From: a virus
Length of the DNA: 40,853 nt
Virus record (IMG/VR): IMGVR_UViG_3300046167_000283
Span: 1 to 40,853 of that record
Strand: one strand, 5' to 3'
The position numbers and the translations under genes are program-made. This document shows, piece after piece, positions 1-40,853 of this stretch (position 1 is the first letter of the stretch; every line of letters starts with the position of its first letter). The notes below the pieces were generated by a model. It was not told where the DNA came from, did no database searches, and saw nothing but the letters and a program-made list of their open reading frames with translations.

Positions 1-10
1 ACACACACAC

Positions 11-40
11 TCCCCCGTCGAAACGTTGACCGGGGGGGGG
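11..40. other. GC-rich hairpin with poly-G arm
   Basis: CCCCCGTC is followed by an 8-base loop and then GACCGGGGG, giving a strong stem with a single bulged C. The right arm runs on into nine consecutive G. Neither strand has a following T-run, so it is not a textbook intrinsic terminator. It lies between the early genes and the HNH/terminase genes (an identical copy is at 37574-37603). A transcription-pausing role, a packaging-recognition role or a simple cruciform are all possible. The window begins in the AC-repeat just beside it. Confidence 0.5.
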
Positions 41-65
41 TATTTGAGCGTCGTTTAACAGAAAA

Positions 66-94
66 ATGTCATAATCAGTCATATGTAAAGTCAA
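66..94 (-). promoter_or_regulatory. Candidate sigma70-like promoter reading toward HNH and terminase
   Basis: On the minus strand a TTGACT box (94-89) lies 17 bases from TGACAT (71-66), or 15 bases from TATGAC (73-68). The -35 match is good and the -10 match is weak. An identical copy sits at 37629-37657, upstream of the HNH-TerS-TerL genes, where a late promoter would be expected. This is inference from position and a partial match. Confidence 0.35.
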
Positions 95-185
95 GCCCTC
101 AATGCTTACAATGACTTAGCTTGCTTCGGCGTTATTGTTAACTGCGCCAGCACTAGCAAACACAACATGTAGTATTGAGGGCTTG
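92..185. other. 94-base imperfect hairpin element (possible structured RNA)
   Basis: A perfect 12-bp inverted repeat (CAAGCCCTCAAT at 92-103, ATTGAGGGCTTG at 174-185) encloses 70 bases. These contain a nested stem, GGCG (128-131) with CGCC (145-148), around a 13-base loop, and partly matching flanks (TTAGC near 116-120 with TAGCAA near 153). The whole can fold as one long interrupted hairpin. It is identical in the second copy (37655-37748). It could be a small RNA, a regulatory leader or a replication/packaging site; nothing in the sequence decides between these. Confidence 0.4.
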
Positions 186-186
186 T

Positions 187-206
187 AATTGAACAAGCGT
201 TCAATT
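187..206. promoter_or_regulatory. 20-bp palindrome, possible operator
   Basis: AATTGAAC and GTTCAATT are perfect 8-base arms around AAGC. The palindrome lies immediately beside the 94-base hairpin and overlaps the end of a tiny reading frame. An identical copy is at 37750-37769. The AT-rich, symmetric arms look more like a protein-binding site than a terminator. Confidence 0.4.
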
Positions 207-279
207 AAGCGAGCGCACCCGGCGCGTCGTTGCCAACCAGTGTCGCGGAGCGCTCCAACACCATCTGGCACGCGCTCAC
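205..279 (-). CDS. Possible tiny protein (24 aa from GTG, or 19 aa from ATG)
   Basis: A short open frame begins after an upstream in-frame TGA. It could start at GTG (279) or at ATG (264) and ends at TAA (205-207). A purine-rich GAGAGAGG lies just before the GTG, too close for an ideal ribosome site. In the second copy of this segment the frame is intact, and both single-base differences inside it (bases 247 and 268) are synonymous Ser and Cys codon changes. That mildly supports coding. Function is unknown and the start is unsure. Confidence 0.25.
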   Translation of the reverse strand: MSACQMVLERSATLVGNDAPGALA

Positions 280-287
280 AGCCTCTC

Positions 288-497
288 TCAGTGTATGGTA
301 TCGTTCATCCCGGCCATCAGCTCACCAGCGTCGCCAAGCTCAACCAGAGCCTCCACCATTGCTTGCACGATGCGCTGCATGTCGGCTCCATGATGCAGCC
401 GCTCCTCAACGTACTCGGCCAGCCATGTAAGCTCTGCCTCCGCAGCGTCATCGTCTTCGCAAGCTATGTCGAGGCTCATTCTAATTCGGTGAGACAT
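288..497 (-). CDS. Small acidic early protein, 69 aa
   Basis: This small, negatively charged, probably helical protein is of unknown role. The upstream open frame is longer, but the ATG at 497 is preceded by AAGGGTGG at good spacing, and the sequence before it falls across a terminator hairpin, so this start is preferred. The second copy (37851-38060) encodes the same protein, since the few differences are silent in this stretch. That indicates selection on the protein. It is the last clear gene of the early region before the non-coding block leading to the HNH gene. I recognise no domain. Confidence 0.7.
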   Translation of the reverse strand: MSHRIRMSLDIACEDDDAAEAELTWLAEYVEERLHHGADMQRIVQAMVEALVELGDAGELMAGMNDTIH

Positions 498-515
498 GCC
501 GCCACCCTTCTGCGT

Positions 516-560
516 AAAAAGACCCCCGACGGACAAACTGGATGAAAACCGTCGAGGGTC
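516..560 (-). terminator. Intrinsic terminator after the DUF6378 gene
   Basis: On the minus strand, GACCCTCGACGG and CCGTCGGGGGTC form a 12-base stem with one mismatch around a 16-base loop. TTTTT follows directly. It sits between the DUF6378 gene and the 69-aa gene and is unchanged in the second copy (38079-38123). It should end or reduce leftward transcription, leaving the 69-aa gene on read-through or on its own promoter. Confidence 0.75.
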
Positions 561-600
561 AGTTGGACAGCGCGGGAGGATGCGCTGCCTGATGCTCACG

Positions 601-900
601 TTAAGGCTGCTGCATTGGCACGTCAAGCATACCCTCATCCAGCTCGCAGCCCAGCGCCAAGTATGCAGCGCCATCGCAGCTGCTATCGTGATGCGGCCCA
701 TTACGCAGCCTTGCCAGCTTCAGGAGCGCCATCAGCCGGCATACGTCTCCCGGCGATACCTTGATGCCTAGATATGCTGACCACATATGCGACGTTGCTC
801 CAAAGTTCTCCTGCGGCGTACCGTAGTGCGCTTGTCGCGGTCCGTTGATTAGCCCGATGGCTTCCTCTAACACCGCTGTGCGTACATTCTTCTGCGTCAT
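601..900 (-). CDS. DUF6378-family early phage protein, 99 aa
   Basis: The product resembles the DUF6378 family, which is common in phages and of unknown biochemical role. Family-typical stretches are visible: a GPRQAHYGTPQENF block near residues 20-33, then a W..YLG segment, then LLKLARLRNG..HDSSCDGAAYLALG near 60-85. The start at 900 is chosen because GGAG lies six bases upstream and because the frame begins just after the stop of the preceding gene (902-904), which implies coupling. A terminator hairpin follows at 516-560. The second copy at 38164-38463 is nearly identical in protein sequence. Confidence 0.8.
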   Translation of the reverse strand: MTQKNVRTAVLEEAIGLINGPRQAHYGTPQENFGATSHMWSAYLGIKVSPGDVCRLMALLKLARLRNGPHHDSSCDGAAYLALGCELDEGMLDVPMQQP

Positions 901-901
901 T

Positions 902-1495
902 TCACTCTCCTGTTGGTTCAAAGTTAATCTCATCATCAAACGCCCGGACGTCTATAATCCTTGCCCCGGCAAACTCTTTTGTCACAGCCGCCACCATTTC
1001 ATCTGTACGCACGCTCATGACTGCGCAGACCTCGCTGATATGATACACGGCCCACGTTGGATACTTGCGCCGGACAGCTGCCAGATCACCGCTGACAAGG
1101 AAGCAATACGTCTTCCCCTTAAACTCGGCTATATGCCCGTCAACTTTTGGCGGCTCATGGCCATCCTGCCTTGCCTTCACGTTCATCACCTTGAGCGCTT
1201 TAATCAGGCTTGTGGCCAGATCAACGCACAGCGTGTAATCGTCTGCGACCATCGCTGCGTCCAGCTCACCCTTCAGCTCACGATAGCGCAGCGCATATGC
1301 CGGCGGCACACAATTAACCAGCGTATCGCCCCACACCTTGCTAGCCGCTGCTGACGCGAAGGTAAACGGCTCGACCGCTGCTGCTACCTTGTAGTGGATC
1401 GGCTTGTCATAGTCAGTATGCTTACTGTCAAACGTGCCACGATTGGCCATCGCTGCTTTTGCCTTATCCGACTTTGGTTTTGCTTTTTTAGCCAT
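902..1495 (-). CDS. Hypothetical early protein, 197 aa
   Basis: I do not recognise this protein. It opens with a Lys/Ala-rich basic stretch (residues 1-17), typical of a nucleic-acid-binding tail. A mixed alpha/beta body follows, and the last 25 residues are acidic. GGGAG precedes the ATG at suitable spacing. It is the first gene after the iteron region and the terminator at 1618-1653, so it needs read-through or a promoter in 1496-1617. The second copy (38465-39059) is broken by one extra C, with the two halves otherwise well conserved. The DUF6378 gene follows immediately. Confidence 0.75.
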   Translation of the reverse strand: MAKKAKPKSDKAKAAMANRGTFDSKHTDYDKPIHYKVAAAVEPFTFASAAASKVWGDTLVNCVPPAYALRYRELKGELDAAMVADDYTLCVDLATSLIKALKVMNVKARQDGHEPPKVDGHIAEFKGKTYCFLVSGDLAAVRRKYPTWAVYHISEVCAVMSVRTDEMVAAVTKEFAGARIIDVRAFDDEINFEPTGE

Positions 1496-1839
1496 TGTAG
1501 ACCAACTCCCGTAAACCCTGCCAACCCTGCCAGCTGGCGTTAGGACGCAAAGCTGCGCCTCTGGCCCGACTTCGCGCCAGCGAAGGAAGGCGGGACAGTG
1601 GAGCTGCTGGTCGTCTCAAAAAAAGAGAGTGTTCGCTTTGGCGAACTCTTTTTAAGACCTGCGCCTTGACAAAGTGCGTCACTGGAGGTAAATTTTCCGT
1701 AGGAAAATTCAGCAAATCCACTGACGCACTATATAAATAAGGGGTTTGCGAGATTTCCGAATCACCCACAAATTGACCGAATTTCAGCAATGCGTCACTG
1801 CGCGTCACACATGCGTCACTGAAATTTTCCACTGACGCA
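1496..1839. other. 344-base non-coding region with iterons and hairpins (origin-like)
   Basis: No convincing gene lies here. An open frame at 1488-1853 on the minus strand exists, but its codons run through the repeats and two of three differences between the copies change amino acids. The stretch holds TGCGTCA iterons, a palindrome AATTTTCC-GTA-GGAAAATT (1691-1709), an AT-rich TATATAAATAA block (1730-1740), an intrinsic terminator (1618-1653) and a perfect CTTCGC-GCCA-GCGAAG hairpin (1570-1585). Its position next to the primase-helicase gene fits a replication origin. The second copy differs at only about three bases. Confidence 0.6.
1618..1653 (-). terminator. Intrinsic terminator, bidirectional in appearance
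   Basis: GTTCGC and GCGAAC form a stem around TTTG/CAAA, extended by AGAG/TCT pairs. A run of seven T follows on the minus strand and five T on the plus strand. On the minus strand it would stop transcripts leaving the primase-helicase operon before the 197-aa gene. It is identical in the second copy at 39182-39217. Confidence 0.75.
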
Positions 1840-1841
1840 CT
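1675..1841. repeat. TGCGTCA iterons in both orientations
   Basis: Copies of TGCGTCACTG or its close variant lie at 1675-1684, 1791-1800 and 1812-1821. Inverted copies (TGACGCACT) lie at 1722-1730 and 1833-1841, and a partial CGCGTCAC is at 1801-1808. AATTTTCC half-sites accompany them at 1691-1698 and 1823-1830, the first being one arm of a palindrome with GGAAAATT. Repeats of this length and spacing are typical of initiator- or repressor-binding arrays. The last copy overlaps the stop codon of the neighbouring gene. All copies are preserved in the right-hand repeat (39239-39405). Confidence 0.7.
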
Positions 1842-2181
1842 ACTCGATAACATCGAAATCGTCCTCTTCGTTGGCTTGCAGCCTGCTGTTCACTTCCTCA
1901 ATAAACTTGCCCAGAGGCTCAATTGCTTTCTCATACTTAAACTGGCCCTTTGACTTATGTGGCCAGAAGTTAAGCTCTGTTGTCTCACCCTTTATCTCTA
2001 TTATGCATTGCAAGTGCCACGGCGCGTTCTCGTAGTTTGGCCAGTAGAAATTTATATTTGGGTTTTCGTTTGCAAAGCTGGCGAACTCCATTGCGTTTTG
2101 CTCCTCTTCGCCATCATTGTATCTGTAGAAGCAATCGTCATAGTTTCCGCTCCACTCACGTCTCCATCGGTCATGTTTCAT
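1840..2181 (-). CDS. Variable early protein, 113 aa
   Basis: This is an acidic protein of unknown function. Its ATG overlaps the primase-helicase stop (TGATG), so translation is probably coupled. A core FYWPNY..APWHLQ (about residues 45-58) and a following TELNFWPHKSKGQ segment are shared with the allele at 39404-39730, as is the DDFDVIE tail. The N-terminal third and the segment near residues 90-103 differ strongly. Flanking genes are about 97% identical between copies, so this gene seems to have been replaced locally or to evolve fast. It lies between the helicase and the iteron region, so a role in initiation or in countering the host is possible but unproven. Confidence 0.75.
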   Translation of the reverse strand: MKHDRWRREWSGNYDDCFYRYNDGEEEQNAMEFASFANENPNINFYWPNYENAPWHLQCIIEIKGETTELNFWPHKSKGQFKYEKAIEPLGKFIEEVNSRLQANEEDDFDVIE

Positions 2182-4484
2182 CAGTTCATCTCCCCAACTC
2201 TACCCGTTGACACGATGCCTTTGCGCTCCCTGCGCTGGCCTGGGCTGTGATAGACAATTTCCTCCAGTAAGCCTTCGTCGTTCCACTGGCGCAGGATTGT
2301 CTTTGCCTGCCCTGCTGACTTTGTGTGGTCTAGGTCTGAAAACCTGTAATTTGTGATGACTGCGCCGACCCAGCGTTGCTTGTCCTGCGGCCTGATGGAA
2401 TACTTCTCGCCATCCTCTGGGCCTTTGTCGATCAGGTCTAGCATATTGTTGACTACACGGGTTGTCATGCCCGCCCACTGGTCTGGCAGCTTAAACTCAA
2501 CGGCCACGCCAACATATTCGCCGTTGTCTAGCTCTGTGCTGACCATGCGGCGGTAGATTGCTTTGTCGGCTGGCAATGGTGCGCTGAGATTGGCTTTGCC
2601 GTCATCCACTCGGAAAACACCCGTCGCGTTGGCTTCCGGCACACCGAGCGCCACTGCGTCCTCAAACTTCACTTTGTTTATAACTCTGGCTGCTCTAGCT
2701 GCGCCAATCAGTGAACCTGCGCCGCGCACTGAGTCAATGTCGGCGTCCTCACCGTTGCCTTTGCGCACATGGTGAACCACATGCACGGCACAGCCAGCCT
2801 CTCTAGCCAGCTGGCGCAGCATGGCGACAACCTTCTGCACACTCATATTGGAATTCTCATTGACTTCGTGCGTCGAGATAAATGGATCAATTATGGCCAA
2901 GCCGATATTATTAGCCTTTATCTTGTCTCGCATGTGGCTCAGGAAGGCGTCGTTGGTTTCTATGCCATCTCTTGTTTCCGCAGCAAGCGTGATGCCGATT
3001 GTGTCTTCGGCGTCCATGAATAGTTTGCCGGCGATTTCTGGGTGCGTGACGTTGTGTTGCTTCATGGCTGCGGCCAGTCTGATTTGCATCTCGGCCATGT
3101 CATCTTCTAGGTTTATGATCCAGACATTTGTTGGCTCATGTACCTTCTCGCCCAGCAGTGGCCGGCCAGTGACCACAGCCAGCGCCTCAACCATTGTGAG
3201 CGAGGTCTTGCCGATGCCACCGGCAGATGCCGTGACGCTGACAAAGCCGCGAATGTGGTGATGCCCGTAAATCCACCGCCTGCGAGGCAAACTTGCTTCA
3301 TCAATAGTTCCGACCGGCGTTGGCCATTCGAGCTTCTGTGCAGGCTCAGGTTGGCTCTCAGGCTCAATCTCTGGGTCGGGTATGGTTTCAAAGTCATCCA
3401 GCCCGTCATCTGGCTCAGGTAACTGTTGGTTGACCTCATCAAACTTACTGGGACGCAGCTCGGCGGCGTAAGTGCGCACGGCGTCTGACATTCTGCCGCC
3501 ATGCTCGAAGTGCGCCCAGATGTCAAAGGCGTCACCGTAGCAGAACTCGCCGGTTGCTTGGCCAATGCCGGATGCTCTGTCAGAGCCGGAGAGGCTGACC
3601 CAGTGCGTTCCAAAGTCCTTCGTGGCAAAAGACCCGCTGGATTGCATTGGACTGCGGTAGGTGTCTGAGCGACCTTTGCGCTCGTATCCGTATTTTAGCA
3701 ACATGTCTGCGATGGTGTGACGCTGGTTGAATACGTCAATTGGGTCATCATCGTCGTATTTGCTGCGATTATTTTCACGCTCCTGTGCGCGAAGTGACCT
3801 CTCGGCGGCGGCAAGTTCTGCTGCTATGGCTTCATTCTTACGTCTGAACTTTAAGTTTGCCCAGATTTTACTTTCTTCTGGAATAAGCATCCCGCCGCCG
3901 CGATGGAGAACCCCGTGGTAAAAGCTCGGCGCACCCTGCGAATCCCTGCGAGCTGGCGGCACGTTTGGCAGGTAGATCGGTTGACCAGTGCGGGAGAGCG
4001 CAGCATCGCAGGTGATGCCCTCCTGCTGCATTAGGTCAAGCAGAGCGAGCTGCGCGTCGGCGTAATCTTCACCCTGTATTGGCAGGGCCAGCGGAATTAG
4101 CACGCGCCACTTTCGGTTGTCTTCGCTGGCCCCAGACGAAGAATAGAACAGTGCGGACGCATCACCTGTAACTGTGGCAACAGCTGTGCGCAGCTCTGTC
4201 AGCGATGGATCACCTTCGTCAACATCTAAGGCCAGTAGCCAGTATTCTCCATGCTCGCGCTGAGTTGCGTGGTTCCGACCATCGTAGTCACGATAGGTTG
4301 ATGCAATGATAAATGAGGCGTCGGCTTTTTCTTTCGCCTGCGGCTCGTTAACCATCTTGGCTATTTCATTCAGGGTGATGCCGTCATATTCTAAGTATTT
4401 GTCGCCAATTTTTGTATCGTGCGCACCATGCGCTAACAGGAGCTGCTGCTTGCCAACTACGCTGGTTTTTGTTAGTTTGTTCAT
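2181..4484 (-). CDS. Primase-helicase, RepA-type ATPase with primase-polymerase-like N-terminus
   Basis: This is a replication protein of 767 aa. The N-terminal part has an LDVDEG acidic motif (about residues 86-91) and GQPIYLPN (about 167-174), as in archaeo-eukaryotic-type primase-polymerases. After an acidic, Pro-rich linker (about 355-385) comes a RecA-fold ATPase of the RepA/AAA_25 type: Walker A ASAGGIGKTSLT (about 419-430), Walker B GLAIIDPF (about 528-535), then a VHHVRKG segment and an RGAGSLIGAARA segment typical of hexameric helicases. It likely unwinds and primes phage DNA for the host polymerase, as no phage polymerase is present. The start at 4484 has AAAGG upstream; the in-frame ATG at 4502 lacks a ribosome site. 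It overlaps the following gene by TGATG. Confidence 0.88.
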   Translation of the reverse strand: MNKLTKTSVVGKQQLLLAHGAHDTKIGDKYLEYDGITLNEIAKMVNEPQAKEKADASFIIASTYRDYDGRNHATQREHGEYWLLALDVDEGDPSLTELRTAVATVTGDASALFYSSSGASEDNRKWRVLIPLALPIQGEDYADAQLALLDLMQQEGITCDAALSRTGQPIYLPNVPPARRDSQGAPSFYHGVLHRGGGMLIPEESKIWANLKFRRKNEAIAAELAAAERSLRAQERENNRSKYDDDDPIDVFNQRHTIADMLLKYGYERKGRSDTYRSPMQSSGSFATKDFGTHWVSLSGSDRASGIGQATGEFCYGDAFDIWAHFEHGGRMSDAVRTYAAELRPSKFDEVNQQLPEPDDGLDDFETIPDPEIEPESQPEPAQKLEWPTPVGTIDEASLPRRRWIYGHHHIRGFVSVTASAGGIGKTSLTMVEALAVVTGRPLLGEKVHEPTNVWIINLEDDMAEMQIRLAAAMKQHNVTHPEIAGKLFMDAEDTIGITLAAETRDGIETNDAFLSHMRDKIKANNIGLAIIDPFISTHEVNENSNMSVQKVVAMLRQLAREAGCAVHVVHHVRKGNGEDADIDSVRGAGSLIGAARAARVINKVKFEDAVALGVPEANATGVFRVDDGKANLSAPLPADKAIYRRMVSTELDNGEYVGVAVEFKLPDQWAGMTTRVVNNMLDLIDKGPEDGEKYSIRPQDKQRWVGAVITNYRFSDLDHTKSAGQAKTILRQWNDEGLLEEIVYHSPGQRRERKGIVSTGRVGEMN

Positions 4485-4529
4485 GTTCGGACCTTTCTCC
4501 ATCCAATCGTGGGTTCGCTTTCATGGTGC

Positions 4530-4566
4530 CCCCCGGCAGCGTCCCAACTGCCGGGGGTTTTCTTTT
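4530..4566 (+). terminator. Rightward intrinsic terminator in a leftward operon
   Basis: CCCCCGGCAG (4530-4539) and CTGCCGGGGG (4548-4557) form a perfect 10-bp stem with an 8-base loop, followed by TTTTCTTTT on the plus strand. No rightward gene ends here, since both neighbours are read leftward. It would stop antisense transcription. In the leftward mRNA the same hairpin lacks a U-run and would sit just before the primase-helicase ribosome site, where it could affect stability or translation. Confidence 0.7.
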
Positions 4567-4568
4567 GC

Positions 4569-5201
4569 CTAAAATGGTATTTCGTCCTCCAGCTCAGCTG
4601 GCGCTGCCTGCGGTGCTGGCGCAGCGGCTGGGCCAAAGTCATCGAGAGCTTCATCAACGCCGCCAGACATTGTTGTTGGCACTTCGTCAAAGTCATCGAG
4701 GCCACCGCCACCGTAGACTGCGTGCGTTACTTGCACGGTATCTATGAGCAAGCTGACGCCACCGTTGCCATCGGGATCTGTCACGGGATACGCAGTTACC
4801 TTGATGCTACCCTTTGAGCCACCCCAGAACGCCGTGTCTGCCAGCGGTTGCTTCATGCCGTCAATGACGCGAGGCTTTTCGTTTTGCTGGCCTTGGCTGT
4901 TTGTGCCATTGCGCTTGGCGCGAAACTCATAGTTGCCGCTATCGAGCTTTTTCATGCCGAAGACTTTGCTGAATGGAGCTTTGGTTTGGCACGTCTCATA
5001 GTGCGCCTTCAGCTCTGCGTGCAGCGTCTTTGCGTCATCGGCGGCCATTTCCCAAGCGATTGAGTAAGCTGCGTTTGACGCTGTTGGCGCGCACTCCTCG
5101 CTTTTTTTCTCGGAAGTGTTGTAGCGATAGCAAGCATTCAGCCGGGGATACTTAAATTCCACGTTGCGGATCATTACTGGTTTGAAGTCTGTTTTAGCCA
5201 T
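4569..5201 (-). CDS. Single-stranded DNA-binding protein, 210 aa
   Basis: This is probably the phage ssDNA-binding protein, coating unwound DNA and supporting recombination. The N-terminal 140 residues look like an OB-fold phage SSB of the DUF2815/gp2.5-like kind (FKYPRLN near residue 17, GSIKVTAYP near 130). The C-terminal 60 residues are Gly/Pro/Ala-rich and acidic, and end in ELEDEIPF. That acidic tail with a terminal Phe is the usual protein-recruiting tip of SSBs. GGAG precedes the ATG by eight bases. It sits between the RecE-like exonuclease and the helicase, the standard place in phage replication-recombination modules. Confidence 0.8.
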   Translation of the reverse strand: MAKTDFKPVMIRNVEFKYPRLNACYRYNTSEKKSEECAPTASNAAYSIAWEMAADDAKTLHAELKAHYETCQTKAPFSKVFGMKKLDSGNYEFRAKRNGTNSQGQQNEKPRVIDGMKQPLADTAFWGGSKGSIKVTAYPVTDPDGNGGVSLLIDTVQVTHAVYGGGGLDDFDEVPTTMSGGVDEALDDFGPAAAPAPQAAPAELEDEIPF

Positions 5202-5220
5202 CTGTTTTTCTCCAAGCTAA

Positions 5221-6015
5221 TTAAAGTTCGACTGCATCTAAACGCAGCCATCGTGGCAGATCAATCACATTAGTTTGATCTGACCAACCAGTGTCCCACT
5301 TCTGGGCCTCGTTGGCTTTTGCAATCTTGCGTAGGGTCATGTGCATTTCGCCTTTGGCCCAGTCAAGATATTCCTCATGTATGATATTTGTCGAGAGCGC
5401 GTGTGCGCCTGTTTTCTCGACGTGAACGAATACGAACTGTGACGCCTCATAGCCTGCCTGCTCTATGCAGTGCATATAGAAGGCTTGCTGTATTGCGTAG
5501 TTGTACGAAATCATGTCCTTCGCCACGCCTCTGGGTGAAGCATCCTGACACGTCTTGAGATCGTATAGGACACCCTTGGCATCCCAATAGCTATCTGGGC
5601 GGCACTTGATTTTCAGCCCAGTCTCAGGGTCAGTGGCAAAGAAGCTGGCCTCGTTGACCGTTGTTGGCCCAGCCATGCGCTGCCCCACTGGATGAAACAG
5701 CACGCTATCGGCAATATTCCGCGCAAGGTCATAGTCTGAGGCGGTCAGCAGGGTTTGATCGTTTGCCTGCGCTTCCTCATAGGCTTCCGTCCAAGCCTTG
5801 CCTCTGCGTGTCTCTGGGCCGCGCACGATGCCCTTTGCTTCCTCTAGCACCATTGCGTGTACGGCGGTTCCCATATCAAACACTGGGCTTGGGCTGTATG
5901 TCTTCGCCTTCCAATGTGCCAGCGACTTGCTGTGGACCATCTTAACGTCAGATGACGATATGTGATCCTTTTTGGCGTGGTATTCCGTGTTGGATAATTT
6001 GTCAGCAGGGATCAT
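5221..6015 (-). CDS. RecE-like 5'-3' exonuclease (PD-(D/E)XK, DUF3799 family), 264 aa
   Basis: This is a nuclease of the exodeoxyribonuclease VIII/RecE C-terminal family. It should resect double-stranded ends to make single strands for annealing. Visible motifs are MGTAVHAMVLE (48-58), the metal-binding CRPDSY with D141, YDLKT with D152 and K154, and the Q..FY helix (175-180). Length fits a stand-alone RecE nuclease core. The ATG overlaps the stop of the upstream gene (ATGA) and has GGAG eight bases before it. Together with the SSB and the Hjc-like nuclease it forms a recombination module; a separate annealase is not evident. Confidence 0.88.
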   Translation of the reverse strand: MIPADKLSNTEYHAKKDHISSSDVKMVHSKSLAHWKAKTYSPSPVFDMGTAVHAMVLEEAKGIVRGPETRRGKAWTEAYEEAQANDQTLLTASDYDLARNIADSVLFHPVGQRMAGPTTVNEASFFATDPETGLKIKCRPDSYWDAKGVLYDLKTCQDASPRGVAKDMISYNYAIQQAFYMHCIEQAGYEASQFVFVHVEKTGAHALSTNIIHEEYLDWAKGEMHMTLRKIAKANEAQKWDTGWSDQTNVIDLPRWLRLDAVEL

Positions 6016-6365
6016 TCAACAATCTCCGCCGTAAATTCGTTGTCGGGATAATCAAATCTTAACTTCATATCACAATCAACGTCTCCTTGAATAAAGCTGT
6101 TGTCTAAAACCTTTAACGCCGAAAATTTGTGGTCAGCGATTGCTACATAAGCCGTAAATTCAGGTTTCCCATCAACTACATTAATGGTCAGAAACATTGA
6201 ATCCAACGCCTCAAGCATCCCAAGGCGAAGAGCAAAGTCACAACTATCATTTAATATTTTTTCAAATGATTTGCTGTCGTCTGACCAATTTCGACCAGTA
6301 GGAAAGTAATTTTTTTCGGAAACTTCGCAAAGGTCTTCTTTGCCTGTAAGTTTTATTTCAGTCAT
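6012..6365 (-). CDS. Hypothetical protein, 117 aa
   Basis: This is a soluble, acidic protein with no family I recognise. Base composition is visibly more AT-rich than its neighbours, suggesting a recent arrival. It overlaps both neighbours by the start-stop ATGA arrangement, and GGGAGG precedes the ATG, so it is a genuine, translated part of the recombination operon. The predicted pattern is alternating beta strands with a helix near residues 35-55. Confidence 0.7.
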   Translation of the reverse strand: MTEIKLTGKEDLCEVSEKNYFPTGRNWSDDSKSFEKILNDSCDFALRLGMLEALDSMFLTINVVDGKPEFTAYVAIADHKFSALKVLDNSFIQGDVDCDMKLRFDYPDNEFTAEIVE

Positions 6366-6751
6366 TGCATTGCCTCCCTAGCAATATAACAGAAGGTCTC
6401 GAAATCGACCTCTGCCGTGTAATCGTGATCGCATTCAGTTAACGCAGCCAGCGGGATCACGCATCGCATTGGCTTGCGGTCGTATTTGTAAATCAGGCAC
6501 GGCATCTTTTGCTCACGCTCGGCGGCAACTTTAACTTGCTCCCACCATGCAGGCGCACCGCCGATTGGTCCGGTGGCGTATCGCTTTAGTTCCAACGTAA
6601 ACGGGAATGCCGGATCGTCTGGGATCAGGTCAGCGTGAGCGCCGGCCCGGTATTGCTCCAGATCGCGCTTGAAGCCGATGCCCAGCTCATCGCGCAGCAT
6701 GTTGGCAACTTCACGCTCAAATGATGCGCCCTTATTGCGCCCGTTGACCAT
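6362..6751 (-). CDS. Hjc-like/PD-(D/E)XK Holliday-junction-type nuclease, 129 aa
   Basis: The pattern matches small Hjc/VRR-NUC-like phage nucleases that cut branched DNA. It has an N-terminal KGASFEREVANML helix (8-19), ADLIPDD with D41, and LELKRY with E54 and K56 as the ExK pair. It is the right size for a Holliday junction resolvase and replaces the RusA or endonuclease VII seen in other phages. It starts at an ATG overlapping the stop of the upstream repressor-like gene (TGATG) without a good ribosome site, so translation is likely coupled. Confidence 0.78.
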   Translation of the reverse strand: MVNGRNKGASFEREVANMLRDELGIGFKRDLEQYRAGAHADLIPDDPAFPFTLELKRYATGPIGGAPAWWEQVKVAAEREQKMPCLIYKYDRKPMRCVIPLAALTECDHDYTAEVDFETFCYIAREAMQ

Positions 6752-6912
6752 CAGTCAGCTCGCGGCTGTTCGGCGTAAATCCCTGCGCTGGCCGCCGCGT
6801 TAATAGCTGCCGACCGGATAAACGTGGCCAGCGCCATGCCAGCACGCTCGGCGGCTAACGTCAGCGCCTCATGCTGGGCTTCAGTTAAGACCACTCGACT
6901 TTCTTTCTTCAT
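6751..6912 (-). CDS. Ribbon-helix-helix DNA-binding protein, 53 aa
   Basis: This short protein matches Arc/DUF1778-type ribbon-helix-helix proteins. A beta strand (SRVVLTEAQ, residues 5-13) is followed by two helices (HEALTLAAERAG, 14-25; LATFIRSAAINAAA, 28-41). It is the first gene of the leftward replication operon. GGAGGGTG lies upstream of the ATG, and its stop overlaps the next start. Such proteins bind DNA as dimers of dimers and often repress their own promoter; the inverted repeat at 6936-6952 is a fitting target. Regulation of both divergent units is inferred. Confidence 0.78.
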   Translation of the reverse strand: MKKESRVVLTEAQHEALTLAAERAGMALATFIRSAAINAAASAGIYAEQPRAD

Positions 6913-7062
6913 GTCACCCTCCAAGGTTAATTTGATAGGACGTTACATCCTAAAAAAAGTTTATGCAAGTGCATCTTTAGGCTTTACATAGGATGATTTA
7001 CGGATTAGTGTAATTGTATAGCCGAGGCAATCCCGCCAACGCACGCCAATATGGAGGTTCCC
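6913..7062. promoter_or_regulatory. Divergent control region between the leftward replication operon and rightward cassette
   Basis: This AT-rich 150-base gap holds several symmetric elements: TAGGA-N7-TCCTA (6936-6952), ATGCA-AG-TGCAT (6963-6974), a further TAGGA (6989-6993) and two copies of TTACAT (6943-6948, 6984-6989). Possible -10 boxes are TATACAAT on the minus strand and TATAGC on the plus strand near 7015-7021. No -35 is convincing. It is the only place where transcription diverges, so both early promoters and the RHH operators should lie here. Confidence 0.6.
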
Positions 7063-7323
7063 ATGGCACATTCTCTTTCTTTCCTGCTTTCATCCGAGGC
7101 CGCTCAAGGTCGCATGGTCGAGCGCAAGCCAGCGTTTGTTGTTCATGTTGAAACCTCCAGCGACATGAATGTTGCTGATCGTTTCGTTGAGCTTGACGCT
7201 GACGACCTCGGTCACGCTGGCGACCTTGCCCACGCTTGGGTTAAGTCAATGGGTAACGCCTCCGCAGCGATCCGCCGCGTGATGCACAATGGTGAGCTGC
7301 ATAAGCCGTGCGCCATTATCTAA
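7063..7323 (+). CDS. Hypothetical protein, 86 aa, first gene of the rightward cassette
   Basis: No family is recognised. The product is a soluble alpha/beta protein with an acidic central stretch (VELDADDLGHAGDL). An in-frame ATG exists at 7051, but GGAGG falls inside the intervening codons at five bases before the ATG at 7063, so 7063 is the start. It opens the only rightward gene group, facing away from the ribbon-helix-helix gene. A perfect hairpin (7331-7348) follows its stop. Confidence 0.72.
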   Translation: MAHSLSFLLSSEAAQGRMVERKPAFVVHVETSSDMNVADRFVELDADDLGHAGDLAHAWVKSMGNASAAIRRVMHNGELHKPCAII

Positions 7324-7330
7324 CCAACAC

Positions 7331-7348
7331 GGGGAGCTTCGGCTCCCC
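7331..7348 (+). other. UUCG-loop hairpin between cassette genes
   Basis: GGGGAGC-TTCG-GCTCCCC is a perfect 7-bp stem with an exceptionally stable tetraloop. No T-run follows. It may protect the 3' end of the first message or lower transcription of the downstream genes, giving the first gene higher expression. Confidence 0.6.
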
Positions 7349-7370
7349 AATCAAACCGGGAGAACCAGTA

Positions 7371-7460
7371 ATGAAACATAAGTTAGAAATCGCCGCCGAA
7401 ATCATATTCCTTTTGGCACTGTTTGCCATGCCACTATTTATTCGAGGAACCATGCTATGA
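7371..7460 (+). CDS. Membrane peptide, 29 aa
   Basis: A 29-residue frame starts with GGGAG eight bases before the ATG. After a charged start (MKHK) comes one hydrophobic segment (about residues 7-23), ending with an Arg. It is a likely single-pass inner-membrane peptide. Its stop overlaps the next start (ATGA). Function is unknown; small membrane peptides in early phage cassettes can modify the host or assist lysis. Confidence 0.55.
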   Translation: MKHKLEIAAEIIFLLALFAMPLFIRGTML

Positions 7461-7624
7461 GTAATATAATCAATTGCCCCGAATGCGAAGGCGAAGGCCA
7501 AGTCGAGCGGGATGTATGGGTGCGCCAGAGTTCAACTTGGCACGGCGATTTTGAGTCTGTCATTGAGGATTGCGATAACTGTGGCGGCGTTGGACAGATT
7601 GAAGCGCTGGAGGAAGACGAATGA
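7457..7624 (+). CDS. Zinc-ribbon-like protein, 55 aa
   Basis: Two cysteine knuckles, CPEC (residues 7-10) and CDNCGG (about 41-46), with glycine-rich turns, resemble a DnaJ-type or ribbon zinc-binding fold. The product is acidic overall and probably binds a protein or nucleic-acid partner. It overlaps both neighbouring genes by ATGA, so it is translated as part of a coupled chain. No specific function can be given. Confidence 0.65.
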   Translation: MSNIINCPECEGEGQVERDVWVRQSSTWHGDFESVIEDCDNCGGVGQIEALEEDE

Positions 7625-7779
7625 AATACGACCCAGAAGCCCTCACCCGCCACGTCCTTGCCTGTGCGGATCAAGGTATGTCTCAAATTGAAGCTGCTGA
7701 ATTATTGCGCGTATCACCATCAACAATACATCGCATATGCTCAGGCGGCGAACATAAAGCTAGAAAGGAAAAAACGTGA
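7621..7779 (+). CDS. Small helix-turn-helix protein, 52 aa
   Basis: Residues 19-40 (MSQIEAAELLRVSPSTIHRI) form a clear helix-turn-helix of the Trp-repressor/resolvase kind, followed by a basic tail. It likely binds DNA and could regulate this cassette or the replication operon. It is linked to its neighbours by ATGA at its start and GTGA at its end. Confidence 0.68.
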   Translation: MKYDPEALTRHVLACADQGMSQIEAAELLRVSPSTIHRICSGGEHKARKEKT

Positions 7780-8081
7780 ATACGGACCAAACTCAGATTA
7801 TTATAAAAAGGCTCGAGAGAATAACGAGCATAATGCTGGCGGAGCAGAAGACGGCAGATGAGGCCAAACTTGAAGCAGCGGCTGGAAGAGCAGCAAGCGC
7901 TAATCGACGTTCTAAAGCGCGAGACGCAAAAGACGCCGCAGAGCGATTGCTTGCCAAGCTAGAAGGCGTCACCGATAAGCATGAGCGCTTTGAGATTACA
8001 TACGGCCATTGCCTATGGGAGTTTGAGACTCTCATGTATAAACAGCGCAAAGCGCGACCCGCTACCGTCTGGTCCGCGTAG
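7776..8081 (+). CDS. Coiled-coil protein, 101 aa, GTG start
   Basis: The frame starts at GTG, which overlaps the upstream stop (GTGA) and has AAGGA six bases before it. The middle (about residues 15-75) is an Ala/Lys/Glu/Arg-rich continuous helix likely to form a coiled coil. The C-terminus has a CLWEFETL aromatic segment. Function is unknown. The alternative frame that overlaps its end starts later, at 8092. Confidence 0.6.
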   Translation: MNTDQTQIIIKRLERITSIMLAEQKTADEAKLEAAAGRAASANRRSKARDAKDAAERLLAKLEGVTDKHERFEITYGHCLWEFETLMYKQRKARPATVWSA

Positions 8082-8091
8082 GCCCACCACA

Positions 8092-8391
8092 ATGGCACCA
8101 TCTATGCACCGCGCGGCTGAGGCGAGCAAACAGCACAGCATTGACCAAGGCAACCGCCTGTTCTCGTTAATACCTTACGACCAGCGTGTGACTGCCGCAG
8201 AGGCCGCAGAGCTTCTGGGCGATAGCGTGCCGCGCACTTCAAGCTATCTCAAGAAAATGTGGGAGGCTGACAAGATATACCGAGTGCGTGACTTTGTTGA
8301 AGTGCCGGGCTACACTAAGCGCCAATGGCGGTGGGTATTCAGCAAGCAGCCGATCAAACCGCTGTCGAATAAGTTTGAGGAGGATGTGTGA
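8092..8391 (+). CDS. Winged-helix-like DNA-binding protein, 99 aa
   Basis: Residues 22-70 read as a winged helix: helix LFSLIP, turn, VTAAEAAELLG, then PRTSSYLKKMWEADKIYRV as the recognition helix and first wing strand, with an aromatic wing (KRQWRWVF) near 80-88. The open frame extends upstream to 7981 over the previous gene, but ATG 8092 gives the natural start of the fold. No strong ribosome site is visible. It is probably a transcriptional regulator. Confidence 0.6.
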   Translation: MAPSMHRAAEASKQHSIDQGNRLFSLIPYDQRVTAAEAAELLGDSVPRTSSYLKKMWEADKIYRVRDFVEVPGYTKRQWRWVFSKQPIKPLSNKFEEDV

Positions 8392-8501
8392 TGGATGACA
8401 AGAAAATAGAGCGCATGATTAACGCAGCAGGTTTGATTGGAGCTATTACTGGCTTCATCAGCGCCGTTACCCTAATGGCGCTAGTCGCTATAATATTTTG
8501 A
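8391..8501 (+). CDS. Membrane peptide, 36 aa
   Basis: The ATG overlaps the upstream stop (TGATG) and has a strong GAGGAGG seven bases before it. A charged N-terminus (MDDKKIERM) precedes one hydrophobic segment (residues 11-36) that runs to the C-terminus. It is a single-pass membrane peptide, perhaps holin-like or a host-envelope modifier. It is the last gene of the rightward cassette. Confidence 0.62.
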   Translation: MDDKKIERMINAAGLIGAITGFISAVTLMALVAIIF

Positions 8502-8661
8502 AGTCGTGTGAGTGGCCGTTGATATTTAAAAGTTGGCGCTTTTTGGTAGCAACGTCATCCTAGGCTAAACAACCACCATTCCCGTGGTAAGTCGATTTAT
8601 CTTGCTGATGATAGCCACCCACTCAAACTTTGTAATCAAACCGACTCCGACCCGCAAGATA
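8502..8661. other. Convergent intergenic region
   Basis: This gap separates the ends of the rightward cassette and the leftward late operon. It holds a small hairpin (ACCAC-N7-GTGGT near 8570) and a distant inverted pair TGAGTGG/CCACCCACTCA near 8510 and 8618. No clear U-tract terminator was found, although two converging units meet here. I see no tRNA. Confidence 0.45.
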
Positions 8662-9114
8662 CTATTTAAAGCTGTCCAAAGTTTTTTGCATCGACTGGCT
8701 TTCGTTTAAAAATTCTGACTCTGGTACATATGTTGTTGCCTTGAGGGTTTCGTCGCCGCGTCGAAAAACTACAGCATCAAGGTCCACAGCGACAAAGGCG
8801 TAAACGTCTGACCTTTGACCGCTCTTCTTTGCTGTGTGGAATTTGTACCTTTGGCTTGTTCCGTGTGTTTTACTGGCGCTCTTTACCTGCAATGTGAGCG
8901 TGCGTGCATCCGTCTGTATATACGCATCGTGGTCTCTGATCTGGCACAGGGTACAGAGATAACCAGCAAGCGAAAGCCGGGCGAGTGCTAAATGCTCGCC
9001 CGCTCTGCCCACTGCCGCGCTGGCCTTTTGATCTTGGACGCGCAACTTAGCTAACCTAGCTAGACTAGGCCATAAGCCAAGTGTGGATTTTCTTGCTCTG
9101 GTTGCTTCGATCAT
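8662..9114 (-). CDS. PD-(D/E)XK nuclease-like protein (PDDEXK_5 type), about 150 aa
   Basis: A KASAAVGRAGEHLALARL helix, then a DHDAYIQ acidic position and a QVKSASK segment, follow the order of PF11645-type endonucleases (helix, D, QxK). A C-terminal domain near the PESEF motif completes it. Other members act as small group-I-intron or restriction-like nucleases. The start is uncertain: ATG 9114 overlaps the endolysin gene by about 50 bases, while TTG 9045 would avoid overlap but has a weak ribosome site. It is the last gene of the late operon. Confidence 0.62.
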   Translation of the reverse strand: MIEATRARKSTLGLWPSLARLAKLRVQDQKASAAVGRAGEHLALARLSLAGYLCTLCQIRDHDAYIQTDARTLTLQVKSASKTHGTSQRYKFHTAKKSGQRSDVYAFVAVDLDAVVFRRGDETLKATTYVPESEFLNESQSMQKTLDSFK

Positions 9115-9685
9115 CCAGCCCGTGATAACCGCCATTCACGCGGCGCGTTATGCGCTTGATTGCGTCATCCGTCACGCCCTCATCGGCAATCTTAAACAAG
9201 CCATTCTTCTCGAAAAACCACAGCGCAGTCTCAAATGCGTATTCGTCGGCAACCAAGTCTGGGTCTGTCATAACCTTTGGCACGCCCATGTCAGACGCAA
9301 ACGAACGGTAGTTATTGCGCCCGGTGAGCTGAAGAAATCCACGTCCAATGTATAGGCTCGCCTGAGCTTCATTCTCGTTACCCATGCGGCCAGCGTAAAC
9401 CTTGCCAGCAAGCCCGGTTGGGTTCTTGGCGTATGGCTCTGCATCTTCAACCGTGGGGAAGCGCGAAGGCCACACAGCTTGTATGCGCTCTGGTGAGCTA
9501 TAGTACAGGCTTTCACGGGTGCGCTTGAAGCCACCGCTTTCGTGTGACGCCTGCCCCATCAAGTGTGCGCCGCGCGCTGGGGATAAGTTAAAATACTTTG
9601 CGATTGCTCGCGCCGTATTTGGCCCAAACTCACCATCGGGAGTTGACCCGATTTTAGTCTGGAGGCTAGCCATTGCCTTGCTCAT
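9065..9685 (-). CDS. Endolysin, glycoside hydrolase family 19 (chitinase/muramidase-like), 206 aa
   Basis: This should cut peptidoglycan at the end of infection. The first 30 residues resemble a peptidoglycan-binding repeat (LQTKIGSTPDGEFGPNTARAI). The GH19 catalytic domain follows, with QASHESGGF (E49 likely catalytic), YIGRGFLQLTGRNNY (112-126) and NGGYHGLDDR near the C-terminus. No signal peptide is visible, so export depends on the nearby 3-TM holin. Its ATG overlaps the stop of the upstream basic protein gene. Confidence 0.92.
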   Translation of the reverse strand: MSKAMASLQTKIGSTPDGEFGPNTARAIAKYFNLSPARGAHLMGQASHESGGFKRTRESLYYSSPERIQAVWPSRFPTVEDAEPYAKNPTGLAGKVYAGRMGNENEAQASLYIGRGFLQLTGRNNYRSFASDMGVPKVMTDPDLVADEYAFETALWFFEKNGLFKIADEGVTDDAIKRITRRVNGGYHGLDDRSNQSKKIHTWLMA

Positions 9686-9831
9686 TTCTTAACCTTTTTC
9701 TTTGCTGTCTTGGCAGCCTTTTTAAATGCACTGGCCGTTGGCGCTCCTTTAGTGCCGGGCTTGCGCATTTTCTCGCCACTTCCGGCCTTAATGCGCGCAC
9801 GCTTTTTAGCAATGTTTGAATACAGTCCCAT
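9682..9831 (-). CDS. Small, highly basic protein, 49 aa
   Basis: Lys/Arg make up about a third of the residues, with a KMRKPGTKGAPTASAFKKAAK segment and a poly-Lys C-terminus. It is likely nucleic-acid binding, perhaps packaged or acting on host DNA. I recall similar short proteins next to lysis genes in marine phages. It lies four bases after the next upstream gene and overlaps the endolysin start by ATGA. Confidence 0.68.
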   Translation of the reverse strand: MGLYSNIAKKRARIKAGSGEKMRKPGTKGAPTASAFKKAAKTAKKKVKK

Positions 9832-9835
9832 TTCA

Positions 9836-10090
9836 TTAAGTCCTCTTCGATTTAGTGCCGGAGCATTTCCAGCGCTTGCGTGAAAGATTTAAAGGGCTGT
9901 TTGGATCAGCCGCAGCCTTGGGAAACTTCTTTTTCTGCGCGGCAGAGCGTGCGCAGTACGCGTCGCCCTTCTTGGTGCCGGGCTTGACCCGGGGGCCACC
10001 GCCCTTTGCCTTGCCAGCTTGACCGTAACTGACTTTACGTCCGCTGGATGTAACTTTAACTCGGGCTTTGCCCTTCGCTGGTGTAGCCAT
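9836..10090 (-). CDS. Basic protein resembling DUF6321, 84 aa
   Basis: This is a Lys/Gly-rich protein with a C-terminal block GDAYCARSAAQKKKFPKAA...SRKRWKCSG. The pattern recalls the DUF6321 family, whose members have paired Cys at similar places. The role is unknown; a DNA-binding or virion-interior protein is plausible. The longer open frame is ignored: ATG 10090 overlaps the stop of the holin gene and starts the conserved part. Confidence 0.68.
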   Translation of the reverse strand: MATPAKGKARVKVTSSGRKVSYGQAGKAKGGGPRVKPGTKKGDAYCARSAAQKKKFPKAAADPNSPLNLSRKRWKCSGTKSKRT

Positions 10091-10434
10091 TACTTTTTCA
10101 ATCCTTTCACTGTGCGTATGCCAAAGCTCGCCGCAATGCTCGCATACATTGCCCACTGGAACCACTGCGGTGCAGCATCCAGATTGGCGAAACCTTGCGC
10201 CATGTAAGGCTGTATTCCCGGTATGAAGCTGCCCAGCACAATGGCTATAAAGGCCACTGTCCACGCCTCATCCTTCCACGAATTATTGCTGGCCTCAATT
10301 GCAGCTTGCTCCCAGCTGATCTCGCCAGTGGCGATTTTCATTTTGGTCTCAGCCTCAGCTTTCTTCACGGCAGTCTTGCCGTCGATGTAGCTTGCCGCAA
10401 GCCCGCCGAGTGATCCGATTATCTGACCAATCAT
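10090..10434 (-). CDS. Holin of the 3-TM family, 114 aa
   Basis: The product matches GTA/phage 3-TM holins (PF11351 type). An N-terminal amphipathic start (MIGQIIGSLGGLAASYIDGK) is followed by a charged middle with ...SWEQAAIEASNNSWKDE, then hydrophobic segments around residues 58-78 and 90-105, ending in basic residues. It should permeabilise the inner membrane and release the GH19 endolysin. It overlaps both neighbours by a few bases. Confidence 0.85.
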   Translation of the reverse strand: MIGQIIGSLGGLAASYIDGKTAVKKAEAETKMKIATGEISWEQAAIEASNNSWKDEAWTVAFIAIVLGSFIPGIQPYMAQGFANLDAAPQWFQWAMYASIAASFGIRTVKGLKK

Positions 10435-10640
10435 TGTCTCACCTCATACTCTACTTTTGAGCTTGAACCAGTGCTGGTTACGCTAGTCTTGGACTCTTTG
10501 CCCATCCAGATGCCAAAGCAGCCTGTAAGAGCGCCCATACAGACCGATACAAGCCCTGATTGAGCAACGCTGGGATCATCTAGCCCCATGAACCAATGCA
10601 CCGCCTGATAGGTCAGCACAGTGACTGCCAGCATCATCAA
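10431..10640 (-). CDS. Small membrane protein, 69 aa (holin-like)
   Basis: Two hydrophobic segments (about residues 1-18 and 28-46) lie around a short polar loop, with a Ser/Thr-rich, charged cytoplasmic tail. It is adjacent to the 3-TM holin, so it may be a second holin or an antiholin. Its start overlaps the end of the upstream frameshifted gene. Confidence 0.68.
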   Translation of the reverse strand: MMMLAVTVLTYQAVHWFMGLDDPSVAQSGLVSVCMGALTGCFGIWMGKESKTSVTSTGSSSKVEYEVRQ

Positions 10641-11149
10641 GCGCGGCAGAACTTCCAGTCATCTAGACTGTGTGTGCCATTACCATTTCCCCTGTTGCTT
10701 AGCCGATCAAGTACAGCACCGCCGCCAAACCCAGCGACACCCGCCAGCACGATGATACCGCCGACAACCCACATGATTATGGCCTCTTTGATCTCGGCTT
10801 GGCGATACGCAGTCTTCTTGCGCTGCGCTCTGATCTTGCGGAGCGTGTCTTTGTATTCCTCCAAACCTTGAGGACCATGCTGGTACATGATGATTGTCTC
10901 GATTCTTTCTTCATCGCCTGCAAGCGTTTCTGAGCGGAAAATGCGTCGATTGCAGCCTGCTCTGCGGAGCCAGTAAGAGACGCAAACACACCCGGATTCT
11001 TCGCCTTCTCAGCCGCGTAATTTACGTCAGAAACAGCACCAGCAAACTTGCTGAGGGCCTGACGAAGCGTCCCTGCCAGCGGCTATCAACGACTTAGCAT
11101 TGTTCACGGCACTTGCGGCAATGGCTATGGCGGAAATTGGGTCAATCAT
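10637..11149 (-). pseudogene. Frameshifted lysis-region membrane protein (about 170 aa if repaired)
   Basis: The gene starts at ATG 11149, overlapping the upstream stop. Two compensating indels split it into three frames. The first looks like an extra base in a CCC run (11071-11073), restoring AGRTLRQALSKF. The second looks like a missing base near 10903, restoring a KKE-ETIIMYQ joint. With both repaired the length is exactly 171 codons. The protein would have an Ala-rich helical N-terminal half, a charged coiled coil (EEYKDTLRKIRAQRKKTAYRQAEIKE) and one transmembrane segment (IIMWVVGGIIVLAGVAGF). It resembles phage proteins of the lysis cassette with coiled-coil and TM parts. Sequence error is as likely as true damage. 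Confidence 0.7.
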
Positions 11150-11328
11150 GCTTCTGCGAACCTCACTGGGCAAATGTAGCGCGGTGGCACACTGTACTTG
11201 CGGTCATACCATTGGCCTTTGCTGATCTTCGCTTGGCCGCACTCGTAATAACAAGACTTGACCAGAACATTGCCTGCGCCCTGCACCCATGCGTGTCCGA
11301 AGCTCACAAAGACCAGAGCGCATAGCAT
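11146..11328 (-). CDS. Secreted Cys-containing protein, 60 aa
   Basis: A hydrophobic N-terminus (MLCALVFVSFGHAW) resembles a signal peptide. A short domain follows with CYYECG and a C-terminal YICPVRF; the three cysteines may form a disulfide in the periplasm. It lies two bases after the TM/coiled-coil gene, an arrangement seen with spanin-like pairs, but no lipobox is evident. Function is unknown. Confidence 0.68.
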   Translation of the reverse strand: MLCALVFVSFGHAWVQGAGNVLVKSCYYECGQAKISKGQWYDRKYSVPPRYICPVRFAEA

Positions 11329-11329
11329 T

Positions 11330-11563
11330 TCACCGCTCCATCAGCCGGTCAATTTTCTCTTCAAGCCGGTCAAACTTATTCATAATTTGAGATAAAACCT
11401 CAGAGCTGTCTGACTTCGTGACATACTCCTTGGCCATTTCTTCGCGGGTGCGGTTAAGCAATATGCGGAGGCGATCTAGCTCTTCGCGCTGTGTTTTTAA
11501 CCACCAGCCAATGCCAGCGATTATAACTCCAAAAAGTATATTCAAGATCGCGTCCATTTCCAT
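11330..11563 (-). CDS. TM plus coiled-coil protein, 77 aa (possible i-spanin-like)
   Basis: One N-terminal transmembrane segment (ILNILFGVIIAGIGWWL, about residues 6-22) is followed by a long, charged coiled coil (KTQREELDRLRILL... to the C-terminus). This topology is that of inner-membrane spanins and of phage holin-associated proteins. Its position in the lysis cassette fits. It is adjacent to a secreted small protein. Confidence 0.68.
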   Translation of the reverse strand: MEMDAILNILFGVIIAGIGWWLKTQREELDRLRILLNRTREEMAKEYVTKSDSSEVLSQIMNKFDRLEEKIDRLMER

Positions 11564-11564
11564 T

Positions 11565-11870
11565 TTAGTAACTGCCTTCCCAGACCCGAAGGGCGCTAAA
11601 TTCGTTGCTTGCTAACTTACGTTTTAACACATCTTTGACAGCCTGTGTATCCGTCCAAGCAACTCCAGCCTCTTTTAGCCATACGGCCAACAAGGCCATG
11701 TCAACATTGCCAACGTGCTTGTAGTCAGAGCCAAAGCTATTCTTTGTCACTTCACGCGCCTGTGCGGCGTCCTTGAGCATGTGAGACGCGTCAAAGGTGC
11801 GCTTGATAACCATGTTATCATCGCCGTCAAATGAGATATTTTCCGAGATTTTAGTCGATGTATTAATCAT
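11565..11870 (-). CDS. Hypothetical head-region protein, 101 aa
   Basis: A soluble mixed alpha/beta protein starts at ATG 11870, overlapping the upstream stop. A beta N-terminus (KISENISFDGDDNMVIKRTF) is followed by helices (HMLKDAAQAREVT; VDMALLAVWLKEAGV) and a basic end. I recall homologues just after the major capsid genes of marine phages; none has a known role. Head completion or host takeover are possible. Confidence 0.68.
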   Translation of the reverse strand: MINTSTKISENISFDGDDNMVIKRTFDASHMLKDAAQAREVTKNSFGSDYKHVGNVDMALLAVWLKEAGVAWTDTQAVKDVLKRKLASNEFSALRVWEGSY

Positions 11871-12117
11871 TGACCCAAGCCTCATTGATATGGATGGTTG
11901 ACGGATTGTCAGCCCGCAGCGTGCCATTCTCGTTGCGCGCACGCTTTCTCTTTGCGGGGGCTTTGGCCTTAGCCGCTGGCTTTTCAGCCTCAAGCGCACC
12001 AGCACGAATTTCGTTGATTGCTTTTATTTCGTCAGCGGGAAGGTCAACCACGTCGCCTTTGAAAAACTTTCCGGCAGATGTAAATACATTTGCAACGGTC
12101 ACTGTAGCTTTTGTCAT
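11863..12117 (-). CDS. Small head-region protein, 84 aa (head-fibre/decoration-like)
   Basis: The N-terminal 45 residues (TVTVANVFTSAGKFFKGDVVDLP...) form a small beta-rich unit like those following major capsid genes in other phages. An Ala/Lys-rich linker and a short C-terminal segment follow. GGAG precedes the start at 12117 by eight bases. It may decorate or stabilise the capsid, inferred from position. Confidence 0.62.
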   Translation of the reverse strand: MTKATVTVANVFTSAGKFFKGDVVDLPADEIKAINEIRAGALEAEKPAAKAKAPAKRKRARNENGTLRADNPSTIHINEAWVND

Positions 12118-12136
12118 ATTGGTCTCCACTTAAAGT

Positions 12137-12163
12137 AAAATGGGGGCAGTCTCCCGCCCCCAT
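12137..12163 (-). terminator. Hairpin after the major capsid gene
   Basis: ATGGGGGC and GCCCCCAT form a perfect 8-bp stem with an 8-base loop, followed on the minus strand by a short TTTTA. It lies in the gap after the capsid gene and before the next ribosome site. It is a likely partial terminator that would give capsid mRNA excess over the downstream lysis genes. Confidence 0.7.
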
Positions 12164-12171
12164 CTGTTAGA

Positions 12172-13119
12172 TTATGAAGTTGTACAGTCGGCAATGATGC
12201 CGTTTGCAGCTTCATTTTTGGCGCAGAGTGTAAGCTCTGTCACAACTTGGCGAGTAGTGTTGTCGCCAGTTTTCGCCAATGCCACGTTCTTCGTGCCGCG
12301 CAAGGAAGCAACTTCCCACATGTTGTCTTGCATGATGAAAACGTCTCTGGAGCGATTTTCACGGCTCGGCATGAATTCTACGCTCCCCCATGGGGTTACA
12401 TAAACTGCCAAGGATTTAACAACGCGCTCGTCGCCAGCTTGTACGCTGGAACGCTGGTTGTTGTTACCAGTGAAGCCCAGAGCTACATTCATTTGGAATG
12501 CAGAAAGGTACACTGTGTCTGGCTTACCGCCAGCAACCCAGATTGACTGCATAACAGTGTCAAAGTTGGCTTGTGAGAAGGCAGCTTGTGTGCCGTCTGT
12601 ACGGGCGTCTGTACCGTCGCCGGTTGGGTCTGCACCGCCGGAACCGGCAACAGTGTTTGTTGTCAACCAAGCTGGAGCGCCAGCAAGTTCACGAGCTGTT
12701 GTGGAGTTACCAGCTGCGCGAGCGTTGTTTGCAAACAAAGCCTTTTCGATGTCCAATTTTTGCTCTTTGGCAATTTTCAAGGTTTGATATGCAATCTCTT
12801 TTGCGCGACCTGCGTTGTCAACATTATCGTCGGAGTCGGATACCACAACCGCATTTTTAAAAATTTGCGTGTAATTTCCGAGCCTTGTGGTCGCTGCGCG
12901 AGCTTCGGCAGTAGTTGCGTCACCCTCAATGTGAGCGTTGGTAGTAGAAGCGCGAAGGCTATCTGTCTGCCACTCTACGAGAGTATTCTTTGCGGCCTTT
13001 TTAGCAGCTTTGCTGTAAAATGGAGTTTCCTCTGGCGAAATGTTGTGGATAACATTGCTGAGGTCTTCACGGATGCCTACGGAATCATAGGTATCAAATG
13101 TGTTGGTTGGCTGTGCCAT
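12172..13119 (-). CDS. Major capsid protein, DUF5309/SU10 type, 315 aa
   Basis: This builds the capsid shell with an HK97-like fold. Family traits are visible: NTFDTYDSVGIREDLSNVI near the N-terminus, NISPEETPFYSKA, LVEWQTDSLRA (about 46-56), HIEGDA, and a central YTQIFKNAVVVSDSD segment. Length and order match DUF5309 capsid proteins (SU10 family). AGGA precedes the ATG. The scaffold gene lies directly upstream and a terminator-like hairpin follows, the usual capsid block order. Confidence 0.93.
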   Translation of the reverse strand: MAQPTNTFDTYDSVGIREDLSNVIHNISPEETPFYSKAAKKAAKNTLVEWQTDSLRASTTNAHIEGDATTAEARAATTRLGNYTQIFKNAVVVSDSDDNVDNAGRAKEIAYQTLKIAKEQKLDIEKALFANNARAAGNSTTARELAGAPAWLTTNTVAGSGGADPTGDGTDARTDGTQAAFSQANFDTVMQSIWVAGGKPDTVYLSAFQMNVALGFTGNNNQRSSVQAGDERVVKSLAVYVTPWGSVEFMPSRENRSRDVFIMQDNMWEVASLRGTKNVALAKTGDNTTRQVVTELTLCAKNEAANGIIADCTTS

Positions 13120-13139
13120 TAGTGTGTCCTTTCAAAGAC

Positions 13140-14126
13140 TTACTGATTTAAGATCAGGCTCAATGCGTCTTCCATAGAGCCAGTTTTCTGCAAGCGCTGT
13201 TGCGCTTTTTTACGAGTTGCAGCGTTACTATCAACACGCTTCTTTGCACCAGCTTTCACCACAGGCCGGGCTTTCTCACCCTTAGACTGCGCCGATTTAC
13301 GCTTTGCCACCAGCTCACGATATTTGCGCGCATCATTTAACGCCCGCACATATCTAGCATCGGTTACAGCCTGCATTTCCTCAGCCGTGAAGCCGTAGGA
13401 AACACCAGTATCAACCAATGCGTTTTTGATTGCTTCGCCCTTTTGAGGGTCGGCTATCTCAGGGATGTGCTGCGTCAACACTTGAGCTTGCTCTTGAAGG
13501 TAGGCTTGATGAGCCTCTTGCTGAGCTTGCACGCGCTGTTTTTGCACATTCTGAAGCTGGAACATATTTTGGTCGTATTGCGTTTTCGCCTCGTCATACT
13601 TGAGCTTTTCTTCCATGTACCCGATTGGGTCACTTTCAAATAGATCGCGTGTTGGCGGGGTTGGAGCTTGCAAACCACCGTTTTGCGTTTGTTGGTGCAA
13701 CTGCAAGAATTGCTGCTGCTGCTGTTGAAAAAGGGCTTTTTCTTGATCAAGTTGCTTTCGCACTTGAGCATTCTCTTGAAGCCCACGTCCAATTGCCGAT
13801 TGTCCCGCGTATCCTTGCTTCAACTGATCCAGTGTCCGTAGCTCTTCTTTGCCGTCAACCTTGACGGTGTAGAGCGCGGTGTCTTCAGTAGCTTCTACTT
13901 GGTCTTCGTCGTCAATTTCGGCACCATCAAGATCATCTTCATCTTGATCTTCGCTGGATGCCTCAACGTCATCTTGCTCTTCGTCTGCAACCTCAACCTC
14001 ATCAGTCTGATCGTCATCAGGCTCAATCATTGCGTCCACAGCCGCGTCAAAATTATTGTCCTCAGAAGTCTCCTCTGAGGGTGCGAGTAGGCTTTCTACT
14101 GCGTCATCTAGGGTAGTCGATTCCAT
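13140..14126 (-). CDS. Scaffold protein, 328 aa
   Basis: The N-terminal 100 residues are strongly acidic (DD/EE-rich), followed by a Gln-rich helical middle (ALFQQQQQQFLQLHQQTQ, about 150-170) that looks like a coiled coil. The C-terminal 50 residues are basic with KKRVDSNAATRKKAQQRLQKT. Acidic arm, coiled coil and basic capsid-binding tail are the scaffold hallmarks. It lies between the portal and capsid genes. A protease domain is not apparent. Confidence 0.85.
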   Translation of the reverse strand: MESTTLDDAVESLLAPSEETSEDNNFDAAVDAMIEPDDDQTDEVEVADEEQDDVEASSEDQDEDDLDGAEIDDEDQVEATEDTALYTVKVDGKEELRTLDQLKQGYAGQSAIGRGLQENAQVRKQLDQEKALFQQQQQQFLQLHQQTQNGGLQAPTPPTRDLFESDPIGYMEEKLKYDEAKTQYDQNMFQLQNVQKQRVQAQQEAHQAYLQEQAQVLTQHIPEIADPQKGEAIKNALVDTGVSYGFTAEEMQAVTDARYVRALNDARKYRELVAKRKSAQSKGEKARPVVKAGAKKRVDSNAATRKKAQQRLQKTGSMEDALSLILNQ

Positions 14127-14131
14127 CGGTG

Positions 14132-14374
14132 CTACGTCCTTTGTTTGCGATCCAAGAGCGTCTCTGCTGCAAGCGCAGCGTCGAGGGTCACTTCGATCTG
14201 GTTAAGCGCACGGATTATCGCGTGCGCCTCTTCACGGGCAGCCACGTCAGCCGCCCCACTGCTCGCAAAAACCTGCATTTGGTTTTCGCGCACACTCTGC
14301 ATAAACTGCTGAAATGCAGTATCGCTCTTCAAACGACGTGCCTCATCGGCCTCTATGCGTATCTCTTTTGTCAT
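14132..14374 (-). CDS. Small helical head-assembly protein, 80 aa
   Basis: A predominantly helical, charged protein (EADEARRLKSDTAFQQFMQSVREN...) sits between portal and scaffold and overlaps the portal stop. A ribosome site (AAGGGACA) precedes it at acceptable spacing. Similar short helical genes occur at this place in phages with this capsid type. The role is unknown, likely head assembly. Confidence 0.68.
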   Translation of the reverse strand: MTKEIRIEADEARRLKSDTAFQQFMQSVRENQMQVFASSGAADVAAREEAHAIIRALNQIEVTLDAALAAETLLDRKQRT

Positions 14375-16455
14375 TGTTGTGGTGTCCCTTGAGCCATGCC
14401 GCCGATCATGCGCAGCTTCTCTTGCTCGGCCTGCACACGGGCAACGTCAACGGCTGTGCCGTATTCGCCATAAATCTTTGCCGCGTCCACCATCAAGTCT
14501 TGCGCCATCTGATCTCGCTTAAGATCGTCATTGGCCGCTGCCTTCTGCATTTCCAGCTGCAACTTGGCCATGTCGGTTTGGACCTTCGCCTGCGCCTTCA
14601 TTTGCTCTGCCTGCAAGAACGCAGCGTTTGGATCAGACGCCTGACCTTGCTGTGCTTGCGCCTGCTGCTGCATCTGCAACATTTGCATTTCAATCTCTGG
14701 TGTGATTGGCGCAAAGTAACGGTCAGCGTTGCGTATGCCAGAAACAGCCAACTGATCCGCCAGCGTGTTGCGAATGTTGGTCAAGCTAACCAAGCCGTTC
14801 ATCGGGCCGTAGTTCTGATAAACCATAGTCTGCATTTGCAGCGCTTGGTTCAACGCCATCGCCTTCTCTTCCTCACGGCCAGTGCCGAGGCCGACGTTAA
14901 TGCTCACGTCCATCGACTGGTCCCAAATTCGCGGATCTACTGGCACAAACGCACCATTCATCCGCATCATCTGCTCTTCGTCAACATTTTTGCTCATCAA
15001 GCGCAGCATAATGCCGAACAAGTCGCGCATACCGTCTGCAAGGTTGCGAACCATAACCTCAACCTGCCCCGCTGCGGCCTGCACAGTGGCCTGCACAGCG
15101 GCCTTTGTGGTTGACTGCATTGCATCAGGGTCTAAGCCCATTGAGGCTCTGGAAACGCCTGTCTTGCTCTCTACGAGGCCATCTAGGTATGTCAGCGCGC
15201 CAAGTGTCTGGCCCGCGGTGAATGGAACGGATAATTCCTGCACAGAACCCGGTGCGCGCATACGCACGATTGCGCCGATTTCGTTGTTGAGTACGTCATC
15301 AATGTTGACTGCACCCTCAACAATGCCGAGGCGTGGGTTGTTTGTCATTGCCACGTTGTCAAGAATTGAGCGCAGGACAGACGTGGCTGCGTCTTGGTCA
15401 TCCATAACAATCTCGGCCAGTGAGCGGCCATAGAATGTGTGTGGCTCTGGGTCCACTTCAAACTTAGCAAACGGCAACTCATCGCATGGCTCAAAGTCAA
15501 GCATTTCATATGACGTGCCGCCGCATATGATCTTGTGCAAAACCGGGATACCAGTGCCATCAACGTCAATGCGCATATACGCCTCTGTCACGGCAACATT
15601 GCGCATGGACGGGTCTTGCTCATCGTCATCAGACGTATCCATGTCATAGCCACGGCGCTCATACATTTCAGCTTCGGTCATGTCTGACCCGCTCTCAAAG
15701 CTATCCAAGTTAAGCACTACGTCTGGGTCAAAGCCCATCGCAATCAAGTCGCCTGCGCGCATGTCAGTGCGGTGAGCTACAACGTAAGCGTCGGCAAGGC
15801 TGCGAGCGTCACGGTTAATAAAGAACTCTTCCGGCGGAACGCTCTCAATGCACAGCTCACCCATTTCCTTCTGGCGGCTTAGTTTAACGCTGTGAATAGG
15901 CAGCTCAACTTCCATGCCCATCGGGTCAATCTCAATGGTCATTTCGGCAGTATGCTCAAGCACAGTCACGCTATCGTCTTCAATGAGATATGTGTATTCA
16001 TCGTCAGATAGGTCGGTGAACGTGTAAATCTCCGCCTCTGGATATGTCATCCAATATGCCTTCACGATACCTTGCTTTTTAACCAGCGCATCTTGGAAGG
16101 CGTCATTCATCACGCGGTAGCCGTTTAGACGGGTAAACTCATGGTGCATGAACTCAGTGGCTTGCTCGGCCATTGCCACGTCTTCTGGGCCGTGAGGCAC
16201 AAACTCAACGGGTTTGGCTGTGCTGAGGAATATGCGCATCAGGCTTGGCTTAACGGAACGTACAGTATCCCGTACCTTTGTGGCTACAACCTTGCTGCGG
16301 CCATCCTCGTAACCAAGGTCAACCTCGCCATCGTAGTAGCGCTGAGCTTTGATCCGATCATCGCTGATCTCGCCCTCAACAAAGTCCACCGCGTCCGATA
16401 TTGCGTCTTGGACAATGCCCTCAATTTCGCTGCGTGATTTTGGTTTAAGTTCCAT
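14371..16455 (-). CDS. Portal protein, P22/SU10 type, 694 aa
   Basis: This forms the dodecameric ring through which DNA enters and leaves. The N-terminal segment DGEVDLGYEDGRSKVVATKVRDTVRSVKPSLMRIF (split here for readability around residues 48-76) with VKKQGIVKAYWM matches P22-like portal proteins, and EFFINRDARSL is also typical. The C-terminal 120 residues are Gln/Met/Ala-rich and helical, fitting the barrel. AAGGA lies before the ATG. It is separated from the terminase by the whole tail and ejection block, an unusual order. Confidence 0.9.
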   Translation of the reverse strand: MELKPKSRSEIEGIVQDAISDAVDFVEGEISDDRIKAQRYYDGEVDLGYEDGRSKVVATKVRDTVRSVKPSLMRIFLSTAKPVEFVPHGPEDVAMAEQATEFMHHEFTRLNGYRVMNDAFQDALVKKQGIVKAYWMTYPEAEIYTFTDLSDDEYTYLIEDDSVTVLEHTAEMTIEIDPMGMEVELPIHSVKLSRQKEMGELCIESVPPEEFFINRDARSLADAYVVAHRTDMRAGDLIAMGFDPDVVLNLDSFESGSDMTEAEMYERRGYDMDTSDDDEQDPSMRNVAVTEAYMRIDVDGTGIPVLHKIICGGTSYEMLDFEPCDELPFAKFEVDPEPHTFYGRSLAEIVMDDQDAATSVLRSILDNVAMTNNPRLGIVEGAVNIDDVLNNEIGAIVRMRAPGSVQELSVPFTAGQTLGALTYLDGLVESKTGVSRASMGLDPDAMQSTTKAAVQATVQAAAGQVEVMVRNLADGMRDLFGIMLRLMSKNVDEEQMMRMNGAFVPVDPRIWDQSMDVSINVGLGTGREEEKAMALNQALQMQTMVYQNYGPMNGLVSLTNIRNTLADQLAVSGIRNADRYFAPITPEIEMQMLQMQQQAQAQQGQASDPNAAFLQAEQMKAQAKVQTDMAKLQLEMQKAAANDDLKRDQMAQDLMVDAAKIYGEYGTAVDVARVQAEQEKLRMIGGMAQGTPQQ

Positions 16456-16467
16456 TAATCGTGTCCT

Positions 16468-18519
16468 TTATTCACTACCGCCAGCGAGAAGCCCGCTCAT
16501 GCCGCCAATCGCTCCAGAATAAAACTCTGGACGCTGGATCATTCGCCGCCGCATAGCTTCATCTATCTCTTGTTGACCAAGCAACCCACCGAACATCTGC
16601 CTTTGCTTCGCAGCATCAGGCTCAAATAGCATCCGCGACATTGCCGTAGCGCTCTTCTCGTTCATGCCCTGCAATCTGGAAGCAATTTGAGAACCTGCCG
16701 CCATCGCCGCTCCGGGGATGTTCCCCATGCCAAGCTGCGATCCGACGCTGAAAACTGAGCTTGCGTCAATGTCAGCGTCTCTTCCTTGCATTAATTTTTC
16801 AGCGGTGTCAGACCCGCCAAATACCTTGCGCTGCGTTCTCATTTTGTCGGCCTGTATTTTCATCATCCGCTCAAAGCGGTCAAACTGATTGGCGTCATCA
16901 AAGGCCAGCCGAAGGGCCGCGCGTCGGCGGGGAGTGCCAAAAATTGTCTTAACAAAGTCTGTTGCATCTCCAGTTTTAGATGCCAACTCTTCAACTTGGC
17001 TAATCAAGCCGACGCGGAGAGATTGCTTCTCAGCGTTGGTCATTGCGCCCACTGATTTAGCAAGGCGCTCCTCTGGCGTTTTGTTGAAGTCAAAACCAAT
17101 GTCATAGGCACGCTTCATTTTGGCCTTGTCTGCGAATTGTGCGTTTGCCACTTTGTATGCGTCGTTTTGATTAACAATCTCCGCGTTCCAAGAGTTCTTC
17201 AACTTAGTTAATGCGCGCCCGCGTGGAGTTACCTTGCCTGTAAGCGCGTCAGTCTCAGAGTCAATTAATACATCTAGCCCCTTTTTGATATTGTGCGCCA
17301 CCTCTGTTGGCATAAAAACACGCTGTCCGGGTATCATTTGCTCGTCAAAGAACTTGCTCAAGTCTTTCGGCATGGATGAAATATCAATGTCTGGGTCAAT
17401 GTCTGCAAGCTCAACCGCTTTACTGTAGGCGTCCTTAACCACTTTGCTCTTTGCCATGTTTTGAAACGGCGCTGCGTTCAGTTCAACCTCATATGCCGCA
17501 CGGTAAGCGGGCCTAGCCTCTGCCTCAACTTTTTGCGCAAGATCGTCAAGATACGCCAAGCCGGTGTCGCCTTGTACGCCAGCCATTTCTGAAGCGCGCG
17601 AAGATATTTGCTCCGCCTGACCCGCCTGACGCTCGGCAAATTGCTCAAAAACACCTTGCCGACCAGCACTCGGAGTGGCCTGAGCGCGCCAAGCCGCTCC
17701 GCGTAAATTTTCGCCTAAATCAGCTGGTGTAATATCCTCAACCCCAAGTCTTCGAGCCTCATCAAGTCGGCGCATCGCATCTCTTGGCGTCATACCTTCG
17801 CGCTCAAGCGCTTCAAGCATTTTGCGTTGAGAAAAGGTTTGTGCGCGCTTTTCACCGCCAACGCCCAGCGCGTCCATAGCCCTCCGACCGACTTGGCCAA
17901 TCTTCTGACCAGCTACCGGGACCGCCGCGCCAAGGGTTCCGCCGAGTGCTGCGCCAGTGGCAGCAGTTTTTGCTCGCTCAGTAAAGCCACCTTCGCCAGC
18001 TCCAAACCCTGCAATTCCGCCCTCAACTGCGCCAACTTTTGCGGCGCGTGCAAGGGTCGGCGCAAGTCTGGCTGCCGTGGAAGCGCCGACGGCGGCTGTG
18101 CCAGTGCCAGCTGTCAATACACCCCCGGCAACGGCTGGAAGTACCGCACCACCCATTTCGTAAGCCATCGCTTCCAAAGGGTTTTCTGTGCGATAGCTTT
18201 CTAGTTTCTTGCGAACAATGTCTAGTCGCTCTTTGTAGTCTTGGCCTTCCGAAAGACCTAACGCTGACCCTAATGCCGAAAGCGGGTTGCGAATTGCGGC
18301 CTCAAGCTCATCAGCGAAACCAAGAGTTAAGCCTTGAGCAACAGACCTCAGTCTTTGCTTTTCCGCTGGCTGGGCTTCAGCGGGCGCGGAACTCGACACA
18401 GACCCGGCCTCAACCTGACTTCTAATTTGCTCAACAAAAGCGTTTTGCTCGGCAGGCGTTAAATTTGCAAATTCGTCGTCAACTTCAACTTCGCCAATTC
18501 CGTCGATTTCAATAAACAT
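16468..18519 (-). CDS. Large internal/DNA-ejection-like virion protein, 683 aa
   Basis: The product is probably a virion protein injected with the DNA. It has a small folded N-terminus (MFIEIDGIGEVEVDDEF), then Gly/Ala-rich hydrophobic helices (about 105-205: AYEMGGAVLPAVAGGVLTAGTGTAAVG, GALGGTLGAAVPV) that could span a membrane. A long charged helical body and a Gly/Ala-rich C-terminus follow. Length, composition and position beside the lysozyme-domain protein and the portal fit podoviral ejection proteins. The start overlaps the upstream stop (TAATG). Confidence 0.72.
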   Translation of the reverse strand: MFIEIDGIGEVEVDDEFANLTPAEQNAFVEQIRSQVEAGSVSSSAPAEAQPAEKQRLRSVAQGLTLGFADELEAAIRNPLSALGSALGLSEGQDYKERLDIVRKKLESYRTENPLEAMAYEMGGAVLPAVAGGVLTAGTGTAAVGASTAARLAPTLARAAKVGAVEGGIAGFGAGEGGFTERAKTAATGAALGGTLGAAVPVAGQKIGQVGRRAMDALGVGGEKRAQTFSQRKMLEALEREGMTPRDAMRRLDEARRLGVEDITPADLGENLRGAAWRAQATPSAGRQGVFEQFAERQAGQAEQISSRASEMAGVQGDTGLAYLDDLAQKVEAEARPAYRAAYEVELNAAPFQNMAKSKVVKDAYSKAVELADIDPDIDISSMPKDLSKFFDEQMIPGQRVFMPTEVAHNIKKGLDVLIDSETDALTGKVTPRGRALTKLKNSWNAEIVNQNDAYKVANAQFADKAKMKRAYDIGFDFNKTPEERLAKSVGAMTNAEKQSLRVGLISQVEELASKTGDATDFVKTIFGTPRRRAALRLAFDDANQFDRFERMMKIQADKMRTQRKVFGGSDTAEKLMQGRDADIDASSVFSVGSQLGMGNIPGAAMAAGSQIASRLQGMNEKSATAMSRMLFEPDAAKQRQMFGGLLGQQEIDEAMRRRMIQRPEFYSGAIGGMSGLLAGGSE

Positions 18520-20210
18520 TATTTAATCCTCCAGCCAAGGTCGGGAGACGCCGCTGGTGCGGGTACATCTACCCCCGAAACCTTAAATCTCTCCCTGCGG
18601 CGAATAATGGCTGCCTCCCTTGCAGACCTTGCCCTCTGATTTATCTTTAAAAGCTCTTGAATGGCGGCGTATGCAGTGGCCTCGGTCTTAGCGCGTCCAA
18701 GCTCGTTGGCAGCGCGCTGCGCATCGCCCTCTGTCTGCACGCCTTTATTAAGGCGCAGGCTTTCGTTGATAAGCCTAGTCTTGAACCTATCAAATTCCTC
18801 TCGCGCTTTTGCGGTCTCAACTGCGCCTTTACCTCCAACGCCAATTGAGCCAAATGCTCCTTCTATAAATCCGCCCAAGCCTATGTTTAATGGGCCAGTA
18901 AATTCGCCAGTTTCGGCGTTGTATCCGAAGTCATCAACAATCCCGCCAATATCTTGAATGATATTGTCTAATGAAGATATTGCTTCAAAATCCGCCTCCT
19001 CAGCTTTTCGTGCGTCGGATGGCAGTCCAGCGGCAGTGCGCTGCTGTTCCAGCTCTGCCTGACGTATTCTTTGCTCTGCTGCAACAACGTCTTCGTTTAC
19101 TGTTATTACTGGCTCGCCAGACCTGCCTTCTGGATAAGTGACTGTATATTTGCCCCCTCCCATAACCTCGCTTGGTGGCTTCATTGCTTGGGCAGCAATC
19201 TGCTGCCCCATCGCCGTTGGAGACATTTCAGTTAAAATTGCCATCGCCTCCTGCATATTCCCTGCCCGGAACGCATCGCCCGCCGACTTGGCCATTGCTT
19301 GCATTCTACTGTCACTAGAAATCTTCAAGGCTTCGGATGGGGATAAAAAACCTTCCCGCAATAACGCAGCGGCGTCTGGAGATATTTTCTCTAAATAGTC
19401 TGCGGTCTTATTCCGCTTTTCAGCCGCAACCCGTTGCGCACCGCGCTTCTCAATTGCTGCACCGCCGCGTAAATCGCTTTTGATTAGCGGATCAAGTGCA
19501 ACGGCAAACTGCTCTAACCCTGTCAGCCCGGTATTAGGGTCAACAGCCATTGCCTTGTCTTTCACAGTTGACAGAAGCCCTCGCATCCCGCCCTGCTGAG
19601 GCGCTGGTTGCCGCATGTTTGGCGCGTTGTAAGTCTGCTCGCCGCCCATCATATATGGAGGCTTATTAGAAATGGCCATGTCTTGACCCCCTTGATTGCT
19701 TGTAAGTAAACCGCCACTGGCAGTGGTTGCTGGAAGTGACGTAATGTCAGCTACGTCAACGCCTGCAAAATCGGCCAAATCTTCCATCCGGCTACCGCGC
19801 CATTGCGCAATGCCATATGTACCTTTACCGCCTGCAAGTGTGTTGCGAGCGTCTGGGTTCATGTCTTGATAACTCTCAGCCATCAATCGGCCAGTGATGC
19901 CAGCGGCCTGCTGCGGAGTGAGACCCTTCTGTGTGAGGTAACCGTAAGCAAACTTTGCGTTGGGCGAGATCACACCGGGGTTGGACGTACCATCGTGCAT
20001 TGCCGCGTAAACGCTGTTGGCGTAGCCCCGAGCCTTTTCATCACCAGCGCCGCCAGAGCGCTCATAGTATTTATCCCACAGCGTTGCATAGTCTTCTGGC
20101 GTTGAAGCGTTAGCCGTAAGAAACTTGCCAAAACCGGGAAGCTCCTTTCCCTGAACTTCATTCCAGAGAAAATCCATTTGCGTTGAAAGAGGGATAAAAC
20201 CTTGCGGCAT
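18519..20210 (-). CDS. Ejection protein with a phage lysozyme domain, possibly permuted, 563 aa
   Basis: The N-terminal 150 residues carry halves of the phage tail-lysozyme domain (PF18013 type) in swapped order. MDFLWNEVQGKEL...DKYYERSGG (residues 12-54) corresponds to the usual C-terminal half, and AYGYLTQKGLTPQQAAGITG, LMAESYQDMNPDA and GTYGIAQWRG (about 87-140) to the usual N-terminal half with the catalytic Glu. The rest is helical with Gly-rich linkers. It should locally cut peptidoglycan during DNA entry. The upstream gene does not supply the missing half. It starts overlapping the upstream stop (TAATG). Confidence 0.75.
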   Translation of the reverse strand: MPQGFIPLSTQMDFLWNEVQGKELPGFGKFLTANASTPEDYATLWDKYYERSGGAGDEKARGYANSVYAAMHDGTSNPGVISPNAKFAYGYLTQKGLTPQQAAGITGRLMAESYQDMNPDARNTLAGGKGTYGIAQWRGSRMEDLADFAGVDVADITSLPATTASGGLLTSNQGGQDMAISNKPPYMMGGEQTYNAPNMRQPAPQQGGMRGLLSTVKDKAMAVDPNTGLTGLEQFAVALDPLIKSDLRGGAAIEKRGAQRVAAEKRNKTADYLEKISPDAAALLREGFLSPSEALKISSDSRMQAMAKSAGDAFRAGNMQEAMAILTEMSPTAMGQQIAAQAMKPPSEVMGGGKYTVTYPEGRSGEPVITVNEDVVAAEQRIRQAELEQQRTAAGLPSDARKAEEADFEAISSLDNIIQDIGGIVDDFGYNAETGEFTGPLNIGLGGFIEGAFGSIGVGGKGAVETAKAREEFDRFKTRLINESLRLNKGVQTEGDAQRAANELGRAKTEATAYAAIQELLKINQRARSAREAAIIRRRERFKVSGVDVPAPAASPDLGWRIK

Positions 20211-21158
20211 TACTTATACCCCATTGCCTTGCGCTTGGCGTCCATAAACGGGCGAATAACAAGTTTAAGAGCTGGGACTTTTGCCACAACTTTTGCCACA
20301 TTTTCGCCATATTTGCTGTACGCTTTGTAAAACCAGTTTGGTGAATAACCAATAACCCACTCGCGGAATTGTAGCCACTTTGGATCGTCCTCGCCGTAAA
20401 CTTCACGGGCAACCCAGCATATTTTTGATAGCGTTGAATAGAGATTTGCTGCCGCTTGGACGTTGCCAAACAGACCTTGATTTTCAGTTTCAGTAGTAGA
20501 CTGAGGAACTGTTGCCGCGCCCAAGCGCCGCCAAAGGCGCTGACAAGGATTGCATGGGTGATGCGGTGTAGCCAGCGTACTGCCCCTTTGCTGCATCAAT
20601 GAGCGCCTGCTGCATACCCTGCTGCAATAGACCTTGCTGAAGCTGGTTCTGCTGAATTGTTTGGCCTGTGCTAAACGCCTGCTGACCAAGCTGACCCATC
20701 TGAGACGCTGCGCCAAGCCGGGCCTGACGGTCTGCCATAGCGGCCTGCAATGCCTGACTGTAGTTTTGCTGACGTTGCTGCGCTGCAATATCGCCTGCCA
20801 TGCGGCCATACTCGCCAGCCATACACGCCCTCGGCAACTGCCCTGACGTGACCCGCCAAACGCATTGGCTGCTGTTGCTTGAGCGCCGAGCTGATTTGAC
20901 GCCATCTGCTGTTGACGCGCAATGTCTTGCTGCGTCCGATCAATGACTGCGCTCGTGTATGGGTTGGCATACGCGCCGACTTGCAGTGGAGCCTGCATTG
21001 CGCGCTGAGTGCCGCCGATTGCGCCCTTGCAAAGCTCCGGCAGAGGCTTGGTTTACGTTGAAGCCTTGCTGCGGAGCCATTGCGGCTGGCTGATATGTTG
21101 CATTAGGCTGTGCAGTAGGCTGCGATGCCATTGTTGGTGCTGGAGCTGGTCCTGCCAT
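20210..21158 (-). pseudogene. Frameshifted tail/ejection protein (about 314 aa if repaired)
   Basis: The gene starts at ATG 21158 with GAGGG upstream. The open frame switches four times: near 21024-21026 (CCC), 20841-20843 (CCC), about 20816-20820, and 20520-20522 (CCC). Each change is a one-base insertion, and removing the four gives exactly 315 codons. The restored protein is Gln/Ala-rich and helical (AQQRQQNYSQALQAAMADRQ; LQQGLLQQGMQQALI), ending in a basic segment with REWVIGYSPNWFYKAY. Proteins like this accompany podoviral ejection proteins. Sequence error is the favoured cause, but a broken gene cannot be ruled out. Confidence 0.72.
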
Positions 21159-21159
21159 T

Positions 21160-22449
21160 TTACGATTCCCTCTTTGCAAGTGCTTCTGCAAGCATTCTGT
21201 CAGCCGTCTCTGCTCTCTTAGGATTTCCGATCAAAACCCCGTCAACGTAAACTTCTCGACGGTCGTCTTTGTATATAATGCCAGTGCCGCCGCTCTGAAG
21301 GTTCGACAAGAGCTGGGCTTGCTCGTAGCCAGTGTCTCCCGGCCCAGCGGGTCTGTCATTGTCCGTTGCGTGGGATGGTCGGCTTTCAAAGCCGCCGCTG
21401 TATGTGTTTTCCTGAAACGCCTGCTGAGCATTTTGACCAGAAGGCAAAGTGAATGTTGACGGATCATTCGGATCAAACGCAGGGATTGCACCCGAGGCAA
21501 GGCCCGCAGCACGCTGTGCCGCTTGATAGTCAAGTTGAGTTTCCATTGCCGTGCGGTTGCTGTTATCTATATTGCGGTATTCGTTGCGCGGAGCCATCGC
21601 CTCCGCTGCCTCGTTTGCAAGCAATCCAGTAAGGCCGGGAATATTAGACACGGCGTTAAGGCCAGCGGCAACATCGCCACCAAAAGTCGTGCCTGTCATG
21701 CCACCCGTGGCAAGCGAGCCTTGGCCAGACGTAGCCAAGTTATTCATATAAATGTTGTCAGCCGCCAACTGAGCTGGATTGCTCATAGACTGAGACTGGT
21801 ATGCAGCATACTGCTCCGGTGTCATTTGAGACTCAGCAGTGCGCGATGGATCAAACGAGTCCATGCCAAGTTCGTCAGCAATTATTTGGCTGTAATCTCT
21901 TATCTCAGCGTCACTCAAAGCAGAGCCATTACCGCCGCCAGCTCCGGGGTATGAAACAAGCCCACCGCCACCACTATCACCACCGCCAGCATAAATGCCG
22001 CCCAGATCACCGGGCGTGGCTGTGTAGTCGACCATAGGCCCAACATTTGCACCGGGTACGCCAGAGTAAGGGTCAATGAACAAGCTATCAATGAGAGCCT
22101 TTTGCCCCGGACGGCGCGAAGCAAGCTCGGCCATAGATTGCTCAAACATTGGCGCTGAGGAATAACCGCGAACACCGCCAGCGTATGTGGTTGGCGCAGG
22201 CATACCGCCAGTAATATCTTGCTGGGACATGTCGCCGCCAGCCAAACCAAATGCTCCAGCAGTGCCAGCCGTGTTTCGGAATGCAGCCTCCTGCATCGGA
22301 GTAAACGCAGCAACGTCAGCGCCGTAGTATGGCACATAACCAATCTGCGATATTGTGTCTGCGCGGGCTAGATTGCGCTTCGCCGCGTCCTCAATGTATT
22401 GAGGAATTTCAACTGTCGATGACGTTGATCCGCCTTTTCCGCCTGACAT
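21160..22449 (-). CDS. Gly/Ala-rich virion protein, 429 aa
   Basis: This is a low-complexity, Gly/Ser/Ala/Gln-rich protein with an N-terminal motif (IPQYIEDAAKRNLARADTI...GYVPYYGADVAAFTPMQEAA) that I recall in marine-phage structural proteins next to ejection proteins. It also has a C-terminal short beta unit (GTGIIYKDDRREVYVDGVLIG). It is probably a tail or internal virion component. Start and stop overlap the neighbouring genes by TAATG-type joints. Confidence 0.68.
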   Translation of the reverse strand: MSGGKGGSTSSTVEIPQYIEDAAKRNLARADTISQIGYVPYYGADVAAFTPMQEAAFRNTAGTAGAFGLAGGDMSQQDITGGMPAPTTYAGGVRGYSSAPMFEQSMAELASRRPGQKALIDSLFIDPYSGVPGANVGPMVDYTATPGDLGGIYAGGGDSGGGGLVSYPGAGGGNGSALSDAEIRDYSQIIADELGMDSFDPSRTAESQMTPEQYAAYQSQSMSNPAQLAADNIYMNNLATSGQGSLATGGMTGTTFGGDVAAGLNAVSNIPGLTGLLANEAAEAMAPRNEYRNIDNSNRTAMETQLDYQAAQRAAGLASGAIPAFDPNDPSTFTLPSGQNAQQAFQENTYSGGFESRPSHATDNDRPAGPGDTGYEQAQLLSNLQSGGTGIIYKDDRREVYVDGVLIGNPKRAETADRMLAEALAKRES

Positions 22450-22811
22450 TATGCGAACTCCTTAACGTATGATGCGTGCTGAACTTCCCAGCCATGCGCC
22501 TTTAATGGTTTTTTCCAGCCAAATCGGCCAGACATTGATAGGGCGGAGCAGCCTTGAGCCTTTGCCCATGTTATCACATCGTTGTGCATATCTAAAATCT
22601 GCTCCAATTCACCGCCGCCAAGAAAGACATTTAGCACCTTCTTTTTGGGATATACCACAATTTCAGTTACTATGCACCCCTTTGGCGTCGGCCACAACTG
22701 CATGAGGCCACGCTGCAACCCATCAACTACATCCGCAAAGTCATGCGTGCCGCCGCTGTAGCTTAGAGCTGCCTCAATCCAAGGCTTACATCTGGCCAAA
22801 TCCTTATCCAT
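22449..22811 (-). CDS. Small GNAT-like phage protein, 120 aa
   Basis: Resemblance is to a small acetyltransferase-like phage protein found beside tail genes. It has a start LARCKPWIEAAL, a hydrophobic strand GCIVTEIVVYPKKKVLNVFLGGGELEQI (about 46-73) and an end W.KPLKAHGWE, as in GNAT family members. The usual acetyl-CoA loop is not obvious, so catalysis is unproven. It may be a tail-associated accessory protein. It overlaps the next gene by eight bases. Confidence 0.65.
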   Translation of the reverse strand: MDKDLARCKPWIEAALSYSGGTHDFADVVDGLQRGLMQLWPTPKGCIVTEIVVYPKKKVLNVFLGGGELEQILDMHNDVITWAKAQGCSALSMSGRFGWKKPLKAHGWEVQHASYVKEFA

Positions 22812-23454
22812 GCAACCTCGTAATTGCTATCGTTGAGGCAGGCGCGGCAGGCGCAAATGCAGTTGCGGCTGTTGCGTCAAGAAAGCCATTGGTGTTGTCT
22901 GCGGCCCACATAGCTTCAAGGTAATCCCCAGCGTTAAGCTCAAATATTGCAGAGCGCGACACAACTAAAACAGACCCGTTTTGATGTAGTGCGTTTTTCA
23001 TTGTTGACCCGGCAACGTCAGAGCCGTTGACCCGGGGCCAAAACCAGAAGTTTACAGTTGAGCTTGATGTCGATGCAATCTGCGCAGAAAAGCTAATCAT
23101 ATACTGACCAGCCTCATCGAACACAATCCGAGAGGCTGGAGTACCGTTATTAATACCGTCAGTGGTGCTGGAAGTGTAAGTCAAAGCGTAAGCTGTGTTT
23201 ATAGACGCGGCAGTTTGGTCTGCGGTCACTGCCCCGGAATACTTGCCGTCCTCCAAAACAACTTGCACCCACTCACCGTTCTTTGAGACCACCGGGTAGC
23301 CATTCACGTTATCCCATAGCATCACGCCATTTTCAGAAGCCGATGAATAAGTTTCCTTGAAGCCGAGCTGGTCTAAAGCCCGGCCAAGGTAGCGCCGCAT
23401 ATTCTCGGCCCACTGCGCTATGTCAAGCGTGATGGGTGGAAGTATTCGGCTCAT
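22804..23454 (-). CDS. Tail-fibre-like protein with a C1q/TNF-like jelly-roll domain, 216 aa
   Basis: The N-terminal 70 residues form a short helical anchor. The C-terminal 130 residues read like a C1q-like beta jelly roll (TPASRIVFDEAGQYMISFSAQI; VNFWFWPRVNGSDV; SVLVVSRSAIFELNAGDYLEAMW). Such domains end phage fibres and contact receptors. It lies next to the nozzle gene. The start overlaps the upstream stop (ATGA). Confidence 0.7.
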   Translation of the reverse strand: MSRILPPITLDIAQWAENMRRYLGRALDQLGFKETYSSASENGVMLWDNVNGYPVVSKNGEWVQVVLEDGKYSGAVTADQTAASINTAYALTYTSSTTDGINNGTPASRIVFDEAGQYMISFSAQIASTSSSTVNFWFWPRVNGSDVAGSTMKNALHQNGSVLVVSRSAIFELNAGDYLEAMWAADNTNGFLDATAATAFAPAAPASTIAITRLHG

Positions 23455-24929
23455 CTGCGGCCACCAGCTACAGCGTCAAGCCGCATAATACCAACGCGCC
23501 AATCGGACTCCGCATTGCCCGTAACGCGCATCCTAATTTGACGCCCGGTAAAACGCAGGCTTGTGGGGTTAGCCATGTTGTATGGGCCATAATCTCGCTC
23601 AGTGTCCGTCGGATAAAAACGTGTTTTAAATGTGGCATTTACATCACCCAGCGTGTTTTCGTCTGGGATCATGCCGCGCACAGCCATCACGTTCTCACCT
23701 ACGCCCAGCGCAATTGGGCCTGTCTCGGCAAAAGGAGATTGGCCACCGTAGTCAAAGCCAATCTCTTGCTCATACAGAACGCCATCTGCGGCAATCCAAA
23801 ACGGCTGACGGAATACGCCACGATCAACGCCAGCGGTGCGGTCAATCTCGCCAGTGGTCCAAATGTTTTCTGCGTAATCAAACGCAACGTAGCTGTCACA
23901 CTCTGTGCCACTGGAGCTTGGGTAAAACCACCAGATTTCGTTAAACCGACTGTTGACTACAGCGTGAACTTTTGACCTTTGGTCATTGTTCATGTCGCTA
24001 AAAACATAATCAGCAACTTCGCACGGCAAGTCTCGCACAGAGCCACCAGCGTAGATAAAGAATGAGCGCTGGCCCATCCACACTACGCCTTCATCAATCG
24101 AGGCGGCGGCGTTAGATGCAATTAAGCCACACGACGTACCGACCCGCTCAAAGCCGTAAACGAATGGAGGACCGCTGTATGTGGCTGTATGGGCGTCTTG
24201 ATCTGTTAAGATGAGCGACTGCCCGCGTGTGCGTAATCCCTTGAGGATTGTGCCGTTGGTTTGGATTTCAATGTCACCAGCCTCATTAGTCGCCGCTGGT
24301 GTCCAAGTATTGTTATCCTCACGGTCAGACCACGCAACCTTGCGAGGGTTGCCGCCTGCGCCAAAGGCAAACACAAACCGTTCTTCCGTCACCATCATGC
24401 CGGAGCAGTCCACTGGAGCGTTTGATAATACTGCCGCTGGTGTTGCGCCGTTAAGCTGCCACTCGTAAATCTTGCCGTCATCCGCCGTTGTGGCCAGCAA
24501 GTATTCGCCCCAATTTTCCAAGCTCCATGTGGTCGCCGGGAAAATAGTTCCGATGTCCTCTGACGGCAGGCCGTAAAGGCTAGTCCCGTACACACCGCCA
24601 CCGTAGCTTGTAAAAGAGGTTGCATCCACGCGGCCAGTAGTGAAGCCAGAAGGCGTAATGTCGCTTACGGCGTTACCAGAAGTCATTGCATACAGCTTGT
24701 TGGCCGTGCCAAAGGCAACGCGACGATTGCCGCTGTTGTCTTCCCACGCAACCATTGTGCGTGTTACGCCGTCTAAATCAACGCTTCCGCGCTGACGCCA
24801 GCCGCCAACTGGGCGCAAAGCACCCTCATGCCAACGAATCAAGTTGCCATCACGCCAGCGGCCTTGAGACTGATACTCAGTGCCGTTTCTGTATTGGCCC
24901 GCTGGAATGTTGAGGGGGATTAACGGCAT
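23451..24929 (-). CDS. Tail nozzle / packaged-DNA stabilisation protein, P22 gp10-like, 492 aa
   Basis: This is the likely tail-tube nozzle, plugging the portal-adaptor channel and connecting to the tail tip. The sequence is rich in beta blades with GERVVWxDxEDNNTW-like elements (KVAWSDREDNNTWTP), GTSCGLIASNAAASIDEGVVWMGQRSFFIYAGG and RFNEIWWFYPSSSGTECDSYVAFDY, as in P22 gp10 and SU10 nozzle proteins. The C-terminus includes a small domain with SLRFTGRQIRMRV. GAGG precedes the ATG. Neighbours are tail-fibre proteins. Confidence 0.85.
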   Translation of the reverse strand: MPLIPLNIPAGQYRNGTEYQSQGRWRDGNLIRWHEGALRPVGGWRQRGSVDLDGVTRTMVAWEDNSGNRRVAFGTANKLYAMTSGNAVSDITPSGFTTGRVDATSFTSYGGGVYGTSLYGLPSEDIGTIFPATTWSLENWGEYLLATTADDGKIYEWQLNGATPAAVLSNAPVDCSGMMVTEERFVFAFGAGGNPRKVAWSDREDNNTWTPAATNEAGDIEIQTNGTILKGLRTRGQSLILTDQDAHTATYSGPPFVYGFERVGTSCGLIASNAAASIDEGVVWMGQRSFFIYAGGSVRDLPCEVADYVFSDMNNDQRSKVHAVVNSRFNEIWWFYPSSSGTECDSYVAFDYAENIWTTGEIDRTAGVDRGVFRQPFWIAADGVLYEQEIGFDYGGQSPFAETGPIALGVGENVMAVRGMIPDENTLGDVNATFKTRFYPTDTERDYGPYNMANPTSLRFTGRQIRMRVTGNAESDWRVGIMRLDAVAGGRR

Positions 24930-24938
24930 GGAGAACCT

Positions 24939-27497
24939 CTATGTTTTCACTAGCATCTTTGTAGCAGATATTGCCGTTCCCGCCAAGACGCTTGGGTCGG
25001 CAGGGGTTGTGCCTACAGTGCCATCTGTCTGGACGTAGTATTGCTGACCAGCGGTGAGGCTTAATTGGTTTGTGGAGACCGTGCCTACGATGTCAACCAC
25101 AGCGTTGTCGCCGTCGGCTACTTCGCCTCTGGTAATTGTGTCTGCCTGAAATACAATTGCGTTTCCGTACTGAGAGTTAGCATCATCCTGATATGCTATT
25201 ACAGTTTTTTGTGAAGCAGTGTCGTAAGCAGCCGAAATCCACTCACTCTTTGAGCTTTCAAAAGTAAGCGCGCTTCCAAAGCTGACAGACGTACCGCTAA
25301 CCGTTCCCTCTATAACTTTACCAAAATCAGAGTCTCCGCCGTCTTGATAAGCTATAACTACTTTGTTTGTACTGGGATCAAAAACTGCTGATATGTCGTT
25401 AGTGTTTGACTCTTGAAACACAGCGGCAGTGCCAAAGCTAATAGACGTACCGCTTACTGTCCCCACAATGGCCGTGCCAAAAAATGAATTACCAGCGTCT
25501 TTATATGCTACAACAACTTTATTGCTGCTGCTGTCAAAAGCCGAAGACATCTGTGTCGCTGTTGCCGCCTCAAAAACAACGGCGGTTCCAAAGCTGATAG
25601 ACGTACCGCTTACTGTCCCTACTATCGCAGTGCCGTAGTTGCTATTGCCTTCATCGCTGTAAGAGATAACCACTTTGTTGCTGTTGCTATCAAATGTGGC
25701 AGATATTTCGTTTGTACTAGCCGCCTCAAAAACAACGTCGGAACCAAAGCTGATGGACGTGCCACTTACCGTACCTACGTTGCACGAGCCTTGATCGCTG
25801 TTGCCAAGGTCTCTGTATGCTACAACAATTTTCTGTAAGTTACTGTCATAAGTCATCGCCTTGCCAGATGCGTTGGCAGTTTTAAACACAGCGGCAGACC
25901 CAAAGCTGATGGACGTACCACTTACCGTACCTACAATAGCAGTGCCGTAGCTCGAGTTCCCCCCGTCAGTGTAAGCTACAACAATTTTTTGCGAGTTAGT
26001 GTCGTAGGTAACAGCAAAATCATAGCTACTAGCACTTTCAAAAACAACGGCGGTCCCAAAGCTAATTGATGTGCCACTTACCGTCCCTACGATTGCTGTT
26101 CCGTAGTTACTGTTGCCACGGTCTCTATATGCAATAACTACTTTTTGGCTGTTAGTATCGTAAACGGCGGACATTTGATCTGCTTCGGCACTTTCAAACA
26201 CAACCGCAGAACCTACAGACTGAGGTGAACCCGAAACCACCCCACCAGACATACCGATGTAGTTCTCGGAGGTGAGGTTGGTGTCGGCGTAGGCGTTTCC
26301 AAACGTGACAGAAGTTCCGTAGCCTAAATTTCCGTCATCCCCGTAAGCAATCACAGTTCTTTTAGACCCCACTCCATAAGCGGAGCCAATCCAATCCGTT
26401 GTGGCTGACTCGAAAACCAAAGCCGTCCCAAAGCTGATCGACGTGCCACTAACTGTACCCGCAACGACAGTGCCGTAGCTGGAATTGCTGTAATCCCGAT
26501 ACGCTACACTCACCTTTCCAGCGAGACTGTCGTATGATGCGGAGAGATCATCTGCACTTGTTCCAAAGGTAACGCTTGTTCCAAAGCTAATAGAGGTGCC
26601 GCTAACTGTGCCGACAACTGCCTCTCCCTCCACCCCAATTCTATAGATAACAACAATTTTTTCGTTAGAGGCATCATACACTAAAGAAAAGTCTGACGTG
26701 GTGTTGGTATCGTCAACAATTACAGGAGTGCCAAAGCTAATAGAGGTGCCGCTGACGGTGCCGACGGCGGCTTTCCCGTCACCGTTTGATGAGATTTGAT
26801 AACCCACAACGACTTTTTGTTCACCCGCATGATAGGCAACTGAACCCATACGGCCACTTGTTTCAATAACAGAAGCAGAACCAAAGCTAATAGAGGTGCC
26901 GCTAATTGTGCCAACAATAGCGCTGATACTTGGGTTGCCGCCGACAACTGCCGAAAACGTGATAACAACTTTCTGAGATGAGCTGTCATAAACGGAAGAA
27001 ACCCAATCAGTTGATGAACTTTCAAATACGACAATCGTCCCAAAGCTAATAGCGGTGCCGCTAACCGTGCCTACAACGGCTTTTCCGTAGTCTGAGTTTT
27101 CAGTGTCTACATAAGAAATTAAGATTTTATCTTGACCAGCGTCGTATGTTACACTTGAAAATTCTGCGCCGCCATCTTCAAAAACAACAGGTGTGCCGAA
27201 GCTGATAGATGAGCCGCTAACCGTGCCTACAACAGCCGTGCCTCTATTGCTGTTTCCTCGGTCTGTGTATGCAATGACAAATTTGCCATCAGCAGAAGCA
27301 TAGCCTACTGCTGGGCCTTCTATGTTGGCGCTTTCAAATACGACTGGGGTGCCAACAGCTTGAACTAAATCAGTCTCCTCAACAACGCTCACAGTCCCGT
27401 CAGCATTAACCACAACAGGCTGACCGCTTGGCAGTGTCCCAGATGCAACGGCCTTGAGCTTACCGCCCTCTTGCTTTGGAATGGTATCTAGTGCCAT
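24939..27497 (-). CDS. Two-propeller tail protein, 852 aa, fourteen blades
   Basis: This is probably a receptor-binding or tail-decorating protein. It holds fourteen repeats of about 45 residues with the pattern (SI)SFGxxVVF...YDxxxxKVVIAYxDxGNSxYGTAIVGTVSG, split 7+7 by a linker with NLTSENYIG. That is two seven-bladed beta-propellers in one chain. The N-terminus (LKAVASGTLPSGQPVVVNADGTVSVVEET) and C-terminus (SLTAGQQYYVQTDGTVGTTPADPSVLAGTA) match its neighbours at 27501-28943 and 29216-30649. AAGGG precedes the start. It is separated from the 27501-28943 gene by 3 bases. Confidence 0.85.
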   Translation of the reverse strand: MALDTIPKQEGGKLKAVASGTLPSGQPVVVNADGTVSVVEETDLVQAVGTPVVFESANIEGPAVGYASADGKFVIAYTDRGNSNRGTAVVGTVSGSSISFGTPVVFEDGGAEFSSVTYDAGQDKILISYVDTENSDYGKAVVGTVSGTAISFGTIVVFESSSTDWVSSVYDSSSQKVVITFSAVVGGNPSISAIVGTISGTSISFGSASVIETSGRMGSVAYHAGEQKVVVGYQISSNGDGKAAVGTVSGTSISFGTPVIVDDTNTTSDFSLVYDASNEKIVVIYRIGVEGEAVVGTVSGTSISFGTSVTFGTSADDLSASYDSLAGKVSVAYRDYSNSSYGTVVAGTVSGTSISFGTALVFESATTDWIGSAYGVGSKRTVIAYGDDGNLGYGTSVTFGNAYADTNLTSENYIGMSGGVVSGSPQSVGSAVVFESAEADQMSAVYDTNSQKVVIAYRDRGNSNYGTAIVGTVSGTSISFGTAVVFESASSYDFAVTYDTNSQKIVVAYTDGGNSSYGTAIVGTVSGTSISFGSAAVFKTANASGKAMTYDSNLQKIVVAYRDLGNSDQGSCNVGTVSGTSISFGSDVVFEAASTNEISATFDSNSNKVVISYSDEGNSNYGTAIVGTVSGTSISFGTAVVFEAATATQMSSAFDSSSNKVVVAYKDAGNSFFGTAIVGTVSGTSISFGTAAVFQESNTNDISAVFDPSTNKVVIAYQDGGDSDFGKVIEGTVSGTSVSFGSALTFESSKSEWISAAYDTASQKTVIAYQDDANSQYGNAIVFQADTITRGEVADGDNAVVDIVGTVSTNQLSLTAGQQYYVQTDGTVGTTPADPSVLAGTAISATKMLVKT

Positions 27498-27500
27498 GTC

Positions 27501-28943
27501 TTAGCCCTTCACGATAAGTTTGGTTGCAGCTACAGCAGTGCCAGCGAATACACTTGGCGATGCGGGGGTAGTCCCCAGTGTGCCGTCCGTCTGAACGTAG
27601 TAACTCTGACCTGCGGTCAAGCCAGATTGGTTCTCGTCCACAGCGCCCTTGATGTTGATCTTAGCGCCTTGCCCACTAGGTGCGCCTGTGGCGGCTGTGC
27701 CGATGTAGTTGTCAGAGGTGAGGTTGGTCACTGTCTCGTCCAGCGTCATTGTCAAAGACGTGCCGTAGCTCGAGTTACCCTCGTCTTTATAAGTAATCAC
27801 AATCCGGTTAGCCGCTGTGTCATATACCATTGCACTACCAGCAGGCTCATGCGTGGCGTTAAATGTAGACTCTGTGCTAAAGGATACTGACGTGCCACTA
27901 ATGGTGGCGGGGATTGCACTGGCCGCAGTGCTTCCGTCTCTGTAGCTAAAAACGACTTTCTGGGCGCTAGAATTATATGCCGCTCTAATTTGAGTTGTCA
28001 GTGCTGCATTGAAAATCGCTGCTGTACCGAAAGATATAGATGTACCACTGACCGCACCAACAACAGCCTTGCCTTGGTCACTGTCATTGCCGTCCCTAAA
28101 CCCAATAAGGACTTTTTCCTGAGACGCATCGTAAGCGACTGCAAGGTTTTGCGTTGAGCCTGTTTCAAACTCAACAGCACTTCCGAAGCTAATAGAAGTG
28201 CCGGACACAGTGCCGACGTTGGCAGTACCTCGGTTATTACTTGTCTTGGTGTAGACCACCACTGTCTTTTGAGAAGCGGCATCGTAAGCCAAATTTATGT
28301 TGATGACCGTTGAGCTTTGAAATGTCACCGCAGTACCAAAGCTGATAGACGTTCCACTTACCGTACCCACAACAGCCTTGCCGTGGTTTGAAGTGCCGCT
28401 GTCAGGATATGCGATGACCACTTTTTCAGACGCAACGTCGTAAACACAATCCAGCTTATTGAGTAGAGAGTCGCCATCAATCTGCGTGGAGCTGCCGAAA
28501 GTAATGGAAGTACCGCTAACAGTACCGACGCTTGCCGCAAGGCCACCTGCACTCTTTTTATATGCAACCACAACTTTACCCGCCACGCTGTCGTAGGTGG
28601 CTTGCGGCTCTGACATTCCCGCAGAAAAAAACACAACGGGAGTACCGAAAGATATGCTGTCCCCTGATACCGTGCCAACTGACGCTGTGCCGTAACTTGA
28701 GTTGCCGTTGTTTTGATAAAAAACGACAATCTTTTGATTGCTTGGGTCATACGTCAAAGCAGTCTGATCGGTTCTAGCGTCGTTGTAGATAACATCGCTT
28801 CCAAAGCCTTGGGTTAAGGATGTCTCCTCAACAACACTCACAGTGCCATCTGAGTTCACTACAACAGTGTCACCCGTGGACAACGCACCACTGGCAACGG
28901 CCTGTAATTCTCTCGCTTTTCCAGCGTTACCAATGATGCGCAT
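27501..28943 (-). CDS. Seven-bladed propeller tail protein, 480 aa
   Basis: Seven repeats of the same blade pattern (KxVVxYxxxGNSSYGTASVGTVSGxSISFG...) follow an N-terminal ELQAVASGALSTGDTVVVNSDGTVSVVEET module. After the propeller comes NLTSDNYIG and a C-terminal module SGLTAGQSYYVQTDGTLGTTPASPS. It is a paralogue of both other propeller genes and presumably a host- or sugar-contacting tail component. GGAGG lies upstream of the ATG with longer than usual spacing. Confidence 0.85.
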   Translation of the reverse strand: MRIIGNAGKARELQAVASGALSTGDTVVVNSDGTVSVVEETSLTQGFGSDVIYNDARTDQTALTYDPSNQKIVVFYQNNGNSSYGTASVGTVSGDSISFGTPVVFFSAGMSEPQATYDSVAGKVVVAYKKSAGGLAASVGTVSGTSITFGSSTQIDGDSLLNKLDCVYDVASEKVVIAYPDSGTSNHGKAVVGTVSGTSISFGTAVTFQSSTVININLAYDAASQKTVVVYTKTSNNRGTANVGTVSGTSISFGSAVEFETGSTQNLAVAYDASQEKVLIGFRDGNDSDQGKAVVGAVSGTSISFGTAAIFNAALTTQIRAAYNSSAQKVVFSYRDGSTAASAIPATISGTSVSFSTESTFNATHEPAGSAMVYDTAANRIVITYKDEGNSSYGTSLTMTLDETVTNLTSDNYIGTAATGAPSGQGAKINIKGAVDENQSGLTAGQSYYVQTDGTLGTTPASPSVFAGTAVAATKLIVKG

Positions 28944-28949
28944 ATCAGA

Positions 28950-29210
28950 TTAGTCCTCCAGCGTAGCAGGATCGACCCAATCAGGGTTCAACGTCCATGT
29001 AGTGCCGTCAAAGAAATACTTGTTACCAGACCAATCCGCAGGGGCGTTTGTCACGTTGTCAGTGACGGTCACCGTGGTGCTGTTCAAGTCACCAATGATG
29101 AACTGCGCGGGATCACCAACTGTGATGCTATCAGCAGTAGCAGTGATGGTTACGTCATCTGCAAGGAGGTACTTGCTCAGGCCGCTTGACGTTTCAACAA
29201 TAGTCTTCAT
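28950..29210 (-). CDS. Small tail-associated protein, 86 aa
   Basis: This is a beta-rich, Thr/Val/Asp-rich protein (ETSSGLSKYLLADDVTITAT; VGDPAQFIIGDLNSTTVTVTDN) ending in WTLNPDWVDPATLED. I recall similar short proteins amid tail genes of marine phages. It lies seven and five bases from its neighbours inside the propeller-protein group. Its role, such as a fibre chaperone or junction protein, is unknown. Confidence 0.7.
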   Translation of the reverse strand: MKTIVETSSGLSKYLLADDVTITATADSITVGDPAQFIIGDLNSTTVTVTDNVTNAPADWSGNKYFFDGTTWTLNPDWVDPATLED

Positions 29211-29215
29211 GGGAG

Positions 29216-30649
29216 TTACCCTTTCACGATAATGGAGTTAGAAGAGATGGCCGTTCCAGCCACAACAGACGGACTAGCAGGGGTTGTACCCAACGTGCCG
29301 TCAGTCTGCACATAGTAAGTCTCGCCAGCCGTTAAACCAGATTGGTTCTTGTCCACGGAGCAAGTCGAGTTAAGTGCTGCGGATTGACCGTCAGCGTAGC
29401 CGCTATTGGCAAAGCCTATGAAGCCCTCGGAGGTGAGGTTGGTGGTGCTGTAAGTGGGCCGGAATACAACGGATGTCCCGTACTCAGAATTTCCAACATT
29501 TTCATATGATATAACTACGGCTTCCTCGTTGGGATCATAAGCAGCCGACACAAAATTTACTCTACCGCTTTCTACAACTAATTTAGAGTCAAAACTAATA
29601 GACGTTCCACTCACAGTACCGGCTATTGCCGTCCCATAGTTAAGGTTGCCAAGATCTGCATAAGCTATAACAACCTTTTGAGCCGCAGCATGATACACAA
29701 TGGAATTATAATTGGCTACTCCAGTGTTAAAAACTGCAGCAGTGCCAAAACTAATTGATGTCCCACTAACAGTGCCAACAGTGGCTAAGCCCTCAGTTGA
29801 TGCATAATAAGCTATAACAACCTTTTGAGCAGAAGCATCATAAGCTATGTTAATACTATTAGTGCCTTCGCTTCTAAAAACAACAGGACTGCCAAAACTA
29901 ATAGACGTGCCACTTACAGTTCCCACAATAGCTGTACCGTAACTACTATTGCCATTGTCATGGTAAGCTATAACAACCTTTTGGGCGCTGGCGTCATAAG
30001 CGATTGACTGTACGGTAGTATCCGCATTGTTGTATATTACAGGAGAGCCAAAACTTATTGATGTGCCGCTGACAGTGCCGACTATAGCAGTACCCTTGTC
30101 AGTGTTGCCGCCATCCTCGTAGCATATAACTATCTTCTGGGCGTTAGTGTCGTAAGTAGATGAAAGATTAAGAGGGTCGGTCGTGTCAAATAACACACGA
30201 GTGCCAAAACTAATGGAAGTTCCGCTAACAGTCCCCACAATGGCAAAGCCATCATTACTTTCGTTATAAATTACAACTACCTTTCCAGCACTAGCATCAT
30301 AAGTGGAGGAAAGCCGAGTTGTATTACCGCTCTCAAACACTACTGGCGTCCCAAAACTGATTGAAGTGCCGGACACAGTGCCGACTACAGCGGTGCCGTA
30401 TGCGGAGTTACCAACGTCGGTATAGGTCACTACAATTTTCTGAGAATTAACATCGTAAGCAGTTGAGGTCCGAGATATTATGTCGCTTTCAAACGCTACA
30501 GAGATACCACTAGCCTGCGTGACATTCGTCTCTTCGATAACACTAACAGTGCCATCTGAGTTCACAGAAACAGCTTCTCCAGTGGCTAACGCACCAGAGG
30601 CGATAGCACGAACTTCACCATCTACAGGGGCGTTGCCAATAAAGCGCAT
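29216..30649 (-). CDS. Seven-bladed propeller tail protein, 477 aa
   Basis: This is the third paralogue: an N-terminal EVRAIASGALATGEAVSVNSDGTVSVIEET module, then seven blades (KVVIAYxDxGNxxYGTAIVGTVSGTSISFG), NLTSEGFIGFAN and the C-terminal SGLTAGETYYVQTDGTLG module. Blade sequences differ mainly in the loops after SFGxxVxF, where target contact would be expected. Its start overlaps the upstream stop (TAATG). A tail-receptor role is inferred from position and fold. Confidence 0.85.
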   Translation of the reverse strand: MRFIGNAPVDGEVRAIASGALATGEAVSVNSDGTVSVIEETNVTQASGISVAFESDIISRTSTAYDVNSQKIVVTYTDVGNSAYGTAVVGTVSGTSISFGTPVVFESGNTTRLSSTYDASAGKVVVIYNESNDGFAIVGTVSGTSISFGTRVLFDTTDPLNLSSTYDTNAQKIVICYEDGGNTDKGTAIVGTVSGTSISFGSPVIYNNADTTVQSIAYDASAQKVVIAYHDNGNSSYGTAIVGTVSGTSISFGSPVVFRSEGTNSINIAYDASAQKVVIAYYASTEGLATVGTVSGTSISFGTAAVFNTGVANYNSIVYHAAAQKVVIAYADLGNLNYGTAIAGTVSGTSISFDSKLVVESGRVNFVSAAYDPNEEAVVISYENVGNSEYGTSVVFRPTYSTTNLTSEGFIGFANSGYADGQSAALNSTCSVDKNQSGLTAGETYYVQTDGTLGTTPASPSVVAGTAISSNSIIVKG

Positions 30650-31023
30650 TAGCTGATCTCTTCGTAGCTTACGATAACTTCCAAGTCGTTTGCTGTGCCA
30701 GCAGTGACGGTGATAGAGCGATCTTCCTCAAGATAAAGAGCTGTGTTCTTGTCAATAGCAATCAGCGACGAGTCGGCAGGGACAGATGCAGTTGCAACCA
30801 ACGAGTAAGCTGTGCCGCCGCCAGATGCTGCGTTGTGTACATCTACAGTCACGTCGCAGGCATTTGCGCCATCGACATTGGCAATCTGGATCATGTTGAC
30901 CTTAAATACCTTGCCGCTGGATGCAGCGTTGCTAACGACCGAAGTCGCGGATGTTGAACTTAAAGCCACCATTGCCGACTTGGCAGTGATAGTGGCTACA
31001 TTTACTACGTTTGGGGCGGCCAT
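30649..31023 (-). CDS. Tail-region beta-rich protein, 124 aa
   Basis: A Thr/Ser/Ala-rich beta protein (KVFKVNMIQIANVDGANACDVTVDVHNAASGG...AYSLVATASVPADSSLIAIDKNTALYLEEDRSITVTAG) of a kind I recall next to tail-fibre genes in marine phages. AGGAG precedes the ATG. It likely is a small virion component or assembly factor; the exact role is unknown. Confidence 0.72.
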   Translation of the reverse strand: MAAPNVVNVATITAKSAMVALSSTSATSVVSNAASSGKVFKVNMIQIANVDGANACDVTVDVHNAASGGGTAYSLVATASVPADSSLIAIDKNTALYLEEDRSITVTAGTANDLEVIVSYEEIS

Positions 31024-31035
31024 GGTTCTCTCCTA

Positions 31036-31221
31036 TTAACCGAATACAATCGCCATAGCGATGGCTTTTCCTGTTGAAGCTGCTGCGTCGGCCTTGTCTT
31101 CGACAGTCTTTAATGTCGTGTCAAGATCGTCCCAGTTGCCATTTAGATAACCACCCCAAGCGTCTTCGTCGCCGCCTACGGTTGGCTTATTCCAAGAATA
31201 GTTTGTCGTTGTCGTAGGCAT
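31036..31221 (-). CDS. Small tail-fibre N-terminal-like protein, 61 aa
   Basis: The pattern TNYSWNKPTVGGDEDAWGGYLNGNWDDLD (residues 5-33, in two pieces) is an anchor motif seen at the start of many phage tail-fibre proteins. The rest is a short helix and a hydrophobic end. It may be a stand-alone anchor or adapter. ATG 31221 is chosen because it overlaps the upstream stop; an upstream in-frame ATG lies inside the previous gene. Confidence 0.7.
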   Translation of the reverse strand: MPTTTTNYSWNKPTVGGDEDAWGGYLNGNWDDLDTTLKTVEDKADAAASTGKAIAMAIVFG

Positions 31222-31883
31222 TACGCGGCCCTCTCTAAGTAGTCTGCTTCTGTCCAAGTCGTAGATGGATCAGACGCTTCTGTCCATATGGTTGTCGGTT
31301 CAGGTGCGTCTTCCCATTTATATCTCGCATTTACGGCTGGCGTAAATTCAATATTATCGGAAATCGCAACATTTCTTATCCTGATATACCCTATATCGGA
31401 AGAAATTGAAATAGCAGCGCTTGCAGAGGCAACCACGTCGTAAACACCGCGCGCAGTCGTTGTAAACTCAATCGCTGTTGAAGATGAAACATTCCGCGTA
31501 ATACCGCCTGCAACGCTAACGGCAAAAGTAATGTTTGCGGTCGCGCTTGCATCTTCTGTGCTGCGGTTTTCGCCGTAAATATACGAGCCGTAAGTGTTTA
31601 AGCCGTAACCCGGACGGAAACCCGGTATAACTTCATATGTAATTGCAGAAACATTTGCAATGCCGCCAAGGCTTACGCTGGCCGACGCATCTGCAACGCG
31701 AACACCCGTTGGCTGTGACGAAACAAATGCAATGGACGCTGAAGATGACGCGTCAACAATCGTAACAGCAGACGCAGAAACAGAAACGCCAATAGACGCG
31801 GAAGCCGCGCCCTGCGTAGTCTCAGGCTCGCCGTATAACCCAGAGTTGAAAACACCTGAGTTATATGTGGAGCGCAAGGCCAT
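31221..31883 (-). CDS. Repetitive Ser/Ala/Val tail protein, 220 aa
   Basis: The body repeats short SASIxxxVSASAxxxxDASSSASIxF-like beta strands (about residues 25-190), then ends with EDAPEPTTIWTEASDPSTTWTEADYLERAA. The N-terminus has NSGVFNSGLYGEPE. Such strand-rich, low-complexity proteins often form fibres. It overlaps both neighbours by TAATG. Function is inferred from the tail location only. Confidence 0.65.
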   Translation of the reverse strand: MALRSTYNSGVFNSGLYGEPETTQGAASASIGVSVSASAVTIVDASSSASIAFVSSQPTGVRVADASASVSLGGIANVSAITYEVIPGFRPGYGLNTYGSYIYGENRSTEDASATANITFAVSVAGGITRNVSSSTAIEFTTTARGVYDVVASASAAISISSDIGYIRIRNVAISDNIEFTPAVNARYKWEDAPEPTTIWTEASDPSTTWTEADYLERAA

Positions 31884-32269
31884 TAGCTTGCCGTGATGTC
31901 AAGGTCGCCCGTTGGGATGCGGAATACATCGCCATCGTTAATGGCTTTGGCTGTATCAAGGGCGGAGTGAATAATCATATTCCCGCCAGATGACGCGTCC
32001 ATAATGCCAATCCAACCAACTGTACCCCAGTTGCCGCCGCTTGCCGCCGGAAACTCAATGGATGCAGAGTTGGAGGCCGTGTCGCCGGTAACTGTAAATG
32101 TAGCAGCAACGCGGGTGTAACCGTTGCCAGCAACCTCTGTGCCAGCAGTGCCAGTGTCAGTTGGGTCAGATGTAAACAAACCAACATACCATGCCGTAGG
32201 GCGGGTAACGCTACCCGTCGTCAGCAGATATTGCAGTGTGCTTGTCTCAAAAGCGTTAGTTAAAGACAT
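31883..32269 (-). CDS. Phage tail fibre protein, Gp80-like, 128 aa
   Basis: TNAFETSTLQYLLTTGSVTRPTAWYVGLFTSDP is a typical start of a small tail-fibre protein family. A beta-rich body (VAGNGYTRVAATFTV...GTVGWIGIMDASSGGNMIIHSAL) follows. GGAG lies before the ATG. It likely forms part of the tail or its fibre base. Confidence 0.78.
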   Translation of the reverse strand: MSLTNAFETSTLQYLLTTGSVTRPTAWYVGLFTSDPTDTGTAGTEVAGNGYTRVAATFTVTGDTASNSASIEFPAASGGNWGTVGWIGIMDASSGGNMIIHSALDTAKAINDGDVFRIPTGDLDITAS

Positions 32270-32317
32270 GGATTTCTCCGTTAGATATATCTGTGACTTC
32301 TATACACCATCGCGCGA

Positions 32318-32938
32318 CTAATAGCTAGTCACACGCATTCTAAGGCCAGAACCAGCAAAACGTGTGTCATCTGACGCCTTCTGCATCGACTGAATAGCCG
32401 CAGAATAAAGCGCGGCCCAAGTCTCCGCTCTGGCGTCATCATTCAAATATGGTGCAGCCTGAATTAGCGAGCCGTAAAGGTAAATGTCAGGCGCGTCAGT
32501 CAAAAGCCAATTTGTTGTGTTACTATCACTCAACGCAGGCGTTTTAGCATAATACTGAAGCTGCATCTGATACTCAGCGGCAGGCGTTGGGAAAACCTCA
32601 ATGGTGTCGCCAATGTTTGCGTAAAACTTTGGAATGCCAGCAATGTCAGACGTGTTCTGACGATACTCGAGCATGTCATCGCGAGAAACCAACTCAAGGC
32701 GATAAGTTGTGCCAGATGTAATGCCAAAGCGTACAGTCTCAAGCCAATCAGCAGGCATCTGCACATAACGACTATCAAGCGTAGCATCAACGCGGTTTAT
32801 CATCTTGTAATGCCGTAAGTCACGATTAATGCCTGCCTCAGTCAAACTGATAAAATCAGGAATGACCGACGTAAGATCGTCGCGGTTAAGCCAGTTGGCT
32901 ATGCTAGACTTTAGCTCTGCGTAAGTTGTAATTGCCAT
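32318..32938 (-). CDS. Head-to-tail adaptor, SU10/P22 gp4-like, 206 aa
   Basis: This is the likely ring that attaches the tail to the portal. The pattern TYAELKSSIANWLNRDDLTSVIPDFISLTEAGINRDLR, then MPADWLETVRF, and then YYAKTPALSDSNTTNWLLTDAPDIYLYGSLIQAAPYL matches phage adaptor proteins of podoviruses with P22/SU10-like portals. It is 206 aa, close to the family size. The start overlaps the upstream stop (TAATG). Confidence 0.85.
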   Translation of the reverse strand: MAITTYAELKSSIANWLNRDDLTSVIPDFISLTEAGINRDLRHYKMINRVDATLDSRYVQMPADWLETVRFGITSGTTYRLELVSRDDMLEYRQNTSDIAGIPKFYANIGDTIEVFPTPAAEYQMQLQYYAKTPALSDSNTTNWLLTDAPDIYLYGSLIQAAPYLNDDARAETWAALYSAAIQSMQKASDDTRFAGSGLRMRVTSY

Positions 32939-34567
32939 TAGTAATTCCCCGACATTAGCGCGCGGTTCGACATAGCGTCAACTGCATACATATCAGCTGC
33001 CTCCTTGCCTTGTGTTTTTAATATTTCATCATACATCATGTTTACCTCAACCCACTGGTCATCAATTACTTGACGCATGTTGGGATTCATTTGAAACCCG
33101 CGAATGTCTTTAGGCATTGCCTCAACTTTTAACATATTGGAACCAAATGGCGTTGAGTCAACAATTTTTGGGTAAGCCGCGTCTGGAAATTGCAAATACC
33201 AAGGACGAAGACCGCTCATCGTCATATTTTCACCGACTCGCGGAATAATTGCGTCGTATGATGCGTGCTTATTGCCGTATTCAAAGAAGTCGCCCGTTTG
33301 TGGCTCAAAAGCGCGATAACCACTGCTAAGGGCGGGAGGGTCAACAAGGTTTGGGTCGGTTGCAGCCCAGCGAACAGCCCCAACACTCGGAACACCAGCG
33401 TCATGGGCGGCCTTTGTGTCAAGAGACTTCATAAACGCCGCGCGCTCTCCACCCTTTAAGTTCGCAAGATATGCAGGCAACTCTGGGCTTAAAAGGCCCA
33501 TACCTTCTGGCAAAAACCTATTGTTGTTCTTAGCTGCGCCGCGAAGTGGAACAAAATTAGGGTCAATTTGATCGGCCAGTGCGCCTATAAGCTGACCCAT
33601 CGTCATAGTTTGGTGCATACTAAAGTCGCCGCCAGCTGTACCCATTGTCATGGGTGTGACAAGAGGCTTCCCGTCTTTCTGGACAACTGAATCCCAAACT
33701 TTTTCTTTTGTTTTTAATGCCCGTTCCTCTGACGCGAAACCTCGGTTGTCTATATTATCGCCGAAGTTGTGACCACCTTGCTGCATAACTGATCGGGGCA
33801 AGCGAACATTATTAACCTCATCAATAACCGTATCACCCATAGTGCTGTCAGCAACAAAACCGAAAAGGTCTGTAAATCCAGCTTTCTGAATATCCTCTGC
33901 ACTCATTGACTTGGGTGCTGCAACCTCAGACGCAAGCCTGCGGCCAGAAACAGACCAATCACTAGGGGCAACCCCAGTTTGCTTAGTTTTAGCAAAATTT
34001 GAATACAAAGCAGGGTCTTTTGCACGCCCGCCACCCTGTCGGGGAGCGGCAAACCCAGATTTACGCGTAAATGGAACGGCGGCGGCAATTTGCTCTTTAG
34101 TTAAGTTATCAACCGCATCAAGAACATTCCCGGCGGGCATCTGGCGAGGGACATTGCTAGATGCGGCACTTAAACTTTGAGCTTCGCCGCCCTTGCCAAA
34201 CGCATCCAACACTCCACGCATGTCACCCTCTGCCAGCGACTTGCCTGCATAAATTACATCAGATGGAACTTGATCCAATGCCGCACGCGCACCAGACTTA
34301 ACAGCCTTCGCAGCTGCGTCACCAATGCCGGGGAACAAGCCCAACACGGCAGCACCGCCAAGCGCGCCAACTAAAGCCCAATTCGGGTTTTCAGATGTAG
34401 CCTCATCGTAAATCTCTTTGGCCGCCATCGCGTCACCAATGATCGGTGTGGCCTCAGCTACAAAAGCGAGCCGCGTCCATCGGCGTGACATTAGGCACGT
34501 CAACCGCAAGCCGGCGACCTTCCTCAGCATAGCCAGCGTAGTCGCCGGGAGATAGCAACCCAACCAA
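32938..34567 (-). pseudogene. Large unknown protein with one frameshift, about 542 aa if repaired
   Basis: The original start appears to be TTG 34567, two codons after the stop of the 26-aa gene. That frame (LLSPGDYAGYAEEGRR...DAARF) breaks at an AAAA run (34462-34465, plus strand). Removing one base joins it to the long open frame, giving exactly 543 codons. The protein has an early hydrophobic Gly/Ala stretch (LVGALGGAAVLGLFPGIGDAAAKAV) and a long soluble part without known motifs. It is directly downstream of the terminase and Cys-rich genes. A virion or ejected protein is possible. The start codon is uncertain. Confidence 0.65.
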
Positions 34568-34570
34568 AAC

Positions 34571-34651
34571 TTACTTACCGTATTTTTTCTTCAAGCAAGT
34601 GCCAGCACGCTTGCAAGCGGCGGGGGTGGGGCAACCTTTACATGGTGTCAT
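34571..34651 (-). CDS. 26-residue cysteine-rich peptide
   Basis: A tiny frame starts nine bases after GAGG and encodes C-x2-C, C, C spacing (CKGCPTPAACKRAGTC) ending in KKKYGK. Four cysteines at positions 4, 7, 13 and 19 could bind one metal ion. I recall similar CKGCPTP...C peptides near terminase/portal genes of uncultured marine phages, which supports a real gene. Its role is unknown. It is too short for routine gene calling. Confidence 0.65.
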   Translation of the reverse strand: MTPCKGCPTPAACKRAGTCLKKKYGK

Positions 34652-34726
34652 ATTATCAATCCTCATTTTTCTGCACATTAGCACATTTGTTTGACAAAGG
34701 CCATGCAGGGTGTATTCCTCGCAATA

Positions 34727-34915
34727 TCACAGTTCACCCAAATCATCCATAATCTTTTCCATGCGGGAAGACAGCTTCCAATGGCCAGCGCGCCAGCGGG
34801 CCGCAAACTGTGCCTCCTCTAAACTCAAACCCTTGCCGATGTAAGTCTTAATCCATTGATTCATACGGATATTCTTCATTCTAGGTGACAGCTTGTGGAA
34901 CGGAACTGGCTTCAT
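34727..34915 (-). CDS. Hypothetical small basic protein, 62 aa
   Basis: A helical, Arg/Lys/Trp-rich protein (SPRMKNIRMNQWIKTYIGKGLSLEEAQFAARWRAGHW) starts just inside the end of the large terminase gene. The amphipathic, basic character suggests binding to DNA, a protein or a membrane. I recognise no family; a terminase accessory is possible by position. Confidence 0.6.
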   Translation of the reverse strand: MKPVPFHKLSPRMKNIRMNQWIKTYIGKGLSLEEAQFAARWRAGHWKLSSRMEKIMDDLGEL

Positions 34916-36312
34916 GCAATGCCTTTCAAATTACGCTTGAGTGACTGCCTCCAAGTTGACATAGACCCAGACAATGCAGTCGCAGCATCGCTGGCCATCG
35001 TCAAACACAAAGCATCAGCAAGGTCGGGTGACTTCAACCCACGCTTGCGCATCTCATCCTTGCTCTCAGCCTTCATCTTGCCCGATGACGTGAAGCTGTA
35101 CCTAATCGCCGTCAACTCCGCCAACAGTTGATCGTTGTTGGGCAACTTGCACGACCTGTCCTCAAGCCAACCCTTCGTCTTAAACCAAAGCTCACTGCGC
35201 AAGTTCATATGCGTCTTACCCATAGCCGGAGCCTCGCCAACATTAATACCTCTGACGGGCGCGCCAAGCTCACGCAATCTATCAACAACGCCGCCGCCAA
35301 CGCCAATGCTGTCAACCAATATCTCTTTCGGGCGAGCGCTGGGCGGCAAACCCTCAAACTCAGCCATCACCCGGCCAACAGTCTGCATCAAGTCCAGCCC
35401 CTGCCAGCTGGTGATCTCAGTCACAACATTGCCATATCGCTTGCACAGCGCCGTCTTATCCGTGCCAAAGCGCGCAACGTCCAAACCCCAGATAGGCCGC
35501 TCATCCGGCGTCACCTCAATGTCGCGATGAATTGCACTCTCAGCTAAGTGAAACGGAATAATCGTGTCATCATCCGCCATCGGGAACTCACCAAGCACGC
35601 GAATCCTGAACGCGTTGCTCTCTTCCCCATATCGCGCACGCATCTCGTCAACAAACTCCTCACTGACCAGCGGGCTGTCGATGCACGACCAACGCCGCGT
35701 CCACCAGCTGTCAGCCATCCGCGTCTGACTTTCATAAAACGTACCGCTGGAGCGCGTCGGGTTGCTCAGCAAGATCGTCGTTGCCGCGTGGCCCGACATC
35801 GAACCAGCAGCAGCCTCAAACACCTTCTCAGGCACACCAGAAGCCTCGTCCACAACCAACAGCACATTCTCCGAGTGAACCCCAGCCAACGCCTCCGGCG
35901 TCTCAGCCCGGCTAGTCCGAGCAGAAATAAACGCCTCACTCGGCGCTGCGTTCAACTCAACTCGATCAGACTTAACCGTCAGCAACACCTTCAACTGCGG
36001 CGGCAGCTCGTTAATCCAACGCTTCAGCTCCGCAAACAACGCATCAAACAGCTGACCACTGGTCGGCGCAGTCACAACAACCTTATTCGGAAAGCGCAGC
36101 AAAACAAACCAAAGCATGATCCAACTGGCCGACGTTGACTTACCCGTGCCGTGGCCACTGCGGATGCTAACCTTGCGCTCACCGTCAGCAACAGCGCGCA
36201 GAAACTCAGCCTGATAATCATGCGGCGTCGCACCCAACACCTCCTGCACAAACAAAGCCGGGTCATCACGATAACGCAGCACAAACTCTTCTAGCGGGTT
36301 GGCTTCACTCAT
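34912..36312 (-). CDS. terL: Large terminase subunit, 466 aa
   Basis: This packages DNA into the capsid. The ATPase domain has Walker A SGHGTGKST (52-60), TAPTSGQLFDAL (coupling region about 81-92) and Walker B LLVVDEASG with D155-E156. The C-terminal RNase-H-like nuclease has acidic residues in GLDVARFG (D278), LVDSIGVGG (D334) and SPDLADAL (D430, D433). Length is typical. The start overlaps the small terminase stop. Its neighbours are the small terminase and the HNH gene upstream. Confidence 0.95.
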   Translation of the reverse strand: MSEANPLEEFVLRYRDDPALFVQEVLGATPHDYQAEFLRAVADGERKVSIRSGHGTGKSTSASWIMLWFVLLRFPNKVVVTAPTSGQLFDALFAELKRWINELPPQLKVLLTVKSDRVELNAAPSEAFISARTSRAETPEALAGVHSENVLLVVDEASGVPEKVFEAAAGSMSGHAATTILLSNPTRSSGTFYESQTRMADSWWTRRWSCIDSPLVSEEFVDEMRARYGEESNAFRIRVLGEFPMADDDTIIPFHLAESAIHRDIEVTPDERPIWGLDVARFGTDKTALCKRYGNVVTEITSWQGLDLMQTVGRVMAEFEGLPPSARPKEILVDSIGVGGGVVDRLRELGAPVRGINVGEAPAMGKTHMNLRSELWFKTKGWLEDRSCKLPNNDQLLAELTAIRYSFTSSGKMKAESKDEMRKRGLKSPDLADALCLTMASDAATALSGSMSTWRQSLKRNLKGIA

Positions 36313-36805
36313 CCGTCACATCCTCATAGTCAGCCTCAATGGCCGACGCCTCACGCTGGCGGTCCTCAGCATCAATCTGAGCCAAGTCAGCATTAACCTT
36401 CCTCAGCGCGTCCAAGTGCATATCGCTCACACTAATCGTAACATTGGTCTGAGGCCGGTTACCGTAGCGCTCCTGATTATACGAGCCAGCCATAAACTTG
36501 CGCCACTGCACCTTCTCGCGCGTCGCAGCAATCTCTTGCGTTGAGCTGCCGCCATCTAGCGCGTCAACCATCTCCAAGCCCTGCTCAACCAGCGCGTCAG
36601 CTGCCGTCAGCTTCGCGCTCTCCATCGCCGCCTTGTACTCCGGCACAGTATGCAAACTATTGCGCAAATACTCCCGGCTGCACTCAAACTCCTTAGCCAT
36701 CGCCGTCACCGTGGTGCCAGATGATAGCCGATCAAATATATACTCAGCGCCGCCGTTCTTGGCGACCTCAGCCAAAATGCGTTTGCGTAAAGCCTTCCCA
36801 GCCAT
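36305..36805 (-). CDS. terS: Small terminase subunit, 166 aa
   Basis: This recognises phage DNA for packaging. It has a helical N-terminus with a helix-turn-helix (VTAMAKEFECSREYLRNSLHTV, about 35-56) and a coiled-coil/acidic C-terminus, as in many small terminases. The protein is shortened here to the ATG at 36805, which has GGAG eight bases upstream; the longer open frame runs through the overlapping HNH gene region. It overlaps the large terminase start by eight bases. Confidence 0.85.
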   Translation of the reverse strand: MAGKALRKRILAEVAKNGGAEYIFDRLSSGTTVTAMAKEFECSREYLRNSLHTVPEYKAAMESAKLTAADALVEQGLEMVDALDGGSSTQEIAATREKVQWRKFMAGSYNQERYGNRPQTNVTISVSDMHLDALRKVNADLAQIDAEDRQREASAIEADYEDVTDE

Positions 36806-36857
36806 TGTGGTAACTCCCGTTTTTTTAAATTTTACTCTGAGTGAGCATCGGTTGGCA

Positions 36858-36880
36858 AGAGGGGGCCGGGGGGGGCTACC
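36858..36880. other. G-rich homopolymer block at the 3' end of the HNH gene
   Basis: GGGGG-CC-GGGGGGGG on the plus strand sits at the end of the HNH gene and before the small terminase ribosome site. A similar C5...G9 block lies on the other side of the HNH gene (37574-37603). It could form G-quadruplex-like structure or mark the edge of an inserted gene. Confidence 0.4.
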
Positions 36881-37472
36881 TATAACCAAAGCCTGCAACG
36901 CCGTCGCGGCACTTGCGCTGGATCGTGCCAGCAGCAACGCCATGCGCATCGGCGGCCAACGCAGCAGAAGGAAACTCGCCCAGCGGCGTAACGACTGCAC
37001 GCGCACGAGGGTGGCTCGACCGATCACGCAAGTGGTCAGCTCGTCCGGGCCGACGCCGACCCTTCGCATCCATATCAGCCATGTTGTCCTTATGACTGCC
37101 GCCGCGAAGGTGAGCGACATTGCAGCAACTCGGGTTGTCACAAGTGTGCATCACAACATCATGCAGGCCATTGCCAGCAAGGCGGTAAACCATGCGGTGG
37201 GCCAAGATTGAACGGTCCAAAGCATTGAACATACCATAGCCACCCTTAGTCTTGCCACCCGTCCACTCATGGCAGCCGTCGCCAGTCGCGTCAATCTTGC
37301 TCGTAAACCTATGCAGCCAAAGATGCTTGTTAGCCAGCGCCAGCGCTTCGCCCTCACCGCGTGGACGGCGCAACTCCAAGCTACCATTCCGCTGGATGCG
37401 GCGCGCACGCATATAACACGCCGAACACAAGCCCCGCGCCATGACATCTTCTCGCTCACAAACTCTGCACAT
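36876..37472 (-). CDS. HNH endonuclease with zinc knuckle and NUMOD-like tail, 198 aa
   Basis: A C2-C5...C16-C19 knuckle starts the protein. The HNH_3-type nuclease core is CHEWTGGKTKGGYGMF (67-82), AHRMVYRLAG (91-100), MHTCDNPSCCNVAHLRGGSHKDNM (108-131, split) and N130. The C-terminal PLGEFPSAALAADAHGVAAGTIQRKC is a NUMOD1/helix-turn-helix-like DNA-binding part. Such HNH proteins are homing endonucleases, or assist the terminase. It is directly upstream of the small terminase and leads the late operon, so a homing or packaging-linked role are both possible. It may be an acquired gene, given its bordering G/C-runs. Confidence 0.9.
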   Translation of the reverse strand: MCRVCEREDVMARGLCSACYMRARRIQRNGSLELRRPRGEGEALALANKHLWLHRFTSKIDATGDGCHEWTGGKTKGGYGMFNALDRSILAHRMVYRLAGNGLHDVVMHTCDNPSCCNVAHLRGGSHKDNMADMDAKGRRRPGRADHLRDRSSHPRARAVVTPLGEFPSAALAADAHGVAAGTIQRKCRDGVAGFGYR

Positions 37473-37850
37473 TTTAACATATCCTCCATCTAGTGTCGCT
37501 TAACAGTTAATTGTTTTGAGATAGGTGGTCAACATTTTTTTGCGAGCGTGTGTGCGGGAAACTACACACACACTCCCCCGTCGAAACGTTGACCGGGGGG
37601 GGGTATTTGAGCGTCGTTTAACAGAAAAATGTCATAATCAGTCATATGTAAAGTCAAGCCCTCAATGCTTACAATGACTTAGCTTGCTTCGGCGTTATTG
37701 TTAACTGCGCCAGCACTAGCAAACACAACATGTAGTATTGAGGGCTTGTAATTGAACAAGCGTTCAATTAAGCGAGCGCACCCGGCGCGTCGTTGCCAAC
37801 CAGTGTCGCAGAGCGCTCCAACACCATCTGACACGCGCTCACAGCCTCTC
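37473..37850. other. Early-late intergenic region (right copy) with control elements
   Basis: 378 bases without a confident gene lie between the HNH start and the 69-aa gene. They contain an imperfect GTGTGTG...CACACAC hairpin (37548-37571), the poly-G hairpin (37574-37603), the candidate promoter (37629-37657), the 94-base hairpin (37655-37748) and the 20-bp palindrome (37750-37769). The part from 37564 to 37809 is identical to bases 1-246. A possible second promoter, TTGACC-N17-TAACTG, reads toward HNH near 37500-37530. Confidence 0.55.
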
Positions 37851-38060
37851 TCAGTGTATGGTATCGTTCATCCCGGCCATCAGCTCACCAGCGTCGCCAA
37901 GCTCAACCAGAGCCTCCACCATTGCTTGCACGATGCGCTGCATGTCGGCTCCATGATGCAGCCGCTCTTCAACGTACTCGGCCAGCCATGTAAGCTCTGC
38001 CTCCGCAGCGTCGTCGTCTTCGCAGGCTATGTCGAGGCTCATTCTAATTCGGTGAGACAT
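37851..38060 (-). CDS. Small acidic early protein, right copy, 69 aa
   Basis: This is the second copy of the gene at 288-497. The protein sequence is unchanged; the differences are synonymous. The start has the same AAGGGTGG ribosome site. It is followed on the left by the non-coding control block upstream of the HNH gene. Confidence 0.7.
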   Translation of the reverse strand: MSHRIRMSLDIACEDDDAAEAELTWLAEYVEERLHHGADMQRIVQAMVEALVELGDAGELMAGMNDTIH

Positions 38061-38078
38061 GCCGCCACCCTTCTGCGT

Positions 38079-38123
38079 AAAAAGACCCCCGACGGACAAA
38101 CTGGATGAAAACCGTCGAGGGTC
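38079..38123 (-). terminator. Intrinsic terminator, right copy
   Basis: This is the same 12-base stem with one mismatch and TTTTT tail as at 516-560, with unchanged sequence. Confidence 0.72.
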
Positions 38124-38163
38124 AGTTGGACAGCGCGGGAGGATGCGCTGCCTGACGTTGACA

Positions 38164-38463
38164 TTAAGTCTGCTGCGTCGGCACGTCAAGCATACCCTCA
38201 TCCAGCTCACAGCCCAGCGCCAAGTATGCAGCGCCATCGCAGCTGCTATCGTGATGCGGCCCATTACGCAGCCTTGCCAGCTTCAATAGCGCCATTAGCC
38301 TACACACGTCGCCCGGCGATACCTTGATGCCCAGATATGCTGACCACATATGCGACGTTGCTCCAAAGTTCTCCTGCGGCGTACCGTAGTGCGCTTGGCG
38401 CGGCCCATTAATCAGCCCGATGGCTTCCTCTAACACCGCTGTGCGTACATTCTTCTGCGTCAT
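38164..38463 (-). CDS. DUF6378-family protein, right copy, 99 aa
   Basis: This is the second copy of the gene at 601-900, differing by a few mostly silent changes and two near the C-terminus. The start lies after a GGAGAG site and the upstream gene's stop. The conservation suggests ongoing selection. Confidence 0.8.
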   Translation of the reverse strand: MTQKNVRTAVLEEAIGLINGPRQAHYGTPQENFGATSHMWSAYLGIKVSPGDVCRLMALLKLARLRNGPHHDSSCDGAAYLALGCELDEGMLDVPTQQT

Positions 38464-38464
38464 T

Positions 38465-39059
38465 TCACTCTCCATTAGGTTCAAAGTTAATCTCATCATC
38501 AAACGCCCGGACGTCTATAATCCTTGCCCCGGCAAACTCTTTTGTCACAGCCGCCACCATTTCATCTGTGCGCACGCTCATGACTGCGCAGACCTCGCTG
38601 ATATGATACACGGCCCACGTTGGATACTTGCGCCGGACAGCTGCCAGATCACCGCTGGCGAGGAAGCAATACGTCTTCCCCTTAAACTCGGCTATATGCC
38701 CGTCAACCTTCGGCGGCTCATGGCCCATCCTGCCTTGCCTTCACGTTCATCACCTTGAGCGCCTTAATCAGGCTTGTGGCTAGCTGTGCGCACAGCGTGT
38801 AATCGTCTGCAACCATCGCTGCGTTCAGCTCACCCTTCAGCTCACGATAGCGCAGCGCGTATGCTGGCGGCACACAATTGACCAGCGTATCTCCCCACAC
38901 CTTAGCCGCCGCTGCTGACGCGAAGGTGAACGGCTCAACCGCTGCTGCTACCTTGTAGTGGATCGGCTTGTCATAGTCAGTATGCTTGCTTTCAAACGTG
39001 CCACGATTGGCCATCGCTGCTTTAGCCTTATCCGACTTTGGTTTTGCTTTTTTAGCCAT
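38465..39059 (-). pseudogene. Frameshifted 197-aa early protein, right copy
   Basis: This is the counterpart of the intact gene at 902-1495. One additional C in the run at 38723-38726 (CCC versus CC in the left copy) shifts the frame and splits the gene in two. Removing it restores 198 codons. Both halves are otherwise conserved, with a variable patch near the codons for the DDYTLC segment. It is likely a sequence error or a recent lesion. Confidence 0.72.
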
Positions 39060-39181
39060 TGTGGACCAACTCCCGTAAACCCTGCCAACCCTGCCAGCTG
39101 ACGTTAGGACGCAAAGCTGCGCCTCTGGCCCGACTTCGCGCCAGCGAAGGAAGGCGGGACAGTGGAGCTGCTGGTCGTCTC

Positions 39182-39217
39182 AAAAAAAGAGAGTGTTCGC
39201 TTTGGCGAACTCTTTTT
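39182..39217 (-). terminator. Intrinsic terminator, right copy
   Basis: This is the same bidirectional-looking hairpin as 1618-1653, sequence unchanged. It separates the iteron region from the 197-aa gene. Confidence 0.75.
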
Positions 39218-39238
39218 AAGACCTGCGTCTTGACAAAG

Positions 39239-39405
39239 TGCGTCACTGGAGGTAAATTTTCCGTAGGAAAATTCAGCAAATCCACTGACGCACTATATAA
39301 ATAAGGGGTTTGCGAGATTTCCGAATCACCCACAAATTGACCGAATTTCAGCAATGCGTCACTGCGCGTCACACATGCGTCACTGAAATTTTCCACTGAC
39401 GCACT
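39239..39405. repeat. TGCGTCA iterons, right copy
   Basis: This is the counterpart of 1675-1841, with all forward and inverted iterons, the AATTTTCC palindrome and the AT-rich block preserved. It lies in the 344-base gene-free stretch 39060-39403. Confidence 0.7.
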
Positions 39406-39730
39406 ACTCGATAACATCGAAATCGTCCTCTTCGTTGGCTTGTGTTACTCTTTTTGACAGCTCCGCGAAGAACGCGCTCATTGGCTCAATAGCCTTTTCA
39501 TATTTGAACTGTCCCTTTGACTTATGTGGCCAGAAGTTAAGCTCTGTCTCCTCATCGCTGTTTATGTAGAGCATGGCCTGCAAGTGCCACGGTGCGGCGT
39601 CATAGTTTGGCCAATAGAATGCCAGAATGTCGTTGCGCTCCGCGTGAAAGGCAAACTCTTGCACGTTTATAAACTGCTCCATATCTTTGTAGAAGCAATC
39701 TCTCGGGTTTCCTGTCCACTCACGTCTCAT
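39404..39730 (-). CDS. Variable early protein, divergent right allele, 108 aa
   Basis: This is the same locus as 1840-2181 but an allele five codons shorter. It shares FYWPNY..APWHLQ, TELNFWPHKSKGQ, FKYEKAIEP and the DDFDVIE tail. The N-terminal third and a C-terminal segment are much changed. It overlaps the primase-helicase stop (TGATG). Function is unknown. Confidence 0.75.
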   Translation of the reverse strand: MRREWTGNPRDCFYKDMEQFINVQEFAFHAERNDILAFYWPNYDAAPWHLQAMLYINSDEETELNFWPHKSKGQFKYEKAIEPMSAFFAELSKRVTQANEEDDFDVIE

Positions 39731-40853
39731 CAGTTCATCTCCCCAACTCTGCCCGTTGATACGATGCCTTTGCGCTCCCTGCGCTGGCTTGGGCTATGAT
39801 AGACAATTTCCTCCAGTAAACCTTCATCATTCCACTGGCGCAGGATTGTCTTTGCCTGCCCTGCTGACTTTGTGTGGTCTAGGTCTGGGAACCTGTAATT
39901 TGTGATGACTGCGCCGACCCAGCGTTGCTTGTCCTGCGGCCTGATAGAATACTTCTCGCCATCCTCTGGGCCTTTGTCGATCAGGTCTAGCATATTGTTG
40001 ACCACACGGGTTGTCATGCCTGCCCACTGATCTGGCAGCTTAAACTCAACGGCCACGCCAACATATTCGCCGTTGTCCAGCTGCGTGCTGACCATGCGGC
40101 GGTAGATTGCTTTGTCGGCTGGCAATGGTGCGCTGAGATTAGCTTTGCCATCATCTACTCGGAAAACGCCCGTCGCGTTGGCTTCCGGCACACCGAGCGC
40201 CACTGCGTCCTCAAACTTCACTTTGTTTATAACTCTGGCTGCTCTAGCTGCGCCAATCAGTGAACCTGCGCCGCGCACTGAGTCAATGTCGGCGTCCTCA
40301 CCGTTGCCTTTGCGCACATGGTGAACCACATGCACGGCACAGCCAGCCTCTCTAGCCAGCTGGCGCAGCATGGCGACAACCTTCTGCACACTCATATTGG
40401 AATTCTCATTGACTTCGTGCGTCGAGATAAATGGATCAATTATGGCCAAGCCGATATTATTAGCCTTTATCTTGTCTCGCATGTGGCTCAGGAAGGCGTC
40501 ATTGGTCTCAATGCCGTCCCTTGTTTCCGCAGCAAGCGTGATGCCGATTGTGTCTTCGGCGTCCATGAATAGTTTGCCGGCGATTTCTGGGTGCGTGACG
40601 TTGTGTTGCTTCATGGCGGCGGCCAGCCTGATCTGCATTTCCGTCATGTCATCTTCTAAATTGACGATCCAAACATTTGTTGCCTCATGCACCTTCTCAC
40701 CCAGCAATGGCCGCCCGGTCACCACAGCTAACGCCTCAACCATTGTGAGCGAAGTCTTGCCGATACCGCCGGCAGACGCCGTGACGCTAACAAAGCCTCG
40801 AATGTGGTGATGCCCGTAAATCCACCGCCTACGCGGTAAACTTGCTTCGTCGA
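39730..40853 (-). CDS. Primase-helicase, partial right copy (5' part cut by the window end)
   Basis: This is the C-terminal helicase half only, matching bases 2181-3304 with about 97% identity. It contains Walker A GGIGKTS near the window edge, Walker B, VHHVRKG and RGAGSLIGAARA. The reading frame is open to the right end, so this is truncation by the window rather than gene loss. On the circular map it continues into base 3305. Confidence 0.88.
   Translation of the reverse strand, partial: DEASLPRRRWIYGHHHIRGFVSVTASAGGIGKTSLTMVEALAVVTGRPLLGEKVHEATNVWIVNLEDDMTEMQIRLAAAMKQHNVTHPEIAGKLFMDAEDTIGITLAAETRDGIETNDAFLSHMRDKIKANNIGLAIIDPFISTHEVNENSNMSVQKVVAMLRQLAREAGCAVHVVHHVRKGNGEDADIDSVRGAGSLIGAARAARVINKVKFEDAVALGVPEANATGVFRVDDGKANLSAPLPADKAIYRRMVSTQLDNGEYVGVAVEFKLPDQWAGMTTRVVNNMLDLIDKGPEDGEKYSIRPQDKQRWVGAVITNYRFPDLDHTKSAGQAKTILRQWNDEGLLEEIVYHSPSQRRERKGIVSTGRVGEMN

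Follow-up and report, generated by a model that had tools for sequence, protein, structure and literature searches.

The IMG/VR record IMGVR_UViG_3300046167_000283 comes from an uncultured marine tailed virus in which three neighboring genes hold four seven-bladed propellers between conserved end modules. The question raised by this locus is what these genes serve for and by which unit they change from virus to virus. The window is the whole stretch of DNA that was analyzed, 40,853 nucleotides long.

Gene layout and predicted fold of the propellers

The features that the text refers to are the following:

30649..31023, minus strand: P0006, 124 aa, before slot 1; conserved boundary of the bank
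29216..30649, minus strand: P0004, slot 1 gene, 477 aa; N module, one seven-bladed propeller, C module
~30524-30649, minus strand: P0004 N module
~29444-30523, minus strand: P0004 seven-bladed propeller
~29219-29443, minus strand: P0004 C module
28950..29210, minus strand: P0003, small gene of 86 aa between slots 1 and 2
27501..28943, minus strand: P0002, slot 2 gene, 480 aa; N module, one seven-bladed propeller, C module
~28818-28943, minus strand: P0002 N module
~27729-28817, minus strand: P0002 seven-bladed propeller
~27504-27728, minus strand: P0002 C module
24939..27497, minus strand: P0001, slot 3 gene, 852 aa; two seven-bladed propellers (AlphaFold2 model)
27372..27497, minus strand: P0001 N module, residues 1-42; putative 5' homology arm of exchange
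26283..27371, minus strand: P0001 propeller A, residues ~43-405; an unrelated propeller stands in its place in contig L016
26211..26282, minus strand: P0001 linker TNLTSENYIG...QSVG, residues ~406-429; putative 3' homology arm of exchange
25134..26210, minus strand: P0001 propeller B, residues ~430-788
24942..25133, minus strand: P0001 C module, residues ~789-852; slot-specific
23451..24929, minus strand: P0005, 492 aa, after slot 3; phrog_3287 virion structural protein, conserved boundary of the bank
32318..32938, minus strand: tail-tube-A-like virion protein, phrog_2941, with a weaker match to phrog_10775 "tail protein"
4569-5201, minus strand: Gp2.5-like ssDNA-binding/annealing protein
5221-6015, minus strand: exonuclease VIII-type nuclease

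An earlier note, made from the letters alone and silent on the strand, had placed the three propeller genes at these positions and counted seven, seven, and seven plus seven blades in them. A blade profile returned the same counts, 7 in P0004, 7 in P0002, and 7+7 in P0001, which is thus the one gene with two propellers, and the N module, the C module, and the NLTSENYIG linker matched their earlier description. The strict S[IV]SFG-type motif occurred in just 6, 6, and 13 copies in P0004, P0002, and P0001, respectively, because it is missing from the first blade of each gene. Blades followed each other at a spacing of about 52 residues, with a step of 72 residues at the linker. Among 145 distinct relatives in which both end modules are present, 90 had 7 blades and 38 had 14, so the count of seven is not a matter of chance; the remaining 17 were mostly edge effects of the profile, as judged by length and spacing.

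The note had also expected closed seven-bladed propellers, and AlphaFold2 predicted them with confidence, closure of the ring being a property of the model. P0004 was modeled with a pLDDT of 93.3 and a pTM of 0.87, a four-strand pattern being repeated in each of its seven blades, and both propellers of P0001 exceeded a pLDDT of 90 in most blocks, with residues 408-421 of the linker below 50. Foldseek matches of the models were themselves propellers, among them the seven-bladed Photorhabdus PLL2/PHL lectins (TMt 0.73-0.76), sialidases, and integrin-type propellers. As modeled, the domains are seven-bladed beta-propellers. None of the curated propeller families in Pfam and NCBIfam (Kelch, WD40, FG-GAP, sialidase) scored above the cut-off, NCBIfam gave no match for the propeller proteins at all, and PHROGs offered no usable family for the propellers. 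The sole Pfam match above the cut-off, Cyclophil_like2, was rejected, as it covered 33-38 residues of one blade and no domain passed alone. A search of PDB sequences with the protein and with the profile gave no match, so the resemblance to PLL/PHL is structural only.

The sialidases among the best structural matches suggest that the propellers might not be pure adhesins and might instead act as catalytic tail enzymes of a sialidase- or depolymerase-like kind. We consider this unlikely, since sequence identity to those matches was 7-13%, no sialidase or hydrolase family was matched, and each blade is a near-repeat of the others.

Exchange of whole propellers

The gene order of the tail-tube-A gene, followed further on by P0006, slot 1, P0003, slot 2, slot 3, and P0005, was conserved across many viruses, P0003 keeping its place between slots 1 and 2 in most related loci, and any of the three slots can hold 7 or 14 blades in related loci. 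The orthologue of P0004 in L007 was 92-93% identical, and P0002 was 99% identical in L016. The nearest relative of the N module and of the C module was found in the same slot in 84 of 84 cases each, whereas that of the propeller was in the same slot in 34 of 84, with 34% expected by chance. Mantel correlations agreed with this split (r of 0.67 between N and C modules, 0.001 between N module and propeller, and 0.066 between C module and propeller). As far as sequence relationships tell, a slot is marked by its short N and C modules, and the propeller has little slot signal, if any. Whole propellers were common to different slots at 80-99.7% identity, DNA identity breaking down in the N and the C module alike, and the same propeller was also found as half of 14-blade genes. 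The identity of propeller B of P0001 was 99.7% to its counterpart in L016; in L017, where the N module belongs to another subfamily, it was 91% (88% by nucleotides).

The clearest replacement was seen between the window and contig L016. Both are 99.2-99.9% identical except for 1.09 kb, which is exactly propeller A of P0001; the N module of this gene lies in a stretch of 99.2% identity, and divergence is complete from nucleotide 126 of the gene. A scan for such replacements gave 34 comparisons that are not mutually independent, the L016 case included, with flanks of 93-99.9% identity. Each replaced stretch was either about 1.07-1.23 kb or about 2.26-2.33 kb long and almost always matched one or two propellers exactly; L094 and L095 differed by a change from 7 to 14 blades. 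In the search for the donor of propeller A of the window, nothing above 48% identity was found. Genes made of N and C modules with no propeller occur naturally in L083 (7971-8321) and L105 (8846-9199), and L047 and L082 have a propeller unit joined to a TAAELNILDGVTAT tail-fibre-type shaft. Judged from these comparisons of contigs, the unit of exchange is the whole propeller, swapped repeatedly between viruses and between gene positions, and the swapping probably serves to alter what the virus can stick to.

The earlier note had read the genes as a local duplication series with one fusion. This does not hold, because the three slots are conserved in many viruses and the propellers show no slot ancestry. 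In its strictly vertical form, in which copies of slot 1 became slots 2 and 3, one of these underwent fusion, and the genes later diverged with no exchange of domains, duplication accounts for the modules common to all three genes and for the descent of N and C modules by slot. It is nevertheless very unlikely given the chance-level slot agreement of the propellers and the clean replacements between near-identical contigs, and for the propellers it is refuted unless those replacements are assembly artefacts.

Such artefacts would be chimeras to which the conserved modules gave rise when metagenomes of mixed strains were assembled. The relatives are all contigs from metagenomes, shared modules could promote chimeric assembly, and the 3.3-kb terminal duplication of the window, at 93% identity, is suggestive of mixed strains. 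Yet some arrangements recurred in separate metagenomes (L075 and L084; L011 and L012), many shared propellers have since diverged by 5-20%, unlike chimeras, and the replaced stretch nearly always comprised exactly one or two propellers, so we give this explanation a very low probability.

Recombination or slippage between single blades, offered by the earlier note with the tandem blades as substrate, is extremely unlikely to be the main diversifier. In its favor, the blades form a repetitive array, internal similarity occurs in some propellers (within-propeller identity of 0.55 in propeller B of P0001), and three partial mosaics were seen. Yet the mosaics were in register, all 156 of 156 near-identical blade pairs shared the same blade index, and the number of blades keeps to 7 or 14. 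A looser threshold gave 22 off-register matches among 60, but these were weak ones among consensus-like blades. Blades within one propeller resembled each other no more (identity 0.409) than did blades of the same index from different propellers (0.431). In these repeat proteins, it may thus be the propeller and not the blade that is the unit of evolution.

Variation within blades followed the expectation that loops vary more than strands. Variability was highest in the region after the first strand of each blade, where blade columns 10-16 reached 3.0-3.8 bits, compared with about 0.2-1.3 in GTVSGTSISF. Going by the antiparallel order of the strands, both variable segments would share a single face, with the N and C termini on the opposite one. 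Between recent copies, dN/dS was 0.43 in the region after the first strand versus 0.08-0.22 elsewhere, giving no sign of positive selection in the loops. A diversity-generating retroelement was rejected because a reverse transcriptase (RVT_1, PF00078) is absent from the record, which may be incomplete.

A tail-adhesin reading of the three genes

The record carries genes of a P22-type short-tailed phage, namely portal (phrog_1216), scaffold, major head protein, phrog_2941, and phrog_3287, and relatives of P0005 are annotated as "phage stabilization protein" (P22 gp10 / tail tube B type). The bank sits where known tail-fibre and tailspike genes occur, and its proteins combine a conserved module with an exchangeable head domain. 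Of the bank of receptor- or glycan-binding surfaces proposed earlier, the related surfaces and their tail-gene position were borne out; the binding itself we infer.

With a probability of roughly 0.78, the products of the three genes are adhesins on the tail of a short-tailed phage, with exchangeable propeller cassettes mounted on slot-specific adaptors. The proteins would be part of the virion and bind the host surface, probably its glycans. N and C modules would be the two parts of one split adaptor domain, probably folding together, and this conserved part would dock a slot-specific protein on the tail, with one or two complete seven-bladed propellers per adaptor as the exposed binding head. 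Homologous recombination at conserved arms, AVASG...DGTVSV before the propeller and NLTSENYIG after it, could replace, add, or remove whole propellers between viruses and between slots. The Gp2.5-like annealing protein and the exonuclease VIII-type nuclease of the phage itself are the candidate machinery for this exchange. One virus would thereby display several different binding surfaces, any of which may be renewed in one step.

A wider proposal, to which we lean slightly, is that the three split adaptors accept, lose, double, and exchange propellers from a pool shared by marine podoviruses, with compatibility independent of the slot. Host range would then be set by combinatorial assortment and not by point mutation or reverse-transcriptase diversification. 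The search for hosts in the genome collection returned just two metagenome bins labeled Euryarchaeota (L124, L125), which are probably misbinned phage contigs.

Relation to known systems

That receptor-binding proteins exchange domains is a conclusion usually drawn from distant mosaics. Here, one structural domain is cleanly replaced between near-identical virus pairs, and the same domain appears in different slots, single or doubled, so that the idea of modular host range can be put to a direct test, both the cassette and its borders being defined. The modular receptor-binding proteins of Smug et al. 2023 (PMC10684548) likewise join a conserved attachment part to an exchangeable receptor-binding domain with recent exchange at high identity; propellers and paralogues are unmentioned in the main text of that study. 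The exchanged unit here differs in being internal, flanked on both sides, common to three paralogous slots, and single or doubled. Modular receptor-binding proteins are already known, and the three-slot propeller bank is a new form among them. In metaviromic islands (PMC3909814), host-recognition genes also differ between otherwise near-identical marine phage genomes; whole genes, islands, or fibre C-termini vary there, whereas the breakpoints here are intragenic and at module borders.

The Photorhabdus PLL/PHL lectins share the seven-bladed propeller of near-repeat blades and the fold match given above, but they are bacterial lectins with 11-13% identity and no adaptor modules. The propeller in the receptor-binding protein of Staphylococcus phage phi11 is five-bladed. 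That protein (PMC4901313) is also a phage host-recognition protein with a propeller, of another propeller type and architecture, and no sequence relation to it was found.

An isolated relative, Octadecabacter Antarctic DB virus 2 (MW805364), is a podovirus with a P22-type neck (PMC9239159). It has the same tail gene order, with its portal 49% and its counterpart of P0005 58% identical, but at the position of the bank it carries the tailspike gp10, gp11, and the tail fibre gp12, and no propellers. Lentibacter phage vB_LenP_ICBM2 encodes the same blade type with similar N and C modules in gp49 (AYP28108.1), annotated as a hypothetical protein, which differs by its 30% identity, its single copy, and a tail-fibre-type N terminus. 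Adjoining it is a P0003-like gene annotated "tail assembly chaperone" / "tail fiber protein", whose small product is 44.6% identical to P0003.

Propeller genes and their predicted fold

Within the 40,853-base uncultured virus record, three related genes occupy the conserved positions termed slots 1, 2 and 3, all on the minus strand. Short conserved ends (N and C modules) flank one propeller or, in slot 3, two (A and B). Blade numbers are those of the blade profile.

Propeller bank and its neighbours in the window
32318-32938: tail-tube-A-like virion protein (phrog_2941), neighbour of the bank
29216-30649, minus strand: P0004, slot 1, 477 aa, 7 blades
28950-29210: P0003, small gene separating P0004 from P0002
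27501-28943, minus strand: P0002, slot 2, 480 aa, 7 blades
24939-27497, minus strand: P0001, slot 3, 852 aa, 14 blades
23451-24929: P0005, P22 gp10-like 'stabilization' protein (phrog_3287), neighbour of the bank

The profile, made from 28 blades cut by hand, placed blades about 52 residues apart in all three genes and reproduced the 7, 7 and 14 blades counted in the earlier note. A strict motif occurs 6, 6 and 13 times, falling short in each gene because no SISFG strand precedes the first blade; the stretch that follows the N module seems to fill its position. Of 145 distinct relatives carrying both modules, 7 blades were counted in 90 and 14 in 38, while counts of 8 (eight genes), 13 (six) and 5, 9 or 15 (one each) also occur. 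Most of these exceptions are of normal length for 7 or 14 blades and show either an extra match at an end or a gap in spacing that fits one overlooked blade; these are thus scoring effects.

Blade quantisation and structure prediction agree on a propeller. The AlphaFold2 model of P0004 (477 aa, 66 sequences) reached a pLDDT of 93.3 and a pTM of 0.87, with a four-strand pattern recurring in all seven blades. P0001 (852 aa) was modelled as two confident propellers with a low-confidence linker between them and poorly modelled end modules. Foldseek searches with a single propeller retrieved sialidases, the seven-bladed lectins PLL2/PHL of Photorhabdus and integrin-type propellers at 6-13% identity. 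The best viral-model matches were three proteins at 50, 43 and 25% identity, followed by gp49 of Lentibacter phage ICBM2.

Exchange of propellers between slots

Sequence comparison indicates that the unit that moves is the whole propeller. A set of 84 non-redundant 7-blade genes was compared for the slot of each part's closest counterpart in other viruses: it was the same slot in 84 of 84 cases for the N module, likewise for the C module, and in 34 of 84 for the propeller (chance 34%). Because slot assignment used N-module motifs, part of the N result follows from the method; C module and propeller are independent of the assignment. Mantel correlations of distances were 0.67 for N-C, 0.001 for N-propeller and 0.066 for C-propeller. 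The slot-specific N and C modules, correlated with each other and not with the propeller, probably fold as one docking domain that presents the propeller outward.

Whole propellers are common to different slots of different viruses. Contig L072 (slot 1) and contig L084 (slot 3) share a propeller at 99.7% identity, compared with only 25-78% DNA identity in the end modules, and 7-blade propellers recur within 14-blade genes, forming either their first or their second half (L011/L095; L045/L042). Contig L016 matches the window at 99.2% over 27372-28984 and at 99.86% over 22701-26282. In the interval between them, 26283-27371, L016 has an unrelated propeller instead (about 50% nucleotide identity); this interval coincides exactly with propeller A of P0001. 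At the left border a few scattered differences precede complete divergence at gene nucleotide 126; the right border lies at the TNLTSENYIG linker codons. A systematic scan yielded 34 such comparisons, not mutually independent and including this one, which together cover slots 1, 2 and 3. Flank identity in them is 93-99.9%, and the replacement spans about 1.07-1.23 or 2.26-2.33 kb. Between L094 and L095 the replacement alters blade number from 7 to 14.

All close relatives are metagenome contigs, and for any single pair a swap could conceivably be an artefact of chimeric assembly. Mixed strains are indicated in the window's own assembly, where 1-3302 and 37564-40851 form direct terminal repeats (3.3 kb, 93.1% identity); a 337-aa ORF (39730-40743) therefore duplicates the end of a 773-aa primase/helicase (2181-4502) at 98% protein identity. 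The window is probably a circular genome assembled beyond its ends from two strains. Chimerism is nevertheless unlikely overall, because some arrangements recur in separate metagenomes and many shared propellers have diverged.

Recombination between blades, proposed in the earlier note, did not hold: all 156 of 156 near-identical blade pairs share their blade index, and similarity within a propeller (0.409) is not above that of same-index blades between propellers (0.431). Three in-register partial mosaics indicate that part of a propeller is occasionally exchangeable. Loops vary more than strands, as had been predicted, with a dN/dS of 0.43 in the variable loop versus 0.08-0.22 elsewhere; this value is below 1 and does not point to positive selection. 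A retroelement-driven mechanism was dismissed, as no reverse transcriptase is encoded in the record. The phage genes include an exonuclease VIII-type nuclease and a Gp2.5-like annealing protein, and the conserved end modules may act as homology arms for propeller exchange during co-infection.

Domain mosaicism of receptor-binding proteins (PMC10684548) and host-recognition islands in marine phages (PMC3909814) are established, and the phiGT1 paper gives a rule by which fibre N-termini stay and C-termini are replaced (PMC10386132). A search of open-access papers found no account of a propeller bank with three slots.

Genomic position and other architectures

Most relatives keep the order tube A gene, small genes, P0006, slot 1, P0003, slot 2, slot 3, P0005. 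In the window, portal, scaffold and capsid genes lie beyond the bank's immediate neighbours. Complete blade sets are 7/7/7 (11 loci), 7/7/14 (7 loci, including the window) and 14/7/14, with some near-duplicate loci in these counts; incomplete sets include 7/14/14 and 14/14/14.

The propeller proteins are likely tail adhesins, as judged from these neighbours and from further contexts. Octadecabacter DB virus 2 is an isolated podovirus whose P0005 and portal counterparts are 58 and 49% identical to the window's; at the place corresponding to the bank it carries tailspike gp10, gp11 and tail fibre gp12. L047 and L082 each have a tail-fibre-type TAAELNILDGVTAT shaft with a propeller unit at its end. 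P0003 shares 44.6% identity with the product of the gene adjoining the ICBM2 propeller gene, a protein that one record annotates as 'tail assembly chaperone' and the second as 'tail fiber protein'.

The C-terminal W-T/E-rich repeats (TIWTEASDPSTTWTEA) of P0007 (31221-31883), observed together with L107:7065-8591, resemble the end of DB virus 2 gp11, annotated as ribonuclease E. This resemblance suggests a shared virion protein for which that name is misleading.

In L083 and L105 the N module is fused directly to the C module without a propeller (L083:7956-8324, L105:8825-9199), and both genes match part of phrog_4368 (unknown function). L112 and L124 carry several successive N-propeller-C units within one chain; L124:8063-15124 is a single 2353-aa open frame with four units and 28 blades. 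The L124 contig was binned as a Euryarchaeota genome and is probably a misbinned phage. Slot 2 genes of L078 (4464-6731) and L028 (6066-8285) hold a second propeller-like array inside the C module, of another repeat type (DGTKMYVxG...VYQYSLS), inserted ahead of the YYVQTDG stretch.
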